This document shows, piece by piece, positions 1 through 63,602 of a DNA stretch of 63,602 bases. Numbering within the stretch: position 1 is the first letter of the stretch; each line of letters starts with the position of its first letter. This DNA comes from a virus. Both the position numbers and the translations under genes were made by a program. The DNA lies in IMG/VR virus record IMGVR_UViG_3300034022_000282, positions 1 to 63,602 of that record; one strand, given 5' to 3'. Below the pieces are notes generated by a model that had not been told where the DNA came from, searched no databases, and saw nothing but the letters and a program-made list of their open reading frames with translations.

Positions 1-529
1 AGGTGCTTCAATTACTAGTTTAAATATTGCTTTTGTTGCTACTGTAGGTAGTTCTAATTGTGGTATTCGTGTAACTGAATATGGTAACACATTTAATGGT
101 TCAAATGTATTAGAGCCAATGCCTAACAAAATTATGAATGTTAGTTGCAGTTCTAATTTGTCAGGAACTCCTGTTCAAAATAACCAAATTGTAGCTAAAG
201 ATTACACGTCTTCTATAGGTAATCCTGTATCATTTACTTACACTGAAGGTAATGGTACTTATCCACAGATCTTTAAAAAGGAATTAACTGCTGCTGGTTA
301 CGGAGGATTTATCAACCGTATATTCTTGCCAGATAATTTCCCTCTTTATTCTGTAAGTGGTGCTACTTATGATACTATTGGTTTACAATATGGTACTAGT
401 GTTACTGATTACACTGCTCAAGGTTACAAAGCAGGTGAAACTTTAGACGCAATTATTGCTGTTCCTTTTTCTTCTGTAGGAAATCAATTTGCTACTTTAG
501 CAACAATTTTATCTAGTCCAAACTGGTAA
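1..529 (+). CDS. Virion structural protein, 5'-truncated
   Basis: The reading frame is open from base 2, so the true start lies upstream of the window. The visible 175 residues are rich in Gly, Ser, Thr, Asn and beta-strand formers and end in SSPNW, as in phage capsid or capsid-decoration proteins. It ends just ahead of a strong intrinsic terminator, so it is the last gene of an upstream transcription unit. In crAss-like genomes the capsid genes precede the appendage genes, which fits a head-related role, but I cannot name the family. Function is inferred from position and composition only. Confidence 0.6.
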   Translation, partial: GASITSLNIAFVATVGSSNCGIRVTEYGNTFNGSNVLEPMPNKIMNVSCSSNLSGTPVQNNQIVAKDYTSSIGNPVSFTYTEGNGTYPQIFKKELTAAGYGGFINRIFLPDNFPLYSVSGATYDTIGLQYGTSVTDYTAQGYKAGETLDAIIAVPFSSVGNQFATLATILSSPNW

Positions 530-551
530 TAATTAATCTAATTAATAAATT

Positions 552-580
552 AAAGGGTAAGAGAAATCTTACCCTTTTTT
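552..580 (+). terminator. Intrinsic terminator with GAAA tetraloop
   Basis: A perfect 11-bp stem (552-562 with 567-577) closes a GAAA loop (563-566) and runs into a T tract through 580. It separates the truncated virion gene from the promoter at 598. The design matches the terminator at 23,714. Confidence 0.93.
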
Positions 581-597
581 GTTTTATAATTAAATCG

Positions 598-605
598 TAT
601 ATTTG
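598..605 (+). promoter_or_regulatory. Bacteroidota-type -7 box TATATTTG
   Basis: TATATTTG fits the TAnnTTTG -7 consensus of Bacteroidota primary sigma factor promoters. It lies directly after a terminator, and its G is only 4 nt before the ATG at 610, so the mRNA would be leaderless or nearly so. No convincing TTTG -33 element at the usual 19-21 bp spacing was seen. It shares CGTATATTTG with the site at 23,758. Confidence 0.75.
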
Positions 606-609
606 AAAC

Positions 610-1278
610 ATGAACACAATATTTGGTAACTTTATTGAAAAGACACTTCCTAATCTTAGGGATGCACTTATAAAATTAGTTGTAGGTACTAATGAAACTA
701 CAATGAATCTAGAAGATTTTAAAACTTTAATGGCACCTGAACCAAATTATAAAGTGTATACTGCATTAGTAACACAGAGTGGTGGGGATGAACCTTTAGA
801 AATAAATGGAGATGAAGCAATACCGTTAACTATTGGTGTTACTTATGAGATTATTGATAACTCTCCTAATTTGGCAGATTTTACTAATGTTGGTGCTCCA
901 AACAATAATATAGGAACAAAATTTGTTGCTACAGGAACAACACCTGCAAGTTGGGGTAATATTGATGAAGGATGGGCTGTACTTGGTTACAACCTAGGTG
1001 CTCCAACAGTAACAGTATTAGAAAATACAATTGGTAATATTTGGTTTACGTATGGTAATGTTGGTGAATATTATATTTATTCTAATGATTTATTTACACA
1101 AGATAAAATGTACTTATCTATTATTCCATTAGTTAATTTTGATTCTGGGGCAAATGTTCCAGCGTTTTTATTTAATCGACAAGATATTAATGAATTATTA
1201 CTTACAACATCAAATGCAGGAGATAATCAAAATTATCAATTATCTAGCACTCCAATAGAAATAAGAGTATACAACTAA
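610..1278 (+). CDS. Tail fibre / appendage protein
   Basis: This 222-residue protein has a modular, beta-rich sequence of the type common in tail-appendage proteins of Bacteroidota phages. A segment around residues 47-60 (YKVYTALVTQSGG) is followed by a Gly/Asn/Thr-rich domain and a C-terminal half beginning near VLENTIGNIWFTYG. The motif resemblance is from memory of such fibre proteins, not from a search. It is the first gene after the promoter at 598 and is followed 4 nt later by the next virion gene. No enzymatic motif is visible. It probably forms part of a head or tail fibre. Confidence 0.55.
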   Translation: MNTIFGNFIEKTLPNLRDALIKLVVGTNETTMNLEDFKTLMAPEPNYKVYTALVTQSGGDEPLEINGDEAIPLTIGVTYEIIDNSPNLADFTNVGAPNNNIGTKFVATGTTPASWGNIDEGWAVLGYNLGAPTVTVLENTIGNIWFTYGNVGEYYIYSNDLFTQDKMYLSIIPLVNFDSGANVPAFLFNRQDINELLLTTSNAGDNQNYQLSSTPIEIRVYN

Positions 1279-1282
1279 TCTA

Positions 1283-2098
1283 ATGGCATTAATATCTAAA
1301 CATAAATCAGTTCCAAATCAATCAACCCAGTATTTAACCTTAACGGAAACTACTGGTGTATTTGGTACTTTAAACCCCGGAGGTTACGGTGCAGGTCAAA
1401 CTCCTGCAGGTCTAAGAGAAATAGGAGATATTTTAACTTCTAATTATAGTATATTAAATTATAATGGTACTTTAACTTATACTGGTTCTACTACACCTGT
1501 AATTACAGAAGAGTTATATTCTACAAATTATAATAATACTAATGCTCAATTAATAGCTGGTGGTACAACACAATCTTTTGATTTAGCTACTTTAATAGGT
1601 GTTAATTATGTAGATGCTGTTTACAAATCAATTTATTATAATTGGTTTAATGGAACAAATATTATTAATCAAGGAGATGCTCCTAATATTTTAGTTGTAC
1701 CTAATTATAATGAATTTACAAATGCTAAATATATTAAAATAGATATTACAGGTTTAGGTGATTTTGAAATTTACGAAGTATTACAAGTTAATACAAATAA
1801 TACTATTGTAATAAATAGTAATACAGCATTTGATAGTGACCATGCATATCAAGTAGGTTATGAATCAACAGCTTACTTTGCTAACACATATAACATTAAC
1901 AAGTGTTTACATTTTAAAATATCTCAATTATCTCTATCAACTTGTAGTTGTAAAACAAAATCTACTGAAAAATTATATGAGGCTGTAATGATGTACATGT
2001 CAATACAACCTAATATGGATTTAGGTAAATACACTAAAGCTCAAGAAATTATTCAAGCCTTAACTATATACTGCAATGGTGGAGAATGTAATTGTTAA
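1283..2098 (+). CDS. Virion appendage protein with Cys-rich C-terminus
   Basis: A 271-residue protein with a beta-rich N-terminal two thirds and a helical C-terminal part. The helical part starts near STCSCKTKSTEKLY and ends with CNGGECNC, so it has two clusters of closely spaced cysteines. The helical segment with paired Cys recurs in structural loci of Bacteroidota phages. Its 3' end overlaps the next gene by 23 bp, indicating translational coupling. A metal site or an interface with the two following Cys-bearing proteins is possible. No function can be assigned beyond virion appendage. Confidence 0.5.
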   Translation: MALISKHKSVPNQSTQYLTLTETTGVFGTLNPGGYGAGQTPAGLREIGDILTSNYSILNYNGTLTYTGSTTPVITEELYSTNYNNTNAQLIAGGTTQSFDLATLIGVNYVDAVYKSIYYNWFNGTNIINQGDAPNILVVPNYNEFTNAKYIKIDITGLGDFEIYEVLQVNTNNTIVINSNTAFDSDHAYQVGYESTAYFANTYNINKCLHFKISQLSLSTCSCKTKSTEKLYEAVMMYMSIQPNMDLGKYTKAQEIIQALTIYCNGGECNC

Positions 2099-2339
2099 TT
2101 ATAACCAAACTCAGATAGACGATATTATATGTGAATTAAATGGCTTGTACACAGACTTAACTGGAGTATTAGCTAAACAATGGTTATATTCTGTACCTTG
2201 TATTGATATGTGTTTACTTAAAGAAGTATTTCTTTTAAGATGGGCTATTGATGGACAATTAGATACAAATCTTCTTTCAACAGAAGAATTAAATTATATA
2301 GTAGATAGAATAAATAATATAGCAAACTGCTCATGTTAG
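2076..2339 (+). CDS. Small Cys-containing structural-locus protein
   Basis: An 87-residue, mostly helical protein with four cysteines: two in the middle (PCIDMC) and a C-terminal CSC. It overlaps both neighbours, by 23 bp upstream and 7 bp downstream, so it is tightly coupled to the fibre genes. ATG 2076 was chosen because no later in-frame ATG keeps the N-terminal helix. It ends at TAG, which shows that TAG is a stop in this genome. It may be an adaptor between the appendage protein before it and the fibre after it. The family was not recognised. Confidence 0.55.
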   Translation: MVENVIVNYNQTQIDDIICELNGLYTDLTGVLAKQWLYSVPCIDMCLLKEVFLLRWAIDGQLDTNLLSTEELNYIVDRINNIANCSC

Positions 2340-4540
2340 AATTTAATTCAACAAATGATAATGATTGTGGATGTGACCCCGGATCCTTAAATGGTTTTAC
2401 AGATCCGTCATGTCCTGCACCTTCAGTAGTAACTTGGAATAGTATTCAAGGTAAACCTTCATGTTTTACTCCTTGTGCTCATACCCATGTTCCTGGAGAC
2501 ATTATTGGATTAGAAGCTTATATTCAAAGTGTTGAATTTATTAGTAATATAGCTACAACAAATTCTATACAATTAACAGCACCTTCAGGATTTTTAAATG
2601 CTAATTTAAGATTATCAGCAAACACAGGAGTAGGTTATAAAGTACCTTTGTCAATTTTATCTGATGGATTAATTGGACAAATACCTTATGCTTCTGGATC
2701 AAATGCTGGTATACTTAGTGCTGCAGATTGGATTAATTTTAATAACAAGTTTAACACACCTAGTGGTACAATATCACAATATGTAAGAGGAGATGGTAGT
2801 TTAGGTACATTCCCTGCATTTGGTACATTATCTTCAGTAGGTATAACAATGCCGGCTGCTTTTGGTGTAGTAAATAGCCCATTAACAAGTAATGGTACTA
2901 TTGTAGTAAATGCATTAGGTACATCTGCTCAATACATTAGAGGTGACGGAACTTTAGCTGTTTTTCCTACTAGTAGTGGGTCTGTTACATCTGTTGGATT
3001 ATCAATGCCAGCAGCTTTTACAGTTACTAACTCTCCCGTAATAAGTTCCGGAATATTAACCGTTACTGCAGCAGGAACTGCATCTCAGTATATAAGAGGT
3101 GACGGTACACTTGCAACATTACCTACTGGTGGTGGAGAAGGAGGATCTTCTATTTATTATTATTTAAATGGTAGTGTTACTGCTTCTGTAGCAGGATATA
3201 AACAAATGGATTTTGATCCTGTTTTAGGATTAGGTACTGATTTTCCTTTATTAGGAAATGGGTTAATTGCTCAGTTTTTAACTGATGTTGCAAATCCAAA
3301 TAGATTAGAAATACCGGGTGGTGCTTGGAATATAGAAACGTGGTTTAGTATGTCATCTTCTGGAGGTGCTACTAAATTTTATGTAGAACTTTTAAAATAT
3401 AACGGTACTACATTTACTACTATTGCAGATAGTTCGGCTGTTCCAGAAACTATTACAGGTGGTACAAGTATTGATTTGTATTTAACGTCATTAGCAGTAC
3501 CAACAACTACGTTATTAGCTACAGATAGATTAGCTATTAGAGTTTATATAGTAGATAATTCAGGAGGTAGAACTGCAACATTACATACAGAAAATAGTCA
3601 TTTGTGTCAAATTATTACAACTTTTGCTGGTGGTATATCTGCATTAAATGGTTTAACAGATAATACACAATATTTTGCTTTAGGATCAACAGGTACTTCA
3701 TATAGTATTGTTTCATCTGGAAATACTCATACTTTTAACACACCTTCATTTACAATAGGTAGTGTTCCTTTCGGAAACGGTACTGGATTAACTGAAAATA
3801 ATACTAAATTCTTTTGGGATAATACTTTATTTAAATTAAAACTTACAGATAGTAAATTAGAATTTTTAGATACAGATGCAATAGCTGGTTCTGCTTTATT
3901 AGAATATAAACTGCAAAATACTATAATGCCAATGTTAGTTTGTGAACAAACTGATACTGATGGTGACGCTGCAATGTATTTTAAACTTAAAGCATTTAAT
4001 AATGCAGGTACTGCTGAATCAGGACAATCGTTAGGTTATTTATTTGGTATTATAGATGGTGTAGATACTTCAATTGGTCAAGTAGGATTAAGTTGGAATA
4101 CACCTAGAGCTAGTACAGGAGCTAACAGATTAACATTATCAAACACATACGATTCTACAGGTACAATTGTAATACAAGCTACAGCTTATACTCAAGTAGA
4201 TGGGTTAGCAATTACTAAAGCCGCTACTAATACTTTTACTACAGGTACTGTATTTTTTTCAATTACCTACCCTTTTAATGTTATGAGATTTAATTATGGG
4301 GGTACATCTGGAACACATAGTATAAAATTACCTTACAATTTTGATTTGCCTATACCTGATGGTTATATTGCTATAATAAAAGCTATTAATGCTAAAGGCA
4401 CTGCTCCAGATGTAGTTATGGTTGTTGAACCTATGGGTGGTGACACTTTAGAACCTTTTACATTTACAGCTGATTATCAAAGTGTTACGTATAGATATAA
4501 TTTATCTAGTACTCGTTGGGACATAATAGCAAAAGTTTAA
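2333..4540 (+). CDS. Tail fibre with HxH collar motif and RGDG repeats
   Basis: A 735-residue fibre protein. The N-terminus (about residues 10-60) is Cys-rich (CGC near residue 12) and has the tail-fibre signature W-N-S-I-Q-G-K-P followed by a His-Thr-His element, as in metal-binding fibre shafts. Residues about 145-265 hold three copies of a roughly 50-residue repeat centred on QYIRGDGTL and separated by SVGLSMPAAF-like strands. A long Gly/Thr/Ser-rich beta region follows, and the C-terminus (ending RWDIIAKV) probably forms the tip. It presumably trimerises and binds a host surface glycan or protein; the receptor is unknown. It closes the first appendage unit before the promoter at 4542. Confidence 0.75.
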   Translation: MLEFNSTNDNDCGCDPGSLNGFTDPSCPAPSVVTWNSIQGKPSCFTPCAHTHVPGDIIGLEAYIQSVEFISNIATTNSIQLTAPSGFLNANLRLSANTGVGYKVPLSILSDGLIGQIPYASGSNAGILSAADWINFNNKFNTPSGTISQYVRGDGSLGTFPAFGTLSSVGITMPAAFGVVNSPLTSNGTIVVNALGTSAQYIRGDGTLAVFPTSSGSVTSVGLSMPAAFTVTNSPVISSGILTVTAAGTASQYIRGDGTLATLPTGGGEGGSSIYYYLNGSVTASVAGYKQMDFDPVLGLGTDFPLLGNGLIAQFLTDVANPNRLEIPGGAWNIETWFSMSSSGGATKFYVELLKYNGTTFTTIADSSAVPETITGGTSIDLYLTSLAVPTTTLLATDRLAIRVYIVDNSGGRTATLHTENSHLCQIITTFAGGISALNGLTDNTQYFALGSTGTSYSIVSSGNTHTFNTPSFTIGSVPFGNGTGLTENNTKFFWDNTLFKLKLTDSKLEFLDTDAIAGSALLEYKLQNTIMPMLVCEQTDTDGDAAMYFKLKAFNNAGTAESGQSLGYLFGIIDGVDTSIGQVGLSWNTPRASTGANRLTLSNTYDSTGTIVIQATAYTQVDGLAITKAATNTFTTGTVFFSITYPFNVMRFNYGGTSGTHSIKLPYNFDLPIPDGYIAIIKAINAKGTAPDVVMVVEPMGGDTLEPFTFTADYQSVTYRYNLSSTRWDIIAKV
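2770..3135 (+). repeat. Three in-frame fibre repeats (RGDG)
   Basis: Within the fibre gene, three units of about 150 bp encode G-T-x-S/A-Q-Y-V/I-R-G-D-G followed by a short strand and a Met-Pro-Ala-Ala-Phe element. Divergence between copies is clear at nucleotide level, so this is an old amino-acid repeat and not a recent duplication. Confidence 0.7.
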
Positions 4541-4541
4541 T

Positions 4542-4549
4542 TATATTTG
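4542..4549 (+). promoter_or_regulatory. TATATTTG -7 box
   Basis: TATATTTGTAATAA lies in the 27-bp gap between the fibre gene and the next gene, 18 nt ahead of ATG 4568. It matches the TAnnTTTG consensus and shares the downstream TAA with the sites at 13,290 and 23,758. No obvious terminator precedes it, so it would boost an ongoing transcript. Confidence 0.55.
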
Positions 4550-4567
4550 TAATAAATAAATAATAAA

Positions 4568-4882
4568 ATGGGATTAACTAATTTAGAAGCTTTAATAACC
4601 TCGTTAGTTGGGTTTTATACTCGTAGAGGATATAACGGTAGTGTAGGAACACTTGAAACTTTTACTCCATTATCTGAAACATCAGTACCTGCACAATTAG
4701 TATATATTTCTAATACAATAGGTCAAACACTATTGGTATCAACTGATGCTGGTGCAACTTACTTAGCATTACCTGATGGTGCCGTATTTCCTTTTAACAA
4801 TATTGCAGATTTAAGTGCTGTTTGGGTTAAAGCAGCAGATGACACTATAGATTTAGTTGTAACTTACAGATACGAAATTTAA
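4568..4882 (+). CDS. Small appendage protein
   Basis: A 104-residue beta-rich protein with an N-terminal helix (LEALITSLVGFYTRRGY), no Cys and no membrane segment. It starts after an A-rich TAATAAAATG leader typical of Bacteroidota. Its stop overlaps the next start (TAATG), so it is translationally coupled to the 717-residue tail protein. It could be a connector or chaperone for that protein. The family was not recognised. Confidence 0.5.
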   Translation: MGLTNLEALITSLVGFYTRRGYNGSVGTLETFTPLSETSVPAQLVYISNTIGQTLLVSTDAGATYLALPDGAVFPFNNIADLSAVWVKAADDTIDLVVTYRYEI

Positions 4883-7035
4883 TGATTCAAATCATTATAA
4901 AATATGGTAGACCTATAGTATTAGCCATTAAAAAATCTGGTAGTACTCCTCCTCCTATCCTATCTTGGATATGGGGAACTATTACAGGTACTAATTGGGG
5001 TACTTCTACTCCTGGTAAACTTTGGGGTGTACCTGAATCTACAACAGCTCCTGCTAATTTAACTGCACCAACAATAACAGGTGCTGCAATAGTTGGCCAA
5101 ACATTAACTATTAATGGTGGTACTTGGAGTGCTGTTCCTTATATTTTAAAATACGATATATACAGAGGTGCTACCTTATTAACATCATTAGCTACTTCAA
5201 ATAGTAGTATTAGTTATACGGTATTACAATCTGATGTGGGTGGTAGTATAAGTTGTGTAGTGTCTGCAATAAATAGTGCAGGTACAGCAGTTGCTCCTAC
5301 AAGTAATACTGTAACAATAATAGATACTATTATCCAGAAAAGTGGTAGTGCTAGTGCAGCAGCTTACGACATAAACATGGTGTTGAACTCAAGCTATGCA
5401 AACTACTCAACTCAAATAGTACGAGTAAGACGTAGCGGAGATAATGCAGAAGCTAACTATGGTGTAGCTTCAAATGGTTATGTTGATTGGAGTGCAATTA
5501 CAACATGGGTAAATGCAGGTGGTGGTACACAAAATGGATTTGTAGTTACTATCTACGACCAATCAGGTAATGGTAGAAATTTTACACAAAGTACACAATC
5601 AGCACAAATGCAGATTATTGCAAGTGGTGTATTATTAACAGACACAGGTGCAGGTAGTGGAGCAGTTCCACGGGCAGCAATGAGATCAACAGGCACACAA
5701 TTCTATGAAGTTGCCGCAAGTACAGCAATGTTTAATTTCTTGCACAATGGAGGAGATGGATGGATTACAAGTGTTCAAAGATGTGGAAATGTTGCAGACC
5801 CTGCGGCATTCTACGGGATAGTTGGTAACTTTGGTGGCTCAGGTGCAAATACAGGCTTTGCTGTTGGTTTTGCAGATAATAGTCCCAATAATAATGCAAC
5901 ATACCAAGCTATTTGGAAAGGCTCAAATCCACAGCCAGCAGCAACATTAGTAAGTAATGTAATGACTGCAAATCAAATAGCAATTCTTAATTTTCAATTT
6001 GATGCTGATAATGCAACATTAGCTAATAGAGCAATTAATTGGGTTAACAATAGTACAGCAAATGCAAATAACACTCTTAATGGAACTCCTGTTACATCTA
6101 ATGCAACATTTAATTTACAGTGGGGTTCTAATGGAGCTGGTGGTTTTGGAATTGTTGGAAGTTTACAACGTTTAATTATTTGGAATGCAAACTTATCAAC
6201 TCAAAGAACAACATTAACAGATTTAACTAATAGTTACTATGGTATTTACACACCTGTAATTGTAAGTGACCCTAATGCTCAAGCATTTGTTGATGCTGCA
6301 AGTATAACAAGTCAACCACAAGCAGATGCTGTTAATACCTTAGTAATAGGCATGAAAGCACAAGGGTTGTGGACTAAAACGCCAGCAGTTTACCCTATGG
6401 TGGGTGGTACAGAATATTCACATAAGTTTAATCTTAAAGACCCTCGTGATTTAGATGCAGCATTTAGATTGGCATTTAGTGGAACTTGGATACATTCAAG
6501 TACGGGAGCAACGCCTAATGGTACTAATGCGTTTGCTGATACATTCTTAGTTTGTTCTACAGAATTTAACACTACAACATTTAACCATTTTAGCTATTAT
6601 TCAAGAAGTAATACGGCTAAAGCAGCTGAATATGTTATGGGGTCATTTGATGGTGTTGGGAATACTGGTATGATAATTAGACGTGACAACAATTCAAGTT
6701 TAATGATAGCCGATTACCCGTCTTCTACAACATTTAGAGCAGCAACTGGTTCGGTTACAGATTCACGAGGTTTTTTCTTAGGTAGTCAAACTGGGGCAAA
6801 TATAAAAATGTTTAAAAATAACATTTTACTTGCTAGTAATACAGGAGCTACATTAAATTCAGCTCAATCAACCAGAAGTGTTTATATTGGGGCATTAAAT
6901 AGTACACCTGCAAGTTTTTATACTGATAAAGAATGTGCATTTGCTTCAATAGGTCAAGGATTATCAGACGCAGAAGTTACTTCACTAAATACATTAGTTC
7001 AAGCTTTCCAAACAAGTTTAGGCCGTAACGTATAA
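4882..7035 (+). CDS. Tail spike/fibre with Ig-like, AbfB-like and lectin-like domains
   Basis: A 717-residue protein with three visible parts. Residues about 55-145 form an Ig-like fold repeat of the GAAIVGQTLTINGGTW type ending in NSAGTAV...SNTVTI. Residues about 155-460 resemble the beta-sandwich domain related to arabinofuranosidase B that occurs in phage tail proteins, with RVRRSGDNAEANYG, an NGYVDW strand and the hallmark YDQSGNGRNFTQ. Residues about 480-717 look like a second concanavalin-A-like sandwich. These domains usually bind, and sometimes cut, polysaccharide, so a role as receptor-binding protein or depolymerase acting on the host surface is inferred. Catalytic residues cannot be confirmed by eye. 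Confidence 0.68.
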   Translation: MIQIIIKYGRPIVLAIKKSGSTPPPILSWIWGTITGTNWGTSTPGKLWGVPESTTAPANLTAPTITGAAIVGQTLTINGGTWSAVPYILKYDIYRGATLLTSLATSNSSISYTVLQSDVGGSISCVVSAINSAGTAVAPTSNTVTIIDTIIQKSGSASAAAYDINMVLNSSYANYSTQIVRVRRSGDNAEANYGVASNGYVDWSAITTWVNAGGGTQNGFVVTIYDQSGNGRNFTQSTQSAQMQIIASGVLLTDTGAGSGAVPRAAMRSTGTQFYEVAASTAMFNFLHNGGDGWITSVQRCGNVADPAAFYGIVGNFGGSGANTGFAVGFADNSPNNNATYQAIWKGSNPQPAATLVSNVMTANQIAILNFQFDADNATLANRAINWVNNSTANANNTLNGTPVTSNATFNLQWGSNGAGGFGIVGSLQRLIIWNANLSTQRTTLTDLTNSYYGIYTPVIVSDPNAQAFVDAASITSQPQADAVNTLVIGMKAQGLWTKTPAVYPMVGGTEYSHKFNLKDPRDLDAAFRLAFSGTWIHSSTGATPNGTNAFADTFLVCSTEFNTTTFNHFSYYSRSNTAKAAEYVMGSFDGVGNTGMIIRRDNNSSLMIADYPSSTTFRAATGSVTDSRGFFLGSQTGANIKMFKNNILLASNTGATLNSAQSTRSVYIGALNSTPASFYTDKECAFASIGQGLSDAEVTSLNTLVQAFQTSLGRNV

Positions 7036-7061
7036 AATATAAAATAAAAAATTAAAATAAA

Positions 7062-8930
7062 ATGGCAAGTATATTCAACCAAGACATAGGTTTAAACTAT
7101 AAAGGAATTATAACTTTAGGTAGCACTATAAACCAAAACCTATCAGGTACATTACAATATTTAACTGATGGTGATGGCAATAACTTGCCTTTACAAGTAA
7201 GTACTACGGGATTACAATTTAATGCTATTGAAACCATTTACAGAAATGCGGCTGGTACAAACATAGCAATGAATGTATGGGGTAACTTAGGTAGAGTTGC
7301 AATAGGTGGATTAACTACAAACTATACTCCTTCTGCTCCATTACAAGTACGTGGAGATGCACTTAGCCCAATAGCACGTTTTGAAGATAATGCAGGTACT
7401 TTAGCTTTACAAGTTCAGCATTCTATAAATGGTATAGGTTTATTAACATCAGGTAGTTGGGTTGGCTATAATAGCTCAACAACACAATTAGTAGGAATAC
7501 AAGGTGGGTATTATTATATACTTAATTCTACAAGTAGATTTCAAATAAATTTAGCTACTAACGAAACTAGAAATTTAGGTAATTTATTTGTAGGTAGTGT
7601 AGCTGTAACGTCAACCGCAAGATTACATGTACGTGGAGATGGAACTAACCCTTACGTAAGATTAGAAACTCCTGCTGGAGCTTCCGTTTATGAATTTAAT
7701 GTTATACAATTTGATATTGGAGCAGCTTCTACAAATATGAATGTAAACTTTAGAAGTAACAGCAGTACGTTTACTTCTACTCAAATGGCTTCTACATTTG
7801 AAGGGTTTAGATTTAATTTTGGTACAACTGCTTTTTCATCTAATGGAAGTTGGAATAAAATATATTTTAATCAAACCTACACGTTAACAGGAGCTGTAAG
7901 TAGTAACATTAATGAAATAAATTTAGTTTCAACATTTAATGCAAACGCTAATACAGGTGTATTTAATGGAGTAAATGTTAGACCAACTATTAACCAAACA
8001 GGTGGAGCTAATGGTATCACAAGAGGACTTTACGTAGCTCCTACACTTACAGCAGCTGCTGATTTTAGAGCTTATGATTCAGATATTACATTTGCAAATG
8101 CGTCAGGTAGTAATAAGCTTTCGTTATTTAATGCTAATTATACTATTAATAATACAGGAACTACAAGTGGTAGTATTGTTACAGGTATTAAACTTAATGC
8201 AACTGAAACGTCTATAACTGGTACTACTCACAACTTGATGGATTTACAGGTTGGTGGGCAATCAAGGCTTAGGTATACACCTACAGCTAATTCAGGGTTA
8301 CAAATAACAAGAACTGATAATGCTTATGTTTCCGTAACTTTAAATAATAATGGTATAACTGTACATCAAAACTTAGGTGTTACATCAAATTATTATGTTG
8401 CTACTGTTGGAAGTGTTCTTTATACAGTTAATAGTTGGACAATAGGTAGTAATGCAGTAAACTTTGCAAGATTACACGTTAGAGGTGATGGTACTAATCC
8501 AATAGCTAGGTTTGAAACCAGTGCTGGTGGGGCATCATATATTATTAACTCAACAGGTACTGCTCATACATTTACAGGTAGTGTTGACGTTTCTGATGTT
8601 GTAAACGTAGCTGCAACAAGAGGTTATTTCTGGACAAATAGAGGAGGTATAGCAACTTCTGGAGATGGTATTATTTTATTACGTAATAATAATAATACTG
8701 ATTTTAATAGACTTAATTTTGGAGGTAATACAAGTAGTTTCCCGTCATTAAAAAGAAATACAATTGCATTAGAAGCAAGATTAGCTGATGATAGTGATTT
8801 TACTTTTATACAAGGTAAATTAAGAACTGAAACTAATTTTACAAGTGAACCAGCTGTAATGGCTAGTGGTTACATAGTTCTTTATGATTTAGATGGTACA
8901 GCATATAAAGTTTTAGCAACAGCATTATAA
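7062..8930 (+). CDS. Tail fibre with VRGDG repeats
   Basis: A 622-residue fibre-like protein, Asn/Thr/Gly-rich and beta-rich throughout. Three separated elements share the pattern (L)xVRGD(G)xxPxARFE(T): near residues 95-110, 187-203 and 467-483. This pattern is common in fibre and adhesin stalks of Bacteroidota and their phages. The C-terminal 45 residues (from about RLADDSDFTFIQG to KVLATAL) look like a conserved fibre tip or attachment domain. The start is preceded by AAATAAAATG. The RGD tripeptide probably reflects a turn, not integrin binding. It likely contributes to host recognition. Confidence 0.65.
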   Translation: MASIFNQDIGLNYKGIITLGSTINQNLSGTLQYLTDGDGNNLPLQVSTTGLQFNAIETIYRNAAGTNIAMNVWGNLGRVAIGGLTTNYTPSAPLQVRGDALSPIARFEDNAGTLALQVQHSINGIGLLTSGSWVGYNSSTTQLVGIQGGYYYILNSTSRFQINLATNETRNLGNLFVGSVAVTSTARLHVRGDGTNPYVRLETPAGASVYEFNVIQFDIGAASTNMNVNFRSNSSTFTSTQMASTFEGFRFNFGTTAFSSNGSWNKIYFNQTYTLTGAVSSNINEINLVSTFNANANTGVFNGVNVRPTINQTGGANGITRGLYVAPTLTAAADFRAYDSDITFANASGSNKLSLFNANYTINNTGTTSGSIVTGIKLNATETSITGTTHNLMDLQVGGQSRLRYTPTANSGLQITRTDNAYVSVTLNNNGITVHQNLGVTSNYYVATVGSVLYTVNSWTIGSNAVNFARLHVRGDGTNPIARFETSAGGASYIINSTGTAHTFTGSVDVSDVVNVAATRGYFWTNRGGIATSGDGIILLRNNNNTDFNRLNFGGNTSSFPSLKRNTIALEARLADDSDFTFIQGKLRTETNFTSEPAVMASGYIVLYDLDGTAYKVLATAL

Positions 8931-8949
8931 TATTAATAATTAAAATAAA

Positions 8950-9240
8950 ATGATAATAATAAGTGAAAAATCGTTTGTAACTCTAAGTGAAGACTTACAA
9001 ACCCCTAAAAAAGTAAAACAAGGTGTAGTTAAATTTACAACACCTGCATTGGGTAAAGTTAGTGGCTGGTTAACATTAGAAGATGAATCAGGTGCTGAGG
9101 TAACTAATTGTTTAATAACAGAATACGATCAATCATATTTTGTTGGTGAAAAGTTAGATATTTTATTAACTTTGCATGTAGATTTTAAAGCAGTTTTAGA
9201 AGCTTTAAATCCAAGTTTAACAATTACAATTGAAATTTAA
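8950..9240 (+). CDS. Small beta-rich tail-locus protein
   Basis: A 96-residue protein without signal peptide or membrane segment, predicted to be mostly beta (KFTTPALGKVSGWLTLEDESG). It begins after an A-rich AAATAAAATG leader 19 nt behind the large fibre and ends shortly before a cluster of very small genes. It could be a fibre-associated subunit. I did not recognise the family. Confidence 0.45.
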   Translation: MIIISEKSFVTLSEDLQTPKKVKQGVVKFTTPALGKVSGWLTLEDESGAEVTNCLITEYDQSYFVGEKLDILLTLHVDFKAVLEALNPSLTITIEI

Positions 9241-9252
9241 TTAATAAATCAT

Positions 9253-9426
9253 ATGCAAATAGAACAAGGAAAAAAGTACAACGTAGTACTTACAGGAGAA
9301 GAATTAGCATTAATTCAAAATGCTTTGGTAGAATTACCATTTAAATTTACAGCAGCTTTAATCCAGGGGTTACCTGAGAAGATTACTGCTTATGATGAAA
9401 ACAAATTAGAAATAGTAGAGGGTTAA
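9253..9426 (+). CDS. 57-residue hypothetical protein
   Basis: A short open frame, ATG at 9253 to TAA at 9424-9426, encoding a 57-residue protein beginning MQIEQGKKYNVVLTGEEL and ending KLEIVEG. It fits the 12-nt gap after the previous gene and has a plausible amphipathic helix (residues 15-35). Codon use and tight packing suggest it is real. Function unknown. Confidence 0.55.
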   Translation: MQIEQGKKYNVVLTGEELALIQNALVELPFKFTAALIQGLPEKITAYDENKLEIVEG

Positions 9427-9450
9427 CCTCTATTATTTCTCCATTAAACT

Positions 9451-9573
9451 ATGGCAAAAGTAGCTACTAAACAGAATTTTAAATCGTCACCTTTTGGTAC
9501 TAAGAAGAAAGGTATGGCTAAAAAGAAATTAAACAAACACGAAAACAAAAAACCGTATAATCGTCAAGGCTAA
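9451..9573 (+). CDS. Tiny basic protein (40 aa)
   Basis: ATG 9451 to TAA 9571-9573 encodes 40 residues, about one third Lys, ending KKPYNRQG. Small Lys-rich proteins of this type occur in structural loci of crAss-like phages and could bind DNA or RNA. It lies between two other very small genes in the same direction. Function is unknown; the coding call rests on packing and composition. Confidence 0.5.
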   Translation: MAKVATKQNFKSSPFGTKKKGMAKKKLNKHENKKPYNRQG

Positions 9574-9578
9574 TATCT

Positions 9579-9737
9579 ATGAAACAAGTTGCATTAGAAC
9601 TCACAAAAAAACATGGTTGGAAAGTGTTAGCATTTATACTGCTAATGCTTGCCGTTAAGTTTACAAACTTAGAACCTAAAATGGTAATTGATTTTTTAAA
9701 CGATAAATCTGTTATTCAAAATGACTCTACCAATTAG
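9579..9737 (+). CDS. Small single-span membrane protein (52 aa)
   Basis: ATG 9579 to TAG 9735-9737 encodes 52 residues with one hydrophobic segment (about residues 15-27, KVLAFILLMLAVKF) after a basic N-terminus. The last 17 nt overlap the next small membrane gene, so the two are coupled. Position at the head of the envelope/lysis genes suggests a membrane role such as a holin accessory or antiholin, but that is inference. Confidence 0.55.
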   Translation: MKQVALELTKKHGWKVLAFILLMLAVKFTNLEPKMVIDFLNDKSVIQNDSTN

Positions 9738-9981
9738 TTTCAAAACATTTAGTAAAGACCCGTACAAGGCTACCATGTTTATGGTTCTTTGTGCTATTGC
9801 ATACTTGTACGTAGATAATAAGATTAACTATACAAGTCAAATAACTAAACACGAGCAGAAGATAATTGTGCTTGAACAAAAAGTTGATTTGTTAAGTTCA
9901 GCATTAAAACGTTCTGATAGTGCATTAGTAGCTGTCACGACAAGACTAGAAGTATTAACTCAAATGGGGGCTATCAAATAA
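9721..9981 (+). CDS. Small membrane protein with coiled coil
   Basis: An 86-residue protein with one transmembrane helix (about residues 17-31, TMFMVLCAIAYLYV) and a periplasmic-type heptad segment (about 38-80, rich in Leu/Val with Lys and Glu). This layout resembles inner-membrane spanin-like or Rz-type proteins, but no lipoprotein partner directly overlaps it. It ends TAATG into the next gene. A role in envelope disruption or in regulating lysis is inferred. Confidence 0.55.
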   Translation: MTLPISFKTFSKDPYKATMFMVLCAIAYLYVDNKINYTSQITKHEQKIIVLEQKVDLLSSALKRSDSALVAVTTRLEVLTQMGAIK

Positions 9982-10313
9982 TGAAATATTTATTATTGTC
10001 AATAATAACAATATTAGCAGTATCATTATCAGAACCCAATAGAGAATTGGAGTATGATTCATCAGTAGATTCATTACTTGCAAAGACTAATAACACATTT
10101 AAGAAAGCATCTACAGTATGTGTTAAAGCTGAAAAGCAACAAACAAAGATGATTACAGAAGTAAAAGAGAAAGTAGTATCGTTAGAAAAAGATAAAGAAG
10201 ATCTACAAACAACACTAACAGAAACTAAAACTCAACTTCAAAATGTTAAAGAAACTATTAATACTAACGCTGCTGACACTGGTGAGCAGTTTGACTTATT
10301 CCCAAGTAATTAA
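9981..10313 (+). CDS. Secreted or membrane-tethered coiled-coil protein
   Basis: A 110-residue protein. Residues 1-18 form a hydrophobic signal or anchor sequence (MKYLLLSIITILAVSLS), and residues 25-95 are a strong heptad-repeat coiled coil rich in Lys, Glu and Leu. Its last 71 bp are also used, in another frame, by the signal peptide of the next gene. It could be a periplasmic spacer or spanin-like component. The start overlaps the preceding stop as TAATG. Confidence 0.55.
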   Translation: MKYLLLSIITILAVSLSEPNRELEYDSSVDSLLAKTNNTFKKASTVCVKAEKQQTKMITEVKEKVVSLEKDKEDLQTTLTETKTQLQNVKETINTNAADTGEQFDLFPSN

Positions 10314-11034
10314 AACAATTGAAGGGCAAAAAGTAGTTTTATTTACACTTGAACAAGCTAAAGGAGTAAATGATACCTTTGTAATTCAAAAACAAAACAT
10401 TGCTAAATTAAAATCTCAAGATAGTTTAAATCTAGTAAGTGTTAAATATTTAATACAACAAGATAGTATCCATAAAATTAAAGATAGTATAACTTACTAT
10501 CAACAAGTGCTTCCTGCATTTGCTGAAATAAAACAATTATTAGTTGCACAAATTGAAACTCCATTTAAAGGTAATATTGAAATAGGAGTAGGTGCAGGTG
10601 CATCAACTTACTTTGGTAATTTTAGACCTTTCAATACAATTGCTGACGGTAAGTATTATATACCATCAGGTGCCGGAGTATTAAAATATAATTTTCATAA
10701 ACATCTAACTTCAAGATTTGAGGTAATAGGTACACAAATAGCAGCTGGTCCATTAAGTAAACAACTTATAATAGGTACAGTACTTGTAGACTACAATATT
10801 GCTCCTAATATGTACAGCATCAGAGTAGGCATGATACCTACTGTAAGTGTAGGATTAAACGTATTCGGCTTAACAGATAAGTCATTGGTAGTTGGAGCTG
10901 GTATTAAATCATACTTTACAGCATCAACTGCATTAGAGATTAACGTAAGATACGGACTAACAAATATAGACAATGTTGGAGGTACAGATACCTTTATTTA
11001 TGGGCATTTAATTTTAACAAAACGTATACTATGA
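10243..11034 (+). CDS. Secreted protein with outer-membrane beta-barrel-like domain
   Basis: A 263-residue protein with a classic Sec signal peptide (MLKKLLILTLLTLVSSLTYS, cleavage before Q21). A helical or coiled-coil stretch (about 35-105) follows. Residues 110-263 consist of alternating short amphipathic strands (NIEIGVGAGASTYFGN, SIRVGMIPTVSVGLN, ALEINVRYGL) ending in a C-terminal hydrophobic strand, as in small OmpA/OmpX-type barrels. It starts inside the previous gene, in another frame, and ends just before the holin. It may insert in the host outer membrane to aid lysis or block superinfection. Both roles are inferred. Confidence 0.62.
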   Translation: MLKKLLILTLLTLVSSLTYSQVIKTIEGQKVVLFTLEQAKGVNDTFVIQKQNIAKLKSQDSLNLVSVKYLIQQDSIHKIKDSITYYQQVLPAFAEIKQLLVAQIETPFKGNIEIGVGAGASTYFGNFRPFNTIADGKYYIPSGAGVLKYNFHKHLTSRFEVIGTQIAAGPLSKQLIIGTVLVDYNIAPNMYSIRVGMIPTVSVGLNVFGLTDKSLVVGAGIKSYFTASTALEINVRYGLTNIDNVGGTDTFIYGHLILTKRIL

Positions 11035-11279
11035 AATTCTTTAAACAATTATTTGACGACAAAAATACCATCAACGAAAAAGCTGTAGTTGGTTTTATTG
11101 CATTCTTTATGCTAGTAGTAGCATTAGCAGTTGATTTGGTTACTGGGTATTTTGGAAACCCATTAGTAATTAATGAATTTATATTTGATGGATTTATGGT
11201 AATAATTTTAGGCAGTTTTGGTATTGCCTCAGTAGATAAATGGTTAAACAAAAAAGATAATAACACACCAAATGAGTAA
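11031..11279 (+). CDS. Holin candidate, two transmembrane segments
   Basis: An 82-residue protein with a charged N-terminus, two transmembrane helices (about 17-38 and 47-67) and a short Lys/Asp/Asn-rich cytoplasmic tail (DKWLNKKDNN). Size, topology and position directly before the M15 peptidase fit a class II-type holin that opens the inner membrane to release the endolysin. It overlaps the preceding stop by 4 nt and the endolysin start by 8 nt. A family-specific match was not made. Confidence 0.72.
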   Translation: MKFFKQLFDDKNTINEKAVVGFIAFFMLVVALAVDLVTGYFGNPLVINEFIFDGFMVIILGSFGIASVDKWLNKKDNNTPNE

Positions 11280-11727
11280 CATATCAAAACATATTACATT
11301 GAAAGAAGCTACCTATTCATCAACAGGAGAAGCTAAAAAGATTGATAATAGTCCTACGGCTGAACATTTAGTTAGTATGAAGCTATTGGCTGAAAAAGTA
11401 TTTGAACCAATCCGTGAGTGGTACGGTAAACCAATTAAAATAAATTCATTTTACAGAAGTAAAGCTTTAAATTTAGCTATCCCTGGAAGTAGTTTAACTA
11501 GTCAACACTCAAAAGGTGAAGCTATGGATATTGACACAGCTGCTGATAATAAGAAACTATTTAACTATATTCGTGAAAATTTAGATTGGGATCAATTAAT
11601 CTGGGAATTTGGAACTGCTGAAAATCCTGACTGGGTACATGTTAGTTACAAGGCTACAGGTAATAGAAAACAAATACTAAAAGCTAAAAAAGTAAATGGT
11701 AAATCTGTTTACGAACCATATAAATAA
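11272..11727 (+). CDS. Endolysin, peptidase M15 family (D-Ala-D-Ala carboxypeptidase-like)
   Basis: A 151-residue protein covering a single peptidase M15 domain. The zinc-binding signature S-x-H-x(2)-G-x-A-x-D is seen at SQHSKGEAMD (His79, Asp86). The catalytic Glu is probably Glu112 in IWEFG, and the third zinc ligand is His123 in DWVHVSY. It cleaves peptidoglycan stem peptides. There is no signal peptide, so export depends on the upstream holin. The order holin, M15 endolysin, spanin completes a Gram-negative lysis cassette. Confidence 0.92.
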   Translation: MSNISKHITLKEATYSSTGEAKKIDNSPTAEHLVSMKLLAEKVFEPIREWYGKPIKINSFYRSKALNLAIPGSSLTSQHSKGEAMDIDTAADNKKLFNYIRENLDWDQLIWEFGTAENPDWVHVSYKATGNRKQILKAKKVNGKSVYEPYK

Positions 11728-12188
11728 TGAGATACTTATTAATCATATTAAGTCTAATACTTGTTTCATGTAGTTCTGAATGGCACATGAAGAAAGCTTT
11801 AAAGAAAAACCCTAAGTTAGCTGATAGCTCAGTTAAATATGTACCTTATTACAAAGATACTATTGTAACTATTCAGATTGTAGGAGATACTTCAGATCAA
11901 TCTGTTAAGTATGCTGAGTGGTATAAGAAAATAGCTGACAGTACAATGATTGTATTTTCAGATAGTTTTACACATGTAACCCAAGAACTAGATTCATTAG
12001 GTAAATTAAAAACTAAAGTTATTAGGTTACCTTATGAAGTTAAACAATTAGTAACCATACATGATACCATACAAGTTAAAATGCCACCTCAAGTTATTGT
12101 TAAGAATGAAATAGGTAGTTTTACTTGGATTTTGATATTAGTGGTAATTGTGCTATTTTTGTTGTTACTTAATAAGTTATTTAGATAA
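11727..12188 (+). CDS. Unimolecular spanin (u-spanin)
   Basis: A 153-residue protein combining an N-terminal lipoprotein signal (MRYLLIILSLILVSC, lipobox Cys15) with a C-terminal transmembrane helix (about 134-150) and a short basic tail NKLFR. Between them is a beta/Ser-Thr-Val-rich periplasmic domain. Lipid anchor in the outer membrane plus TM anchor in the inner membrane is the defining u-spanin layout, as in phage T1 gp11. It would fuse the two membranes in the last lysis step. Its start overlaps the endolysin stop (TAATG). Confidence 0.88.
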   Translation: MRYLLIILSLILVSCSSEWHMKKALKKNPKLADSSVKYVPYYKDTIVTIQIVGDTSDQSVKYAEWYKKIADSTMIVFSDSFTHVTQELDSLGKLKTKVIRLPYEVKQLVTIHDTIQVKMPPQVIVKNEIGSFTWILILVVIVLFLLLLNKLFR

Positions 12189-12859
12189 TGGCAAGTGCTA
12201 AAGAAATAGTTTACAATTGGAGGAATTTAATTAGTGGTGGTAGGTTATCAGATGATGATATACCTTCATATTCACAGTTAAAGTTTATTCTTAATTATAA
12301 ACGTTTACAATACTTACGTCAAGATTATGCAAAGAATTTCTTTGATAATGATTTGATGTATCAAGATCTTGGGTGTCTAGAAATGGAACCTGTAGATTCT
12401 GCAGAATGTTGCCACTTTGAAACTGGTTGTACAATATACCGTACAAAAGAAATACTACCTTACCCACTTAGACTTTTAGATAGATTAGGATTTAAAGTTA
12501 ATGCAATTAACAAAACCAAAAGGTTTGAATTAATACTTCCTGAACGTGCTCCATTTATTGGGTATACTAAATACCCATCACTTACTGAAAAAGTTTATTG
12601 GTTAAATGGTAGATTGTATATGAGAGGACTACATGCTATTAATGCTAGAGTTATAGCTGAAAATCCAGAAGATGTAAAAAGATTTAGATGTGATGATCAA
12701 TCGTGTTATAACGATGATCACCAATATCCTTTGCCGGGAGATATGATAGATTTGATAACAAAAGATATATTAGGAACTGAATTAAAAGCCTTAATATCTT
12801 TAGGACAAGACTTAGAGAATAATGCAAAAGACGATATGTACGAAAGAACTTCTCAGTAA
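12188..12859 (+). CDS. crAss-type virion tail/ring protein
   Basis: A 223-residue protein beginning MASAKEIVYNWRNLISGG, followed by LSDDDIPSYSQLKFILN, a pattern typical of a conserved crAss-like virion protein that sits in the portal-proximal tail stack. Several cysteines cluster (ECCHFETGC, CDDQSC), which could bind metal or form disulphides. It opens the tail-assembly block and overlaps the next gene by 38 bp. The exact ring position cannot be set from sequence alone. Confidence 0.68.
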   Translation: MASAKEIVYNWRNLISGGRLSDDDIPSYSQLKFILNYKRLQYLRQDYAKNFFDNDLMYQDLGCLEMEPVDSAECCHFETGCTIYRTKEILPYPLRLLDRLGFKVNAINKTKRFELILPERAPFIGYTKYPSLTEKVYWLNGRLYMRGLHAINARVIAENPEDVKRFRCDDQSCYNDDHQYPLPGDMIDLITKDILGTELKALISLGQDLENNAKDDMYERTSQ

Positions 12860-13289
12860 TAATTTAGAAAGTAAGAAATTACTTTCTATTTATTCTGATA
12901 TATGGTATACTCTAAACCAAGTAATGGTTAAAGAGTTAATAGAAAAAAACTACCTTGAGTTACCTATTTTAGGTCGCTTTAAAATAGTTAGGTTTAAACG
13001 TAAAGTAAAGATTAAAGAAAATGGTAAACCTAACTTACCCATAGATTGGATAAAAACAAGAAGGGGTTGGAGAGACGGTACATTAAAATCAGATAAGTTT
13101 ATATACCATACTAGGAACTGGGCTATTAAAATAGTTTGGAGTAAAACGAAAGTTAAAAACATAAAAGTATATTCATTTAAACCATCAAGAACAAATGGAG
13201 GTAAATGTAATACTGGAATGATAAATCAATTATGGGCTTATTTAGCAGAACAGGATACTAATTATCTAAAAATTCCCATGATAAATTAA
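12822..13289 (+). CDS. IHF-like small tail-locus protein of crAss phages
   Basis: A 155-residue basic protein. The N-terminal helices are followed by KNYLELPILGRFKIVRFKRK, a pattern resembling the LPxLGxFxI core of HU/IHF-fold proteins, then a P-I-D-W-x-K-T element. Genes of this type are conserved beside the P22 gp4-like tail gene in crAss-like phages and are often labelled IHF subunits, although they act in the virion. ATG 12,822 keeps the full first helix despite the 38-bp overlap; ATG 12,925 is an alternative. A DNA-binding or tail-stack role is inferred. Confidence 0.62.
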   Translation: MQKTICTKELLSNNLESKKLLSIYSDIWYTLNQVMVKELIEKNYLELPILGRFKIVRFKRKVKIKENGKPNLPIDWIKTRRGWRDGTLKSDKFIYHTRNWAIKIVWSKTKVKNIKVYSFKPSRTNGGKCNTGMINQLWAYLAEQDTNYLKIPMIN

Positions 13290-13297
13290 TATATTTG
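13290..13297 (+). promoter_or_regulatory. TATATTTG -7 box before tail genes
   Basis: TATATTTGTAAT directly follows the stop at 13,287-13,289 and ends 4 nt before ATG 13,302, the same short spacing as at 598. The resulting mRNA would begin at or close to the start codon. Shared TATATTTGTAA core with the sites at 4542 and 23,758. Confidence 0.65.
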
Positions 13298-13301
13298 TAA
13301 T

Positions 13302-14030
13302 ATGAACTACAGAACAGTCTCTGCTAAAACAATAGTTGAAACAGTATTCTCAAGATACCGTAATTATATATCTCAAGATTCTGATGGATTAGTGGGTAAT
13401 GCCGTTGAATGGATGGGTGAAGCCTTAGAAGCTATTGGTATCCTTTCAGCAATGGAAGATATAGATGCTGTTCATGCCGTTGAAAATGGTAGAGTAGAAA
13501 TTCCTTGTAATTTATACTTAATAAAATCAGTAGCACATGACGGTAATTGGTTACCTTACGGTTCCCAAACATTTAATTATGACCTTCACTGTACTCATTG
13601 TGTAAATGAAGATGCATCAAAAGATTTACCTTATTCATACATTGTTAATCCAAATTGGATACAAACCAATGTTCCTGATGGAGAAAATATATGTATTAGC
13701 TACAAAGCTTTTGCTGTAGATGAAGAAGGATACCCACAAATTCCAGATAAAGTAACAGTTAAACAAGCATTGTTTTGGTATATTACTATGCTAATGTGTT
13801 TAGGTGGATTCCAACATCCGGAGATTAACTTTGACAAAGCTGAACAAAGATGGTTAAAATATTGTGGTCAAGCTGAAGCTGACTTAGCATTACTTGATAA
13901 ACCACAAAGAGAAACATTTAGAAATCAGTGGGTTAGATTAATTTCTACTACCCAACATGATTATAGAGATTTCTTTAGTAACATTGAAGGTGAAGTTTTG
14001 CAACAAAAATATAACAACCAAAGAGTTTAA
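13302..14030 (+). CDS. Tail stabilisation protein (P22 gp4-like)
   Basis: A 242-residue protein. The N-terminal helical region (ETVFSRYRNYI, then AVEWMGEALEAIGI, about residues 12-50) is the pattern of P22 gp4-like tail proteins that bind the portal and close the DNA channel. A beta-rich middle (ENGRVEIPCNLYLIKSV) and a helical C-terminus follow. In crAss-like phages this gene neighbours the IHF-like genes and the tail muzzle, as here. Its stop overlaps the next start (TAATG). Confidence 0.78.
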   Translation: MNYRTVSAKTIVETVFSRYRNYISQDSDGLVGNAVEWMGEALEAIGILSAMEDIDAVHAVENGRVEIPCNLYLIKSVAHDGNWLPYGSQTFNYDLHCTHCVNEDASKDLPYSYIVNPNWIQTNVPDGENICISYKAFAVDEEGYPQIPDKVTVKQALFWYITMLMCLGGFQHPEINFDKAEQRWLKYCGQAEADLALLDKPQRETFRNQWVRLISTTQHDYRDFFSNIEGEVLQQKYNNQRV

Positions 14031-17000
14031 TGCTACCACTAAAAATAAATACAGATTTAGACCCAACAAATGCTCCAGAAAACTCTTCAACCTTAAATGT
14101 CAACATGAATGCTGACATTTTAAAGGGTGTTATCAGTAATGAGCAAGGGTTTGATATAATTACTTTAACTAATGACAGCAGGAAGATTATCGGTAGTTGT
14201 TTATTACCTGATAATTCTACTTGTTTATTTTCTCAAATATTTAATAATGCTAACTATGCATCTGAAATAGGTGTAGTTAAAGAAGGTGTATATACTGTTA
14301 TACTAAGAGATAATCTATTAGTTAATGCTGCATTAGGTTTTAATACTACTAATTTAATTCAAGCACAATCTAAAGTTAACTTTAATGGTGATTTTGTAAT
14401 ATACTGGGTAGACGGTAATAACTCAGATAAATGGTTAAATATTACTAACTTACAAGTAGATACAACTACAGATTTAAAAATAACTGATGCTGCTCAATTT
14501 AATTTAATGCTTGGGTTTGCTCCTGCAATAGGAGATTTACCTAGTTTATCTATTATTGAATCTGGTAGTTTAGAATCTGGAGTATACTATGTAGCAATTA
14601 CTTACGGAGATAAATTTCAAAATTTCACTAGAACAAGTTTAATTTCTAATCCTATACCTGTAGTATCTCCTAATGCTCCATTTGATAATCAATACATTGG
14701 ATCAAAACCAGTTACTTTTACTAATAAAGCTATAAACGTAAGTTTAGATGTTAATGTAACAAATATTGAATATACTTTTGTTAAAGTAACTGTTATATCT
14801 AAAATTAATCAAGTACTTAAAGCTTATGAGTTTGGTATATTTGAATTAGCTACTAATAATTTTCAATGTGTTGTTGATACATTAGTAAATAAAACAGAAG
14901 TTAGTGTAGACTCAGTTGTTATTAATAATGCTGATTATAACTCTTCACTTACACTTACTCAACTAGACGATGTACTTTACAAAGCACATTTACGTAGTAG
15001 ACAAACTATTGATTTGCAACCTTATGTAAATAACATAAAAGTAAACTATGTACAAAAAGAAATAGATTTAAGCTCATCTTTACCAAATGAATCTTTTAGA
15101 GATCCTAACATGACTTTTTATTCTAAGGGGTTTATGTATGATGAAGTATATGCTTTGTATGTTTCTTTTATTGTAGAAGATAATGGTGAATACGAAACTG
15201 AAGCTTACCATATTCCTGGTAGAGAAGCTGTTAATGTTGATTTAGGTATAGGTATTGCAATTAATCCTTTAGAAACTGAAAACATATCTACTATAGCTAC
15301 AGCTGCTAATCCAAATGATTATTGCAGTGTAGAGTATTTTAGAAATTTACCAAATGCTCAACAACCTTTTAATAAATTTTATGATTTAGACCCAATTAAT
15401 TCTAAAATATTTCATGCTATAACAACTAATAATAATCCATTAGCTGATACCAACATGGGTTATTACGAAAATAAAGATGAAAGGTATAGTTTGTTAAGCA
15501 AATGGTTAACATTAGATAATACTAGTACCCCTGTTCCCGGTAAAGATTATAGAGGTCAGAATGTAAGACACCATAAATTTCCTGAAGCATATAACCATAA
15601 TTTAGAAAGCTTAACTCCAAATTTATCTAAAAGTATACATCCGTCAACTACTAATTATAATTTGGTTAACTTATTAGGTATTAGATTATCTGATGTAGTT
15701 ATACCAGATGAATTAATAGGTAAAGTTAAAAAAATAAATATATATTATGCTAAAAGAGATTTAAACAATAGAACTGTATTAGGCCAATCTTTATTACAAT
15801 CTCTTTCTCAATTTCACAATTATACTTCTACACGAGATAATTACGATACTAAAAATACTGTATGGAACAATAGTGGGCAATTTGTAGGTTATCAAATGTC
15901 TCAAGATACAGGTTTATCTGCAAGAGTAGCTGGTATTTTTCCAGTTGGGTATGACAGAACTGCAGCACAAACTCCAGATACTTGGATGTATGCTTCTCCT
16001 GTAATTTTTACTGATCGTATAAATCCTACATTTTGGGGTAAAGGGTATTATAAATTTAAAGCTTTTGATTTAATGCAACAATCTCTTAGTACAAATTTAG
16101 CTACTTACGTTAAAAATTTGTATAGAGTAAAAAGTGTGTATAAAGTACAATTAATAGATGGAGTTAATTTAAGTGATCCGTCATTAAACATGATTACTTT
16201 GTTTTTATTTGATCCTTGTAATGCTACTAATACTACTAGTATTGCTGCAAATTATTATGGCGGTATAGATAGGCTTGTATCAAATAATGAAAGTTTAGCT
16301 AATAATATTAGATTAATAACTAATTCATCTTACGTATCTCAAGGATTTCCTAATCAAAGATTTATTACAGAATCTTCACCTTATTCTTTTTCAGCAATAC
16401 CTTTTAATTATGGTGGTGAAACTAGTTTATGGTTAGAAACTGATTATTTTTTAAATAGTTGGAATTACGCATCAACTTTAAATCAAATAAATAATGATTT
16501 TAGTTATATAAATTATATTAACAATACTACTTTTTTTGATACAAATACAAATTTAACTGATAGATTATATGCATCACCTTATATATCAAATTTGTGTGTT
16601 TACAAATTAAATATATTTCAAACATTTGATAGTCAAGTATTATGTTTAGCTAATTCAATAAATATTGAAGATATTAGTATTACTGATATTTATAATGGGG
16701 ATACTTTTACAACTATTAATGCTGATAAAGGGGGTGTAGATGCTTCTGCTTATACACCTCAAGGTAGTCATCCAATAGCTACAAATCCTAATGATAGACC
16801 TTTAGGTCAATTTAGAAGTGTACATTGTTATATTACTCAATCAACAGCTAATCCTAATTACAGGTATGAAGGTGATAATAGTTGGGAAACTTTTTATCCG
16901 TACACTTCAATTGATGAAATGTGGAGTATAGCTCAAACAGATCCTGAATGGTATGGTTACAACATTGATTATTCATCAGTTAATGATATTAAACAACCTG

Positions 17001-18850
17001 TAATAGGTTCTAACTTTGATAACCAGTTGCAAGATTATTTTCCTAATAGAGTAATAAGATCTGCTAAAGATAATCCTGAAATTCAACAAGATAACTATTT
17101 AGATTATCTAGCTGGAGATTACAAAGACTTTGGTAAAATTAAAGGTAAGATACGTAATATAACTAATCAGAATAATAAATTACTTATTAAAACTGATAAT
17201 GCTTTATACGCAACTTTAGGTCGTGAGGTTATTTCAACTGAGAATGCTGAAGCTAATGTAACTGCAGGAGATATATTTGCTGTAAAACCTAGAGAAATAG
17301 TATCATCTGATTCTTATGGTGGTGGTTTAGGTAGGTTTGCAGATACTGTAACTCAGTATGGTTACATGTATCCTGATACTACTAACGGTATAGTTTATAA
17401 TTTTAACGGTCAATCTGTAGATGAAATATCTAAAGCAGGTAGACAAATATTTTTTAGAAATGAACTTAAATTTAAATTACCTAAGTTATTAGATAATTAT
17501 GTATTTAGTAAATTTCCAGCATACAATAGCATAGCAACTTACATTGAAAATTACTATGTAACTTTTAATGGTAAAGTATGGGTGTCTTTAACTGATGGTA
17601 CTTTAGGTACTCCTGGTCAATCAGAAGATTGGCAATTAGTAGATTATAATTTTACTAGAATTGATTCTATTGTAGATCCATATTCTATAGGTGTACAAGC
17701 TACATTTGATTACAAATACAGAAGGTATATACTAACTAAAAAAGATTATACGTTTAATACTGTATCTGGTATATTTGGGTTTGTAGGTAACATACCTGAT
17801 ATGTTGTTTGCTAATACTATTACTAATGGTGTTACTAAAGCTTGGTACAATGGTTATATCTACACATTGTATGTTGTAGGTGATACTCCTGCACCTCCTG
17901 CTAATGCTGAATATTTAGTTACTAGAGGAGTATATGGTATATACGGTGTAAAAACAGATTTTAATTCTATATTTAATTTAGATAGTTTTGTAACTGCTTA
18001 TTACCCAGAACTACAAGCTTGGGTATCTATGTATGATTTTGGTGGAGTACCTGAGTTTATGGCTTACACTATAGATAAAACTTACTCATTTAACGGTAAC
18101 ACTTTATTTAAACATAATTCAGATACACAAAATACTTTGTTTTATGATAGAGAAACTCCTTACACTTCATTTGTAGAGCCTATATTAAACACTCCACAGG
18201 GAGTTAAAAGATTCTCATCATTCTCTTTTATAACTGAATTGTTTAGAGCTAACGGTACTTTAGATTATTTAAAAACTTTTACAAATTACTTTGTAAGAAA
18301 CTCTTATCAGATTTCTGATAAAATAGAAGTTGTTAATACTAAAACATCTAGAAATGCTGAAGGGTATTTTAATGCTAATGAATTTAGGGATTTAACTAGA
18401 GATAACTCTAAACCTTTAATGACTGATGCTATTATACATCAACCTGATTTAGCTAACATTAACGTTAATAAACATTGGTCTAAACAAAAGAAATTTGTAG
18501 ATTATTATTTAATACCTAGGTTAGAATATACCCCAGAATTATTAACTGGAACTACTCTTACAATTGGTGGTGACATTTACACTTTAAATGGTATATTGGA
18601 AGATGGTACTATAATTAAGTTTATTTATTTAGGAGTTACTTACGTTTATCAATTAAACAAAGTAGATGTTTCTACAGTTCTTAATCAAACAACTTTATCA
18701 GTAGGTTATGTTGTTTCTTTAAATAATACCCCTATACTTAATCCAAATCCTTTTGATCCTAGTATAATAATACCTTCTTTTGAATATACATTTAAAAGAA
18801 CATTAGACTTATTTGATATAAATACTTTAACCCATAAAAATACAAGATAA
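14030..18850 (+). CDS. Large tail hub / muzzle-like protein
   Basis: A 1606-residue protein beginning MLPLKINTDLDPTNAPENS, followed by NMNADILKGVISNEQGFD. This N-terminus is typical of the big beta-rich distal tail proteins (P22 gp10-like, the crAss muzzle) that start with a 'little trouble-free' strand set and build a beta-propeller nozzle. There are no membrane segments or enzymatic motifs, and Asn, Tyr, Thr and Ser are abundant. Position between the gp4-like protein and the cargo genes matches crAss-like gene order. It probably forms the tail tip that gates DNA and cargo release. Confidence 0.72.
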   Translation: MLPLKINTDLDPTNAPENSSTLNVNMNADILKGVISNEQGFDIITLTNDSRKIIGSCLLPDNSTCLFSQIFNNANYASEIGVVKEGVYTVILRDNLLVNAALGFNTTNLIQAQSKVNFNGDFVIYWVDGNNSDKWLNITNLQVDTTTDLKITDAAQFNLMLGFAPAIGDLPSLSIIESGSLESGVYYVAITYGDKFQNFTRTSLISNPIPVVSPNAPFDNQYIGSKPVTFTNKAINVSLDVNVTNIEYTFVKVTVISKINQVLKAYEFGIFELATNNFQCVVDTLVNKTEVSVDSVVINNADYNSSLTLTQLDDVLYKAHLRSRQTIDLQPYVNNIKVNYVQKEIDLSSSLPNESFRDPNMTFYSKGFMYDEVYALYVSFIVEDNGEYETEAYHIPGREAVNVDLGIGIAINPLETENISTIATAANPNDYCSVEYFRNLPNAQQPFNKFYDLDPINSKIFHAITTNNNPLADTNMGYYENKDERYSLLSKWLTLDNTSTPVPGKDYRGQNVRHHKFPEAYNHNLESLTPNLSKSIHPSTTNYNLVNLLGIRLSDVVIPDELIGKVKKINIYYAKRDLNNRTVLGQSLLQSLSQFHNYTSTRDNYDTKNTVWNNSGQFVGYQMSQDTGLSARVAGIFPVGYDRTAAQTPDTWMYASPVIFTDRINPTFWGKGYYKFKAFDLMQQSLSTNLATYVKNLYRVKSVYKVQLIDGVNLSDPSLNMITLFLFDPCNATNTTSIAANYYGGIDRLVSNNESLANNIRLITNSSYVSQGFPNQRFITESSPYSFSAIPFNYGGETSLWLETDYFLNSWNYASTLNQINNDFSYINYINNTTFFDTNTNLTDRLYASPYISNLCVYKLNIFQTFDSQVLCLANSINIEDISITDIYNGDTFTTINADKGGVDASAYTPQGSHPIATNPNDRPLGQFRSVHCYITQSTANPNYRYEGDNSWETFYPYTSIDEMWSIAQTDPEWYGYNIDYSSVNDIKQPVIGSNFDNQLQDYFPNRVIRSAKDNPEIQQDNYLDYLAGDYKDFGKIKGKIRNITNQNNKLLIKTDNALYATLGREVISTENAEANVTAGDIFAVKPREIVSSDSYGGGLGRFADTVTQYGYMYPDTTNGIVYNFNGQSVDEISKAGRQIFFRNELKFKLPKLLDNYVFSKFPAYNSIATYIENYYVTFNGKVWVSLTDGTLGTPGQSEDWQLVDYNFTRIDSIVDPYSIGVQATFDYKYRRYILTKKDYTFNTVSGIFGFVGNIPDMLFANTITNGVTKAWYNGYIYTLYVVGDTPAPPANAEYLVTRGVYGIYGVKTDFNSIFNLDSFVTAYYPELQAWVSMYDFGGVPEFMAYTIDKTYSFNGNTLFKHNSDTQNTLFYDRETPYTSFVEPILNTPQGVKRFSSFSFITELFRANGTLDYLKTFTNYFVRNSYQISDKIEVVNTKTSRNAEGYFNANEFRDLTRDNSKPLMTDAIIHQPDLANINVNKHWSKQKKFVDYYLIPRLEYTPELLTGTTLTIGGDIYTLNGILEDGTIIKFIYLGVTYVYQLNKVDVSTVLNQTTLSVGYVVSLNNTPILNPNPFDPSIIIPSFEYTFKRTLDLFDINTLTHKNTR

Positions 18851-19245
18851 TGAAATTAACAGATAAAATTAAACCAACCGTAACAAAAGCAACTATACCT
18901 CAATTAATTTCTGAGTTATTAGAATCTGTATTGATAGTGCATAAAATGCATTTACAAGCTAAGTCTAGAAGTTATGCTGAACACCAAGCTTTAGGTGAGT
19001 TTTATGATGCAATTGGAGATTATGCTGATAGTATCTATGAACAATTTGCTGGACAAACTACAACTGTAGATATACCTGATGCTATGATTTATGACACTAA
19101 TCCTATCAATTATTTAGAAATTTTAGCTAAATTCGTAGAAAGGGTACATGCTAATAGTGGTGAATATTCTCATTTGCAAAATCAAATGGACGAAGTTAAG
19201 TCACTAATATTTGGTACCTTGTATAAGTTAAAGTATCTTAAATAA
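18850..19245 (+). CDS. DUF5856 protein, Dps/ferritin-like
   Basis: A 131-residue all-helical protein. The region H-x(2)-H-L-x-A-K-S-R-S-Y-A-E-H (His31, His34, His45) followed by FYDAIGDYADSIYEQFAG resembles DUF5856 and the metal-site helices of Dps proteins (His, Asp, Glu spaced across two helices). It is encoded between the muzzle and cargo genes and coupled to both by TAATG overlaps, so it may be a virion or assembly component. A ferritin-like fold is likely; ferroxidase or DNA-protecting activity is unproven. Confidence 0.68.
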   Translation: MKLTDKIKPTVTKATIPQLISELLESVLIVHKMHLQAKSRSYAEHQALGEFYDAIGDYADSIYEQFAGQTTTVDIPDAMIYDTNPINYLEILAKFVERVHANSGEYSHLQNQMDEVKSLIFGTLYKLKYLK

Positions 19246-22200
19246 TGAAACGTAGTCTTAAAAAATATGATAATGGTGGGAAAATTAAAAAACCAATTTT
19301 TCCAGGTAAATTAGATAACAGAATAGTTTCTGATAATACCTCTGTGCAAAGACCTACCATACAACAACAAGACGTAAGATTAAAAACTCCACAAGAAGTT
19401 AAGAAAGCTAATAGGGAAAACTTTCAAAAACGTATAGGTGTAAAACCTACATACAATGTTCAAGAGTTAACTGACTTTGGTACACCTGAACCTGGATTAG
19501 AAGATGCTTCATTAGAAGCTTTAGATGCTTTAAGTTTAGCTAGTGGTGTAGGTTATTTAGGTAAAAAAGGATTACAATTAGGTGCTAAAGAATTAGCTAA
19601 TGTTTTAAAACCAAAACTTTATTCTCGTTTGACTTTTCCTAAACCTGTAGTATCAAAGTATATTCCATCATTACCAAATGCTTCTTCAATTGATTATAAT
19701 GAAGTAATTAGAAGAAATAAAAATTTAAAAGAATTGTGGGAAAATCCTGAAAGTAATAAATTAATGGCTTGGGATGGAACACCGTTAAAATTAAATCACA
19801 TATCTGAAAACCCAGATTTAATTAATACTTTAGATAACAATAAATTAAAATATCAAGGTCTTTATTTTAATCCTAAAAAAGAATGGGCATTTGGTAAAGA
19901 ATTAGGGTATAGCACTCAACCTTGGCATAAATATACTGTTGAAGACGCTTTTTCTAAAAAACCATATATTGCAGATTATCATGGGCAATTACAAAATTTA
20001 AAACCAGGTGCAAATAGAATAGGAGATAAATTAAGAAAACATATTTCTGAAGGTAAAGATGTAAAAAGTTTTGTTGATAGAGAAAGACAATTTGGAATAT
20101 CTAAAATTAAAAACCAGACGCAATCTCCTGAATTTAAAGCTTACATGAGTAAACTTAAAAAAGAAAACCCTGAAAGTTTTAAAAATGAAGTTGATCTAAT
20201 AAGAAGAAATAGGGATTTTAAAGATTTAGATTTTATAGAAAACATTTACAATAAAGGATACGATAGTTATGTTTCTTATGGTGGGCCTAAAATAGACCCT
20301 TTAAAAAGAGGTTTGGAAGATGCTTATGAAATTGTTTTATTTAATAAACCTGCAAATCTTAAAAAAGAATTTAAAAAAGGTGGAATAATAAAAGATGATA
20401 GGGGTCAATGGGCACACCCTGGAGAAATAACAGAAATAGGTTCTAACAACATAACAATGCAAGGTGTTAACTACCCTGTATTAGGAGTATCAAATCAAGG
20501 TGATACACAAATGATGTACCCAGAACAAGATTACCAATTTAGAGGTAATAAAGTTACTGAGTATCCTATGATGCAAAGAGGAGGTAAAGTAAAACCTATT
20601 GTTGTTAATGACCCTAATGACCCTAGATTACAAGCTTATAATGATAGTTTAAGTTTGTATAATAAAGGAAAAAGTTATTTAAACCAACCTTATTCTAATA
20701 ACTTATATGATTATACACAAAATTTATTAAAATTTGGGTACAGTAAAAAAATAGCTCCTGGAGAAAGTAAAAAAGGTATTAGTGACTTAATGATACCTCA
20801 GTATAAAAAACCTGTTCAACCTTATGTATATAACCCTATCACTAAACAAACTACAACAGCAGAACAAATTAAACCTTTGTATCAAGCACCTCAATTAACT
20901 ATGCCTGAAAGGTTAGAGTTAAGTATGAATAAACCTAATGTTGTACAATCAGCTGAAGGTCCTACTTTTAAACAAGGTAGAAAGTTTATGAGGGAAACAG
21001 GTTTAAGACCAGGGTATTATGAAGAAGGTGGTACATTACAAGAAAATACAAATATGGAATACGGTAAAGGTGGTTACACAGTAAAAAGAAGTTCTGATAG
21101 AAAAGGCAAAACACATGTTGTTATTGGCCCAGACGGAACTAAAAAATATTTTGGTGATCCTAATTTAGGAGAAAGAGGTAAATCTAAATATGGTAAAGAA
21201 GCTTTCTATGCTAGACATAAAAAGAACTTAGATGCTAATCCATACTTTAGAGCTTATGCTAGAGCTACTTGGGAAGACGGAGGTACAATTCCTGAACAAG
21301 GGCATATATCTATGAATAAAAGAAGTTTATTTAAATACGGTGGTTTAACTGTAACTGATTTAAATAAATATGATGATGGTGGTATTAATTTAGGTAATGC
21401 TTCTAAAATTAAACCATATGATTTTAGTAAATTAGCTTCAGGATTAGGTGGAGGTTCTACAAATGCAGCTACTACAGGTGCTACTGTTAGTCCTGCTGCT
21501 GTTGGTGCCGGTATAGGATTTGGTGCAGAAATGGTTGGTGCTTTAATACCTGAAAAAAGTTATACAGATTCTGAAGGTAATGATTTAGGCAGTAGAAAAT
21601 CTGTAGGAGAATCTGCTTTAAGTTCTGCCGCTTCAGGTGCTTCAATGGGTATGGTTGCCGGACCTTGGGGTGCAGCAGCTGGTGCAGTGCTTGGCGGTGC
21701 TTATGGTGCCATTAAAGGTTTTTCAGAAAAAGAAAAAATGGATAAACTTCAAGATGAAGCTGAAACTAGAATAACTAATAAAAATATTAATAAAAGAGCT
21801 AACGCTAGTTATAATTGGGGTACTCCTAATATCAATACTTCTCAAAACTTTATGTTTGCTAGAGGTGGTATGGTATTAGATTACGATGATCCCAATGCAA
21901 ATGCTGAACTTGAATTACAAGAAACATTCCAAATGCCGGATGGTACTGTAGGTAATGTAGATGGGCCTTCACATGAAAATGGTGGAATAGCTGTTGATTT
22001 ACCTGAAGGTACTAGAATCTGGTCAGACAAATTAAAATATAATGGTAAGACATTTGCTAAACATACTAAGCCTATTACTAATACTATAGCTAAGTTAGAA
22101 AAGCAAATAGAAAAAAACCCAGTAAATAGTGATGCTAAAGAAAATAGTATTGCATTACTTAAAAACCAATTAGATTATTACTTTGATACACAAGAAACTA

Positions 22201-23687
22201 ATAAACAAAATACTGAAATGAAACGTACTTTAAGAGAAGGTGGCATGATTAAACGTGCTGATGGTTCTTACTCAAAAAGAGGTTTATGGGATAATATTAG
22301 AGCCAACAAAGGTTCTGGTAAAAAGCCTACACCTGAAATGTTAAAACAAGAACGTAAAATAAATAATGAAATGGAAATGGGTGGTTACATGTACGGCCAA
22401 GGTGGTACAAACAATCCAGGGTTTAATGCATTACCAGAAGAAGTTCAAGAAAATATATTAGCTCATATGTCTATGGGTGGACGTTTAATGAATGACCCTA
22501 TGTTTGCTGAAGGTGGTATACATATTAAACCTGAAAACAGAGGTAAGTTTACTGCTTATGCTGAATCTCATGGTAAAGGTGTACAAGAAATGGCTGCTCA
22601 TATAATGGCTAACAAAGAAGATTATTCTCCTGCTGTTGTTAAACGTGCAAACTTTGCTAAAAATGCTGCAGGTTGGAAACATGAAATGGGTGGTTTAGTT
22701 AAATATGAAGTGGGTGGCCCTTTTGAACAAGATGAAGAATATTTAACAGGTTATGGTACTCCAAATGTTCCAACTCCATACATTCCTATGGAATACAATG
22801 AAAATTCATTTCCTATGGGAGAAACTCCTAGGTCTTTAAGATCTGTTAATCCTTATACTCAAAATACAACCCCTGCAGTAAATACAAATCCTTACAGAAC
22901 GTTTTATGAAACTAATTCTAATATTCCTAAAGGTCAACCTTTAGGTTCTACTGTTAATGCAGGTATGCCTCCAGTAACTACACCTGAAGCTACAGGGTTC
23001 TTTAATAAAGCAGGTCAGTTTATACAAAACAATCCTGGTTTAATAGGACAATTAGGTACTGCAGCTTTAACTGCTGGTAGTCAGATGAATAGAATTAATA
23101 GATTAGCTAGACCTAAAACTTTAGCTGATGTTAGGTTAAGAGATAGTGTAGCTAATCCTAATTTAGTAGATTATTCTGCTGAAAGAAATGCTATTGACAG
23201 AGCAGCTTTAACCGGTATGGGTGAAGCACAAAGAGGATTCGGTTCTTCTGCAGCTGCACAAGCATTTAAAAATAAAGCTAGATTAAACCAATTAGAAGGT
23301 ACAGGTAGATCATTCCAAGGTCAAGAAAATGCTAATGCTCAAATTAAAAATCAATTCTTAGCTGCTCAACAAGAAGCTGCAATGAAAGAAGCTATGATGA
23401 ATAGTGAGATTGGTAAGTATAATCTTGAAAATGTTTATGGTTACGATACTATGACTACAGCTCAAAAGAATGCTATAACTGCTATGTTAGGTAATACTGC
23501 TGGTCAAACATTTGGTAAACAAACTGATTATGCTAATCAATTAGAAAAAGCTAACATATTATCTAATCAATATGACCCTAGTGTTCTTAATGATATGATT
23601 AAGAATGGTAAATTAAAAGTTGTAGACGGTAAAATAGTAAAAGCTAGAAATGGTGGTACTATTAAAAAACGTAGTTTTAAAAAATAA
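19245..23687 (+). CDS. Virion cargo protein with Gly-Gly motifs and ART-like segment
   Basis: A 1480-residue protein punctuated by more than a dozen short elements of the form aromatic/charged-GG-hydrophobic (YDNGGKI, FKKGGII, MQRGGKV, WEDGGTI, FARGGMV, REGGMIK, MGGRLM). It also has two long motifs common in Bacteroidota phage cargo proteins, around DGPSHENGGIAVDLPEG and HIKPENRGKFTAYAESHG. Residues about 135-378 look like a separate domain resembling ADP-ribosyltransferase-like toxins (GLYFNP near 205, YEIVLF at 361-366). A Gly/Ala-rich segment at about 745-830 may cross membranes. It is probably packaged and ejected with the DNA. Confidence 0.65.
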   Translation: MKRSLKKYDNGGKIKKPIFPGKLDNRIVSDNTSVQRPTIQQQDVRLKTPQEVKKANRENFQKRIGVKPTYNVQELTDFGTPEPGLEDASLEALDALSLASGVGYLGKKGLQLGAKELANVLKPKLYSRLTFPKPVVSKYIPSLPNASSIDYNEVIRRNKNLKELWENPESNKLMAWDGTPLKLNHISENPDLINTLDNNKLKYQGLYFNPKKEWAFGKELGYSTQPWHKYTVEDAFSKKPYIADYHGQLQNLKPGANRIGDKLRKHISEGKDVKSFVDRERQFGISKIKNQTQSPEFKAYMSKLKKENPESFKNEVDLIRRNRDFKDLDFIENIYNKGYDSYVSYGGPKIDPLKRGLEDAYEIVLFNKPANLKKEFKKGGIIKDDRGQWAHPGEITEIGSNNITMQGVNYPVLGVSNQGDTQMMYPEQDYQFRGNKVTEYPMMQRGGKVKPIVVNDPNDPRLQAYNDSLSLYNKGKSYLNQPYSNNLYDYTQNLLKFGYSKKIAPGESKKGISDLMIPQYKKPVQPYVYNPITKQTTTAEQIKPLYQAPQLTMPERLELSMNKPNVVQSAEGPTFKQGRKFMRETGLRPGYYEEGGTLQENTNMEYGKGGYTVKRSSDRKGKTHVVIGPDGTKKYFGDPNLGERGKSKYGKEAFYARHKKNLDANPYFRAYARATWEDGGTIPEQGHISMNKRSLFKYGGLTVTDLNKYDDGGINLGNASKIKPYDFSKLASGLGGGSTNAATTGATVSPAAVGAGIGFGAEMVGALIPEKSYTDSEGNDLGSRKSVGESALSSAASGASMGMVAGPWGAAAGAVLGGAYGAIKGFSEKEKMDKLQDEAETRITNKNINKRANASYNWGTPNINTSQNFMFARGGMVLDYDDPNANAELELQETFQMPDGTVGNVDGPSHENGGIAVDLPEGTRIWSDKLKYNGKTFAKHTKPITNTIAKLEKQIEKNPVNSDAKENSIALLKNQLDYYFDTQETNKQNTEMKRTLREGGMIKRADGSYSKRGLWDNIRANKGSGKKPTPEMLKQERKINNEMEMGGYMYGQGGTNNPGFNALPEEVQENILAHMSMGGRLMNDPMFAEGGIHIKPENRGKFTAYAESHGKGVQEMAAHIMANKEDYSPAVVKRANFAKNAAGWKHEMGGLVKYEVGGPFEQDEEYLTGYGTPNVPTPYIPMEYNENSFPMGETPRSLRSVNPYTQNTTPAVNTNPYRTFYETNSNIPKGQPLGSTVNAGMPPVTTPEATGFFNKAGQFIQNNPGLIGQLGTAALTAGSQMNRINRLARPKTLADVRLRDSVANPNLVDYSAERNAIDRAALTGMGEAQRGFGSSAAAQAFKNKARLNQLEGTGRSFQGQENANAQIKNQFLAAQQEAAMKEAMMNSEIGKYNLENVYGYDTMTTAQKNAITAMLGNTAGQTFGKQTDYANQLEKANILSNQYDPSVLNDMIKNGKLKVVDGKIVKARNGGTIKKRSFKK

Positions 23688-23713
23688 CCTCTTTAAGTAT
23701 AATATATTTAAAC

Positions 23714-23746
23714 AAACCCTAGTAGAAATACTAGGGTTTCTTTTTT
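23714..23746 (+). terminator. Intrinsic terminator with GAAA tetraloop
   Basis: An 11-bp perfect stem (23,714-23,724 with 23,729-23,739) closes GAAA (23,725-23,728) and is followed by CTTTTTT. It ends the tail/cargo unit just ahead of the promoter at 23,758 and has the same stem length and loop as the terminator at 552. Confidence 0.93.
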
Positions 23747-23757
23747 AAATAAAACCG

Positions 23758-23765
23758 TATATTTG
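23758..23765 (+). promoter_or_regulatory. TATATTTG -7 box before giant virion genes
   Basis: CGTATATTTGTAAAT lies between a terminator and ATG 23,784 (18-nt gap). It is nearly identical to the site at 598 and should start the 19.3-kb unit that encodes the RNA polymerase-bearing proteins. Confidence 0.75.
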
Positions 23766-23783
23766 TAAATAATTAAATAAATT

Positions 23784-25838
23784 ATGGCAATTGATTTCAA
23801 CAAACAATTAGTTTTTGATCCGAAGATAGATATAGTAGGAGAAGAAGTACCATTAGCTGAAATGGAAAAAACAGGTCAAGTTTTACAAGGTAGATACGAT
23901 AAATCATACGAAGATTATAGTACTTTTAAAGAATTAGCAAAACAAACAGAGCAAATATCTGATCGTGAAGAAAGAGAAAAAGTAAAAGAATACATTAAAG
24001 ATTTAGAACCACAAGTTAAACAAATTGGTGAAAAAGGTGATTTTCATAATATGAGGCAACAAACAGCTGCTTTAGCTAAAAATGCTGCTTTTAATTTAAA
24101 ACTGTTTGGTGAAAGAGCTGCTGAAGTTAAAAAATATAGAGACTTAATAGCAGCTAATGATAAGCTTGGTGACGAAGAAACAAAAGCATATTACCAAAAT
24201 AAACTAAATAAAACTATGGCTGAGACTCAGTACAATCCTGAAACTAAGTCTTTTAATTTTAGTGCTTTACAATTACCTAAAATGGTAGAAGATTACAATA
24301 GTAATAAACTTCTACAAGATGCAACTCAAGGTTGGTTAGCTAACACTTATAAAGATGAAGCAGCTAATTTAGTTGTGCTTAAAGCTGGAGATAAAATACC
24401 AAATGTTGGTGGGACAGCTCCAGTAGAAGGTGTTTATAATACTAAAACAGGCAGACAAACAGCAAAAGTAGATTTTAATGAAATTTATAATAATGTTTTA
24501 AAAATAGCTAAAGGTGAACGTGGTTTACAAGCAATGTTACAAAGAGATTTTGAAATTAAATCTGAAGGTAAAAATTTAAATCCTGAACAACAAGAAGCTC
24601 TTAAAGAATCACTTAAAAGAAAATATTTATACGATCCATTAACAGGTTTTGCTAATAAAGCAGCTAATGAAACAATAATTAATACTGAAGATTTAGCTCT
24701 TGATAAAGGGGCTACTGATTTATATAATGCTGGTTTAGCAGCTAATGCTGATAACGGAGGTATAGATGATACTTTTGAAAGTACTATTAAGCCTGGAGAA
24801 TCTTCACCATTAATTACAGAATTAAACCAACCTTTAACAAAATTTGGACAATTAACAAATTATACACCAGGTAAAACTTATGATTATACTATAAATGATG
24901 AATATAAACCTAAACTTAAATTAGTTTTTTCAGGTTTATCAATACCTAATTTAAAGAAAATGCAAAATGGTACACCTGAACAAAAACAATTATATGCTGA
25001 ATTAAGTAAGAATAAACAAATTTATGGTCTTTATAATGATATAATGGCAAATAAACCTATATCTAAACGTGCTTATGGTGATGTAATGGAGATATTAAGT
25101 AAATATAATTATGCACCACCTACATCTTATAAATGGGTATCAGCAAATGATAAACGTTTAGTAAATGAATTAGTTAAAGAAGACCCTTCTGTTATGACTG
25201 CTAATGGTATAGTAGATACTGAAAAAGCACAACAAGTTTTAAATAGAAGATTGTTTGGGGATAATAAAGGACTTGTTATAGATAAAGATGGTAATTTTAC
25301 AAGTGCTAATACAGAAGGTTTAGATATAATGGACCCAGAAACTGGTCAAGTTTTACCATTTAATGAAGCTTATAAACAAAATAAATTTGAATTAAAATCA
25401 GGTAATCTTTTTGATAACTCAAGAACTATTCAAGTTAACGGTAAAGTTAAACCAGGATCTTTAGCACATGCTCATAGTGAAAATCCTCAACAAGATTTAT
25501 CTTATTTTGGAGCAGGTTATACTATAAATTCTAACGGTAAACAATATATAGTTGCTAAAAGAGGAGAAGTACCTTTAAATTCTAGTGCTGCTAAACTAAA
25601 TGATTTAGCTTCTTTTAGTAGATTTTCTAGAGATGAAAAACAATATAAAACTTCTGATGGTCAACCGGTAAAAGTAAAATCAGATTTTTCAGGTAATGTA
25701 ATAATAACACATAACGGAAAATCTCAAGTTATACCTCAAGATCAATACAATGCAACCCTGCAAAATTTAGGGAATGCAGATGTAAAAAACCCAATAGATT
25801 ATTTACCACAATTTAAAGCATTTACACCTAAACCATAA
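23784..25838 (+). CDS. Virion cargo/ejection protein
   Basis: A 684-residue, mostly helical and highly charged protein beginning MAIDFNKQLVFDPKIDIVGE. The N-terminal 150 residues form long coiled-coil-like helices (TEQISDREEREKVKEYIKDL). The middle is mixed, and the C-terminal 250 residues are beta-rich with Asn/Gly turns. The gene is first in the unit that encodes the giant RNA polymerase protein, 3 nt upstream of it. Proteins at this position in crAss-like phages are packaged in the virion. No enzymatic motif was seen. Confidence 0.6.
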   Translation: MAIDFNKQLVFDPKIDIVGEEVPLAEMEKTGQVLQGRYDKSYEDYSTFKELAKQTEQISDREEREKVKEYIKDLEPQVKQIGEKGDFHNMRQQTAALAKNAAFNLKLFGERAAEVKKYRDLIAANDKLGDEETKAYYQNKLNKTMAETQYNPETKSFNFSALQLPKMVEDYNSNKLLQDATQGWLANTYKDEAANLVVLKAGDKIPNVGGTAPVEGVYNTKTGRQTAKVDFNEIYNNVLKIAKGERGLQAMLQRDFEIKSEGKNLNPEQQEALKESLKRKYLYDPLTGFANKAANETIINTEDLALDKGATDLYNAGLAANADNGGIDDTFESTIKPGESSPLITELNQPLTKFGQLTNYTPGKTYDYTINDEYKPKLKLVFSGLSIPNLKKMQNGTPEQKQLYAELSKNKQIYGLYNDIMANKPISKRAYGDVMEILSKYNYAPPTSYKWVSANDKRLVNELVKEDPSVMTANGIVDTEKAQQVLNRRLFGDNKGLVIDKDGNFTSANTEGLDIMDPETGQVLPFNEAYKQNKFELKSGNLFDNSRTIQVNGKVKPGSLAHAHSENPQQDLSYFGAGYTINSNGKQYIVAKRGEVPLNSSAAKLNDLASFSRFSRDEKQYKTSDGQPVKVKSDFSGNVIITHNGKSQVIPQDQYNATLQNLGNADVKNPIDYLPQFKAFTPKP

Positions 25839-25841
25839 AAT

Positions 25842-28800
25842 ATGCCAAATTTATCAGAGTTATTAGATGAGTATAATAAAGGTATTCAAAAAAATAAATC
25901 TTTAATAAGTCCTGAAGAAATGAATGTTGGATTTGGTTTAGCCAAAGAACAAGACATTCCATTTTCATCAAAAGACTTAGGACAAAGTATTTATGAAGAA
26001 GTTGAAAATAGACGTAGTAGAAATCAAGGAGCTTGGGAAACCGTAGGAATTGGAGCAGCTAGATTAGCTGGTAAAACTTTAACTAAAACAGCTGAAGGTG
26101 CCGGTTTTATAGCCGGATTGGTAGGAGATGCTTTAGGTAATGCTGTTGGTTTAGATACTAACACAGATACATATAAAAAAGAAGGTGACACAAGTTTAGG
26201 TGGAAATTTATCAGCTTGGATAGCTGGTGCTGCTGATAACGGTTTAGCAACATTAGCTTCTGACATGGAACAAAAATTAGAAGACATTACTCCTTTATAC
26301 AATAGTTTAGAAGATAGAGCAGCTAACAAAATGAATGTCTTTAATAACTTAATGGACGGAGATTTTTGGGCTGGAGATGCTGTGGATGCTACTGCTTTTT
26401 TATTATCTGCTTATTTAACAGGTGGTGCCGTAGCTGAAGCTAAAATAGGTCAAGGATTAGTTAAAGGGTTAGCTAAAAAAGGTTTAATGTCAGGTAATTT
26501 GAATAAAGTTGCTAATGCTACTAACCATTTTACAGCTACTGCTTTACAAACAGCTTCTGAATCTATGTTTGAGTCTAAAGAATTACGTGATAATTTACGT
26601 GAACAAATAGCTGAAGAAAGATACGGTGCTAATTTTGATTTTCTTTCTCCTGAACAACAAAAAGAAATTAATGTTGAAGTTGCTCCAGCAGCAGCTAAAA
26701 GTTTTGGTTTAAACATGTTGTTGTTAGCACCTTCAAATGCTTTAGAGATGAAAAATTTAATGAAATCATCTTCTAGAATTACAGGTAAAACTAAAGGGTT
26801 AGGGTCAAAAGGGTTACAAACAATAGAAGAAGTTACAGGAGATATAAATTTACCTTTTGATATGTCATTACCTACAAGTAAAATACCATATTTAGGTGCA
26901 GGAGTAAAAGCTGTAAATAAATTTGGTAGTACTAGAGCAGGTAGTATTTTATCAGCTCAAGCTAATAGTATATTATCTGAAGGTTTATACGAAGAAAATG
27001 CTCAGTTAGCTGTATCTGAAATGTTAAAAGTTAATAGAGATGCTGATTTATTTAGTCTAAGTACTTATGGAGATATAGGTTCTAAGATGAGTGAAAACTT
27101 TGAAACAGAAGAAGGTAAAAAATCTATGTTGTTAGGTTCACTTGTAGGTGGTATATCAGGTACTATGGGTGGTGTTAAAGATTATAATGCAAATAAGAAA
27201 AAACAAGATTCAGCTATTGAGTATACTGGTAAAGAACTTGCCAATATGTTTTCTGTAAATAATGTTTACGAAACTGAAGAATACACACAAGATGTAGACG
27301 GTAAACCTGTTGTTAAAACTAAATACAAATTAGACGAAAATGGTCAACCAATTGTAGACCAAAACAAACTTCAAGCTGTTTTAAAACAAAAACAAGAATT
27401 TGAATTTTTAGATGACGTTGCTACATTAGCCGAAGAAAAAGGAGATGATGTATTATATGGTTTAGCTAAAAACAATGCTATTAATAGATGGATTAAATCT
27501 CATTTTGCTACAGGTTCAGAAGATTTATTAGAAGGTAAAATTGAATATCTTCAAAATTTATCTGATGAAGAATATTTAAAACAAGGGTTAAACCCAGCTG
27601 AAAAAGGACAATACATTGCTAACATACGTAATAAAATTAGTGAGTTTACCAAATTATCTAAAAACATTGAAAACAACTTAGTTGCAATGGATAATAGTAA
27701 AGTAGGTTCTCAAAATTTTAAAGCTAGAAAAAATGAATTGTACAATATAGGTACAGTTTTAAATGATGTTAAAGACGAAAAAAACAGATTACTTTTGGAA
27801 CAGGCTGAAATTAATTCTGATGAACAATCTCAAACATTAAATGCTAAAAGATCAGCTTACATTGATTTAAAAGTTAAAGAATTAACAGAAGCTGAAAATA
27901 AATACAAAGAAGAGTTTAACAAATTAGGTAATTTAAATACTGGTCAAAAATATTTTGATAATGACTATAAAAAATCTATTACTCAAAAAGTAAATTCATT
28001 TAATTTTCAAAGTGGTAATTTAGATCAATTTAATGCTTTTGAAAATTCTAAACTATACAAATCAGGTTTAGAATTAAAAGCTAAAAACATTGAAAATGAT
28101 TTTTTTGAACAAGGTACACAAGAACGTATAGAAAATGGTGAAGATGCTACAGCTATTGTAGATGATTTAGTAGCTGATAATGTGCCTGTTACACAAGAAA
28201 CTAAAAATTTACTAGAAAGTAAATTAAATTCAGAAAAAGAACTTATAGAAGAAATTAGTTCTTATGTAGAACAAATGCAAAATGGGTTAGAACCTGACCC
28301 ATTATCTCCAGCTGCTCAAGAATTAAACAATAGTTTTAATGATAATTTTGATGCTTTTAATGAGTATTCTAATAAAATACAAAGTGCTTTAAATAACCTT
28401 ACCAATCTACCATTAGCTACTAAAATGGATACTAGTAAAAAAGCTATTAAAGCTAAAATATTAGAATCATTTACTAATATGGTAAACAGTATTGTATTTG
28501 TAGCATCTAATAACGAAGATTACGAAAATGTATCTGAAATAGAAAACGCTATTAAGTCTTTAGAAAATACAATTAAAATACTAGAAGAAAAGAAAGATTC
28601 TGAGTATGATGATGTTATTGCTAATTACAAAAATATTTTAAAAGAATTAAAAGATTTAGAAGCTGTAGTTAAAGAAAGAGCTGCAGATAAACAAAAACAA
28701 CAAGAAAAAATAGCAACTCAAAGTTTAGAGTTACAAGAAGATAGTGTTGCTTCAGTACCTGAATTAATTACGTTAGTATCTGATATTACAGGATTAGATG

Positions 28801-31800
28801 TTTCTGACTTAGACAATCAAACTAAAGATATGCCTTTGTGGGAAAAGATTGGGTATTTAACTAATATAATTAGTCAAATAAAAACTCAAATTACTCCTGA
28901 ACAACTTCAAAAACTTAAAAACTTAGAAAGAAGTTTAACAACTCAAGTTGAAAGTTTAGTTGTAGCTAACTCTAAATCTTATGTATTAGTAGATATTATT
29001 AAAAAGTATTATGGTAAAAACCCTAAATTAATTTTTAATGATATTGTACAGTTAACAATTAAAGCTTCTGAAGATAAAACTTCTGCTTATGCTAAGTATT
29101 TAAAAGATTTTAATTTTTACAATCTTTTTGAAAAAATTATTAGCAATGAAGTTGAATTTAGGTTACCTGAAAATGTAACACATGAAATTTATAATCTTCA
29201 TAAACAAGTATTAGGTGTTAATAATTTAATTTCTATTATAGAAAGTGCTTACAACCCAGTAACAGAAGTAGTAACTGAAAATGCTATTGGTAAAGAAGAA
29301 AAAATAGTACCTTCTAATCAACAATTAGCAGCTATTCGTGATTTAGTTAAATTCTTATTTACTAAAAAACCTAATGTACCATTTGGTAACTTTGCATATT
29401 TAAAAGGATTTGCTGGTACCGGTAAAACTAATATTGTACTTAAGTGGTTTACAAAAGTTGCTGCTTTAAAACAAGAAGAAATATTTGCTACTGGGCACAA
29501 TGAAAATTCTGCTAAAGCAATTAATGACGCTATTGGAAATCCTAATGCAAAAACATTAGAAGAACTTAAATTTAAACTTGCTAATAATGAATTAGGTAAA
29601 ACTAAATTAATCATTATTGATGAGGTAAATGCTTTAAACAAAAATGAAATAATTGAAATTAACAGATTATTAGTATCTTACAATCAAACTAATAATACTG
29701 AAATAAAAATAATAGGTTTAGGTGATCCTAATCAGGTTACTGCTACAGGTGAAAATCCATTTTTATCTCCAGCATATACTGCTGGTTTAGAAAATGCTAC
29801 TATAATTACACCACTTACTATTCGTTATAGAAGTAATGTACAAGCAGTAGTAGATGCTCAAGATTTGTTTATGGATCAAAAGAAAGATTTAACTAAACAA
29901 GAAATCTTTTTAACTTCTAATTCTGAAAAAACTTTAGGTGCAGAAGGGTCATTACAATCAGATAGCATTAAACAAGCTTTAGCACAACGTGATTTAAACG
30001 ATGGTAAAACTAGAGCTATAATTGTACATCCTAGTGAAGTAGAAATGTGGAAAGCTGAAAACTTAGGTGTTGAAGTGGTTTCATATATTGATGTTCAAGG
30101 TAGAACTATAGATGAAGTATTTGTAAGTATACCTAGTACTAAGTTTGGTGATTCATTTGCATTTAACCAAGCTATGTATACAGCTACTTCACGTGCTACA
30201 AGTTTTATACATATTAACGGCATGGCATCTAAAAATGTAACAGATGAAAACGTTAATAAAATTACAGATAAAAACGTTAAAGCTATACAAGAATCTAAAA
30301 TTAAATTTGAAGAAGACCGTGTAGCTGAAATGAAACAAATAGATGATTCTATTGAAATTAAACCTCTAGTTAAACCTCAAGAAGAAGTAAAAGAAGAAGA
30401 AGAGGAAGAAGTTGATTTAGAATTAGAACCTGAATTAATACCTATAACACCTGAAGAAGAAGTAGAAATACAACCTACTTCAGCTGAAGTGTTAAATCTT
30501 AAATACCCTAATAACAAATCATTAAAAGGTAATACTCAAAATGGTAAAGATGTACCAGCTGTAAAACCAGGTGAAGAAGTAATTTATGTACCTTTTGAAA
30601 ATAAACAAGGTAATAAATCTATTGGTGTATTTGTAAATAGAAATGGTGATTATTTAGAAATAGGTGTGTTATCTCAACAAGAATTAGATAATCCTCCTGC
30701 AAATAAAATTGATTTGTTTAATAAGTTTAAAGAAGCTTTAAAAGGTCCTATAACTAAATTTACAATTAATAATGAAACAGGTTATCTAAATGTTTCTAAT
30801 ACTAGTAGTTTAATTACATTAGCTAAAGGTAAAGTAGAAAATGTTTCTAAACTTAAAATGATTTACAAAGCAATTTCTGAACCTTTTAATTGGCAAAATA
30901 TTCTTACTAAATTTAGAAAAGGATTTTTTACAACTGCAGAAGGAGATGCTGCACAATTAGAAAAGAGTCAAATTAGAGTGTTTACTACTAATGAAATAGC
31001 TCAATTAAAAAGTAAAGGGGTTACTTTTCCATTAACTGCAGGTAGACCTTACATAATGATTGTAAACCCAATACAAGCTACTGGTCAAACAGCTATACCT
31101 CAATTTATAGAATTAGAAAGAAAATCTTTAAACAAAGATGAGCATAGTTTTATTACAGCCCCTATTTATGATTTTATAGCCAAGTATGAGCAATTTAAAG
31201 ATGCATTTAGTGAATTAGACTCTAATGAATTAGCTGATTTAATTACAGCTACTGATGAGTTTTTACCTACATTAATTGATAAATTAAATGGTAAATACAA
31301 AAAGAAATTTAATTTAGCTAATCCTATTTTAGAATTACGTAAAGAAATTAACAACTTACTTTATACTGAATTAACTGAACAAGATCTTGTAATTAAAAAA
31401 GGAATGAAAGTTAAAAACCTTGCTATTCCTTTTACTAAAAAAGATAAAAATAACAATACCGTAGAAGTTAATGGTGTAGTTGTAAAAGTTAAAGAAGATG
31501 AAGTTGATGTTAAAGTAGAAAATGAAGTTGTAACTGTTAAGTTATCTGATTTACAACCTGTAGTAAAACGTAAACCTGGACCTGCTCAAAAAGCATTTAA
31601 TATTATTGCTCAAGGTAATAATACAGCTGCTGGTTACACTATACGTTTAAATTACAATGCTAACGGTACCCTTTTATCTAAAGCTAAATCTTTGTTACCA
31701 AAAACTGAAAATTTAACTGTAGACCAAATTATAGAAAAGTTTAAAGCAATGAGTTCATTTAAACAACAAAATGTTTTAAACAAATTTCAAGAAATTTATG

Positions 31801-34800
31801 GCCGTCCTGTAGATATAACTAGTGAAGAAGATATAATTAATATTAACAAACTTGTTTCTAATACAATGTCTTATGATCAATTATTAGAAATTTTTAAAAC
31901 ATCTGATAATAATAATATTTCTACTTTAAGAGTACCTGTTCAATTTGAAACAACATTTGATGAGGCTGGTCAAGCTATTAAAGTAGCTTATAATGAAAAT
32001 TATATTCCTACTAAATATGATTCTTTATTTTTTGAAGATAAATTAGAATCTGTGCAAGCTACATCTGCATCAGTTACAATAGAAGAACCTTCTACTGGAA
32101 ATACACCTCCTCCAAATAATACTCCTCCAAGACCTAAGACTACTACTAGATTAAGAGCCTTATTAAAATCTGTAGATAAGCAATTAGGTAAAAAGTTTAA
32201 AACTAAAGACATCTTTGCATATTTAAAATCAATTGATAAAACTTTAACTCCGGAACAAGTTCGTTTTGTATCTGCTTCTGAGTTAATGATTTTATCTGGT
32301 GGTAAAGATACTTGGGGATTCTTTAAAGATGGTATTATTTATCTTGAACAAGATGAATTTGGTAAAGCTTATGAAAATGTAGCTAGACATGAATTGTTTC
32401 ATAAAATCTTTGATATGATGTTAACACCATCACAAAGAAGATTAGTATATGCAAAAGCTATTGAAGAATTTGGGTTACCACAAAATACTGATTTAGAAGC
32501 TATAGAAGAACTATTAGCTGAAAAATATCAAGAGTGGAGAAATAATAGTCCTATGTCTTCGTTTTTTACAACTTTATTTAACCGTATAAAAAGATGGTTA
32601 GGTATGAATGTAAACATAACACCTACTATTGATTCATTTTTCCAAATGGTAGAAGCTGGTTATTTCTCAGAGCAAGATAACGTTGGTGAAACTAATAAAG
32701 GGTATAATGACATTTTAAAAGATTTTGATAACATTCTTAACTTTAAAAATGCTAAACTATTTATAATTAGTAAACTAAACGATTTAAAAAATCAAGAATT
32801 AACTGAAGATTATTTAGAAAAATACAATACAACTACTAGCTTAGAAAAATTAGAATTAATATATACTTATGCTTTAGAAGATTATTCTGAGTTAATAAAA
32901 AAATCTGCAACAGAAGAATTAACTGAAGAAGAAAAAGTAGATTTAATGTTTTTAGCTAAAGTTATAGATCGTAAAGTCTATAATAGTTTAATTGAAGATA
33001 TGTTTGAAGGTATTAACTTAGATAAAGTTAATAAAGATGAAATTATATCTACAGATTGGACAGATGATATTAGAGATGCAGAAGAAGTAAATCAAGAAAC
33101 TAAAATTTCTCAATCTGTAAAACAGTTTTTATCTACTATTATTAACCAAACTGAAAATAAACAAGTATCTCCTAAGTTTGCATTTTTAACTGTTCTTGAA
33201 ACGTTTTCAAACATTAACACGTCAACTGAAACAATATTTAAATCTGAGTTAATAAACAGGTTTAAAGAATTTTATGTTAAAAATACAAATGTTGGTGCTA
33301 TTCAAAATAGTATAGACAATTTACTTAAATGGGCTTATTTAGATATTTACAAAGAAATAAATTTAAATCAAAAGTTTGATTTTGTTACACCTAATTTATT
33401 TAAATCTGAAGATAACAATTATTTAAGTAGAAGAGGTAATGAATCAAATAAAGATTTTTTTGCTAGGATTATAGAAAAAAATCCTACAGAATTAAAATTA
33501 CTTAACGTATTGTTTTTAAGAGCTGACGCTAGAAATAACTTAAATGAGTTATATGCTCAAGCTGGGTCATTGTATTCTCAAAATGTAATGTACGGTGAGT
33601 ACAGAGGTTTTGGTGAAGATTACAAACAATCATTTAAAAATGCTATTGTTGAAGCTGAAATTTCTACTGAACGTGATAACTTAGCAGATTCATTTATTCA
33701 AAGAGCACAAGGATTAGATTCAAACTTTAATACTAGATTAAATAATGCTTCTAAGACTAAAGATTTAAATAAACGTAGGCAGGAAGCTATTACTTTATTT
33801 AGAGAGATGTTTTTGTATGAACCTAAGAATGTACAAGACGATAACGTAAATGACTTAATTAAAAAGATGTCAACGTTATATGAGTATTATAAAACGTTTA
33901 AAGGTGAAGATGCTCAAGAAAATTTTCAAGATAAACTAGTAACTGACTACAACGGGTTGTTGTCTTCAATTGCTAAAGACCATTTAGTATCTGCAGAAAC
34001 TAACATTAGAAATCCTAATTACAGAAGAACAGATGGTAAAACAGCTTACAAATTTACTTTATCATCTTTTGCTGTTAACACTATACAATCGTTAATAAAA
34101 AATGTTAACGTACCTGCTTATTTAAAAACTGATTTTTACAAACAAAACATATTTTTAAATGGCCTATCTAAAATTTATAACTATGTAAATTTTGACGGTG
34201 TTGTAGATGAAGATAGAAACACGGATTCTGTAAGATACAAATCTGAAAATGAATCAGATTGGTTTAGACGTAACTTTAATTATTTCTTTTTAGCTTTTGA
34301 TAACGATAACATTAAAACTAAAACTACTTATTTACAACAGTTTGTAACAATATCTAATAAACCAAACATTATAGCTGCTGAAGTAAATATATTAGATTGG
34401 AATTTAATAGAACGGTCTGTTATGTCTATTTTAAACCAACAGTCTAGTAGAAATTTTAGTAATGTTAAAATAGATAATACTTTAAACATATTTGAACCTC
34501 TAGTAGCACGTCAAGAAAATGAAACTAATGCTCAATATGCTAAACGTATTATGGAAACTTTTAAATCTAAAGAGGGTTTAACTGAGTTATTAAATACTGA
34601 TTCAAAAATTGACGTTAAAAAATTAGATGCTTTAGCTGAAAAATTTACTAACAAAAATGTTAATGAACTTACTAAATTATTTTATGCTAATTTCTTTATT
34701 AACTTACATCAATTAAACCAAATTGTTGCAGGTGATGAATCGTTCTACAAAAACTCATTTGATGTTGTAAAACGTATGTCAATAGCTTTTGCTACTGGTT

Positions 34801-37800
34801 ACAAAGGAATGGTTAACGACATATTTGGATTACCTAAATATTACAAAACATTAGTATTAGACGATATTGAAGGAGTATTAGGTAAAGATTACAATAAATA
34901 CAAAGAAATAGTAGGTAAAACATTTGAGTTAACTGATGCTCAAGGATTTATGACTGTTAAAAGAGCTGAACAATTAAGAAGAGCTTATGGTACAGCATTT
35001 AATTTTGGATCAGTTATTAAACCTGTTCATTTTGAAATTGATGAAAATGGTATACCAAGAGCAGTTAAATATTCATGTGTTGAGTTAACTCCTGAATTAT
35101 GCGCTATGTTTCCTATATTAGATAAACTTAGATTAACTTTAGAAAATAATGAAATTGATGAAGTTGCATTTAAATCTGCTATTAAAGTAGGTAGACCTAA
35201 AAATATTCAAAAAACATTAGCTGATGGTAGCATCGATACTGTAAATGCTGATAGTGTTCTTACTTTACAAAATAATAATTACAGAATACAAAGTAATCCA
35301 GAACATGATGTTGATGGTCAAGAAGTAGCATTTCCTACACAGTTAGGTTATTTTTATAACTTTAGTGGTTTAAACAACGATTTAGCAGATAAACTATTTA
35401 AAGCCCAAGAGTTTTTAATTAAAAATGGTTTAAATGACATACTTAAAAGATTAGGATTATCATCTAAATTATTAGAAGGTGAATCTTTAGAACTTACACA
35501 AAATAAGCAAAGAGATAACCTACGTAAAAAACTAATAAATGAGCAAGCTGATGAAAGAGATCAAAGGCAAAATGAATTTTATGCTAACCCTAAATTAGGT
35601 ATTAATACTCCTTTTTTAGTTAAAAAAGCTATTACAACAATGGCTTCTATGTTTAAAAAAGCTACTGTTGCTATTAAGTTACCTGGAGCCGGATTAGTAT
35701 TACAGTCTGCATATGGTACAGCTATATTTAAAGATGCTGAAGGTAATGAAATAGAAAGACCTTTAAAATGGAGAGATGCTGAAGGATACGCTGAAGTAAT
35801 TTTACCAGATTTTTGGCAAGATAAATTTAAAATTGGTGATAGTATTTTATTTGATACTATGGTTGGTTTTAGGATTCCTTCAACTGAATTACATTCTGCA
35901 GTACCTTTAAAAGTAGTAGGTTTTTACCCTAACAACAAAAACGTAGTAATTGCACCACCGGAAATTGTATTTTTCCACGGTTCAGATTATGACGTAGATA
36001 AATTGTATGTAATGAGGAGAGAAATCTATGACAAAGAAGTTTATTCTTCAACTGGTAAACTTATAAATGACCCTAATGTTCCTGTAGGTTACAGTGGTAT
36101 TAATTTTGATGAAGAATTTGCAGAAGTATTAAAATTAGAAATTGCAGATTTTCAAAATAAAATTAACACAGCTAAAAATACAAATGATGCCGATGCAATA
36201 AAAGGTGCAAAAGAAAAACTAAAAGAACTTAAAACACTTCAAGATATTTACTACAAAAACTTTATAGTAGATTTATTTGTAAAAGTAACTACAGCTAAAG
36301 TAAACGAAAACCTAATGATGGCTCCTATTTCAATGGAAAGATTTAAAGGTGTAGGTGTAGATACTGAAGATTCTACTTTTGATTTAGTAGCTAGATTAAA
36401 AGGTTTTAAAGAACCTAAACCTAACTTTAAAGATTTTACAACTTTAGAAAGTTATAAAAATGCTATAGAAGAATGGAAAGATAAAAGAGATGCTGTAATT
36501 TATACTACACGTAGTTTGTACGATTTAAATGATCAAATGTTAATGCATAAGGATAATTTTAGTGGTACCAAACTTACAGGTAGTTTTGCTAACATGGCTA
36601 AAGTTATAGCTTACTTTTTCCAATCTACTACAAATGGTGAATACCCTCAACTTAAAGAAAGCTATCATATTAGTTTAAACGGTGAAACTTATACTGGGTA
36701 TGATTATTATGAAAAAACTAAAGAGGTATTAGTAACATATGACTCTGATGGTAATCCGGTTTATAAAAAACCTTCTATTACTGAAACAATAGATTCATTA
36801 GTAAATGCTGCTATTGATAACGTAAAAGAACAAATACTTCCTGTAATTGGTTTTACTAACAATACTGGTGGAGCTGCAGTATCTATGATTTCAATGGGTA
36901 TACCTTTAAATCAAGTAGTGTTAACAATGTTACAACCTGCAGTTGATGTTATTAATAGATACAATAGTTATTCAATTGGTTATAGTGCTGCTTTAACAGA
37001 ATTAAAAGTAGCTTATGCTAAAAATTTAAAAGCTGATTCTTTTGAAACATTAACTGAAGATCAAAAACTTGCATTTGATGATAAATTACCAGAAGTAAGT
37101 GACGCTAAAATGACTAATGCATACGGTAAAAACATAGCAGATATGACTACCGAGGAGATAAAACTTCAAGTAGCTGTATTAAAAGATGTTTTAAATAAAG
37201 CAAATAATGCATCTGATTATATAACTACGGCTAGTACTGCTTACAGTGTGTTAAAAGAATTTCCTGTAGATTTCCCTGGTATGGAAAATGTATTAGAAGC
37301 TTTTGATAAAATGTGGGTAGAGGGTACTGTTACAGATCCTGAAACAGGTAAAGAAGTAAGTGTAAATGAAGCTTCTGAAACGTTTCCATTTACTAATGTA
37401 ATGCCAACTAAGCTACCACATATTGATGCTGCATTTAAAACGTTAAAAGCTTTAAAAAGTAAAACTGAACATTTGTTTTTTGTTCATTATAAAACTTTAC
37501 AAAACTTTTCAAACTCTGCTTTAGAAAAGTATAACTTAAAACTTAAACGTTCTACTAAAACTAAAGAATTAACTGCTAAATTTAGAGAAAGATTTTTACA
37601 GTATTTTATGTCAGGTCTTACTTTTACTACTCCGGAAGGGTATAATATTAGTTTAGACACATCTAAAGAACCTGTTTATACTGACGCCAGAGGTAAAGAA
37701 TATACTGGTATGGATGCTTGGTTAAGAAGTTTTTCTGATCAAATAAGAGAAATAAAGAAAGCTAATCCAAATAACAAATTTTTACGTAAAATTAGTATAG

Positions 37801-38708
37801 GTAAAAAATACAAATTAAACTTTTCTACAGGTAAAAATTTAACTCAAGAAGATTTTGTGGATTTGCAATTAGAATTTGATAAATTAAAAGTAGATGGCCA
37901 ATTTACTGAGTTTCAATATAATTTAGTAAAATACTCTATCTTACAATCAGGTTTGTCTTTTGGTTCTAACACATTTTCTCTTATATTACCTAGTGCTATT
38001 TATGAGCCATTTATGGAAACATACAATGATGTAATGTCTAAGTATACTGCAGATTCAGAAGCATACAATGTTCTTTTAAATAAAGTACAAGATAATTTTT
38101 TAGTTCAATACGCTATTAACAATGCTAAAGAATCTGTTAGAAACATAGATCCTAAAGATACCGAAGAAGGCAAAGAAAGAAGTATTTTAATATCTAAAGA
38201 CAATATATACATGGGTGAAAATCCACCTATATTTGTAAGAAGTTACAGTACTTTATATACTTTATTAGATTTAGATCCTAGAAAACCTGATAAATTTGTA
38301 TATGGTAGAGTAGGAGATTTTAATCAAATTTCTGGTTATCAATTTAATACAGATATAGTTGATGGTAATTATGATTTAAAATCTGCATTTAGTATTGATA
38401 TACCTACTGTTTCTGTAACAAATAATGTGTTAAAAAATGGTATCTTTGAATCTAGAAAAGAATATAGTGTAGGCCAAAAAATTAGATTAGTAAATTATTC
38501 TGATTACACTAGAATGAATTTAGTTGAATATACTGTAACTGAAAAAACAGAAAAAAACAATGTGTATACTTACAAATTGTCTGATTCTCAAGATGTTAGT
38601 TTAACTTTAACTGATTCTCAAATAATATCTAGTGAAGAATATAAAAAATTAATTGAAGAGGGTTATACTGGAGAAGCAGCATTACAAAAAATAAAAAATA
38701 AATGTTAA
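25842..38708 (+). CDS. Giant virion RNA polymerase with helicase and metalloprotease motifs
   Basis: A 4288-residue protein. Residues 1-480 are Gly/Ala-rich with possible membrane-active helices. Long coiled coils fill about 500-1000. An SF1-like P-loop ATPase follows, with Walker A GFAGTGKT (1189-1196) and Walker B IIIDEVN (1257-1263). A Glu-rich linker (about 1510-1540) comes next, then a zinc-protease-like HELFH (2183-2187). Near residues 3370-3390, IVFFHGSDYDVDKLYV contains DYDVD (3382-3386), the DxDxD metal-binding loop of crAss/YonO-type RNA polymerases. In the crAss-like phage phi14:2 a packaged polymerase of this family transcribes early genes after ejection. No stop or frameshift interrupts the frame. 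Confidence 0.82.
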   Translation: MPNLSELLDEYNKGIQKNKSLISPEEMNVGFGLAKEQDIPFSSKDLGQSIYEEVENRRSRNQGAWETVGIGAARLAGKTLTKTAEGAGFIAGLVGDALGNAVGLDTNTDTYKKEGDTSLGGNLSAWIAGAADNGLATLASDMEQKLEDITPLYNSLEDRAANKMNVFNNLMDGDFWAGDAVDATAFLLSAYLTGGAVAEAKIGQGLVKGLAKKGLMSGNLNKVANATNHFTATALQTASESMFESKELRDNLREQIAEERYGANFDFLSPEQQKEINVEVAPAAAKSFGLNMLLLAPSNALEMKNLMKSSSRITGKTKGLGSKGLQTIEEVTGDINLPFDMSLPTSKIPYLGAGVKAVNKFGSTRAGSILSAQANSILSEGLYEENAQLAVSEMLKVNRDADLFSLSTYGDIGSKMSENFETEEGKKSMLLGSLVGGISGTMGGVKDYNANKKKQDSAIEYTGKELANMFSVNNVYETEEYTQDVDGKPVVKTKYKLDENGQPIVDQNKLQAVLKQKQEFEFLDDVATLAEEKGDDVLYGLAKNNAINRWIKSHFATGSEDLLEGKIEYLQNLSDEEYLKQGLNPAEKGQYIANIRNKISEFTKLSKNIENNLVAMDNSKVGSQNFKARKNELYNIGTVLNDVKDEKNRLLLEQAEINSDEQSQTLNAKRSAYIDLKVKELTEAENKYKEEFNKLGNLNTGQKYFDNDYKKSITQKVNSFNFQSGNLDQFNAFENSKLYKSGLELKAKNIENDFFEQGTQERIENGEDATAIVDDLVADNVPVTQETKNLLESKLNSEKELIEEISSYVEQMQNGLEPDPLSPAAQELNNSFNDNFDAFNEYSNKIQSALNNLTNLPLATKMDTSKKAIKAKILESFTNMVNSIVFVASNNEDYENVSEIENAIKSLENTIKILEEKKDSEYDDVIANYKNILKELKDLEAVVKERAADKQKQQEKIATQSLELQEDSVASVPELITLVSDITGLDVSDLDNQTKDMPLWEKIGYLTNIISQIKTQITPEQLQKLKNLERSLTTQVESLVVANSKSYVLVDIIKKYYGKNPKLIFNDIVQLTIKASEDKTSAYAKYLKDFNFYNLFEKIISNEVEFRLPENVTHEIYNLHKQVLGVNNLISIIESAYNPVTEVVTENAIGKEEKIVPSNQQLAAIRDLVKFLFTKKPNVPFGNFAYLKGFAGTGKTNIVLKWFTKVAALKQEEIFATGHNENSAKAINDAIGNPNAKTLEELKFKLANNELGKTKLIIIDEVNALNKNEIIEINRLLVSYNQTNNTEIKIIGLGDPNQVTATGENPFLSPAYTAGLENATIITPLTIRYRSNVQAVVDAQDLFMDQKKDLTKQEIFLTSNSEKTLGAEGSLQSDSIKQALAQRDLNDGKTRAIIVHPSEVEMWKAENLGVEVVSYIDVQGRTIDEVFVSIPSTKFGDSFAFNQAMYTATSRATSFIHINGMASKNVTDENVNKITDKNVKAIQESKIKFEEDRVAEMKQIDDSIEIKPLVKPQEEVKEEEEEEVDLELEPELIPITPEEEVEIQPTSAEVLNLKYPNNKSLKGNTQNGKDVPAVKPGEEVIYVPFENKQGNKSIGVFVNRNGDYLEIGVLSQQELDNPPANKIDLFNKFKEALKGPITKFTINNETGYLNVSNTSSLITLAKGKVENVSKLKMIYKAISEPFNWQNILTKFRKGFFTTAEGDAAQLEKSQIRVFTTNEIAQLKSKGVTFPLTAGRPYIMIVNPIQATGQTAIPQFIELERKSLNKDEHSFITAPIYDFIAKYEQFKDAFSELDSNELADLITATDEFLPTLIDKLNGKYKKKFNLANPILELRKEINNLLYTELTEQDLVIKKGMKVKNLAIPFTKKDKNNNTVEVNGVVVKVKEDEVDVKVENEVVTVKLSDLQPVVKRKPGPAQKAFNIIAQGNNTAAGYTIRLNYNANGTLLSKAKSLLPKTENLTVDQIIEKFKAMSSFKQQNVLNKFQEIYGRPVDITSEEDIININKLVSNTMSYDQLLEIFKTSDNNNISTLRVPVQFETTFDEAGQAIKVAYNENYIPTKYDSLFFEDKLESVQATSASVTIEEPSTGNTPPPNNTPPRPKTTTRLRALLKSVDKQLGKKFKTKDIFAYLKSIDKTLTPEQVRFVSASELMILSGGKDTWGFFKDGIIYLEQDEFGKAYENVARHELFHKIFDMMLTPSQRRLVYAKAIEEFGLPQNTDLEAIEELLAEKYQEWRNNSPMSSFFTTLFNRIKRWLGMNVNITPTIDSFFQMVEAGYFSEQDNVGETNKGYNDILKDFDNILNFKNAKLFIISKLNDLKNQELTEDYLEKYNTTTSLEKLELIYTYALEDYSELIKKSATEELTEEEKVDLMFLAKVIDRKVYNSLIEDMFEGINLDKVNKDEIISTDWTDDIRDAEEVNQETKISQSVKQFLSTIINQTENKQVSPKFAFLTVLETFSNINTSTETIFKSELINRFKEFYVKNTNVGAIQNSIDNLLKWAYLDIYKEINLNQKFDFVTPNLFKSEDNNYLSRRGNESNKDFFARIIEKNPTELKLLNVLFLRADARNNLNELYAQAGSLYSQNVMYGEYRGFGEDYKQSFKNAIVEAEISTERDNLADSFIQRAQGLDSNFNTRLNNASKTKDLNKRRQEAITLFREMFLYEPKNVQDDNVNDLIKKMSTLYEYYKTFKGEDAQENFQDKLVTDYNGLLSSIAKDHLVSAETNIRNPNYRRTDGKTAYKFTLSSFAVNTIQSLIKNVNVPAYLKTDFYKQNIFLNGLSKIYNYVNFDGVVDEDRNTDSVRYKSENESDWFRRNFNYFFLAFDNDNIKTKTTYLQQFVTISNKPNIIAAEVNILDWNLIERSVMSILNQQSSRNFSNVKIDNTLNIFEPLVARQENETNAQYAKRIMETFKSKEGLTELLNTDSKIDVKKLDALAEKFTNKNVNELTKLFYANFFINLHQLNQIVAGDESFYKNSFDVVKRMSIAFATGYKGMVNDIFGLPKYYKTLVLDDIEGVLGKDYNKYKEIVGKTFELTDAQGFMTVKRAEQLRRAYGTAFNFGSVIKPVHFEIDENGIPRAVKYSCVELTPELCAMFPILDKLRLTLENNEIDEVAFKSAIKVGRPKNIQKTLADGSIDTVNADSVLTLQNNNYRIQSNPEHDVDGQEVAFPTQLGYFYNFSGLNNDLADKLFKAQEFLIKNGLNDILKRLGLSSKLLEGESLELTQNKQRDNLRKKLINEQADERDQRQNEFYANPKLGINTPFLVKKAITTMASMFKKATVAIKLPGAGLVLQSAYGTAIFKDAEGNEIERPLKWRDAEGYAEVILPDFWQDKFKIGDSILFDTMVGFRIPSTELHSAVPLKVVGFYPNNKNVVIAPPEIVFFHGSDYDVDKLYVMRREIYDKEVYSSTGKLINDPNVPVGYSGINFDEEFAEVLKLEIADFQNKINTAKNTNDADAIKGAKEKLKELKTLQDIYYKNFIVDLFVKVTTAKVNENLMMAPISMERFKGVGVDTEDSTFDLVARLKGFKEPKPNFKDFTTLESYKNAIEEWKDKRDAVIYTTRSLYDLNDQMLMHKDNFSGTKLTGSFANMAKVIAYFFQSTTNGEYPQLKESYHISLNGETYTGYDYYEKTKEVLVTYDSDGNPVYKKPSITETIDSLVNAAIDNVKEQILPVIGFTNNTGGAAVSMISMGIPLNQVVLTMLQPAVDVINRYNSYSIGYSAALTELKVAYAKNLKADSFETLTEDQKLAFDDKLPEVSDAKMTNAYGKNIADMTTEEIKLQVAVLKDVLNKANNASDYITTASTAYSVLKEFPVDFPGMENVLEAFDKMWVEGTVTDPETGKEVSVNEASETFPFTNVMPTKLPHIDAAFKTLKALKSKTEHLFFVHYKTLQNFSNSALEKYNLKLKRSTKTKELTAKFRERFLQYFMSGLTFTTPEGYNISLDTSKEPVYTDARGKEYTGMDAWLRSFSDQIREIKKANPNNKFLRKISIGKKYKLNFSTGKNLTQEDFVDLQLEFDKLKVDGQFTEFQYNLVKYSILQSGLSFGSNTFSLILPSAIYEPFMETYNDVMSKYTADSEAYNVLLNKVQDNFLVQYAINNAKESVRNIDPKDTEEGKERSILISKDNIYMGENPPIFVRSYSTLYTLLDLDPRKPDKFVYGRVGDFNQISGYQFNTDIVDGNYDLKSAFSIDIPTVSVTNNVLKNGIFESRKEYSVGQKIRLVNYSDYTRMNLVEYTVTEKTEKNNVYTYKLSDSQDVSLTLTDSQIISSEEYKKLIEEGYTGEAALQKIKNKC

Positions 38709-38709
38709 A

Positions 38710-41700
38710 ATGAGTTTTTGTCCTAATAAGTCATCTGAACAATACAAAGCATTAGTTTCTCAATTAGGGGAAGCTAATGCTTATAATGCATGGTTTTTAC
38801 ATAATAAAAGTAATATTGCTAATGAAATTGAACCTGTTATACCTACAGTAAATGAAGCAACAGAGCTTATTAAAGAAATTAAACCTGCATTTAATATATC
38901 AAATAAGAGTATAACTTTTGAAAAAGAATATACTGAAGTTGTAACTAAATATAAACCAGAAGTTCCAAAAGCTTTAGAAGCTGTTATACGTATTGTTAAC
39001 GAAATAAACAACAAATATAAAACTTTAAAAGCAGCTTTTGTTAGATCTGAAGGTGATTCTTTTAAAATAGAAATTTACAAACCTAATAAAGAACAATATA
39101 CTTTAGGTATACTTGAAAAGTTACAAAAGTTAATACCAGAAATAAAAGAAGTTAGAATTGTAAGTTTAGAAGAAGCAAGAAACCTTGTAGGAGATGATGC
39201 ATTAAAAGCTAATGCTTTTATTAAAGGTAGAGTAATATACATGGTTGGTACCGAATTTGGTGATGAAACACTTATTGAGGAATTTTTACATCCGTTTATA
39301 GAATACCTTTTTCAAAATAACAATCAATTATTTACCGGATTACTTGAGGAGGCTAAGAAAGATAAAACTTTATTTAAATCTATAGCAGAAAGGTATTCTA
39401 AGTTTACAGTACAAGATAAACAAAAAGAATTAGTTACTCAGAAATTAGCACAATTGTTAAATGAAGAGTATAAAGGTCCTCAAAACGAACTTGAAGACGT
39501 TAAAGGAATTTTAAACTTAGTACTCAGGGAATTAGTCAAATTTTTTAAACAGCTTTTTGGGGGTACTTACGAATTACAAGTAGATCAACTTTACCCTAAT
39601 ATGTCTTTAGGCCAATTAGCTAGAATTTTAAATACTAAAAATGTAACTATACCTACTGAATTTTTATACAAACCTACGTTTAGTTTAATAGATGATATTA
39701 AAAAACAATCTATTGAAAATAATTATAGGTTAGATGAACCTGTTTACAAAGATAAAGCTAATAGCAGCTATCCTCGTTTAACTGAATGGGTAAAAGAAAA
39801 GCTGAGTAAACTTAAAGGTGTAACTGATGAAGATTTTGCCCAATCATCTGCTAAAAAAATGTTTAGGTTAGGTAAAACCAGAATTAATGAAAATGGTGAT
39901 TTAGTTTTACTACTTAATAGTGGTAAGGAAGTTACTATGGATGAGTTAGTTGCAGATAGATTAGAAGATTTTAAAGTTAGTAGAGCTTACGGTAAGTTAT
40001 CCCATTTATTAATTGAAAGAGCTTTAAGAAAAAAGATGGGTGAGGATATTACCGATGTTAATCTTAAAATACAATCTTTAGTTAATGGCGCTGAAACAAA
40101 AGAAACTATTGACGAAAATAGGTATTCTTGGATAGAACCTAATATAGAACGTATATTAGCTTTATCTGGTTTAAATATAGGTGACGGTAGGTTATCAAAA
40201 GACAAATTAGATAAAGTGTTATCTGAATTACCTTTTATATCTGAAGAAATTGGTATAGGTACTACTATAGATGGTTTAATAGAACATGAAGATGGTACTT
40301 TATCTATTAAAGATTGGAAAACTGGTAACATATTAAATGATATGTTTACACCTCAATTGTTATCAGAATACGGTAATCAATTAGAACCTATTAGAGATAG
40401 TAAATTAGACAGAGCTAAATTAGAAGTTGCTTTAAGGGCAATGATGATTAAACTTAAAAACCCATCTGCTAAATTTAGAAGTTTATCAGTAGAATATTTA
40501 AATAAAAATACTTTATTAGAAAGCTATAACATTAATCTTGACAATTATTTAAATTTTTTAGAGTCTTACTTTAGAGAAAATGAACCTAATTTATACAAAA
40601 CTTTAAAAGATAAAAATCTATTTAGTGTATATGAGTACGGTGTTAGAGTACAAGAAGACATGAGTCCAGAAAGTATGGAATCTAAAGAAGCAAAAATTAA
40701 AAACATAGACCAAGAAATACAAATTTTAAAAAATAGAATTACAGTAGAAAAAAATGTTGGTCTTAAAAGTGCTATGAAAAACGAACTTGTACGTTTAACA
40801 CAAGAACGTATAAGTGCTGAAACATTAATGCCAGGAGGTTTATCTGAAGAAAATGTAGAAGTTAGTTGGTTTAAAAGATGGACAGGTAATTTAAGTGTTG
40901 TGTCACAACCTTTAATTACAGCGTATAAAAAATTATTAGATTCTGCTAAAATGAAATTTTTAGATGAACGTAATAAACTACGTTATGAATTTAATGATTT
41001 ACAAAAAGAATTAATGAAAGAATATAATCCTAAAATAGGTAATATAGGTTTAAAATACAAAACCGATACTAATGAAGGATTGTATGATTTTATGTGGGTA
41101 GAAAGAACTAAAAATGGTAACAAAGGGTATTATCGTGTAACAGAACAAGATGCTGAATGGGCATTATTATCAGATGTAAAAAAGAAATATGTTAACTTTT
41201 TTGCAGATAAAATTGAATCTTTATACAGTGAAGTAGCTAATAAAGTAGTTTATATTGACCCTTTAGGTAAAAGAGTAACAAATGCTGAGTTTAATAATCA
41301 ACCATCTAAATTAGATGTAGATTTTATGCCTAGAGTTTATATGAGTTTTTCTGATTTTACAGAAAGAAACGGTTTAATATCTAAAGCATCTGCTGCTTGG
41401 CAATATTCTCAATTTAAAAATCAATTTTTAAGAAGTGAATTTTATGCTAAAAATGCTTATGATGTAATTCCATTTAAACATATGGGTTCAGAAGCTGTTA
41501 TTGGTAATCAAATGCATAGTTTTAATGCTGAAATAGCTTTTTATTCGTTTACAGATAATTTACTTAAAAAGAAATACTTTGATGAAGCTCACAGTATTGG
41601 TGTAGGTCTTGTAGAATATTTTAAACAAAATGATGAAGGTAGTAATGCTGAATTTTTAAATGATAGGATTATTGTAGAGGTATTAGAAAGTAAAAAAGAA

Positions 41701-43107
41701 CTTAAAATAGGTAAAAAGAATTTTAGTTACGTTGGTAAAGATGGTAAATTAAAAAAAGTAGACGTTGATACAGTCCTTGGAGCTTTAAAAAACTTTGTTA
41801 CTGCAGGATCTATGTGGTTAAAAGTTGGAGCAGGTTTAAAAAATGCTGTATTAATTGGTATAACTAATAGAAAAAAATCTTTATTAGGTAATATATCTAG
41901 GAAATTTGGTGTAGATGAAGAAGATTTAGATTTTACAGAAGGTGATTTACTTAAAGCAGACGGATTATGGTTACAATATATAAAAGACAGTGCTTCAGGT
42001 AATGTTGAAAATAATAAAGTAAATTTACTACTTAAAGATTTTAATTATCTACCGGATAGTTTTGATTTTAAACTTAATAGAAATGATTTAGCATCTTTAA
42101 AAAATAAAGGGTTAAGTACAGATCATTTATACATTTTTCATTCTGCTTTTGAAACTTGGGGTACAGGTACAATTTTCTTAGCTTTATTATTACACAACAA
42201 AAACAAACGTACTGGTAAATCTTTATACGATAGTTATGACGTTAAAGACGGTAAATTAGTTTGGGAAGGTGGATTAAGAGGTAAAAGACAAGATGGTAGT
42301 GAAATAAATGGATTAACTTTTGAAGAATTAAATAAATTTAAACGTGTAAGTGCTACTTTACATGGTAACTATCGTCCTGAAGAAAAAGGTGCCATAGAAT
42401 TATATGCTCTTGGTCAAATGGCAATGCAGTTTAAACGTTTTGTATCTCAACAATTGTTTAATTTAGCTCAATCAAAACAACGTTCAGATGCATTTGGTAA
42501 ATTTGTTGAAGAAGTAGATTCTGCTACAGGTAAACCTTTATTAGACAAAGATGGTAATACTATTTACAGCTGGAGACCTGAAGTAATAGAAGGTAGAATG
42601 AGATTACTATTTAAACACCTTTTAAATATCACTCCATTTGTAGCTGGTAATCCTGATTATATTTTTAAAAATTTAGGGCCTAGACAAAAACAAGATTTAA
42701 TAGCTTCTTATATGGTAGTTATTCAAACAGCTGTAATGTTTGCTTTAGGTAAACTTATGTTTCCAGATGATGATGAAGAAACTTTTGCTTCTTTAACATA
42801 TTGGAAATTAATGCAAGATTTATCTGATGGTGCAAATCCGTATGATATGTTAGATAATTTTCAAAGCCAAGCAATATCTTTTGTTAAGCTTAAAAAATTA
42901 GGTGCCGCTAGTGCTGAATTTCTTTATTCTACATCAACAGGTGAAAAAACACAAAGAGGTTATTATAGAGGTGAAATTGAAATAGCTAAAGGAACACCTT
43001 TATTTTCATCAGTTTATGAAATAGATAAGTTATTAAATAGGGTTGAAAAAGGAGATGCTTCTGGATTAAACCCAACTAAATTTGGTGATACGTTTTTTAA
43101 CAAGTAA
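38710..43107 (+). CDS. Giant virion protein with PD-(D/E)XK nuclease motif
   Basis: A 1465-residue protein starting MSFCPNKSSEQYKALVSQLG, an N-terminus seen in packaged proteins of Bacteroidota phages. Around residue 190, LIEEFLHPFIEYLF looks like the HEFxHP zinc-protease helix with the first His replaced by Glu (Glu190, His194). Residues 518-538 carry a PD-(D/E)XK-type core, TTIDGLIEHEDG then LSIKDWKTG (Asp521, Asp535, Lys537), as in RecB/Cas4-like nucleases. The C-terminal half is helical and charged. It follows the polymerase gene by 1 nt and ends at the main late terminator, so it is probably co-packaged. Confidence 0.7.
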   Translation: MSFCPNKSSEQYKALVSQLGEANAYNAWFLHNKSNIANEIEPVIPTVNEATELIKEIKPAFNISNKSITFEKEYTEVVTKYKPEVPKALEAVIRIVNEINNKYKTLKAAFVRSEGDSFKIEIYKPNKEQYTLGILEKLQKLIPEIKEVRIVSLEEARNLVGDDALKANAFIKGRVIYMVGTEFGDETLIEEFLHPFIEYLFQNNNQLFTGLLEEAKKDKTLFKSIAERYSKFTVQDKQKELVTQKLAQLLNEEYKGPQNELEDVKGILNLVLRELVKFFKQLFGGTYELQVDQLYPNMSLGQLARILNTKNVTIPTEFLYKPTFSLIDDIKKQSIENNYRLDEPVYKDKANSSYPRLTEWVKEKLSKLKGVTDEDFAQSSAKKMFRLGKTRINENGDLVLLLNSGKEVTMDELVADRLEDFKVSRAYGKLSHLLIERALRKKMGEDITDVNLKIQSLVNGAETKETIDENRYSWIEPNIERILALSGLNIGDGRLSKDKLDKVLSELPFISEEIGIGTTIDGLIEHEDGTLSIKDWKTGNILNDMFTPQLLSEYGNQLEPIRDSKLDRAKLEVALRAMMIKLKNPSAKFRSLSVEYLNKNTLLESYNINLDNYLNFLESYFRENEPNLYKTLKDKNLFSVYEYGVRVQEDMSPESMESKEAKIKNIDQEIQILKNRITVEKNVGLKSAMKNELVRLTQERISAETLMPGGLSEENVEVSWFKRWTGNLSVVSQPLITAYKKLLDSAKMKFLDERNKLRYEFNDLQKELMKEYNPKIGNIGLKYKTDTNEGLYDFMWVERTKNGNKGYYRVTEQDAEWALLSDVKKKYVNFFADKIESLYSEVANKVVYIDPLGKRVTNAEFNNQPSKLDVDFMPRVYMSFSDFTERNGLISKASAAWQYSQFKNQFLRSEFYAKNAYDVIPFKHMGSEAVIGNQMHSFNAEIAFYSFTDNLLKKKYFDEAHSIGVGLVEYFKQNDEGSNAEFLNDRIIVEVLESKKELKIGKKNFSYVGKDGKLKKVDVDTVLGALKNFVTAGSMWLKVGAGLKNAVLIGITNRKKSLLGNISRKFGVDEEDLDFTEGDLLKADGLWLQYIKDSASGNVENNKVNLLLKDFNYLPDSFDFKLNRNDLASLKNKGLSTDHLYIFHSAFETWGTGTIFLALLLHNKNKRTGKSLYDSYDVKDGKLVWEGGLRGKRQDGSEINGLTFEELNKFKRVSATLHGNYRPEEKGAIELYALGQMAMQFKRFVSQQLFNLAQSKQRSDAFGKFVEEVDSATGKPLLDKDGNTIYSWRPEVIEGRMRLLFKHLLNITPFVAGNPDYIFKNLGPRQKQDLIASYMVVIQTAVMFALGKLMFPDDDEETFASLTYWKLMQDLSDGANPYDMLDNFQSQAISFVKLKKLGAASAEFLYSTSTGEKTQRGYYRGEIEIAKGTPLFSSVYEIDKLLNRVEKGDASGLNPTKFGDTFFNK

Positions 43108-43112
43108 AAAAT

Positions 43113-43143
43113 AAAAGGTAGGGAACCACCCCTACCTTTTTTA
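43113..43143. terminator. Bidirectional terminator at convergent junction
   Basis: An 11-nt arm at 43,113-43,123 pairs with 43,130-43,140 around a 6-nt loop. The + strand reads into TTTTTT, and the - strand reads into a T-rich tract made from the A-run at 43,104-43,116. It can therefore end both the + strand giant-gene unit and the - strand replication unit, which converge here. Confidence 0.88.
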
Positions 43144-43267
43144 TTTAAGCTAAACTCTATACTAGTTAGTTTTATTAAAACTTATAAACCTAAAAATACG
43201 TATTTCTATGCCTCTCGTCAGAGGTTTGGTTGTTGTTAGTTAGTATATCTAAAAAGCTTAAAGATCT
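43144..43267. other. Convergent intergenic spacer
   Basis: About 120 bp without an ORF between the bidirectional terminator and the last leftward gene. It contains a short hairpin CCTCT-CGTC-AGAGG (about 43,211-43,224) and an AAAGATCTTT palindrome (about 43,259-43,268). Both are weak and of unknown role. Confidence 0.45.
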
Positions 43268-43456
43268 TTATAACATTTCTGATGACGCTGTCACAGACTG
43301 AGATATTTTTAAAATTGTAATTTTATAGTCAGGGTATTTTTTAGATAAAAGACTTTTAGTATTTATTTTATCGTACCTAATATTTGACTCTAGCACTTCA
43401 AATTTAGATTGAGTTTCCCCATCCTTTTCAATTGTAAATTTTACATTAAATCTCAT
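43268..43456 (-). CDS. 62-residue hypothetical protein
   Basis: This is the last leftward gene. ATG at 43,456 gives 62 residues beginning MRFNVKFTIEKDGE. The frame extends two codons further to a TTG at 43,462, but the ATG is preferred. It overlaps the upstream gene by 11 bp. It is a small alpha/beta protein, basic and without Cys. Family not recognised. Confidence 0.5.
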   Translation of the reverse strand: MRFNVKFTIEKDGETQSKFEVLESNIRYDKINTKSLLSKKYPDYKITILKISQSVTASSEML

Positions 43457-43652
43457 AATCAATACTAATACTAAAGTTTAATAGTTCAAAATATAAATGA
43501 TACATAGTCCAATCTTCTTGCATGTAAAATCCTCTATTTAAAAAGAATTTTAAATCTATAAAATTAAAGTTTATATTATAACGTGCAAATTCTTTAACTA
43601 TAGGTGGCTCAAATCTAAATCTGATTTTTCTTATTTTTTTATTTGGATTCAT
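43446..43652 (-). CDS. 68-residue hypothetical protein
   Basis: A small protein rich in Phe, Tyr and Arg (MNPNKKIRKIRFRFEPPI at the start). No membrane segment is convincing, because the hydrophobics are spread as beta strands. It overlaps neighbours on both sides, consistent with a compact phage operon. Function unknown. Confidence 0.5.
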   Translation of the reverse strand: MNPNKKIRKIRFRFEPPIVKEFARYNINFNFIDLKFFLNRGFYMQEDWTMYHLYFELLNFSISIDYEI

Positions 43653-43842
43653 TACTTGCTGTTATTTTAAGTGGGCATTCTAAAGGTGTAAATTCAATAC
43701 AATCTGGTGCAGTTATTACCAATACATAAGCATCATCATCTAACGTGTAAGATAAATATCTCTTACAGTTTTGTTTCATGTGGCAAGAAACACCTTTTGA
43801 GGTGCTTCCTGTACATTTACTATAATCACTTGGTAGTATCAT
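43639..43842 (-). CDS. Small Cys-rich protein
   Basis: A 67-residue protein with five cysteines arranged C-x(9)-C-x(5)-C, then a central strand region and C-x(7)-C near the C-terminus (PDCIEFTPLECP). The MKQNCKRYL element resembles a Cys-rich motif in other Bacteroidota phage small proteins. A structural zinc site is plausible. It overlaps the exonuclease gene upstream by 17 bp. Confidence 0.58.
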   Translation of the reverse strand: MILPSDYSKCTGSTSKGVSCHMKQNCKRYLSYTLDDDAYVLVITAPDCIEFTPLECPLKITASNESK

Positions 43843-44593
43843 TGTTTATGTTAATAATTGCAAAGGTAGTAATATCTAAATCATTTACTAATTTTAATGA
43901 TTTATATGCTTCATAATATTTTTCAATTGCTATATCAGTATCTTTATAATAATCAATATAACAACTTAATACTTTTTCAGCAAAATCTTTAGGTTCTGTA
44001 AATACTTTATTTACAAATGCTTCACCTTTACCTTTTAATCCAGGTATATTGTCACTGGTATCACCAATAATCATACTACCAAAGAAATACTTTTCAGCAG
44101 CAAAGGGGTCTATAAATACCCATTCATTCTTTTTAGGATTGTAATGGCTACCTTCTAAGTTTAATAAATCTTTATCTGGACTAACTATAAAAGTATCCGG
44201 TGTTTGTTTAACAAAACTAGCTACATAATCATCTGTTTCATGTTGATAACCTGATAACCAATTAAATGACCATCTGTCAACTAAATGCATTTTCATTTCA
44301 TATAAATTCTTTAGTGGTTCTACATCTTTACGATTAGCTTTATACTCAGGGTATATTTCTTTTCTTGCTTTAGATGATCCACCGAAAAATCCTATATAAT
44401 GTGTTGCATTAGTTATTTCTAGTATATTAATAATGTAAATATCTGCTATATAACAACTTTCTTCAAATGTTCTATCTCTATAAGTAAACTTACCATCTAC
44501 TTTAATAGGTTCTCCGTTTTCATCTAATAACTTTTCCCCAGTCAAACTGAGGTAAAAGATATGGTCAACGTCTATAACTGCTATTTTACCCAT
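43826..44593 (-). CDS. 5'-3' exonuclease / flap endonuclease (T5 FEN-like)
   Basis: A 255-residue protein from ATG 44,593; an upstream TTG at 44,602 is less likely. Metal-binding acids of the FEN fold are visible: Asp8 and Asp10 in IDVDH, ETDDYVAS (Glu119, Asp121, Asp122) and SPDKDL (Asp140, Asp142). The helix-hairpin-helix region GDTSDNIPGLKGKG (177-190) binds DNA. A-R-K-E-I-Y-P-x-Y-K-A-N-R is the usual arch-side motif. It removes RNA primers and 5' flaps, complementing the family A polymerase, which lacks its own 5'-3' domain. Its ATG overlaps the stop of the 50-residue gene upstream. Confidence 0.92.
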   Translation of the reverse strand: MGKIAVIDVDHIFYLSLTGEKLLDENGEPIKVDGKFTYRDRTFEESCYIADIYIINILEITNATHYIGFFGGSSKARKEIYPEYKANRKDVEPLKNLYEMKMHLVDRWSFNWLSGYQHETDDYVASFVKQTPDTFIVSPDKDLLNLEGSHYNPKKNEWVFIDPFAAEKYFFGSMIIGDTSDNIPGLKGKGEAFVNKVFTEPKDFAEKVLSCYIDYYKDTDIAIEKYYEAYKSLKLVNDLDITTFAIININNDTTK

Positions 44594-44738
44594 GTAATCC
44601 AATTAATTTCTTTGCATAACTTGTTAAAAATTGATGACCGTTGAAGAAGAAGTCATGTTTACCTTCTTCAACAGCCTTGTTGTATGCTTCCGTAAAAGCA
44701 TCATATGTATTTCCTATGGAATGTATTGTATCTGTCAT
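44586..44738 (-). CDS. 50-residue hypothetical protein
   Basis: ATG 44,738 to TAA 44,586 encodes 50 residues (MTDTIHSIGNTYDAFTEAYN at the start). It fills the gap between the polymerase-linked small gene and the exonuclease and overlaps the exonuclease start by 8 bp. It is helical and acidic then basic. Function unknown. Confidence 0.55.
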   Translation of the reverse strand: MTDTIHSIGNTYDAFTEAYNKAVEEGKHDFFFNGHQFLTSYAKKLIGLHG

Positions 44739-44746
44739 TTAAATTT

Positions 44747-44983
44747 TCACTTAGGTAAATCAATATAACGATAACCTCCTTTAAATCCAAAAGCTTTTAT
44801 TGCATCTGTGTCTTGAGTAGGAACCATAATTTCTAGAAAATCTTCTATTGTATCTTCTTCAATTTCATCGTTTGGTCCAAAATTATAATATATTTTACCA
44901 TTTTCAATTTTAAGTATTTTTACATTATAATCAGGACCATAACATGCTACAATCATTCCTACTTTTAAATCTTCTTCTTTCAT
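44747..44983 (-). CDS. 78-residue hypothetical protein downstream of polymerase
   Basis: A beta-rich acidic protein with an SH3/KOW-like feel (LKVGMIVACYGPDYNVKILK, residues 6-25). ATG 44,983 is chosen because it overlaps the polymerase stop by one base (TAATG); the extended frame starts with TTG. Translational coupling to the polymerase suggests co-expression, but a role in replication is only inferred. Confidence 0.52.
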   Translation of the reverse strand: MKEEDLKVGMIVACYGPDYNVKILKIENGKIYYNFGPNDEIEEDTIEDFLEIMVPTQDTDAIKAFGFKGGYRYIDLPK

Positions 44984-46842
44984 TATTTTTGCCAATGGTC
45001 GTGTATACTACAATCAACAACAACAGGTACTTCTAATAATACTTTTTTAGCTGCTTTTACCATTAACTCATCTAATTTAACTTTCCAAGCTTCTGCTTGG
45101 TCTGCTCTAGTCTCAGTTTGTATCTCGTCATAAACTGCTAAAATAATCTTTACATCCCAATTGTTATCATAAATTTCTTGTTGTACATCTATTAATGCTT
45201 GTTTAATAATGTCACCGTTAGAACCTTGTATCGGTGTGTTTTTACTTGCTCTTTCAATAGATCCCATAACACCAAAGTTTTCAGTTTCTACAGCATGTTG
45301 CCATTGCTCAAACCATCTGATACGTCTGTATGGTGCCGAAGTTCTAATAAACCCTCTCTTCTTACCCAACTCACCTAATCCAGTTAAAAACTTTTCTACT
45401 TTAGGTACTGCTTTAAAGAATTTAGTAATAATAGCTTTAGCATCAGATACACTGATTTCCATAGTATCTGCTAATTTAAACTCTGACATACCATAAGCTA
45501 ATCCAAAGTTGATCGTCTTTTGTACATCTCTATAAGTTACACCTTTCTTAAATGGTGTTTCTTTCTTAGCATCAGATTCTGGTATATCAAATGTCATTGC
45601 ACACAATACACTATGTAAATCTTTACCTTCTTTAAATGCATTTAACCAAACTTCATCTTTACTAAACTCAGCAATTATCCTCAATTCCATACCACTAAAA
45701 TCACCACCTACTATCTTATAACCTTTTTCTGGTATAAAACAACTACGTATTATCTTACCCAATTCACCTTTAGAAGGAATTTGATTAAGATTTGGTTCAC
45801 TAACTGATATTCTACCTGTAGATAATATAGGCCATATGTTAGCTCTAATCCTACCATCTTTGTCTACAAAATCTAAAAACTTCTTACCAAATGATGATTG
45901 TAGTTTTTTAAACTTGTTATAAGATATAAGCTCTTTAATAATACCATGTTTGTATTTTATTCTCTGTAATTCTCTATCACCAACACTTTCTAATGTAGGT
46001 TCAATAGTTTTACAAATAGATAGCTTTTGTTGGTTACTTGACCAGTTAATGTTTAAAGCTTCATTATCTCCAAACAACGCCATTTGTGTATACTTAGGTC
46101 TAAATGGTATAAATTTATTATCTGTAAGTATTATGTTATCTAGTATCTTTTCTAGTTTATCAGCTTCAATATCTACAGTTTTTATTACTTCTTTCCATTT
46201 ATCAACATTAAGTTTTACACCATGGTACTCCATTAAAGTAAATACCTTAATAACTTCATTTTCTAGTTTAAGTACATTTTGTAGTTCTAATTCTTCAATT
46301 TTTGCAAGCTGTTGATTCATTATATCCTCAAGATACATTACATCTTCAGCTGCATATTTAATAACTCTAGAAGATAAACCTATTCTATTGATTTCTCCTC
46401 TTACAGTTTTGTCTAGTTTAACATTACAATACTTCATTGCAAGACCTTCTAGGCTTACATCTCTACTTTCAATACCTGTAGTCAAAATACACTCAGCTAA
46501 GAATGTATCATATACATTAAGTTTCCAAATATCGATACCGTGTTTAAGTAAAAACCTACCGTCAAACTTAAAATTCTGAAGTAACCATAATTTCTCTTTG
46601 TCTTCAAATTGGTCTTTAAACATTGTTACAGGATAAGACTTAGAATCTACTACAAATTGGGTTTCATAGTTACCTATTTGATAGCATAATAGATCACTTT
46701 CTATTATACTAAACCCAGTAGTTTCCGTGTCAAATCCTATAACAGTGTTTACTTTTAGCCAATCAACCAGTTTTTCTATTTCACAATCATTAATGTTTGG
46801 ATTTTGAAATAACTGTTTATTCTTGCTAATAAAATATATCAT
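44983..46842 (-). CDS. DNA polymerase, family A (PolA-like)
   Basis: A 619-residue replicative polymerase with proofreading. The 3'-5' exonuclease domain shows ExoI FDTE (Asp38, Glu40), ExoII NFKFDGR (Asp94) and ExoIII YAAED (Tyr163, Asp167). The polymerase domain shows motif A DFSGMELR (Asp381), motif B R438-x3-K442-x7-Y450-G and motif C VYDE (570-573), where Tyr replaces the usual His. There is no 5'-3' nuclease domain; a separate FEN gene lies downstream. crAss-like phages carry either PolA or PolB, and this one is of the PolA kind. All catalytic acids are present. Confidence 0.96.
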   Translation of the reverse strand: MIYFISKNKQLFQNPNINDCEIEKLVDWLKVNTVIGFDTETTGFSIIESDLLCYQIGNYETQFVVDSKSYPVTMFKDQFEDKEKLWLLQNFKFDGRFLLKHGIDIWKLNVYDTFLAECILTTGIESRDVSLEGLAMKYCNVKLDKTVRGEINRIGLSSRVIKYAAEDVMYLEDIMNQQLAKIEELELQNVLKLENEVIKVFTLMEYHGVKLNVDKWKEVIKTVDIEADKLEKILDNIILTDNKFIPFRPKYTQMALFGDNEALNINWSSNQQKLSICKTIEPTLESVGDRELQRIKYKHGIIKELISYNKFKKLQSSFGKKFLDFVDKDGRIRANIWPILSTGRISVSEPNLNQIPSKGELGKIIRSCFIPEKGYKIVGGDFSGMELRIIAEFSKDEVWLNAFKEGKDLHSVLCAMTFDIPESDAKKETPFKKGVTYRDVQKTINFGLAYGMSEFKLADTMEISVSDAKAIITKFFKAVPKVEKFLTGLGELGKKRGFIRTSAPYRRIRWFEQWQHAVETENFGVMGSIERASKNTPIQGSNGDIIKQALIDVQQEIYDNNWDVKIILAVYDEIQTETRADQAEAWKVKLDELMVKAAKKVLLEVPVVVDCSIHDHWQK

Positions 46843-47012
46843 TTACTATTAATTACTAATTCATCTACAACCATCCATTGACAGTCTGCTGGCCTTAAAT
46901 CTTCGTCGTTATACTTACTATCAAACCATTCCTCAGAATTTTCTATTTCATCAGGAAAGTTTCTAATTATAACTTCTGCACTACTAAAATTTAATATTAC
47001 TATTCTTTTCAT
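46839..47012 (-). CDS. 57-residue acidic hypothetical protein
   Basis: ATG 47,012 to TGA 46,839 encodes 57 residues (MKRIVILNFSSAEVIIRNFP at the start) with an acidic middle and one Cys. It overlaps the polymerase start by 4 bp (ATGA) and the upstream glucosaminidase stop by 4 bp, so it is firmly in the operon. Function unknown. Confidence 0.6.
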   Translation of the reverse strand: MKRIVILNFSSAEVIIRNFPDEIENSEEWFDSKYNDEDLRPADCQWMVVDELVINSK

Positions 47013-47512
47013 TCTATTAATCTTTTAACTTGTTCTACATATTTGGGATCTTTACAATAAACTTTTCCAAGCATATCTAAGTATTGTTCTTCTGTAGTAA
47101 TAAAAAATGCATTTTGTATTTGAAAAGCCTTGTAATCCATAATACAATCTTCTAAAGTTTCGTATTGAGCAAATGCTCCGTAATCATGTGAATTTGATGC
47201 AAAAGTAAATCTTTGTGCTGCAACTCTCATACCTGTTACGTTTCTGTCATTTTTAGCTCTACGATGCTTTAAATAATCAGATTCTAATTTAATTTGGGCT
47301 ACTGCAATTCTACTAAATTTTATTTTATGTTTAGTAAGATAATTTTTAATGCACTCAATATCAAGGGTATCTTTTAAACAATACTCAATATTCTTAGCTT
47401 TTAGTAATTCTGTTATTTGTGGATTATCTACTAACTGTAGTTTAGTTCCAGCAAATACTCCTAGGCAAAATACAGCTAGTATTATACCTACATCTTTAAA
47501 CCATTCTTTCAT
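47009..47512 (-). CDS. Membrane-anchored glucosaminidase-like lysin
   Basis: A 167-residue protein with an N-terminal transmembrane helix (about 8-22, VGIILAVFCLGVFAG) followed by a lysozyme-like domain resembling GH73 N-acetylglucosaminidases. AVAQIKLESDY holds the probable catalytic Glu77, followed by NVTGMR and an F/Y-rich DYGAFAQYETLEDCIMDY segment. It would cut the glycan backbone of peptidoglycan while tethered to the inner membrane. It is encoded among replication genes, far from the lysis cassette, suggesting early expression and perhaps a wall-remodelling role distinct from lysis. Confidence 0.75.
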   Translation of the reverse strand: MKEWFKDVGIILAVFCLGVFAGTKLQLVDNPQITELLKAKNIEYCLKDTLDIECIKNYLTKHKIKFSRIAVAQIKLESDYLKHRRAKNDRNVTGMRVAAQRFTFASNSHDYGAFAQYETLEDCIMDYKAFQIQNAFFITTEEQYLDMLGKVYCKDPKYVEQVKRLIE

Positions 47513-47568
47513 ATTTTTTTAATTAATACATTTTTTCCTACGAGTAAATGGCAATTATGCCACTTTTT

Positions 47569-47790
47569 CTAAGGAGTGTTGTTACCGTATGTTTCGTTGT
47601 AATATTGTTCAAATGTTTTACCATCAAAACTTCTCCAAGCATTTTCTATCTCTTCCTTATGCATTGCCTTGGCCTTTTTCATCGCATCCATTAATAATAA
47701 ATCTTGCATTGGTTTTGTTTCAATTGGTCCAAGTATTTCACTAAACTCTTTAATTAAATACTCGATGCTAGTTTGTTCTTTATTGCTCAT
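47569..47790 (-). CDS. 73-residue helical hypothetical protein
   Basis: ATG 47,790 sits right after the upstream stop; the open frame continues to a TTG at 47,802, which I reject. The protein is helical with a C-terminal AWRSFDGKTFEQYYNETYG motif of a kind that recurs in small proteins of Bacteroidota phages. No catalytic features are visible. The 56-bp gap downstream holds a GGCA-ATTA-TGCC hairpin. Confidence 0.58.
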   Translation of the reverse strand: MSNKEQTSIEYLIKEFSEILGPIETKPMQDLLLMDAMKKAKAMHKEEIENAWRSFDGKTFEQYYNETYGNNTP

Positions 47791-47791
47791 A

Positions 47792-48076
47792 TTACCCTTC
47801 AATTTTTAAACCTGATACTAAATCTATCCAACCTGCATGTTTATCACATTCTTTAGGGTGCCAATAAAATGTATTTTGAAGTATTTTAGAAGCTTTTTTA
47901 AACCAACTTATGTTTTGATCATAAGTCATAGTATACTCTTCATAAAATTTCCAATCTTCTAAAAACTCTTTAGCACTATACATTTCTCTAATTTCATCAT
48001 AAGTAATATGATGACCAGCCTCTACTAACTGTAATGTTAGTAGATAGCCGGCTATGTTTTCTCTAGTTAATATCAT
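47792..48076 (-). CDS. 94-residue hypothetical protein
   Basis: A helical protein rich in aromatic residues (Trp, Tyr, Phe) with two His (AGHHITYDEI) and a late WHPKECDKHAGW segment. It lies in the operon with 1-2 nt spacing on both sides. A metal site is possible but unproven. Family not recognised. Confidence 0.5.
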   Translation of the reverse strand: MILTRENIAGYLLTLQLVEAGHHITYDEIREMYSAKEFLEDWKFYEEYTMTYDQNISWFKKASKILQNTFYWHPKECDKHAGWIDLVSGLKIEG

Positions 48077-48078
48077 AA

Positions 48079-48420
48079 TTAAAAAGGTAATTTACTGTTA
48101 CGTTTATCTTCAATAGATGCTTCTAACAATAATAAATAGTTTACAGCATCACCTATCTTTTCTTCTGTTAAAGATTTAGAAGGTACAAACTCAGAGTTTT
48201 TATTCATCTCAGTTACTATATCTATTACAGATACTAAATGTTTTAAAAAGAAACCAAATAAAGCTTTTTCTCTACACTCACCAGTAATTTGGGCTGCCAT
48301 ATTAAAATTGTGCATCCTATCGTCATCACCTTTAGCATATTCTTTTGCTTTTTCAATAAGTATTCTTTTACATTCAGCTAATCTGTGTTCTACTACTTTG
48401 TCAAATTGTGCTGTTTTCAT
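48079..48420 (-). CDS. Nmad1/MazG-like helical protein
   Basis: A 113-residue all-helical protein. The pattern E-K-A-K-E-Y-A-x(4)-D-R-M-H-N-F at residues 23-39, a KHLVSVIDIV helix and EEKIGDAVNYLLLLEA near residues 87-102 resemble all-alpha NTP pyrophosphatase-like or Nmad1-type proteins. Acidic residues on two helices could coordinate magnesium. It might modify or clean the nucleotide pool. The assignment is by motif shape and is tentative. It is coupled 1 nt downstream of the RusA-like gene. Confidence 0.5.
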   Translation of the reverse strand: MKTAQFDKVVEHRLAECKRILIEKAKEYAKGDDDRMHNFNMAAQITGECREKALFGFFLKHLVSVIDIVTEMNKNSEFVPSKSLTEEKIGDAVNYLLLLEASIEDKRNSKLPF

Positions 48421-49061
48421 TATAGTTTTAGTTTAAATTGTTGAACTTCTGCTCTAAGATCTTGATAGAAAGTAAATACTATCTTTCTTTCTTCAAAAGT
48501 CTCTACAGGAGTATAAATTGGAAATGATCCAGTAACATATTTTACTTCGTCATCTTTAATAATACCCATATTTGTAAGTACATCCTCAAAGGTCTTAATA
48601 TAAACGGCTGCAAAATTAGTATTATCTAATGTCTTATGGCTGTATGGGCAAAACCAATTAACCACCATAACAATAGGATAATCCTGACTTACAAAGGGTT
48701 GTATTCCTTCTAATGCTTCTTTGTAAAATTCATGCAAAGCATTTACTATTTTAACCCTGGTAAATTGTCCACCATTTTGACTATAAAATATTTGGCCATT
48801 GATAGGAACATATTTAGATGTACCTGCAGCTAAAGGATTAGCTATAATTCTTTGGTTTTCTGCTGTTATAACATAGCCCTCTAAATCATAACCTATTGCT
48901 TTATACTTTTTAGGGATGTCTAAAATTTCTTTTTTAACTTTACCTCTTCCTGTTTTAGAATGAAAATACTTAGTTAATCTAGACTTTGATGTTTGTACTT
49001 GGTAAATATATTCTGGTATTGTAATAACTTTTATTGCTTTAAATAATTTTTTGTCTAACAT
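48420..49061 (-). CDS. RusA-like Holliday junction resolvase
   Basis: A 213-residue protein whose C-terminal half carries the RusA signature: L-D-N (Asp146, Asn147), Lys156, Asp160 and an IIKDDEVKYV strand (Asp170, Asp171), matching the DN-x-K-x3-D and DD metal-binding pattern. A beta-rich N-terminal extension of about 100 residues has no clear match. RusA enzymes cut Holliday junctions as dimers and resolve replication or recombination intermediates before packaging. It overlaps the unknown gene upstream by 7 bp. Confidence 0.75.
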   Translation of the reverse strand: MLDKKLFKAIKVITIPEYIYQVQTSKSRLTKYFHSKTGRGKVKKEILDIPKKYKAIGYDLEGYVITAENQRIIANPLAAGTSKYVPINGQIFYSQNGGQFTRVKIVNALHEFYKEALEGIQPFVSQDYPIVMVVNWFCPYSHKTLDNTNFAAVYIKTFEDVLTNMGIIKDDEVKYVTGSFPIYTPVETFEERKIVFTFYQDLRAEVQQFKLKL

Positions 49062-49909
49062 TCTTCTCCTTCTTCTATTGTGTTATAATCTATACCATAT
49101 GTAAACTCATTTACTTTAATTTTAAATTTAGTTACAAGTTCTTTAAATTTTTCTTTAAACTTCTCTTCAAACTTATTGTAAACAAATTGATGATGTTCTT
49201 CTTTGCTACAATACGATCTGTAACCGTTTGAATCTATTAAATTAACAGATCTAAAGCTAAATCCTAATGACTCAGTAAACCCTTTAAAACTAATAGAATT
49301 TCTATATGGGTTATGCCAAATTGTTTCTGCATGATTTGTAAATATATCCATTAGGTATACTTTATCATCTTCCCAGTTAGCATTAGACATAAACTCCATA
49401 GCCATTGTTACATTACTAACTTCATTAGATTTAAGTAATTGCATTATGTTACTATACAAATCAAACGTAACTTCATATTTATACAAAGAACTATAAATAT
49501 CTTTTACTTGTAAATATTTATAATCTTTTAAAAAATCTACAATACGGTTGTCTATAAAGTCTTCAGCTCTTATTCTATCGTTAAATCTAAATGATTCTTC
49601 ACGTAAATTCCAACCTAAATCAATCATGTCTTCTTTAAAACTTAAAAAATTATCTACTATAATAAAAGTAGCATTATCTTTAGATCTAGTAATTTTAAAC
49701 CCAGCTTCTCTTAATTTAGTTTGAGATATTGATTTAGTCTCAACATAAACAGTTTCTGTTTTTGTTATAGGTAAATCATATTTAGGTATATTAATTAGAA
49801 ATTGTTTTAAATCCGGATATGAATAATAGGTATAGTTTCTATGAGGACGATGATCATTGTCTTTAGGTTTTACTAATCCTAAATCTAATCTTTCTTGATA
49901 AAAATCCAT
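49055..49909 (-). CDS. Unknown protein, MoxR/VWA cassette, paralog A
   Basis: A 284-residue protein of unknown family. Its middle (about residues 60-90) has TKLREAGFKITRSKDNATF followed by IIVDNF, and residues about 155-195 have NIMQLLKSNEVSNVTMAMEF followed by MSNANW. Both elements have counterparts in the next gene upstream at similar positions, so the two are probably distant paralogs. The C-terminus is a Lys/Glu/Phe helix. It lies immediately downstream of its paralog, the MoxR-like ATPase and the VWA protein, which suggests a substrate or adaptor role for that machine. No catalytic motif was seen. Confidence 0.55.
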   Translation of the reverse strand: MDFYQERLDLGLVKPKDNDHRPHRNYTYYSYPDLKQFLINIPKYDLPITKTETVYVETKSISQTKLREAGFKITRSKDNATFIIVDNFLSFKEDMIDLGWNLREESFRFNDRIRAEDFIDNRIVDFLKDYKYLQVKDIYSSLYKYEVTFDLYSNIMQLLKSNEVSNVTMAMEFMSNANWEDDKVYLMDIFTNHAETIWHNPYRNSISFKGFTESLGFSFRSVNLIDSNGYRSYCSKEEHHQFVYNKFEEKFKEKFKELVTKFKIKVNEFTYGIDYNTIEEGEEC

Positions 49910-49910
49910 G

Positions 49911-50738
49911 TTATTTTAATTTAATGTGAAAATCAGTTAATACAAACTTTTCTGTGCCAAAATAAGAACTAAAATAATTAACGTTAATATGCTTAGAAAA
50001 ATCAGCTCTCATTTTCTGTACAATACAATCTAATACATCTTGAACTGTAACTATATTTATGATAGCATCTAAATTAGCATTTAATAAATTATGTAAATTA
50101 ATATTTTTAGAAGAATAATAGTTTTTTATAATGTTTTTAGTATCATAAAAAAGTAATTTATTACCTTCTTTATGATAAATATATAAAATCCAATCTAAAT
50201 TTTTATCTAAATCTGAGTTTATAAGCATAGAAGCTGCAATTTGTAAATTATCAGGAGCACCTGAATCCATTAAACTTTTAATAGTAGTATAGTTTTCTTT
50301 ATCTATTATAAAACCATTATTTAAACTATCGTTAAGTGAATCTTGATTTACATATTCTACAACTTGACCTCTACTAAAAAAGTCTAATATTTGCTCTAAA
50401 GTTTGATAATCTTCTGGATATAAATTATTAGTAGAATACATTACATCTCCTGTGTCTACTTCAGTCATACAGTTATTAACTGAATCATAGAATATAGGAT
50501 AAAGATTAATATCAAACTTTTTAATAATACAATAATTAGCCTTTTCTTTTTTAATTACCCTGGAGATGTTAGTTCCAGAGTAATCACTTATTATTTTAGG
50601 TATTGTAGTATTCTTTAAAAAGAATATATTCTTATCATTTGGAATTGTTTTGTTAAACGTAGACCAAATTGTAGATAAATAATCTTTAAATGCTTGATCA
50701 ACGTATTTAGCACCGTTAGTTGTTATAATTAGTCTCAT
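49911..50738 (-). CDS. Unknown protein, MoxR/VWA cassette, paralog B
   Basis: A 275-residue protein sharing an architecture with the following gene: an ISRVIKKEKANYCIIKKF segment (about 58-75), then a long middle and YTTIKSLMDSGAPDNLQIAA (about 162-181) followed by SMLINSDLD. The C-terminal 80 residues are helical. Similarity is at the level of spacing and hydrophobic pattern, suggesting old duplication. Its start overlaps the MoxR-like ATPase stop by one base, so it is made together with the ATPase. Function unknown; adaptor or remodelling substrate is inferred. Confidence 0.55.
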   Translation of the reverse strand: MRLIITTNGAKYVDQAFKDYLSTIWSTFNKTIPNDKNIFFLKNTTIPKIISDYSGTNISRVIKKEKANYCIIKKFDINLYPIFYDSVNNCMTEVDTGDVMYSTNNLYPEDYQTLEQILDFFSRGQVVEYVNQDSLNDSLNNGFIIDKENYTTIKSLMDSGAPDNLQIAASMLINSDLDKNLDWILYIYHKEGNKLLFYDTKNIIKNYYSSKNINLHNLLNANLDAIINIVTVQDVLDCIVQKMRADFSKHINVNYFSSYFGTEKFVLTDFHIKLK

Positions 50739-51955
50739 TATGCTGTCATGTATTTAATAAATCTCGGATCCGAAGCTAATAACCCTGTAAAGTTATTACC
50801 ACAAGAAATTGTTTGTTTAACCATTAAGAACTTTTGATCTACTGAAAAAGATGGGTGCAACACTAATTCTAAATACTGCTTAATGTTATCCTTAGATAAA
50901 CCTTTAGCATTAAACCTAATATAGTTATACATCCTTGTACATAATATAGCAGCAGTAGCACCTTTCCAGTTAACTGAATCTTGTTCAGAATCACCACATG
51001 CACCGGTTAGTTGAGCTTTAGCTGTTGGTAAATCATATTCTTTTATCAGTTTTTCTATTGAAGGAAGCTTATCTAACTTTTTGTTTACAAAATTGATTAG
51101 CTGACTTGTAATGTTACTACCTACGGTAATATCACCAAACATAGAAATCTTATCAAGATGCTTCTCAAACTCATCAATAGTAGATGTTAAGCTAAAAAAC
51201 TTATCCATCATACGAGGAGATATGTTATTACTAGCACTAATACCTTCAGATTTTTTATTCTCTAATAATTCTGGTGCCCATAATACAAAGTTTATTAACC
51301 TCTCATCTAAACCAACTTTTTCTGCTCTTTCTGCCCAATCTTTAGCATCCCATACCATATTAATTTTAGCCATACGATCTGTTTGAGCATTATCTTGACT
51401 AGATACATTGTACTCACCGTTATCAGGATTTTCACTTAGAAAGATTTGAACTTTCTTTTCTTTTAAATCCCAACCAATCATGGTACCCTCGTTAACCAAT
51501 TCCATTACAGCTTGACTAAACAAACTATTTGAACGGCTATAATCATCTAGTAATAAAATACCATTTTCTTGTAAATTAGTTACCCAATCTGGAGGACATG
51601 GTACAGTTCTAGTTTTGTTAGTATATCTAAAACCATTCTCTGCTGCTTTAGGTAATAAGTTTTCAGTAATCCATCTTACTTCACTTTTAGCATTTATTAC
51701 TTGGTATTCTTTACTGTAATAACCTATTAATTCTGATGGTTCTGTTAACTGAGCTAAATTTAATTTGTATAAATCTCTACCTAGATCAGTAGCTAAATCT
51801 CTACATATAGTAGTTTTACCTATACCTCTCTCACCGATTAAGCTTACACTAATTGGAATACCTCCATTTTTCATAATCTCATCATTAGCTTTAACCACAT
51901 CTACTAATACTTTGTAGGTTTCGTTTGGTTTATATGTTGTTGTTTTCTTTGCCAT
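50738..51955 (-). CDS. MoxR-like AAA ATPase
   Basis: A 405-residue AAA protein. Walker A is GERGIGKTT (41-49, Lys47), and the following TEPSELIGYY matches the MoxR/dynein-like pattern after the P-loop. Walker B is ILLLDDYSR (133-141). SENPDNGEYNV probably contains sensor 1, and an arginine-bearing segment with DERLINFVLWAP follows. The C-terminal 180 residues are a helical lid. MoxR ATPases usually work with a VWA partner to remodel or assemble protein complexes, and the gene directly upstream encodes such a partner. Its target in the phage cycle is unknown. Confidence 0.85.
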   Translation of the reverse strand: MAKKTTTYKPNETYKVLVDVVKANDEIMKNGGIPISVSLIGERGIGKTTICRDLATDLGRDLYKLNLAQLTEPSELIGYYSKEYQVINAKSEVRWITENLLPKAAENGFRYTNKTRTVPCPPDWVTNLQENGILLLDDYSRSNSLFSQAVMELVNEGTMIGWDLKEKKVQIFLSENPDNGEYNVSSQDNAQTDRMAKINMVWDAKDWAERAEKVGLDERLINFVLWAPELLENKKSEGISASNNISPRMMDKFFSLTSTIDEFEKHLDKISMFGDITVGSNITSQLINFVNKKLDKLPSIEKLIKEYDLPTAKAQLTGACGDSEQDSVNWKGATAAILCTRMYNYIRFNAKGLSKDNIKQYLELVLHPSFSVDQKFLMVKQTISCGNNFTGLLASDPRFIKYMTA

Positions 51956-51968
51956 TGTTTAATATTTT

Positions 51969-53147
51969 TTAATTGTTTGTTGGAATTTTAATCCATTGTG
52001 CATGATCTTGTATACTCTGTTCAGTGCCGTTAGAACTAATCACCCATAGTAATCTTTTACTACATTTAGGTGGAACTTCTGCATGACCATCTGTAAATAT
52101 TATACATGATTGATACTTGGATTCATTAAAATAATTTACTGCTGCCGTGAATGATGTTCCCCCACAATAGGTTCTTGGAAACTCATTATTACCTTTGTAT
52201 TTAACAATTCCAGATACTCCGGTGTCAAAAGCTCTAATCTCAATATCAGTTTTCTTTTGTAAATGATATATCTCGTTTAAGAAATCATATAACTCATTTT
52301 CTGATACGGATCCTGACTCATCTACTAGTATTAACATCTTGTTTAGAGGCTTTAATACTATTTTTGGTTGGCCTGGAAATCTTTGATTCTCTTTAATCTT
52401 AGTAGACTTAATAAAAAACTTAGTTGAATTACCTACAAAGTTTCTTATATACTTACTATAGTTAAATGCTGGTTTAGGTTTAACAAATCCTGATATTAAT
52501 TGATCAATTTCTACTGGTATATGACCTTGAGACTTTTTAATCTCTTCAGCTATACTTTCTATAGTATGCTCAATTTGTACTTTTAAAGCTTCTTTCTCAC
52601 TATCTGTTAAGTTGTCTACCTTGTTACCATCACCATCAACTATTACCCAAACATGTTGAGATTTTTCATCAATACCCATCTTTTCTTGTTCTTCTTCAGA
52701 TAGTTTACTTAGCTCATTATAATAATGATGTCTACCTGCATGTGCTTTCCAATTTAAGTTAGGGTGTTTTTCTTGAAAGTCTTCTAGGAATATTCCCCAT
52801 GATGGTAAATTAGCTTTACCTATTCTTTGGTTAATATCTAAGTCACATGCTACATTATCCATTTTACTATTAGGATATGCATCCATAGTAATTAAATGGA
52901 ATTGACATAAATGTTGTGCTTCATGTAATAACACACCATACCTTATTTCTTCTGCATGTTTAAACCACTCATCTGGATTAATTAGTAAAGCAAAATCCAT
53001 AGTAGATTTGTTTACACTTACTGCAGCTAGTGGAATCTCTTTGTTTTCTTTCTTTTCTATTGTAGATAAAAACAAACCATAGAATATATCATTGATTAAT
53101 ATCTTCTTGGTTAACTTGTTTATATCTAGTATTAAGTTTTGTTGCAT
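51969..53147 (-). CDS. Metallopeptidase-like / VWA domain protein (DUF2201-like)
   Basis: A 392-residue two-domain protein. The N-terminal part has a zinc-protease helix GVLLHEAQHLCQFH (His75, Glu76, His79) and a downstream NVACDLDINQRIG element typical of the putative metallopeptidase domain that precedes VWA-like domains. The C-terminal VWA-like domain (about 268-392) has the MIDAS motif DESGS (276-280), Thr331 in GGTSFT and Asp353 in FTDGH. It probably binds a divalent metal ligand and hands clients to the MoxR-like ATPase encoded 13 nt downstream. Proteolytic activity is not established. Confidence 0.84.
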   Translation of the reverse strand: MQQNLILDINKLTKKILINDIFYGLFLSTIEKKENKEIPLAAVSVNKSTMDFALLINPDEWFKHAEEIRYGVLLHEAQHLCQFHLITMDAYPNSKMDNVACDLDINQRIGKANLPSWGIFLEDFQEKHPNLNWKAHAGRHHYYNELSKLSEEEQEKMGIDEKSQHVWVIVDGDGNKVDNLTDSEKEALKVQIEHTIESIAEEIKKSQGHIPVEIDQLISGFVKPKPAFNYSKYIRNFVGNSTKFFIKSTKIKENQRFPGQPKIVLKPLNKMLILVDESGSVSENELYDFLNEIYHLQKKTDIEIRAFDTGVSGIVKYKGNNEFPRTYCGGTSFTAAVNYFNESKYQSCIIFTDGHAEVPPKCSKRLLWVISSNGTEQSIQDHAQWIKIPTNN

Positions 53148-53159
53148 AGTGTTTAAATA

Positions 53160-53185
53160 AAAAGAGCAGCTATAAAAGCTGCTCT
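53160..53185 (-). terminator. Hairpin with T tract on minus strand
   Basis: A 9-bp stem (53,163-53,171 with 53,177-53,185) closes ATAAA, and the minus strand continues into TTTTTATT. The right arm lies in the last codons of the primase gene, so it can partly end the primase transcript before the MoxR/VWA cassette. Confidence 0.75.
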
Positions 53186-54144
53186 ATTAATTGTTTTGTT
53201 TCTTGAAATCCATATAAGTTCCGATAGTCACTTATGTCTTTGGCACCTAAATATCCTTTCTTTCTATTCCAGAGTTTATCTGTAAAAAAGAATGGTTTTA
53301 TGTTATGCAGCTTCCTCATTTTCCAAGCTAAATGTATTCCGGTATTATCGTAATCCATAAGAGTATATATATTCTTAAACCTAAGTTTTAAATCAATAAT
53401 AACTTCTTCCGAAAGTAATATACTCTCTGCTTGAGGTGCTACAGCACATATACCTTGTTCATATAATGTACCTACATCTTTAAAAGACTTAGTAATAACT
53501 AATAAATCACCTGATTCTGGTAACATGTCGTAACCTTGAACATCTAGTTTATTAGTATTACTTAAAAATCTCCATTCTCTATTCTTATAAAAGTACAGTT
53601 TCCACCTACCTTTGAAGTAATAACCAATGCAAGGATTATAATCACTATACGTATACAACATCACATCATTTATCCAATAATGTTTTATTGAAAACCATTT
53701 TGCTTTTTTACAAAATTCTCCTGTAATCCCATAACCTTTTAAATATTCTATATCTACTCTACTAAATGGTTGAATAGTTACTTTTATATCTTTAGGTTTA
53801 TGTTCTTCTTTAGGTCTAATAACAACATAGTTACTAATTGTATGATTATTAAAAAACAAATCATATACTGTATTTAATGCTTTGTAATAATTGCAATTTT
53901 CATTGTTCATTACTATATTAATACATGTATATGTTTGTTTCCAAGCTGGATCATGGAAATATAATATACCTCCATTCCAGTAAAACCAACAATCAGCTTT
54001 GGTATCGTTCCTTAATGGATTACAAAACTTCTTGTTGAGTTGACAAAACCCAAAATACTTGAGATAAACATCTTCTTGGTTTATCTTATCAAATAACCAG
54101 TCAAAGGTCATCTCAAGTGGTTTAATATTTGGGCTTCCGTACAT
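53170..54144 (-). CDS. DnaG-type primase (Toprim)
   Basis: A 324-residue primase-like protein. The N-terminal 100 residues contain cysteines and aromatic strands (FCNPLRNDTKADCWFYW, then ILYFHDP) that resemble the zinc/CHC2-like template-binding region. The Toprim domain spans about 205-310: LLVITKSFKDVGTL (214-227) for the first acidic motif, GICAVAP, then TLMDYDNTG with DxD at 264-266. It would synthesise RNA primers with the DnaB-like helicase encoded nearby. The protein is shorter than bacterial DnaG and lacks the helicase-binding C-terminal domain. Confidence 0.85.
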   Translation of the reverse strand: MYGSPNIKPLEMTFDWLFDKINQEDVYLKYFGFCQLNKKFCNPLRNDTKADCWFYWNGGILYFHDPAWKQTYTCINIVMNNENCNYYKALNTVYDLFFNNHTISNYVVIRPKEEHKPKDIKVTIQPFSRVDIEYLKGYGITGEFCKKAKWFSIKHYWINDVMLYTYSDYNPCIGYYFKGRWKLYFYKNREWRFLSNTNKLDVQGYDMLPESGDLLVITKSFKDVGTLYEQGICAVAPQAESILLSEEVIIDLKLRFKNIYTLMDYDNTGIHLAWKMRKLHNIKPFFFTDKLWNRKKGYLGAKDISDYRNLYGFQETKQLIEQLL

Positions 54145-54195
54145 AATTGTTTAGATTAAAATGGTAATTAAAAAGTGTTATTTCTTACTACCATT

Positions 54196-54729
54196 TTAGA
54201 AAGGAAGTTCGTCAGTTGCTGTTCCCATATCAAGAACAGTGCTATCAGTTGGATTAGCTGTAGGCTTAGTTGTTTTAGCTGCTTCACTAGATGATAATAC
54301 TAAACGAGTAGAATTACTCATAGCTCTAACACAACCATCATACTTAGGCATTTCTAAATAACCTTTGCTACCGTAAACTAATTTGATTTCCAATAAGGTA
54401 TCTTTTTGGTTTACAATATCAGCAAATTTATTAGCCATATCTTCATAAGAAGTAAATTGAGTTGGAAACGTATCTGTTCCTGTTACTTCCTTAACCCATC
54501 TACGTAGACGAACTAATTGGTTCTTCATTTTATCTTCTGTATCTTGTGCCCATTCTGTAACTGTAAGTTTCTGGCCAGTAGGACCTTCAATATCAATACA
54601 TAATACTGCATCACCACTATTGTCTTTTCTAGGGCTTCTAAATTGAGCACTAACAGTTACATTTTGGTTAATACCTGGGTTAAAGTTGTTACTTTCTCTT
54701 AATTCGATTTTTTCTGATGTTCCGTACAT
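54196..54729 (-). CDS. Single-stranded DNA-binding protein candidate
   Basis: A 177-residue protein with a beta-rich OB-fold-like body (about 20-145; VTVSAQFRSPR, AVLCIDIEGP, LVYGSKGYLEM) and a low-complexity Thr/Pro/Ser linker ending in DELPF. An acidic C-terminal tail with a terminal aromatic residue is the hallmark of SSB proteins and recruits replication partners. It lies between the primase and Sak4-like genes. Overall sequence is unlike bacterial Ssb, so the call rests on the tail, fold pattern and context. Confidence 0.7.
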   Translation of the reverse strand: MYGTSEKIELRESNNFNPGINQNVTVSAQFRSPRKDNSGDAVLCIDIEGPTGQKLTVTEWAQDTEDKMKNQLVRLRRWVKEVTGTDTFPTQFTSYEDMANKFADIVNQKDTLLEIKLVYGSKGYLEMPKYDGCVRAMSNSTRLVLSSSEAAKTTKPTANPTDSTVLDMGTATDELPF

Positions 54730-54753
54730 ATTCTTATTTATTTAAATTGTTTA

Positions 54754-55014
54754 TTAAAATCCTGTTTCAAATACTGTTTCTTCTATTTCTGGTGCTGGGC
54801 ACTCTTCAATTTCAACTACTATGTTTTCTACTGTATCTTCATCAACTAATACATACTTAGGAGCTTTCTTAATCTTAATAGTTAACTCTAAAGCTTTAGC
54901 CCAATCATTAATTACTGAAACTGGTACTCCGTACTTAGCTTTTAATTCAGTTCTAGTCAATTCTGCATTTACGTCTGCAATAAAATCTGTCTTGTTAATC
55001 TTTACTTGTGTCAT
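54754..55014 (-). CDS. Small HTH-like protein with acidic tail
   Basis: An 86-residue protein. Residues 10-45 (NAELTRTELKAKYGVPVSVI then NDWAKAL) look like a helix-turn-helix of the kind found in small Bacteroidota phage proteins. A basic strand (KIKKAPKYV) and an acidic C-terminal third ending FETGF follow. That tail, like DELPF in the neighbouring SSB candidate, could mediate contacts in the replisome. DNA binding is inferred. Confidence 0.58.
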   Translation of the reverse strand: MTQVKINKTDFIADVNAELTRTELKAKYGVPVSVINDWAKALELTIKIKKAPKYVLVDEDTVENIVVEIEECPAPEIEETVFETGF

Positions 55015-55018
55015 ATTT

Positions 55019-55699
55019 TTAGTTATTATATTCTTCTATTTTCTTAATTACAAATGATAAATCATTTTTTATTTCTAATGTATCAAACATTCCTCTTGGA
55101 GATTTACCTGTATTACTACCATCATTTTGGGTAATAAATACATAGTCTAACCCTTTCTCTAGTTTGATAACCTTGGTGTAAAGCACAATACTAAACATAC
55201 CTTCTATATTTAGGTATTGATCTACTAGCTTACCTACTGATTTTGCTTTAATAATCTTATTACCCAATGCATCAGTGTCTACTTCTGGGTGCATCATAAC
55301 AATAAAATTAATGTTTTCTCTAAGACCACAACCTTTAGTTATGATGTTAGAGTAATTAACACCTATATCAGTAAACTTCTGAAAACCTGTTTCTTTAGCA
55401 CGTTTGATATATTCAAATGCCATAATATAATTAGCATCGTCAATAATTACGTTTCTTATCTCAGGTCTTTTAGTGTCAATATAATCCAACACTTGTATAA
55501 TTTGTGCTGCATTATCTACATTAAACAAATTACCAGTAGGGTTCTCTTTATTCCATTCTTTGTATTTGCCTTTGTAACCTTTAAAAGGTAAAGCTTTTTT
55601 AGCTGGATTAATGATAGCAGTACTTTCACTGTCTAGTTCTGTCAATGAGGTACTCTTACCGGTACCTGATTGGCCAATAATTAATATTTCTTGTGCCAT
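55019..55699 (-). CDS. Sak4-like RecA-fold ATPase
   Basis: A 226-residue P-loop ATPase. Walker A is GQSGTGKST (9-17, Lys15), and Walker B is NVIIDDAN (83-90, Asp87/Asp88). IVMMHPEVD near residue 135 and VFITQNDGSNTGKSPRGMF near 190 are typical of phage AAA_24/Sak4 proteins. Sak4 proteins work with SSB in single-strand annealing recombination, and an SSB candidate lies two genes downstream. It follows the DnaB-like helicase without spacing. It is a single-domain enzyme with no membrane or signal segments. Confidence 0.8.
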   Translation of the reverse strand: MAQEILIIGQSGTGKSTSLTELDSESTAIINPAKKALPFKGYKGKYKEWNKENPTGNLFNVDNAAQIIQVLDYIDTKRPEIRNVIIDDANYIMAFEYIKRAKETGFQKFTDIGVNYSNIITKGCGLRENINFIVMMHPEVDTDALGNKIIKAKSVGKLVDQYLNIEGMFSIVLYTKVIKLEKGLDYVFITQNDGSNTGKSPRGMFDTLEIKNDLSFVIKKIEEYNN

Positions 55700-56785
55700 T
55701 TAATTTATATATTTATTATAATCTTGTTCCGTCATGTCAACTGCCGGTGGTAATTCCTCAAAGTAATTAGTTGCACCGTTAAAGTAGGTACCGATATAGA
55801 AATTAATTAAACCATTATTCCTATCCTTTAAGAACTTAATACTACGATATTTATTCTTTAACTTACTTATATCATAGCCTCTGTGTCTTTTAATACCATA
55901 TCTTTCTGGTGCAAATAATCCTAAGACTAAGTCAGCATCACGTTGGGTTTCTTTGTTATTAGCTAAACCATCTAGTGATGGCTCTAGCTTTTCTTCTATA
56001 GAAATACCCTGGTAATACTCTGCTTTTTCTTTAGATGCTTCTTGCTGTTGAATATTAATAGTTACACAACCATACTTTTTAGTAAAACCTTTTAAACAAA
56101 AGTGCTTACTAAACCTACCCATTGCTTCGTGAAGTGATTCACCTTTTTCTGGAGTAAGTAAACTAATATGGTCTGTAATTACAAATACCCACAGGTTTGG
56201 ATTAGTGTATACATATCTTTTGGATACCTTTTCTGCATGAGCTACATCAAACTCTTCATGTCCTACAGCAGGATTATTAAAGTAATCAGCTACATATTTG
56301 TAAATCCCATAAGGATTAAATATATAGTCTACTACTTCAATATAATTCTGCATGTCTTCAATTAACTCTTGGCAATCTTCTACTTTCTGCAGAACATCAT
56401 CTGTTAAATAGAATTCACCTAATGATTTTAATTGATTTGGAGATAAAGATATTTGATACTTTTCAAACAGTAAAGTAGATATGATACCTAACCAGAAACT
56501 TTCTGAGGTTTCTTCTAGAGCAAAATAGAATATCTTACTTTCTATTTCTGGTTTATTTTTAACAAACTCATAGACAGATGTTACTGATAGAAACTTTGCT
56601 AATTTTGTTTTACCGATACCTGATGAAGCAGTTATAATGCTGTAACTAGATTTAGTCCATCCTGGAAATAACTTAGATAATCTATTAAATGGAAACAATA
56701 CTGAGGTAATTTTACCCTCATCTTTTAGTTTCTTATTTAGTTTTAGTTTATCAACCAGTTCTTTAAACATCGTTTCCTGTGTCAT
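55700..56785 (-). CDS. Replicative DnaB-like helicase
   Basis: A 361-residue RecA-fold helicase of the DnaB/SF4 type lacking an N-terminal DnaB domain. Walker A is ASSGIGKTK (53-61, Lys59), the catalytic Glu is likely in YFALEETSE (87-95), and Walker B is FVITDHISLL (201-210, Asp205). INIQQQEAS is the DnaB motif-3-like strand, followed by a QRDADLVLGL element. It unwinds the fork and associates with the Toprim primase encoded downstream. It overlaps the upstream 200-residue gene by 23 bp. Confidence 0.9.
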   Translation of the reverse strand: MTQETMFKELVDKLKLNKKLKDEGKITSVLFPFNRLSKLFPGWTKSSYSIITASSGIGKTKLAKFLSVTSVYEFVKNKPEIESKIFYFALEETSESFWLGIISTLLFEKYQISLSPNQLKSLGEFYLTDDVLQKVEDCQELIEDMQNYIEVVDYIFNPYGIYKYVADYFNNPAVGHEEFDVAHAEKVSKRYVYTNPNLWVFVITDHISLLTPEKGESLHEAMGRFSKHFCLKGFTKKYGCVTINIQQQEASKEKAEYYQGISIEEKLEPSLDGLANNKETQRDADLVLGLFAPERYGIKRHRGYDISKLKNKYRSIKFLKDRNNGLINFYIGTYFNGATNYFEELPPAVDMTEQDYNKYIN

Positions 56786-57365
56786 AGCTTTCCTCCATCA
56801 TTTTCTTAATACTATCTATAGTACCTTTGGTTAGAAACTTACTAATATGGGTATTACACAAACCTTTCTCCTTGGCATATTCTAATATACCTTTCATTTC
56901 TTCGTGTTTATGTATGCTGTTTTTGATTAATTTGCAATAATCTACTGCAATTTTATCTAAATCCCCATTCTTTGTAAAATAAATACTACCGTTAACACTG
57001 ATAGTATCTGGGTAAATCTCTAGTATCTCATCTAGTGCAAAGTTACCATTTATAAACATTAAATCCGAGAACTTTTGTGTAAGTATCAGCTGATCAATGG
57101 AATAATTTACTACTCCATTTAGTTGCTTAGATTTGATACCAAACACATAATCCTTGGAAATTAAATCATCTATTTCATTCTCTGACCAACCGGTACCTTC
57201 ATTACTCCACTTGTATATATTACCTATACTTTTGAACTTTAGTTTTTTATTAATTTTAAACATTTGTTCAGTGTATAATAAATACAACAGTAAAAATTGA
57301 TTTGTTGACAATCTGTTTTTAGTTAAAAACTCTACATAAGCATCTGTGTCATCTAATATTCCCAT
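56763..57365 (-). CDS. Putative replication accessory protein
   Basis: A 200-residue protein. The N-terminal third (FLTKNRLSTNQFLLLYLLYT, residues 13-32, then a GTGWSENEIDDLISKDYVFG segment) resembles winged-helix modules of phage replication or helicase-loading proteins. The rest is helical. It overlaps and precedes the DnaB-like helicase, the usual place for a loader, but no ATPase motif is visible. The call is based on position and pattern. Confidence 0.52.
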   Translation of the reverse strand: MGILDDTDAYVEFLTKNRLSTNQFLLLYLLYTEQMFKINKKLKFKSIGNIYKWSNEGTGWSENEIDDLISKDYVFGIKSKQLNGVVNYSIDQLILTQKFSDLMFINGNFALDEILEIYPDTISVNGSIYFTKNGDLDKIAVDYCKLIKNSIHKHEEMKGILEYAKEKGLCNTHISKFLTKGTIDSIKKMMEESYDTGNDV

Positions 57366-57424
57366 ATCATTTTTATTTAGTAATCTGTAAAAACAGTTAC
57401 TGTAGAGTTTTTAACTGATTATAA

Positions 57425-57574
57425 TTAATCTTCTGGATCTTTGGACATTAACTGATAGTAAGCTTCAGATTGTCTTTCGTCTTCAAGTCTATCTATGTCA
57501 ATTTCTTCCTCTATAGCACAGCATTGCTGTACGTTACACCAAGTAGGATCTTGGCATTTGTTACAAATGTTCAT
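57425..57574 (-). CDS. 49-residue Cys-rich microprotein
   Basis: ATG 57,574 to TAA 57,425. The first 19 residues hold five cysteines, C-x2-C-x6-C-x4-CC, followed by an acidic helix. The Cys spacing suggests a zinc knuckle. It overlaps the upstream 57-residue gene by 14 bp, supporting expression. Function unknown. Confidence 0.62.
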   Translation of the reverse strand: MNICNKCQDPTWCNVQQCCAIEEEIDIDRLEDERQSEAYYQLMSKDPED

Positions 57575-57734
57575 AATCTTCTTCTATTTCTATTTGTTCT
57601 CTTTGATTATATTCAATAAATACTAAAGCATCAGCAATCATTTCATTACCATATTTTTCTATTAGAGGTTCTAAAGATTCTCCTTTCTTTATGGCTATTG
57701 CTACAATTGTTATTATATCATTTAAGGTTCCCAT
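57561..57734 (-). CDS. 57-residue hypothetical protein
   Basis: ATG 57,734 to TAA 57,561, beginning MGTLNDIITIVAIAIKKGES. An amphipathic first helix and acidic tail (QIEIEEDYEHL). It overlaps the genes on both sides by 13-14 bp, which strongly supports coding status. Not recognised. Confidence 0.6.
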   Translation of the reverse strand: MGTLNDIITIVAIAIKKGESLEPLIEKYGNEMIADALVFIEYNQREQIEIEEDYEHL

Positions 57735-58147
57735 TGTATAGTATGATTTTTAATATATTCTTGTAATCTGGTATAGATTTCTAACTCTTTACCAAAAAAC
57801 TCAGTATAACTTTTAAAATGTAATGCTGTTGAATGGTCTTTGATAATATTAAATAGTTTCTTGTACACATTCTTAGAATTAAATTCTTCTATGTCTACAG
57901 TTAGAACTGCTTTAACTAAATAACCTCTAGTTCTAGGTATTTTGTTACTACCACCTCTTTTATTCTTACCAAAATCAGTACGTAATTGGAATTTAGTAGT
58001 ATCAGTTAATATACATAGATAATCAAGTACATCATCTAAAGTTTTTACATTTGCTTTTAACTCTATTAAATACTCGTCATATTCTGCTGATAAGTCTATT
58101 TGTTTATTGTCAAGTAACCACTTATTCCATTCTTGTATCTCTATCAT
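57722..58147 (-). CDS. DnaA domain IV-like DNA-binding protein
   Basis: A 141-residue helical protein. Residues 70-115 fit the DnaA C-terminal DNA-binding domain: TRGYLVKAVL, then SKNVYKKLFNIIKDHSTALHF, where KDHSTALH (103-110) corresponds to the DnaA signature RDHTTVLHA. No AAA domain is present. It could bind a phage origin or an operator. The gene is in the early operon just upstream of the helicase-linked genes. The family link rests on this signature only. Confidence 0.62.
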   Translation of the reverse strand: MIEIQEWNKWLLDNKQIDLSAEYDEYLIELKANVKTLDDVLDYLCILTDTTKFQLRTDFGKNKRGGSNKIPRTRGYLVKAVLTVDIEEFNSKNVYKKLFNIIKDHSTALHFKSYTEFFGKELEIYTRLQEYIKNHTIQWEP

Positions 58148-58464
58148 TTTTGTTTTACTATTTCAATTAATTTAATTAGACAAGTAAGTTCTGCTTCTTC
58201 GTAGGTTTTAAAACCATAAAACCAATAAGGTAACATATCTTCTGTTTCAATAACAAACCTATCTTTTAAGACTGCATTATCTAACCCGTGCTTCTCTCTA
58301 AACCATCTAAAGGCTTGTGAGAATAATATTGCTTTACTTTCTGTTGTATAAGGCTTTAATGGTAAGACTTGCCCACTTACACTATATGTTCCTAAACCTT
58401 CTTCATCAAACCCTAATTCTTTTAAAGCTAATGCTTGTTCGTAAGGTATAAATTCTTTGTTCAT
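58144..58464 (-). CDS. Conserved small protein of Bacteroidota phages
   Basis: A 106-residue protein beginning MNKEFIPYEQALALKELGFD and containing LFSQAFRWFREKHGL and FKTYEEAELTCLIKLIEIV. This three-motif layout is widespread in phages and prophages of Bacteroidota but has no established function as far as I know. It overlaps the neighbouring genes by 4 bp on each side. No catalytic residues are evident. Confidence 0.65.
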   Translation of the reverse strand: MNKEFIPYEQALALKELGFDEEGLGTYSVSGQVLPLKPYTTESKAILFSQAFRWFREKHGLDNAVLKDRFVIETEDMLPYWFYGFKTYEEAELTCLIKLIEIVKQK

Positions 58465-59708
58465 ATTAATTTGTGTTTATCGGCATCAATTATTTGATAC
58501 ACTTGGTTTATTGAATTAAGCCATAATACATTCTTTTGACCTTTAAGTGATGATTGTAACCATCTTTCATCTTGTGTTTCTGGTACATATAGCTCAATAA
58601 AATAAGCTGTTTTACCTTCAACCTTCCTAAGTATCCTACCTAATGTTTGAGTGGCTCTTAAAGCTTTAGAAGTACGTGACCAAGTAATACCTAGTTGTAG
58701 ATTTGGTAAATCAAAACCTGCTTCCAAACCTTTAGCTGATGATATATAATCTACTTTAGTTCTACCATCTCTAAGTCTTTTAAGATTTTCTTTTAAAGTT
58801 TTAGCCGTAATCTTAGAATGGTATTCTACACATTTGTCACCTAATGCTACATTAATTTTATCAGCACCAGCAATAGATTGACCAAACAATATAGTTTGCA
58901 TACCTAAGACATTAGTAATTTCAATAGCAGCATTTATCTTAGAATCAATATGATACAGAAATTCTTTTCTTAATCTCATATTACGATTCCAATTAAACAC
59001 TGATGCATCTACTCTTTGTAATGTCCAACCAAGTTTAGTAGCTAATTCTTGTCTAGCATCTTTATTAATTATACATTTCATAGCAAATTCAAAGTCAAAA
59101 TTAAATGTAGCAAAGTGTTTATTAAACTCTTTGTGCATCTTATCATACTTTTCTTTATCATCATCATCTAATTCAATAGGTACACATAATACTTTGTATG
59201 GACTTAACCAACCATTTTTAACTGCATCATCAGCTGTTAAAGTACTAATACACTTAACATTACGTTTATGTAAAAACTCTTTATGCTCTTTTTCAAGAGT
59301 AGCAGATAGACACAATATCCAATTAAACTTAGTTTTATCTATTACGGTATTAAAATGTTTACTCTTGGCACCAGTAGCTGTATGTACCTCATCAATAATT
59401 AGTAAAGCACAATCATGTGTTTCTTTAACATAAGTATTAATTACAAATACATTTACATTTTTAAGACCATGTAGTTTTATATGGCCTTTTTTATCATCAG
59501 TCCAAGCTTCTTGTAATACTGTAGTAGGTACAACAACGTTTATTTCTTTGTCAGGATGTCTTTCATTTGCTAATTTAATTGCTAAACAAGCTAAATAACT
59601 TTTACCTGAACCAGTACACCACTCAAAATAACCTCTAGCTCCTGCTTTAATCCATTTCTCAATACCGTCTTTTTGGTATAATGTTCTATCACTTGTTTGG
59701 CTAATCAT
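58461..59708 (-). CDS. SF2 DEAD-like helicase
   Basis: A 415-residue superfamily 2 helicase. Motif I is CTGSGKS (31-37), motif II DEVH (106-109), motif III SAT (135-137) and motif VI QTLGRILR (354-361). GLEAGFDLPNL is the motif V region. Two RecA domains are complete, with no extra nuclease domain. It may act in replication restart, recombination or branch migration along with the RusA-like resolvase. The first two residues follow an A-rich leader. Confidence 0.92.
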   Translation of the reverse strand: MISQTSDRTLYQKDGIEKWIKAGARGYFEWCTGSGKSYLACLAIKLANERHPDKEINVVVPTTVLQEAWTDDKKGHIKLHGLKNVNVFVINTYVKETHDCALLIIDEVHTATGAKSKHFNTVIDKTKFNWILCLSATLEKEHKEFLHKRNVKCISTLTADDAVKNGWLSPYKVLCVPIELDDDDKEKYDKMHKEFNKHFATFNFDFEFAMKCIINKDARQELATKLGWTLQRVDASVFNWNRNMRLRKEFLYHIDSKINAAIEITNVLGMQTILFGQSIAGADKINVALGDKCVEYHSKITAKTLKENLKRLRDGRTKVDYISSAKGLEAGFDLPNLQLGITWSRTSKALRATQTLGRILRKVEGKTAYFIELYVPETQDERWLQSSLKGQKNVLWLNSINQVYQIIDADKHKLI

Positions 59709-59710
59709 AA

Positions 59711-59830
59711 TTAAGGGGTTTTAAAATAATCTTTTATTTCTATGTAACATATAAAAAATAGTTGAAGAACTACTACTGTAGATACAATTGAAAGTAAAAT
59801 CAATAAATAAGCTAATAAATATTCTATCAT
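59711..59830 (-). CDS. 39-residue single-span membrane protein
   Basis: ATG 59,830 to TAA 59,711. Nearly the whole length is hydrophobic (MIEYLLAYLLILLSIVSTVV), with a short charged tail IKDYFKTP. It lies 2 nt upstream of the SF2 helicase gene and just behind the DUF3307-like membrane gene. Early membrane role unknown. Confidence 0.55.
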   Translation of the reverse strand: MIEYLLAYLLILLSIVSTVVVLQLFFICYIEIKDYFKTP

Positions 59831-59842
59831 AATTAAAAATTT

Positions 59843-60208
59843 TTATGCATTTTTTAAATAATAATAAGTTAAAAATAATTGTATATAATGTAATACTTGA
59901 TCAAATCCTACTGATACAAAAAAGTTATGTACTTTACCTTGTTCCCACAATTTAGTATTTAATCTACTTGTAAAATAATCTGTAATTGTATGAGTTATAA
60001 ATGTTATTAATATAAAAATTCCTGCTTTTGGAGGATTTTCTCCTAATAAAATACCCATTGGTATAATCCAACAAAAACTATATATTATAGTATGTTCTAA
60101 TAAATCATTCCAGTTTTTACTTTTACCTTTTGCTTGTTTGTCTGTTTGTAGTACAAAGTCGGCTATCCAATGTATCAAAATGATACTAAATATTTCTATT
60201 AAATTCAT
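59843..60208 (-). CDS. DUF3307-like integral membrane protein
   Basis: A 121-residue protein with four hydrophobic segments. Conserved polar residues lie within the helices: IHWIADFVLQ (His13, Asp17), LLEHTIIY, ITHTITDYF and DQVLHYIQLF. This His/Asp arrangement is characteristic of DUF3307 membrane proteins found in bacteria and phages; their activity is unknown. Expressed with early genes, it may alter the host membrane. Confidence 0.7.
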   Translation of the reverse strand: MNLIEIFSIILIHWIADFVLQTDKQAKGKSKNWNDLLEHTIIYSFCWIIPMGILLGENPPKAGIFILITFITHTITDYFTSRLNTKLWEQGKVHNFFVSVGFDQVLHYIQLFLTYYYLKNA

Positions 60209-60210
60209 AA

Positions 60211-60741
60211 TTAAAAGTTTTTATGCATTTTACTAGCTACAACACCTTCTTGATTCATATACTTAGAACCTTCTTTCTTGTCGTAACCTGTTTCTATTTC
60301 TGTAGTTTCATAAAATGCTATTTGACATATTTTCATATTAGGATATATGACTATTGGTTGAGTAGCAACTAATTCTAATACTAAACTACCTTCAAAACCA
60401 CTGTCAATCCATCCAGCTGTAACGTGTACAAACAGTCCTAATCTACCTAATGAAGATTTACCTTCTACTTTAGCACATAAATTACCTTTAACACCTATTT
60501 TCTCATTACAAGCATATAAATATACTATTCCTGGTCTAAGTGTAAATCCTCTTTCATGTATAACAAATTCATAAGTTGGATTATCTTTTTTAACATCTAG
60601 GGTGTTACAATCATATACTTTACCTATTTTATTTAATGTTAGATCAACACTATTAGGGTTTAAGTATTTCTCATTAAATGGGCTAATAATAATATTACCA
60701 TTTGTTATTTTTTCTTTTATTTTTTTATCTCCTAGTATCAT
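60211..60741 (-). CDS. dcd: dCTP deaminase (dUTPase superfamily)
   Basis: A 176-residue enzyme of the trimeric dCTP deaminase family. VEGKSSLGRLGL (92-103) is the substrate-binding motif with SS and Arg100. VHVTAGWID (105-113) and SLVLELV (119-125, Glu123 as the expected catalytic Glu) match the deaminase core. It converts dCTP to dUTP, feeding dTTP synthesis for A+T-rich phage DNA. Lys95 stands where E. coli Dcd has Arg110. Bifunctional deaminase/dUTPase activity is possible and cannot be excluded. Confidence 0.88.
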   Translation of the reverse strand: MILGDKKIKEKITNGNIIISPFNEKYLNPNSVDLTLNKIGKVYDCNTLDVKKDNPTYEFVIHERGFTLRPGIVYLYACNEKIGVKGNLCAKVEGKSSLGRLGLFVHVTAGWIDSGFEGSLVLELVATQPIVIYPNMKICQIAFYETTEIETGYDKKEGSKYMNQEGVVASKMHKNF

Positions 60742-60933
60742 TTATTCTGGTTTAATTGGAATCATCCAATGTGAAATTTCTTTAATTGTAAAATATCTAT
60801 TTATTCTATCATCTGCAAAAGAAAAATTACCGTTTAAAAAATAACTTTCAAACCAGGTATTATCATATTTTGACCAAACAAGAACAATTTCTTTGTTTTT
60901 AGGTAATTTATCTTTGATATTTATCCAATTCAT
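60742..60933 (-). CDS. DUF551-like small protein
   Basis: A 63-residue protein with the DUF551 layout: N-terminal WINIKDKLPKN, a central strand (EIVLVWS) and C-terminal ISHWMIPIKPE. The family is common in phages and has no known activity. It abuts the dcd gene without spacing. Confidence 0.72.
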   Translation of the reverse strand: MNWINIKDKLPKNKEIVLVWSKYDNTWFESYFLNGNFSFADDRINRYFTIKEISHWMIPIKPE

Positions 60934-60942
60934 AGTTTTAAA

Positions 60943-60974
60943 ATAAAACCCTATCTAAATTAATAGATAGGGTT
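60943..60974 (-). terminator. Minus-strand intrinsic terminator
   Basis: An 11-bp perfect stem (60,947-60,957 with 60,964-60,974) and 6-nt loop, followed on the minus strand by TTTTATTTT. It lies between the 98-residue coiled-coil gene and the DUF551-like gene and could attenuate the early transcript. Confidence 0.85.
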
Positions 60975-60982
60975 ATAAATAA

Positions 60983-61279
60983 TTAAAGTAATTCTTGCTT
61001 TTCTTCAGCTAATGCTACTTGTGCATTGATCAAATCATTGATATACCCACGTATTTCAATTAATTCGTTAATGTAATCTCTTAAATTCTCTTCACGTTTA
61101 GCTGCATTTACTAATGCTTCTCTAGCATTGTTTAATGCTGCTTCTTTGTCCATTAGTTGCTCTTCAATTGAATCTTTAGCTGATTCAAATGCACGTACTA
61201 CTCTTTTTTCTACGAATGGTTTCTTAATTGCATCCATTCCTTTTTCGATAATCTGGCTTAATAAACTTGTTTTTGACAT
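60983..61279 (-). CDS. Small coiled-coil protein
   Basis: A 98-residue helical protein with heptad repeats from about residue 30 to the end (EEQLMDKEAALNNAREALVN). It is acidic with a basic N-terminus and has no Cys. It lies immediately upstream of a terminator. It may oligomerise; no function is known. Confidence 0.55.
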   Translation of the reverse strand: MSKTSLLSQIIEKGMDAIKKPFVEKRVVRAFESAKDSIEEQLMDKEAALNNAREALVNAAKREENLRDYINELIEIRGYINDLINAQVALAEEKQELL

Positions 61280-61283
61280 AATA

Positions 61284-62048
61284 TTAAATTTTAATTGTTT
61301 TTGATTTTTTAACTTGAATTTTTATTTCTTCTGAATTAGATTTAGGTTTTACTTTAGGTTCTTTATATTCTAGTAAATGTTTAGGTATACTTAAATTTAT
61401 ATTTGTATTTGTATATGTTACAGTTCCAGTTGTAAGTGGTATAGGTATTTCATGTGGTTCAGCAGGTTTAAATGTATCAATAGTTCCATTTACATCTTCT
61501 TTATAGTATATAGTAGCACCCATTACATCTAAAACTTGAAATACATCACCTTTTTTACGGTAGTCACCTTTATCTACTAAAGATACAACCCAATCTCCTA
61601 CTTTAGGAATCCATTTTTCTTCTTCTTTAGGTAATAATGTACCATACAATTCTTTACTATCTTTAATTTCCCAAAGAAAACCCGATCCACATTCTATATA
61701 ACAACTTTCTTCTCTAGATCCTTCTGATTTAAATGGGGTTTTAGTAGCTGTAAATTCATTACCTCTAGTAGAAATGTATTTATCACCTTTTTTAACATCT
61801 TTAAATACTTCCCAAGCTTTATTTTGTAATGCTTTGTAATTAGGGTCTACTAAATATGCCCATTTACCATTACTGTATAAACAACCTGCACCATTATGTG
61901 CCCAAATGCTTTTACCATGTATTGTATAAGTTACATTATCTTCTGATAAAACATACCTATTTCCCTCTGTATTATTAAAAGTAGAACCTATAGGAAATTT
62001 TTCTTTAGCTTGTCTTTGTATTTCTAACATTAGATTTGTTTGTTCCAT
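61284..62048 (-). CDS. 254-residue hypothetical protein with SH3-like segments
   Basis: A beta-rich protein with two related segments: around residues 15-50 (FPIGSTFNNTEGNRYVLSED) and around 145-190 (PKVGDWVVSLVDKGDYRKKG then VFQVLD). Both look like SH3/KOW-type barrels. A basic, low-complexity C-terminus (EIKIQVKKSKTIKI) follows. Similar modular proteins occur among early genes of large phages. It is the first gene after the tRNA region and terminator. Function unknown. Confidence 0.55.
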   Translation of the reverse strand: MEQTNLMLEIQRQAKEKFPIGSTFNNTEGNRYVLSEDNVTYTIHGKSIWAHNGAGCLYSNGKWAYLVDPNYKALQNKAWEVFKDVKKGDKYISTRGNEFTATKTPFKSEGSREESCYIECGSGFLWEIKDSKELYGTLLPKEEEKWIPKVGDWVVSLVDKGDYRKKGDVFQVLDVMGATIYYKEDVNGTIDTFKPAEPHEIPIPLTTGTVTYTNTNINLSIPKHLLEYKEPKVKPKSNSEEIKIQVKKSKTIKI

Positions 62049-62062
62049 GATTTTATTTAATT

Positions 62063-62086
62063 AAAAAAAGGAGCTGCATCTCCTTT
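62063..62086 (-). terminator. Minus-strand terminator after tRNA region
   Basis: A 7-bp stem (62,067-62,073 with 62,080-62,086) and 6-nt loop, followed on the minus strand by a run of seven T (62,063-62,069). It would end the transcript carrying the tRNA genes before the next leftward gene. Confidence 0.82.
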
Positions 62087-62145
62087 ATGTGTACCACCAC
62101 AATTAACCATTATATGAACCAACTTATAATGCAGTATAAGCTTTG

Positions 62146-62218
62146 TTGTCTGATTAGGTCTCGAACCTAAACTCTTCTCAGTCAAAGTGAGACGTGTTGC
62201 CAATTACACCATCAGACA
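62146..62218 (-). tRNA. tRNA-Gln (anticodon TTG)
   Basis: Read on the minus strand, a full cloverleaf is present: a 7-bp perfect acceptor stem (62,212-62,218 with 62,147-62,153), a D-arm with GG in the loop, an anticodon arm TCTCA/TGAGA with loop CTTTGAC (anticodon TTG, reads CAA), a T-arm TTAGG/CCTAA with TTCGAGA loop, and discriminator A. CCA is not encoded. Anticodon TTG, not CTA or TCA, argues against suppressor function. It could support translation of Gln(CAA)-rich, A+T-biased late genes. Confidence 0.92.
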
Positions 62219-62248
62219 ATTTGCTGTCTTTCCAAGCTGTCAGATTAC

Positions 62249-62315
62249 TTCTATTAGTAGTCAGAGCAGGAATTAAACCTGCATTATTACAATATCACAC
62301 AAGTAAGGTGCTATC
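62249..62315 (-). ncRNA. tRNA-like element lacking a normal anticodon arm
   Basis: On the minus strand, a 7-bp acceptor-like stem (AGTCAGA with TCTGACT), a short D-like arm (GCAC/GTGT) and a good T-like arm (GCAGG/CCTGC, loop TTTAATT) are present. Only about 14 nt lie where a 17-nt anticodon arm and variable loop should be, and the D-loop lacks GG. It may be a degenerate tRNA or a tRNA-shaped RNA. Boundaries are approximate. Confidence 0.42.
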
Positions 62316-62327
62316 TGACTAATTTAT

Positions 62328-62558
62328 TTAAACTAAAGAGTCTTCTTTTACGACTACTCTGCAATTAATTTCATTATCTAAGCTTTCAAATAAAGCATTA
62401 AACATTTCAAATTTACTGTAATAATTTTGTAACTTCTTGACAGTTAGTTTTCTAAATTGCACTAACTCTTTATCAGATAACTCACTAATAGATTTAGTGG
62501 TACCATCTTGAAACTTCCATTCAAGGTTTTCTATTTGATTTACAGGTACTTTTGACAT
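62328..62558 (-). CDS. 76-residue helical protein
   Basis: A helical protein (MSKVPVNQIENLEWKFQDGT, then ELSDKELVQFRKLTVKKLQN). The long central helix and acidic/basic alternation suggest a coiled coil. It lies between a terminator and the tRNA genes in the early unit. Not recognised. Confidence 0.55.
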   Translation of the reverse strand: MSKVPVNQIENLEWKFQDGTTKSISELSDKELVQFRKLTVKKLQNYYSKFEMFNALFESLDNEINCRVVVKEDSLV

Positions 62559-62570
62559 AAAGATAAGATT

Positions 62571-62598
62571 AAAAATCCCCTATATTTCAAGGGGATTT
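62571..62598 (-). terminator. Minus-strand terminator after first early gene
   Basis: A 9-bp stem (62,573-62,581 with 62,590-62,598) with an 8-nt loop, followed on the minus strand by TTTTTAATC. It lies directly after the first early gene, so that gene may be made in excess of those behind it. Confidence 0.83.
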
Positions 62599-62604
62599 AA
62601 TTAA

Positions 62605-63030
62605 TTAAAATATTGCTTGCTCAACATTGTTTGCAACTACAGTTGCAGCTTCAACCATAACTTTACCAGCAGCTTTAAATACTGAGTAAGCATTCTCACC
62701 TTCTAATACTATTGCAGTATAAGTAGATGCAGTTCTAACTTCACCTGTACCTTGGTTAACAATATCATATTCTTCTACTGGAGAAGATACAATAGTACCT
62801 GGTATTAATTTACCAATGAAAGTTTTAACTAATGCTGGATTAGCTGTTTTCCATGTAGTTTCAGTACCTTCAATGTTGTGTTGTTGCCAAAATGTTCTAG
62901 ATACTGTTTTACCAAATGGATTAGCTGGATTAGCAAATGTTGCTGTGTAATACTGACGTGATACTTTGTTGTCAATACGTGATTTTTCTGTTTTTACTTC
63001 TGAAATTGATACTAATTGTAAATGTGACAT
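62605..63030 (-). CDS. First early gene; OB-fold-like protein
   Basis: A 141-residue beta-rich protein (MSHLQLVSISEVKTEKSRID at the start; YYTATFANPANPFGKTVSRT; IPGTIVSSPVEEY) with an Ala/Val-rich C-terminal helix ending EQAIF. The strand pattern suggests an OB-fold, perhaps a ssDNA-binding protein, but the usual acidic tail is missing. Its own terminator and its place directly behind the strong early promoter suggest high early expression. Confidence 0.55.
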   Translation of the reverse strand: MSHLQLVSISEVKTEKSRIDNKVSRQYYTATFANPANPFGKTVSRTFWQQHNIEGTETTWKTANPALVKTFIGKLIPGTIVSSPVEEYDIVNQGTGEVRTASTYTAIVLEGENAYSVFKAAGKVMVEAATVVANNVEQAIF

Positions 63031-63533
63031 AATTTTAAATGTTATTTTGTTTATTTTTTAATTAGTAATCTTTTGGTTGTTACTATTACCCTTGCATCTT
63101 TTTATGAGATCAAGTACTCATTATACATTAGTTGAATGTGGAACTTTACCACTAGTAATGCATGTTAATAAATTTAGTACCCTCTTTCTTACAGTTTAGT
63201 ATTTAATCCAAGCTATACCTCTTGGTCTGTAAGAGTAGGGTCACGTAGTTAACTACCTCCTTTCGATGTGTAATTGGGAGGATTACTGAACCCACACCTG
63301 ATTAACTACTTGCTGAGAAACTCATTTGTGTTGTTAGCGTTATATATTTGCTACTCCTACATTCCTTTCTCAAGGGAACAACACATCACATATTACTATG
63401 TGTATCTTTATGTAAATTAGAGATATTCTATCTTGGACTAACCAAGCTTCTGTATTCTAAGTGAGTTTTAACCTCAACCTCCATCTGATTTTCCCAGATT
63501 AATTTACAAAGGTTTCAATGTTTAACCTATTTC
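63031..63533 (-). ncRNA. Structured non-coding leader of early operon
   Basis: About 500 nt with no ORF longer than about 20 codons, downstream of the promoter at 63,540. It contains several short perfect hairpins, including CTTGG/CCAAG (63,432-63,446), CACATA/TATGTG (about 63,387-63,402), a nested pair CTTACAG/CTGTAAG enclosing CCAAG/CTTGG (about 63,188-63,233), ATCTG/CAGAT (about 63,483-63,499) and the palindrome GTAGTTAACTAC (63,245-63,256). It could be a long leader, a regulatory RNA or an origin region. Confidence 0.55.
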
Positions 63534-63539
63534 TTAATA

Positions 63540-63571
63540 CAAATGTAATACGTTATTTTGTAATATGCAAA
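63540..63571 (-). promoter_or_regulatory. Bacteroidota-type promoter, early leftward
   Basis: On the minus strand, TTTG (63,568-63,571) and TACATTTG (63,540-63,547) are separated by 20 bp, matching the Bacteroidota consensus TTTG-N19-21-TAnnTTTG. It is the only such pair seen in the minus-strand intergenic DNA, so it probably drives the early unit from about 63,533 leftward. Confidence 0.78.
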
Positions 63572-63602
63572 TTTATTTTCAGGCAACAAACATTGTTAGT
63601 GG

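Follow-up and report, generated by a model that had tools for sequence, protein, structure and literature searches.

A companion protein family linked to a MoxR and zincin-VWA gene pair in environmental crAss-like phages

A stretch of viral DNA of 63,602 nucleotides (IMG/VR record IMGVR_UViG_3300034022_000282), the whole of which is called the window here, includes four adjacent leftward genes. Two of them encode a zincin-VWA protein and a MoxR-like AAA+ ATPase; the other two code for proteins named X1 and X2. MoxR-VWA machines are widespread, and the clients of few of them are known. The locus raises the question of whether the four genes work as one system and, if they do, whether X1 and X2 are the clients or adaptors of the pair. 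With four small proteins, this question is directly testable.

Composition of the block

The original prediction located the four genes at 49055-53147, flanked by a primase and a RusA-like resolvase. All four open reading frames were present at this location on the minus strand, and both neighbours were identified by profile matches. The features of the region are as follows.

53170..54144, minus strand: DNA primase, the neighbour directly upstream (phrog_12622, E 2e-31)
53163..53185, minus strand: 9-bp hairpin followed by a T-run, between the primase stop and the VWA start (consensus match only)
51969..53147, minus strand: VWA protein, 392 aa, a zincin (HExxH) fused to a VWA/MIDAS domain; DUF2201_N and DUF2201 (Pfam), PHROG 1314
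50738..51955, minus strand: MoxR-like AAA+ ATPase, 405 aa, whose Walker B motif reads LDD, with Asp where the catalytic Glu is usual; PHROG 1297
49911..50738, minus strand: X1, 275 aa, X-family protein; AlphaFold2 pLDDT 84.7, independent X profile E 1.1e-18
49055..49909, minus strand: X2, 284 aa, second X-family paralog; AlphaFold2 pLDDT 84.9, independent X profile E 1.9e-17
48420..49061, minus strand: RusA-like Holliday-junction resolvase, the downstream neighbour (phrog_4632, E 7e-7)

The VWA and MoxR genes are 13 nt apart and the X1 and X2 genes 1 nt apart, while MoxR overlaps X1 by 1 nt and X2 overlaps the RusA gene by 7 nt. By its match to the consensus the hairpin is a possible terminator or attenuator; four terminator-like sites were found in the scanned region and 2.2 were expected by chance. 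A search of Rfam returned tRNAs only.

Pfam matches above the cut-off (PF09967, E 1.4e-8; PF13203, E 3e-7) showed that the VWA protein consists of a metallopeptidase domain, DUF2201_N, and a VWA-like domain, DUF2201. Both the HExxH motif and the MIDAS signature DxSxS..T..D are present, with HEAQH at residues 75-79 and DESGS at 276-280 exactly as had been predicted. Residues H75, E76, H79, H84, D276, S278, S280, T331 and D353 are invariant in the relatives, out to those of phages AR9 and MTATph1. The label of PHROG 1314, HNH endonuclease, looks wrong because the domains that Pfam finds above the cut-off are those of a zincin and a VWA protein only. The MoxR protein matched AAA_5 (Pfam, E 1.6e-6, above the cut-off) and has the Walker A, Walker B, sensor 1 Asn and arginine finger/sensor 2 arginines of an AAA+ ATPase. 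Its motifs GERGIGKTT and ILLLDDY had been read correctly, and the Walker A G and K, the sensor-1 residue N176, R194 and R248 are invariant in relatives. The Walker B motif is hhhhDD, not hhhhDE. The AAA modules of midasin were its nearest profile matches in the PDB. A bacterial source of the pair was considered and set aside, as the genome collection gave just two distant matches. Judged from sequence, the MoxR-type AAA+ ATPase of the block is intact, the zincin-VWA protein retains its metal-site and MIDAS residues, and the X proteins stand beside the two.

X1 and X2 are true paralogs that belong to one family. The original prediction had pointed to a shared order and spacing of segments, and the relation was borne out by sequence profiles and by the order of elements in the predicted folds, while pairwise BLAST detected no similarity. 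Comparison of the two profiles gave a probability of 93% (E 3.3e-7) and a score of 55.3, against 28.5 for the best of 200 column-permuted controls and 16.1 for a reversed profile. An X profile built from other phage loci only recognized both proteins with the E values listed above, and the next best open reading frame of the window reached 0.0058. The AlphaFold2 models (mean pLDDT 84.7 and 84.9) agree in the order of their elements, with a small alpha/beta domain followed by a helix-strand-helix unit, a helical array and a long final helix, so that in X1 the N-terminal domain is alpha/beta and the C-terminal domain all-helical. The signature segment of the family is approximately S-x-D-x-DN-x-x-LA-x-E-x-x-x-N-x-N.

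Searches with X1 and X2 found nothing above the cut-off in Pfam and NCBIfam and nothing convincing in the PDB, where the N-terminal domain had no confident fold match. The topology of this domain and weak Foldseek matches (target TM at most 0.42) suggested a BRCT fold, which was rejected after hhalign comparison with 27 bacterial LigA-type BRCTs gave a probability of at most about 0.5%. The matches of X1 to PHROG 14608 and to clathrin were weak and short, its match to EntV of NCBIfam (E 3.6e-4; 20.6 bits, where the cut-off is 130) was taken as chance, and so was a match of X2 in the human-gut record MT835837, in which the module is absent. Four predicted viral structures were similar to X2 with a probability of 1.00; all are uncharacterised proteins, one of them from a crAss-like virus and two from a single podovirus. 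No credible match to the X proteins was found by tblastn in 50,697 sequenced phage records.

Linkage of the X family and the MoxR active site

The window phage was assigned to the crAss-like phages, as its 1606-aa open reading frame matches PF25731, the Crassvirus muzzle protein, at E 4.8e-23. Among DnaB proteins, those of crAss-like phages are nearest to its own. In a sample of X-linked contigs, all 12 with a length of 65 kb or more carried the muzzle as well. The order VWA-MoxR-X1-X2 was found in 16 of 16 window-type loci on IMG/VR contigs, the window being counted among these loci, which have a complete MoxR gene and sufficient flank. When a broader MoxR alignment was used for the scan, at least 576 wider relatives were confirmed, and among the best of these an X-family neighbour stood beside the MoxR-VWA pair in 75 of the 77 loci with enough flank; these counts are not independent events, several contigs being near-duplicates. 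In the two exceptions the contigs end 32 and 515 bases past MoxR. The co-occurrence of X1 and X2 with the ATPase/VWA pair in other phages was thus observed in both sets of loci. Since X1 and X2 are related and co-occur with the pair, the two tests set beforehand, the idea of a four-gene system is supported, and the system is larger than first proposed.

The surroundings of the block vary. One set of loci reads DnaB-SSB-primase-[block]-RusA and a second one [block]-DnaB-Sak4-primase; locus L069 has DnaB-[block]-primase, and RusA is linked solely in the window-type arrangement. Of the 46 loci that span at least 9 kb, 41 have replication genes nearby. The layout of the block varies as well: the commonest one is small X (about 135 aa, helical domain only)-VWA-MoxR-large X (350-460 aa), but X lies inside the pair, as MoxR-X-VWA, in L073 and L238, X genes flank the pair on both sides in some loci, and VWA and MoxR are fused into one open reading frame in L203. 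The X proteins differ in copy number and size (103-461 aa), and the helical C-terminal domain is common to all forms, including the stand-alone ones of about 135 residues. Many of the large X proteins have an acidic C-terminal tail whose tip is aromatic, and 29 of 64 have a Trp among their last three residues; this tail, a possible docking peptide, is absent from X1 and X2 of the window.

The linkage to X goes together with an altered MoxR active site. The catalytic position of Walker B is Asp in 89 X-linked MoxR proteins, some of whose sequences end before the X position, and Glu in 53 of 53 phage MoxR proteins without X. The Asp-type proteins form one clade (support 0.948), and X profiles found nothing in the X-less loci (L074-L132). 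The strict tie of the X family to one MoxR clade and to this change makes it the obvious candidate for a client or adaptor. From what is generally known of AAA+ proteins, the change from Glu to Asp suggests slow, switch-like ATP hydrolysis.

No match to MoxR, VWA or X was found in nine sequenced crAss-like or related genomes (crAss001, phi14:2, Fpv1, csAssE-Sib, cr126_1, cr127_1, Lbo-JY46, bajarodcaudo virus 1 and Dulem virus 41), nor did these genomes match a broad X profile that finds X in the divergent contig L072. A link between the MoxR-VWA pair and the virion RNA polymerase was dropped, as the sampled sequenced crAss-like phages have no such pair. The main text of a survey of gut crAss-like phages (PMC7886860) does not mention MoxR or VWA, and the literature search found no paper joining 'crAss-like phages' with 'VWA domain'. 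Three features appear to be new within the libraries searched, which is no proof of novelty: the X family, the strictness of its linkage and the Walker B change. Hundreds of environmental phages, all uncultured, have the block too, and no sequenced phage was found with it. Being common in environmental crAss-like contigs, with X proteins that have no counterpart in the 50,697 sequenced phages searched, it points to biology not seen in cultured crAss-like phages.

Possible function of the block

It is somewhat probable, in our estimate, that the block encodes one early-acting machine by which an uncultured group of crAss-like phages remodels proteins, with the X proteins as its dedicated adaptors or clients. 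The MoxR ATPase is predicted to form a ring, on which the VWA protein would dock through its MIDAS to present a bound protein. The X proteins may attach through their helical C-terminal domain and recognize the target with the N-terminal one; the ring would then pull on the target or release it, and the zincin may clip it. The likeliest target would be a nucleoprotein or replication complex of the early phase, or else a host factor attached to it, rather than the virion, because the genes are in the replication block and the MoxR-VWA pair of phage AR9 stands behind an annotated early promoter, the only kind annotated in that stretch. The constancy of the order VWA-MoxR-X1-X2 while DnaB, primase and RusA shift around it speaks for one machine, although the linkage of the four genes also fits co-regulation without a complex. 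Identities to the window proteins in relatives are 42-64% for X1 and 34-76% for X2, against 67-93% for MoxR and 68-91% for VWA. The X proteins therefore evolve much faster than the motor, as expected for a recognition part.

A virion-assembly chaperone, in which a structural complex such as that of the giant tail or of ejected proteins would be remodelled by the MoxR-VWA pair and trimmed by its zincin, with X as scaffold-like clients, is unlikely. The structural half of the window phage does include giant open reading frames (4288, 1606, 1480 and 1465 aa), and such a role has been proposed for the MoxR and metallopeptidase-vWA proteins of jumbo phages by analogy with the tail system of an archaeal virus (PMC7824862). 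However, the block lies in the replication region, the structural genes are on the other strand, and 41 of 43 virion proteins of AR9 are late (PMC5312081). The neighbouring replication genes and the early promoter of the AR9 pair, set beside these late virion proteins, argue against the proposed role, the timing in AR9 being indirect evidence for the X-linked block since no X gene adjoins that pair. Moreover, the nine sampled genomes are without MoxR, VWA and X, so such virions can be built without the block.

The rapid evolution of X and its variable copy number and size would also suit a machine for counter-defence or host takeover that cleaves or unfolds some protein of the host, X being the part that recognizes variable host targets, and bacterial MoxR-vWA ternary systems have been proposed as conflict systems (Kaur et al. 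2020, PMC7159879). We nonetheless doubt this explanation: the linkage is fixed and nearly universal in the phage group, unlike that of patchy accessory anti-defence genes, and PADLOC gave no convincing match. That X has a function of its own and an ordinary MoxR-VWA pair merely happens to lie in its operon is improbable, for although neighbours in so compact a gene block may simply be co-regulated, the linkage survives several gene orders and rearranged surroundings and coincides with the change in the MoxR catalytic site. Within the reading of an early-acting remodelling machine, we propose tentatively that X is a new adaptor family that makes the phage MoxR-VWA pair a dedicated, slow-cycling remodeller of early replication nucleoprotein complexes or their host factors, and that it is a hallmark of a large uncultured environmental branch of crAss-like phages.

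Comparison with known MoxR-VWA systems

In RavA-ViaA and CbbQ-CbbO, an AAA+ ring and a VWA co-factor act on a client complex. The general architecture of the window block is similar, but it has an additional zincin domain and no recognisable LdcI, rubisco or respiratory client. Phage pairs of MoxR and zincin-VWA are already known: they were described in group 2.2 jumbo phages (Iyer et al. 2021, PMC7824862) and appear in the annotation of AR9 and of N4-like gp24/gp25. The jumbo-phage genes are likewise adjacent (AR9 g028/g029), and their VWA proteins are about 26-31% identical to that of the window with all catalytic and MIDAS residues kept, but their MoxR proteins have the usual Walker B Glu and about 21-23% identity. 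Unlike the window, AR9, MTATph1 and PALS_2 have no X-family gene near the pair; X-like neighbours were sought in these phages as well as in Pollock and G19, and none was found. In N4-like phages (Schitoviridae) such as Pollock the gp24/gp25 genes likewise place an ATPase next to a zincin-VWA metallopeptidase, but the sequences are much diverged and the X-family neighbour is absent.

The bacterial MoxR-vWA ternary systems (VMAP, iSTAND, beta-propeller; PMC7159879) likewise combine MoxR and vWA with a third conserved partner. In contrast to them, the window block is phage-borne, its zincin is fused to the VWA domain, its bpMoxR matches fall below the cut-off and X has no confident Pfam match. 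X as a VMAP, iSTAND or beta-propeller component was rejected, as neither Pfam, NCBIfam nor PADLOC gave a confident match for X1 or X2. The block would work in the manner of a MoxR-vWA ternary system, yet it stands outside the VMAP, iSTAND and beta-propeller classes.

Naming of the zincin-VWA protein

The zincin-VWA protein (window 51969-53147, minus strand) is called "HNH endonuclease" in PHROG 1314, and the same label is found in several RefSeq phage records, e.g., NC_031039.1 and NC_043027.1. Because a Pfam search found no HNH domain in this protein, the label appears to be a misannotation that has been passed on.

Further X-like sequences and other window features

In some relatives, short extra fragments resembling the X family, to which the window paralogs X1 and X2 belong, were located between the VWA and MoxR genes, suggesting additional copies or decay products:

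L063 3698-4018, X-like fragment
L061 1746-2153, X-like fragment
L064 6062-6334, X-like fragment

A 200-aa ORF upstream of DnaB (window 56763-57365) matched the X1 profile weakly over a short stretch (E 9e-5) and was not matched by the broader X profiles; the X1 match is probably due to chance.

Another window feature is the following:

window 25842-38708, 4288-aa ORF

Residues 1184-1458 of its product form an SF1-helicase-like domain, and the motif DYDVD, which occurs once, at 3382, could be a DxDxD RNA-polymerase site. A tRNA-Gln(ttg) gene with an adjoining second, weaker tRNA match was found at window 62145-62320.

Possible recoding in a relative

Several genes of the crAss-like phage contig IMGVR_UViG_3300028048_000097 (L072), including those for X and the muzzle protein, have open reading frames only if TGA encodes an amino acid, which fits opal recoding in this phage.

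Homing elements at the MoxR/VWA block

An insert of ~1.1-1.2 kb splits the VWA gene immediately 5′ of the HExxH codons in L008, L016, and related contigs:

L008 6638-8970, VWA gene with insert
L016 5744-7994, VWA gene with insert

The ORF inside these inserts looks like a LAGLIDADG homing endonuclease, and the inserts had no intron match in Rfam. In other phages, ORFs for GIY-YIG-like endonucleases either break up MoxR/VWA or lie beside it:

L072 6294-8684
L070 97-744 and 1889-2707
L069 14305-14844

These ORFs, together with the HNH endonuclease adjoining the gp24-like gene in the N4-like phage Pollock, indicate that the block is repeatedly targeted by homing elements.
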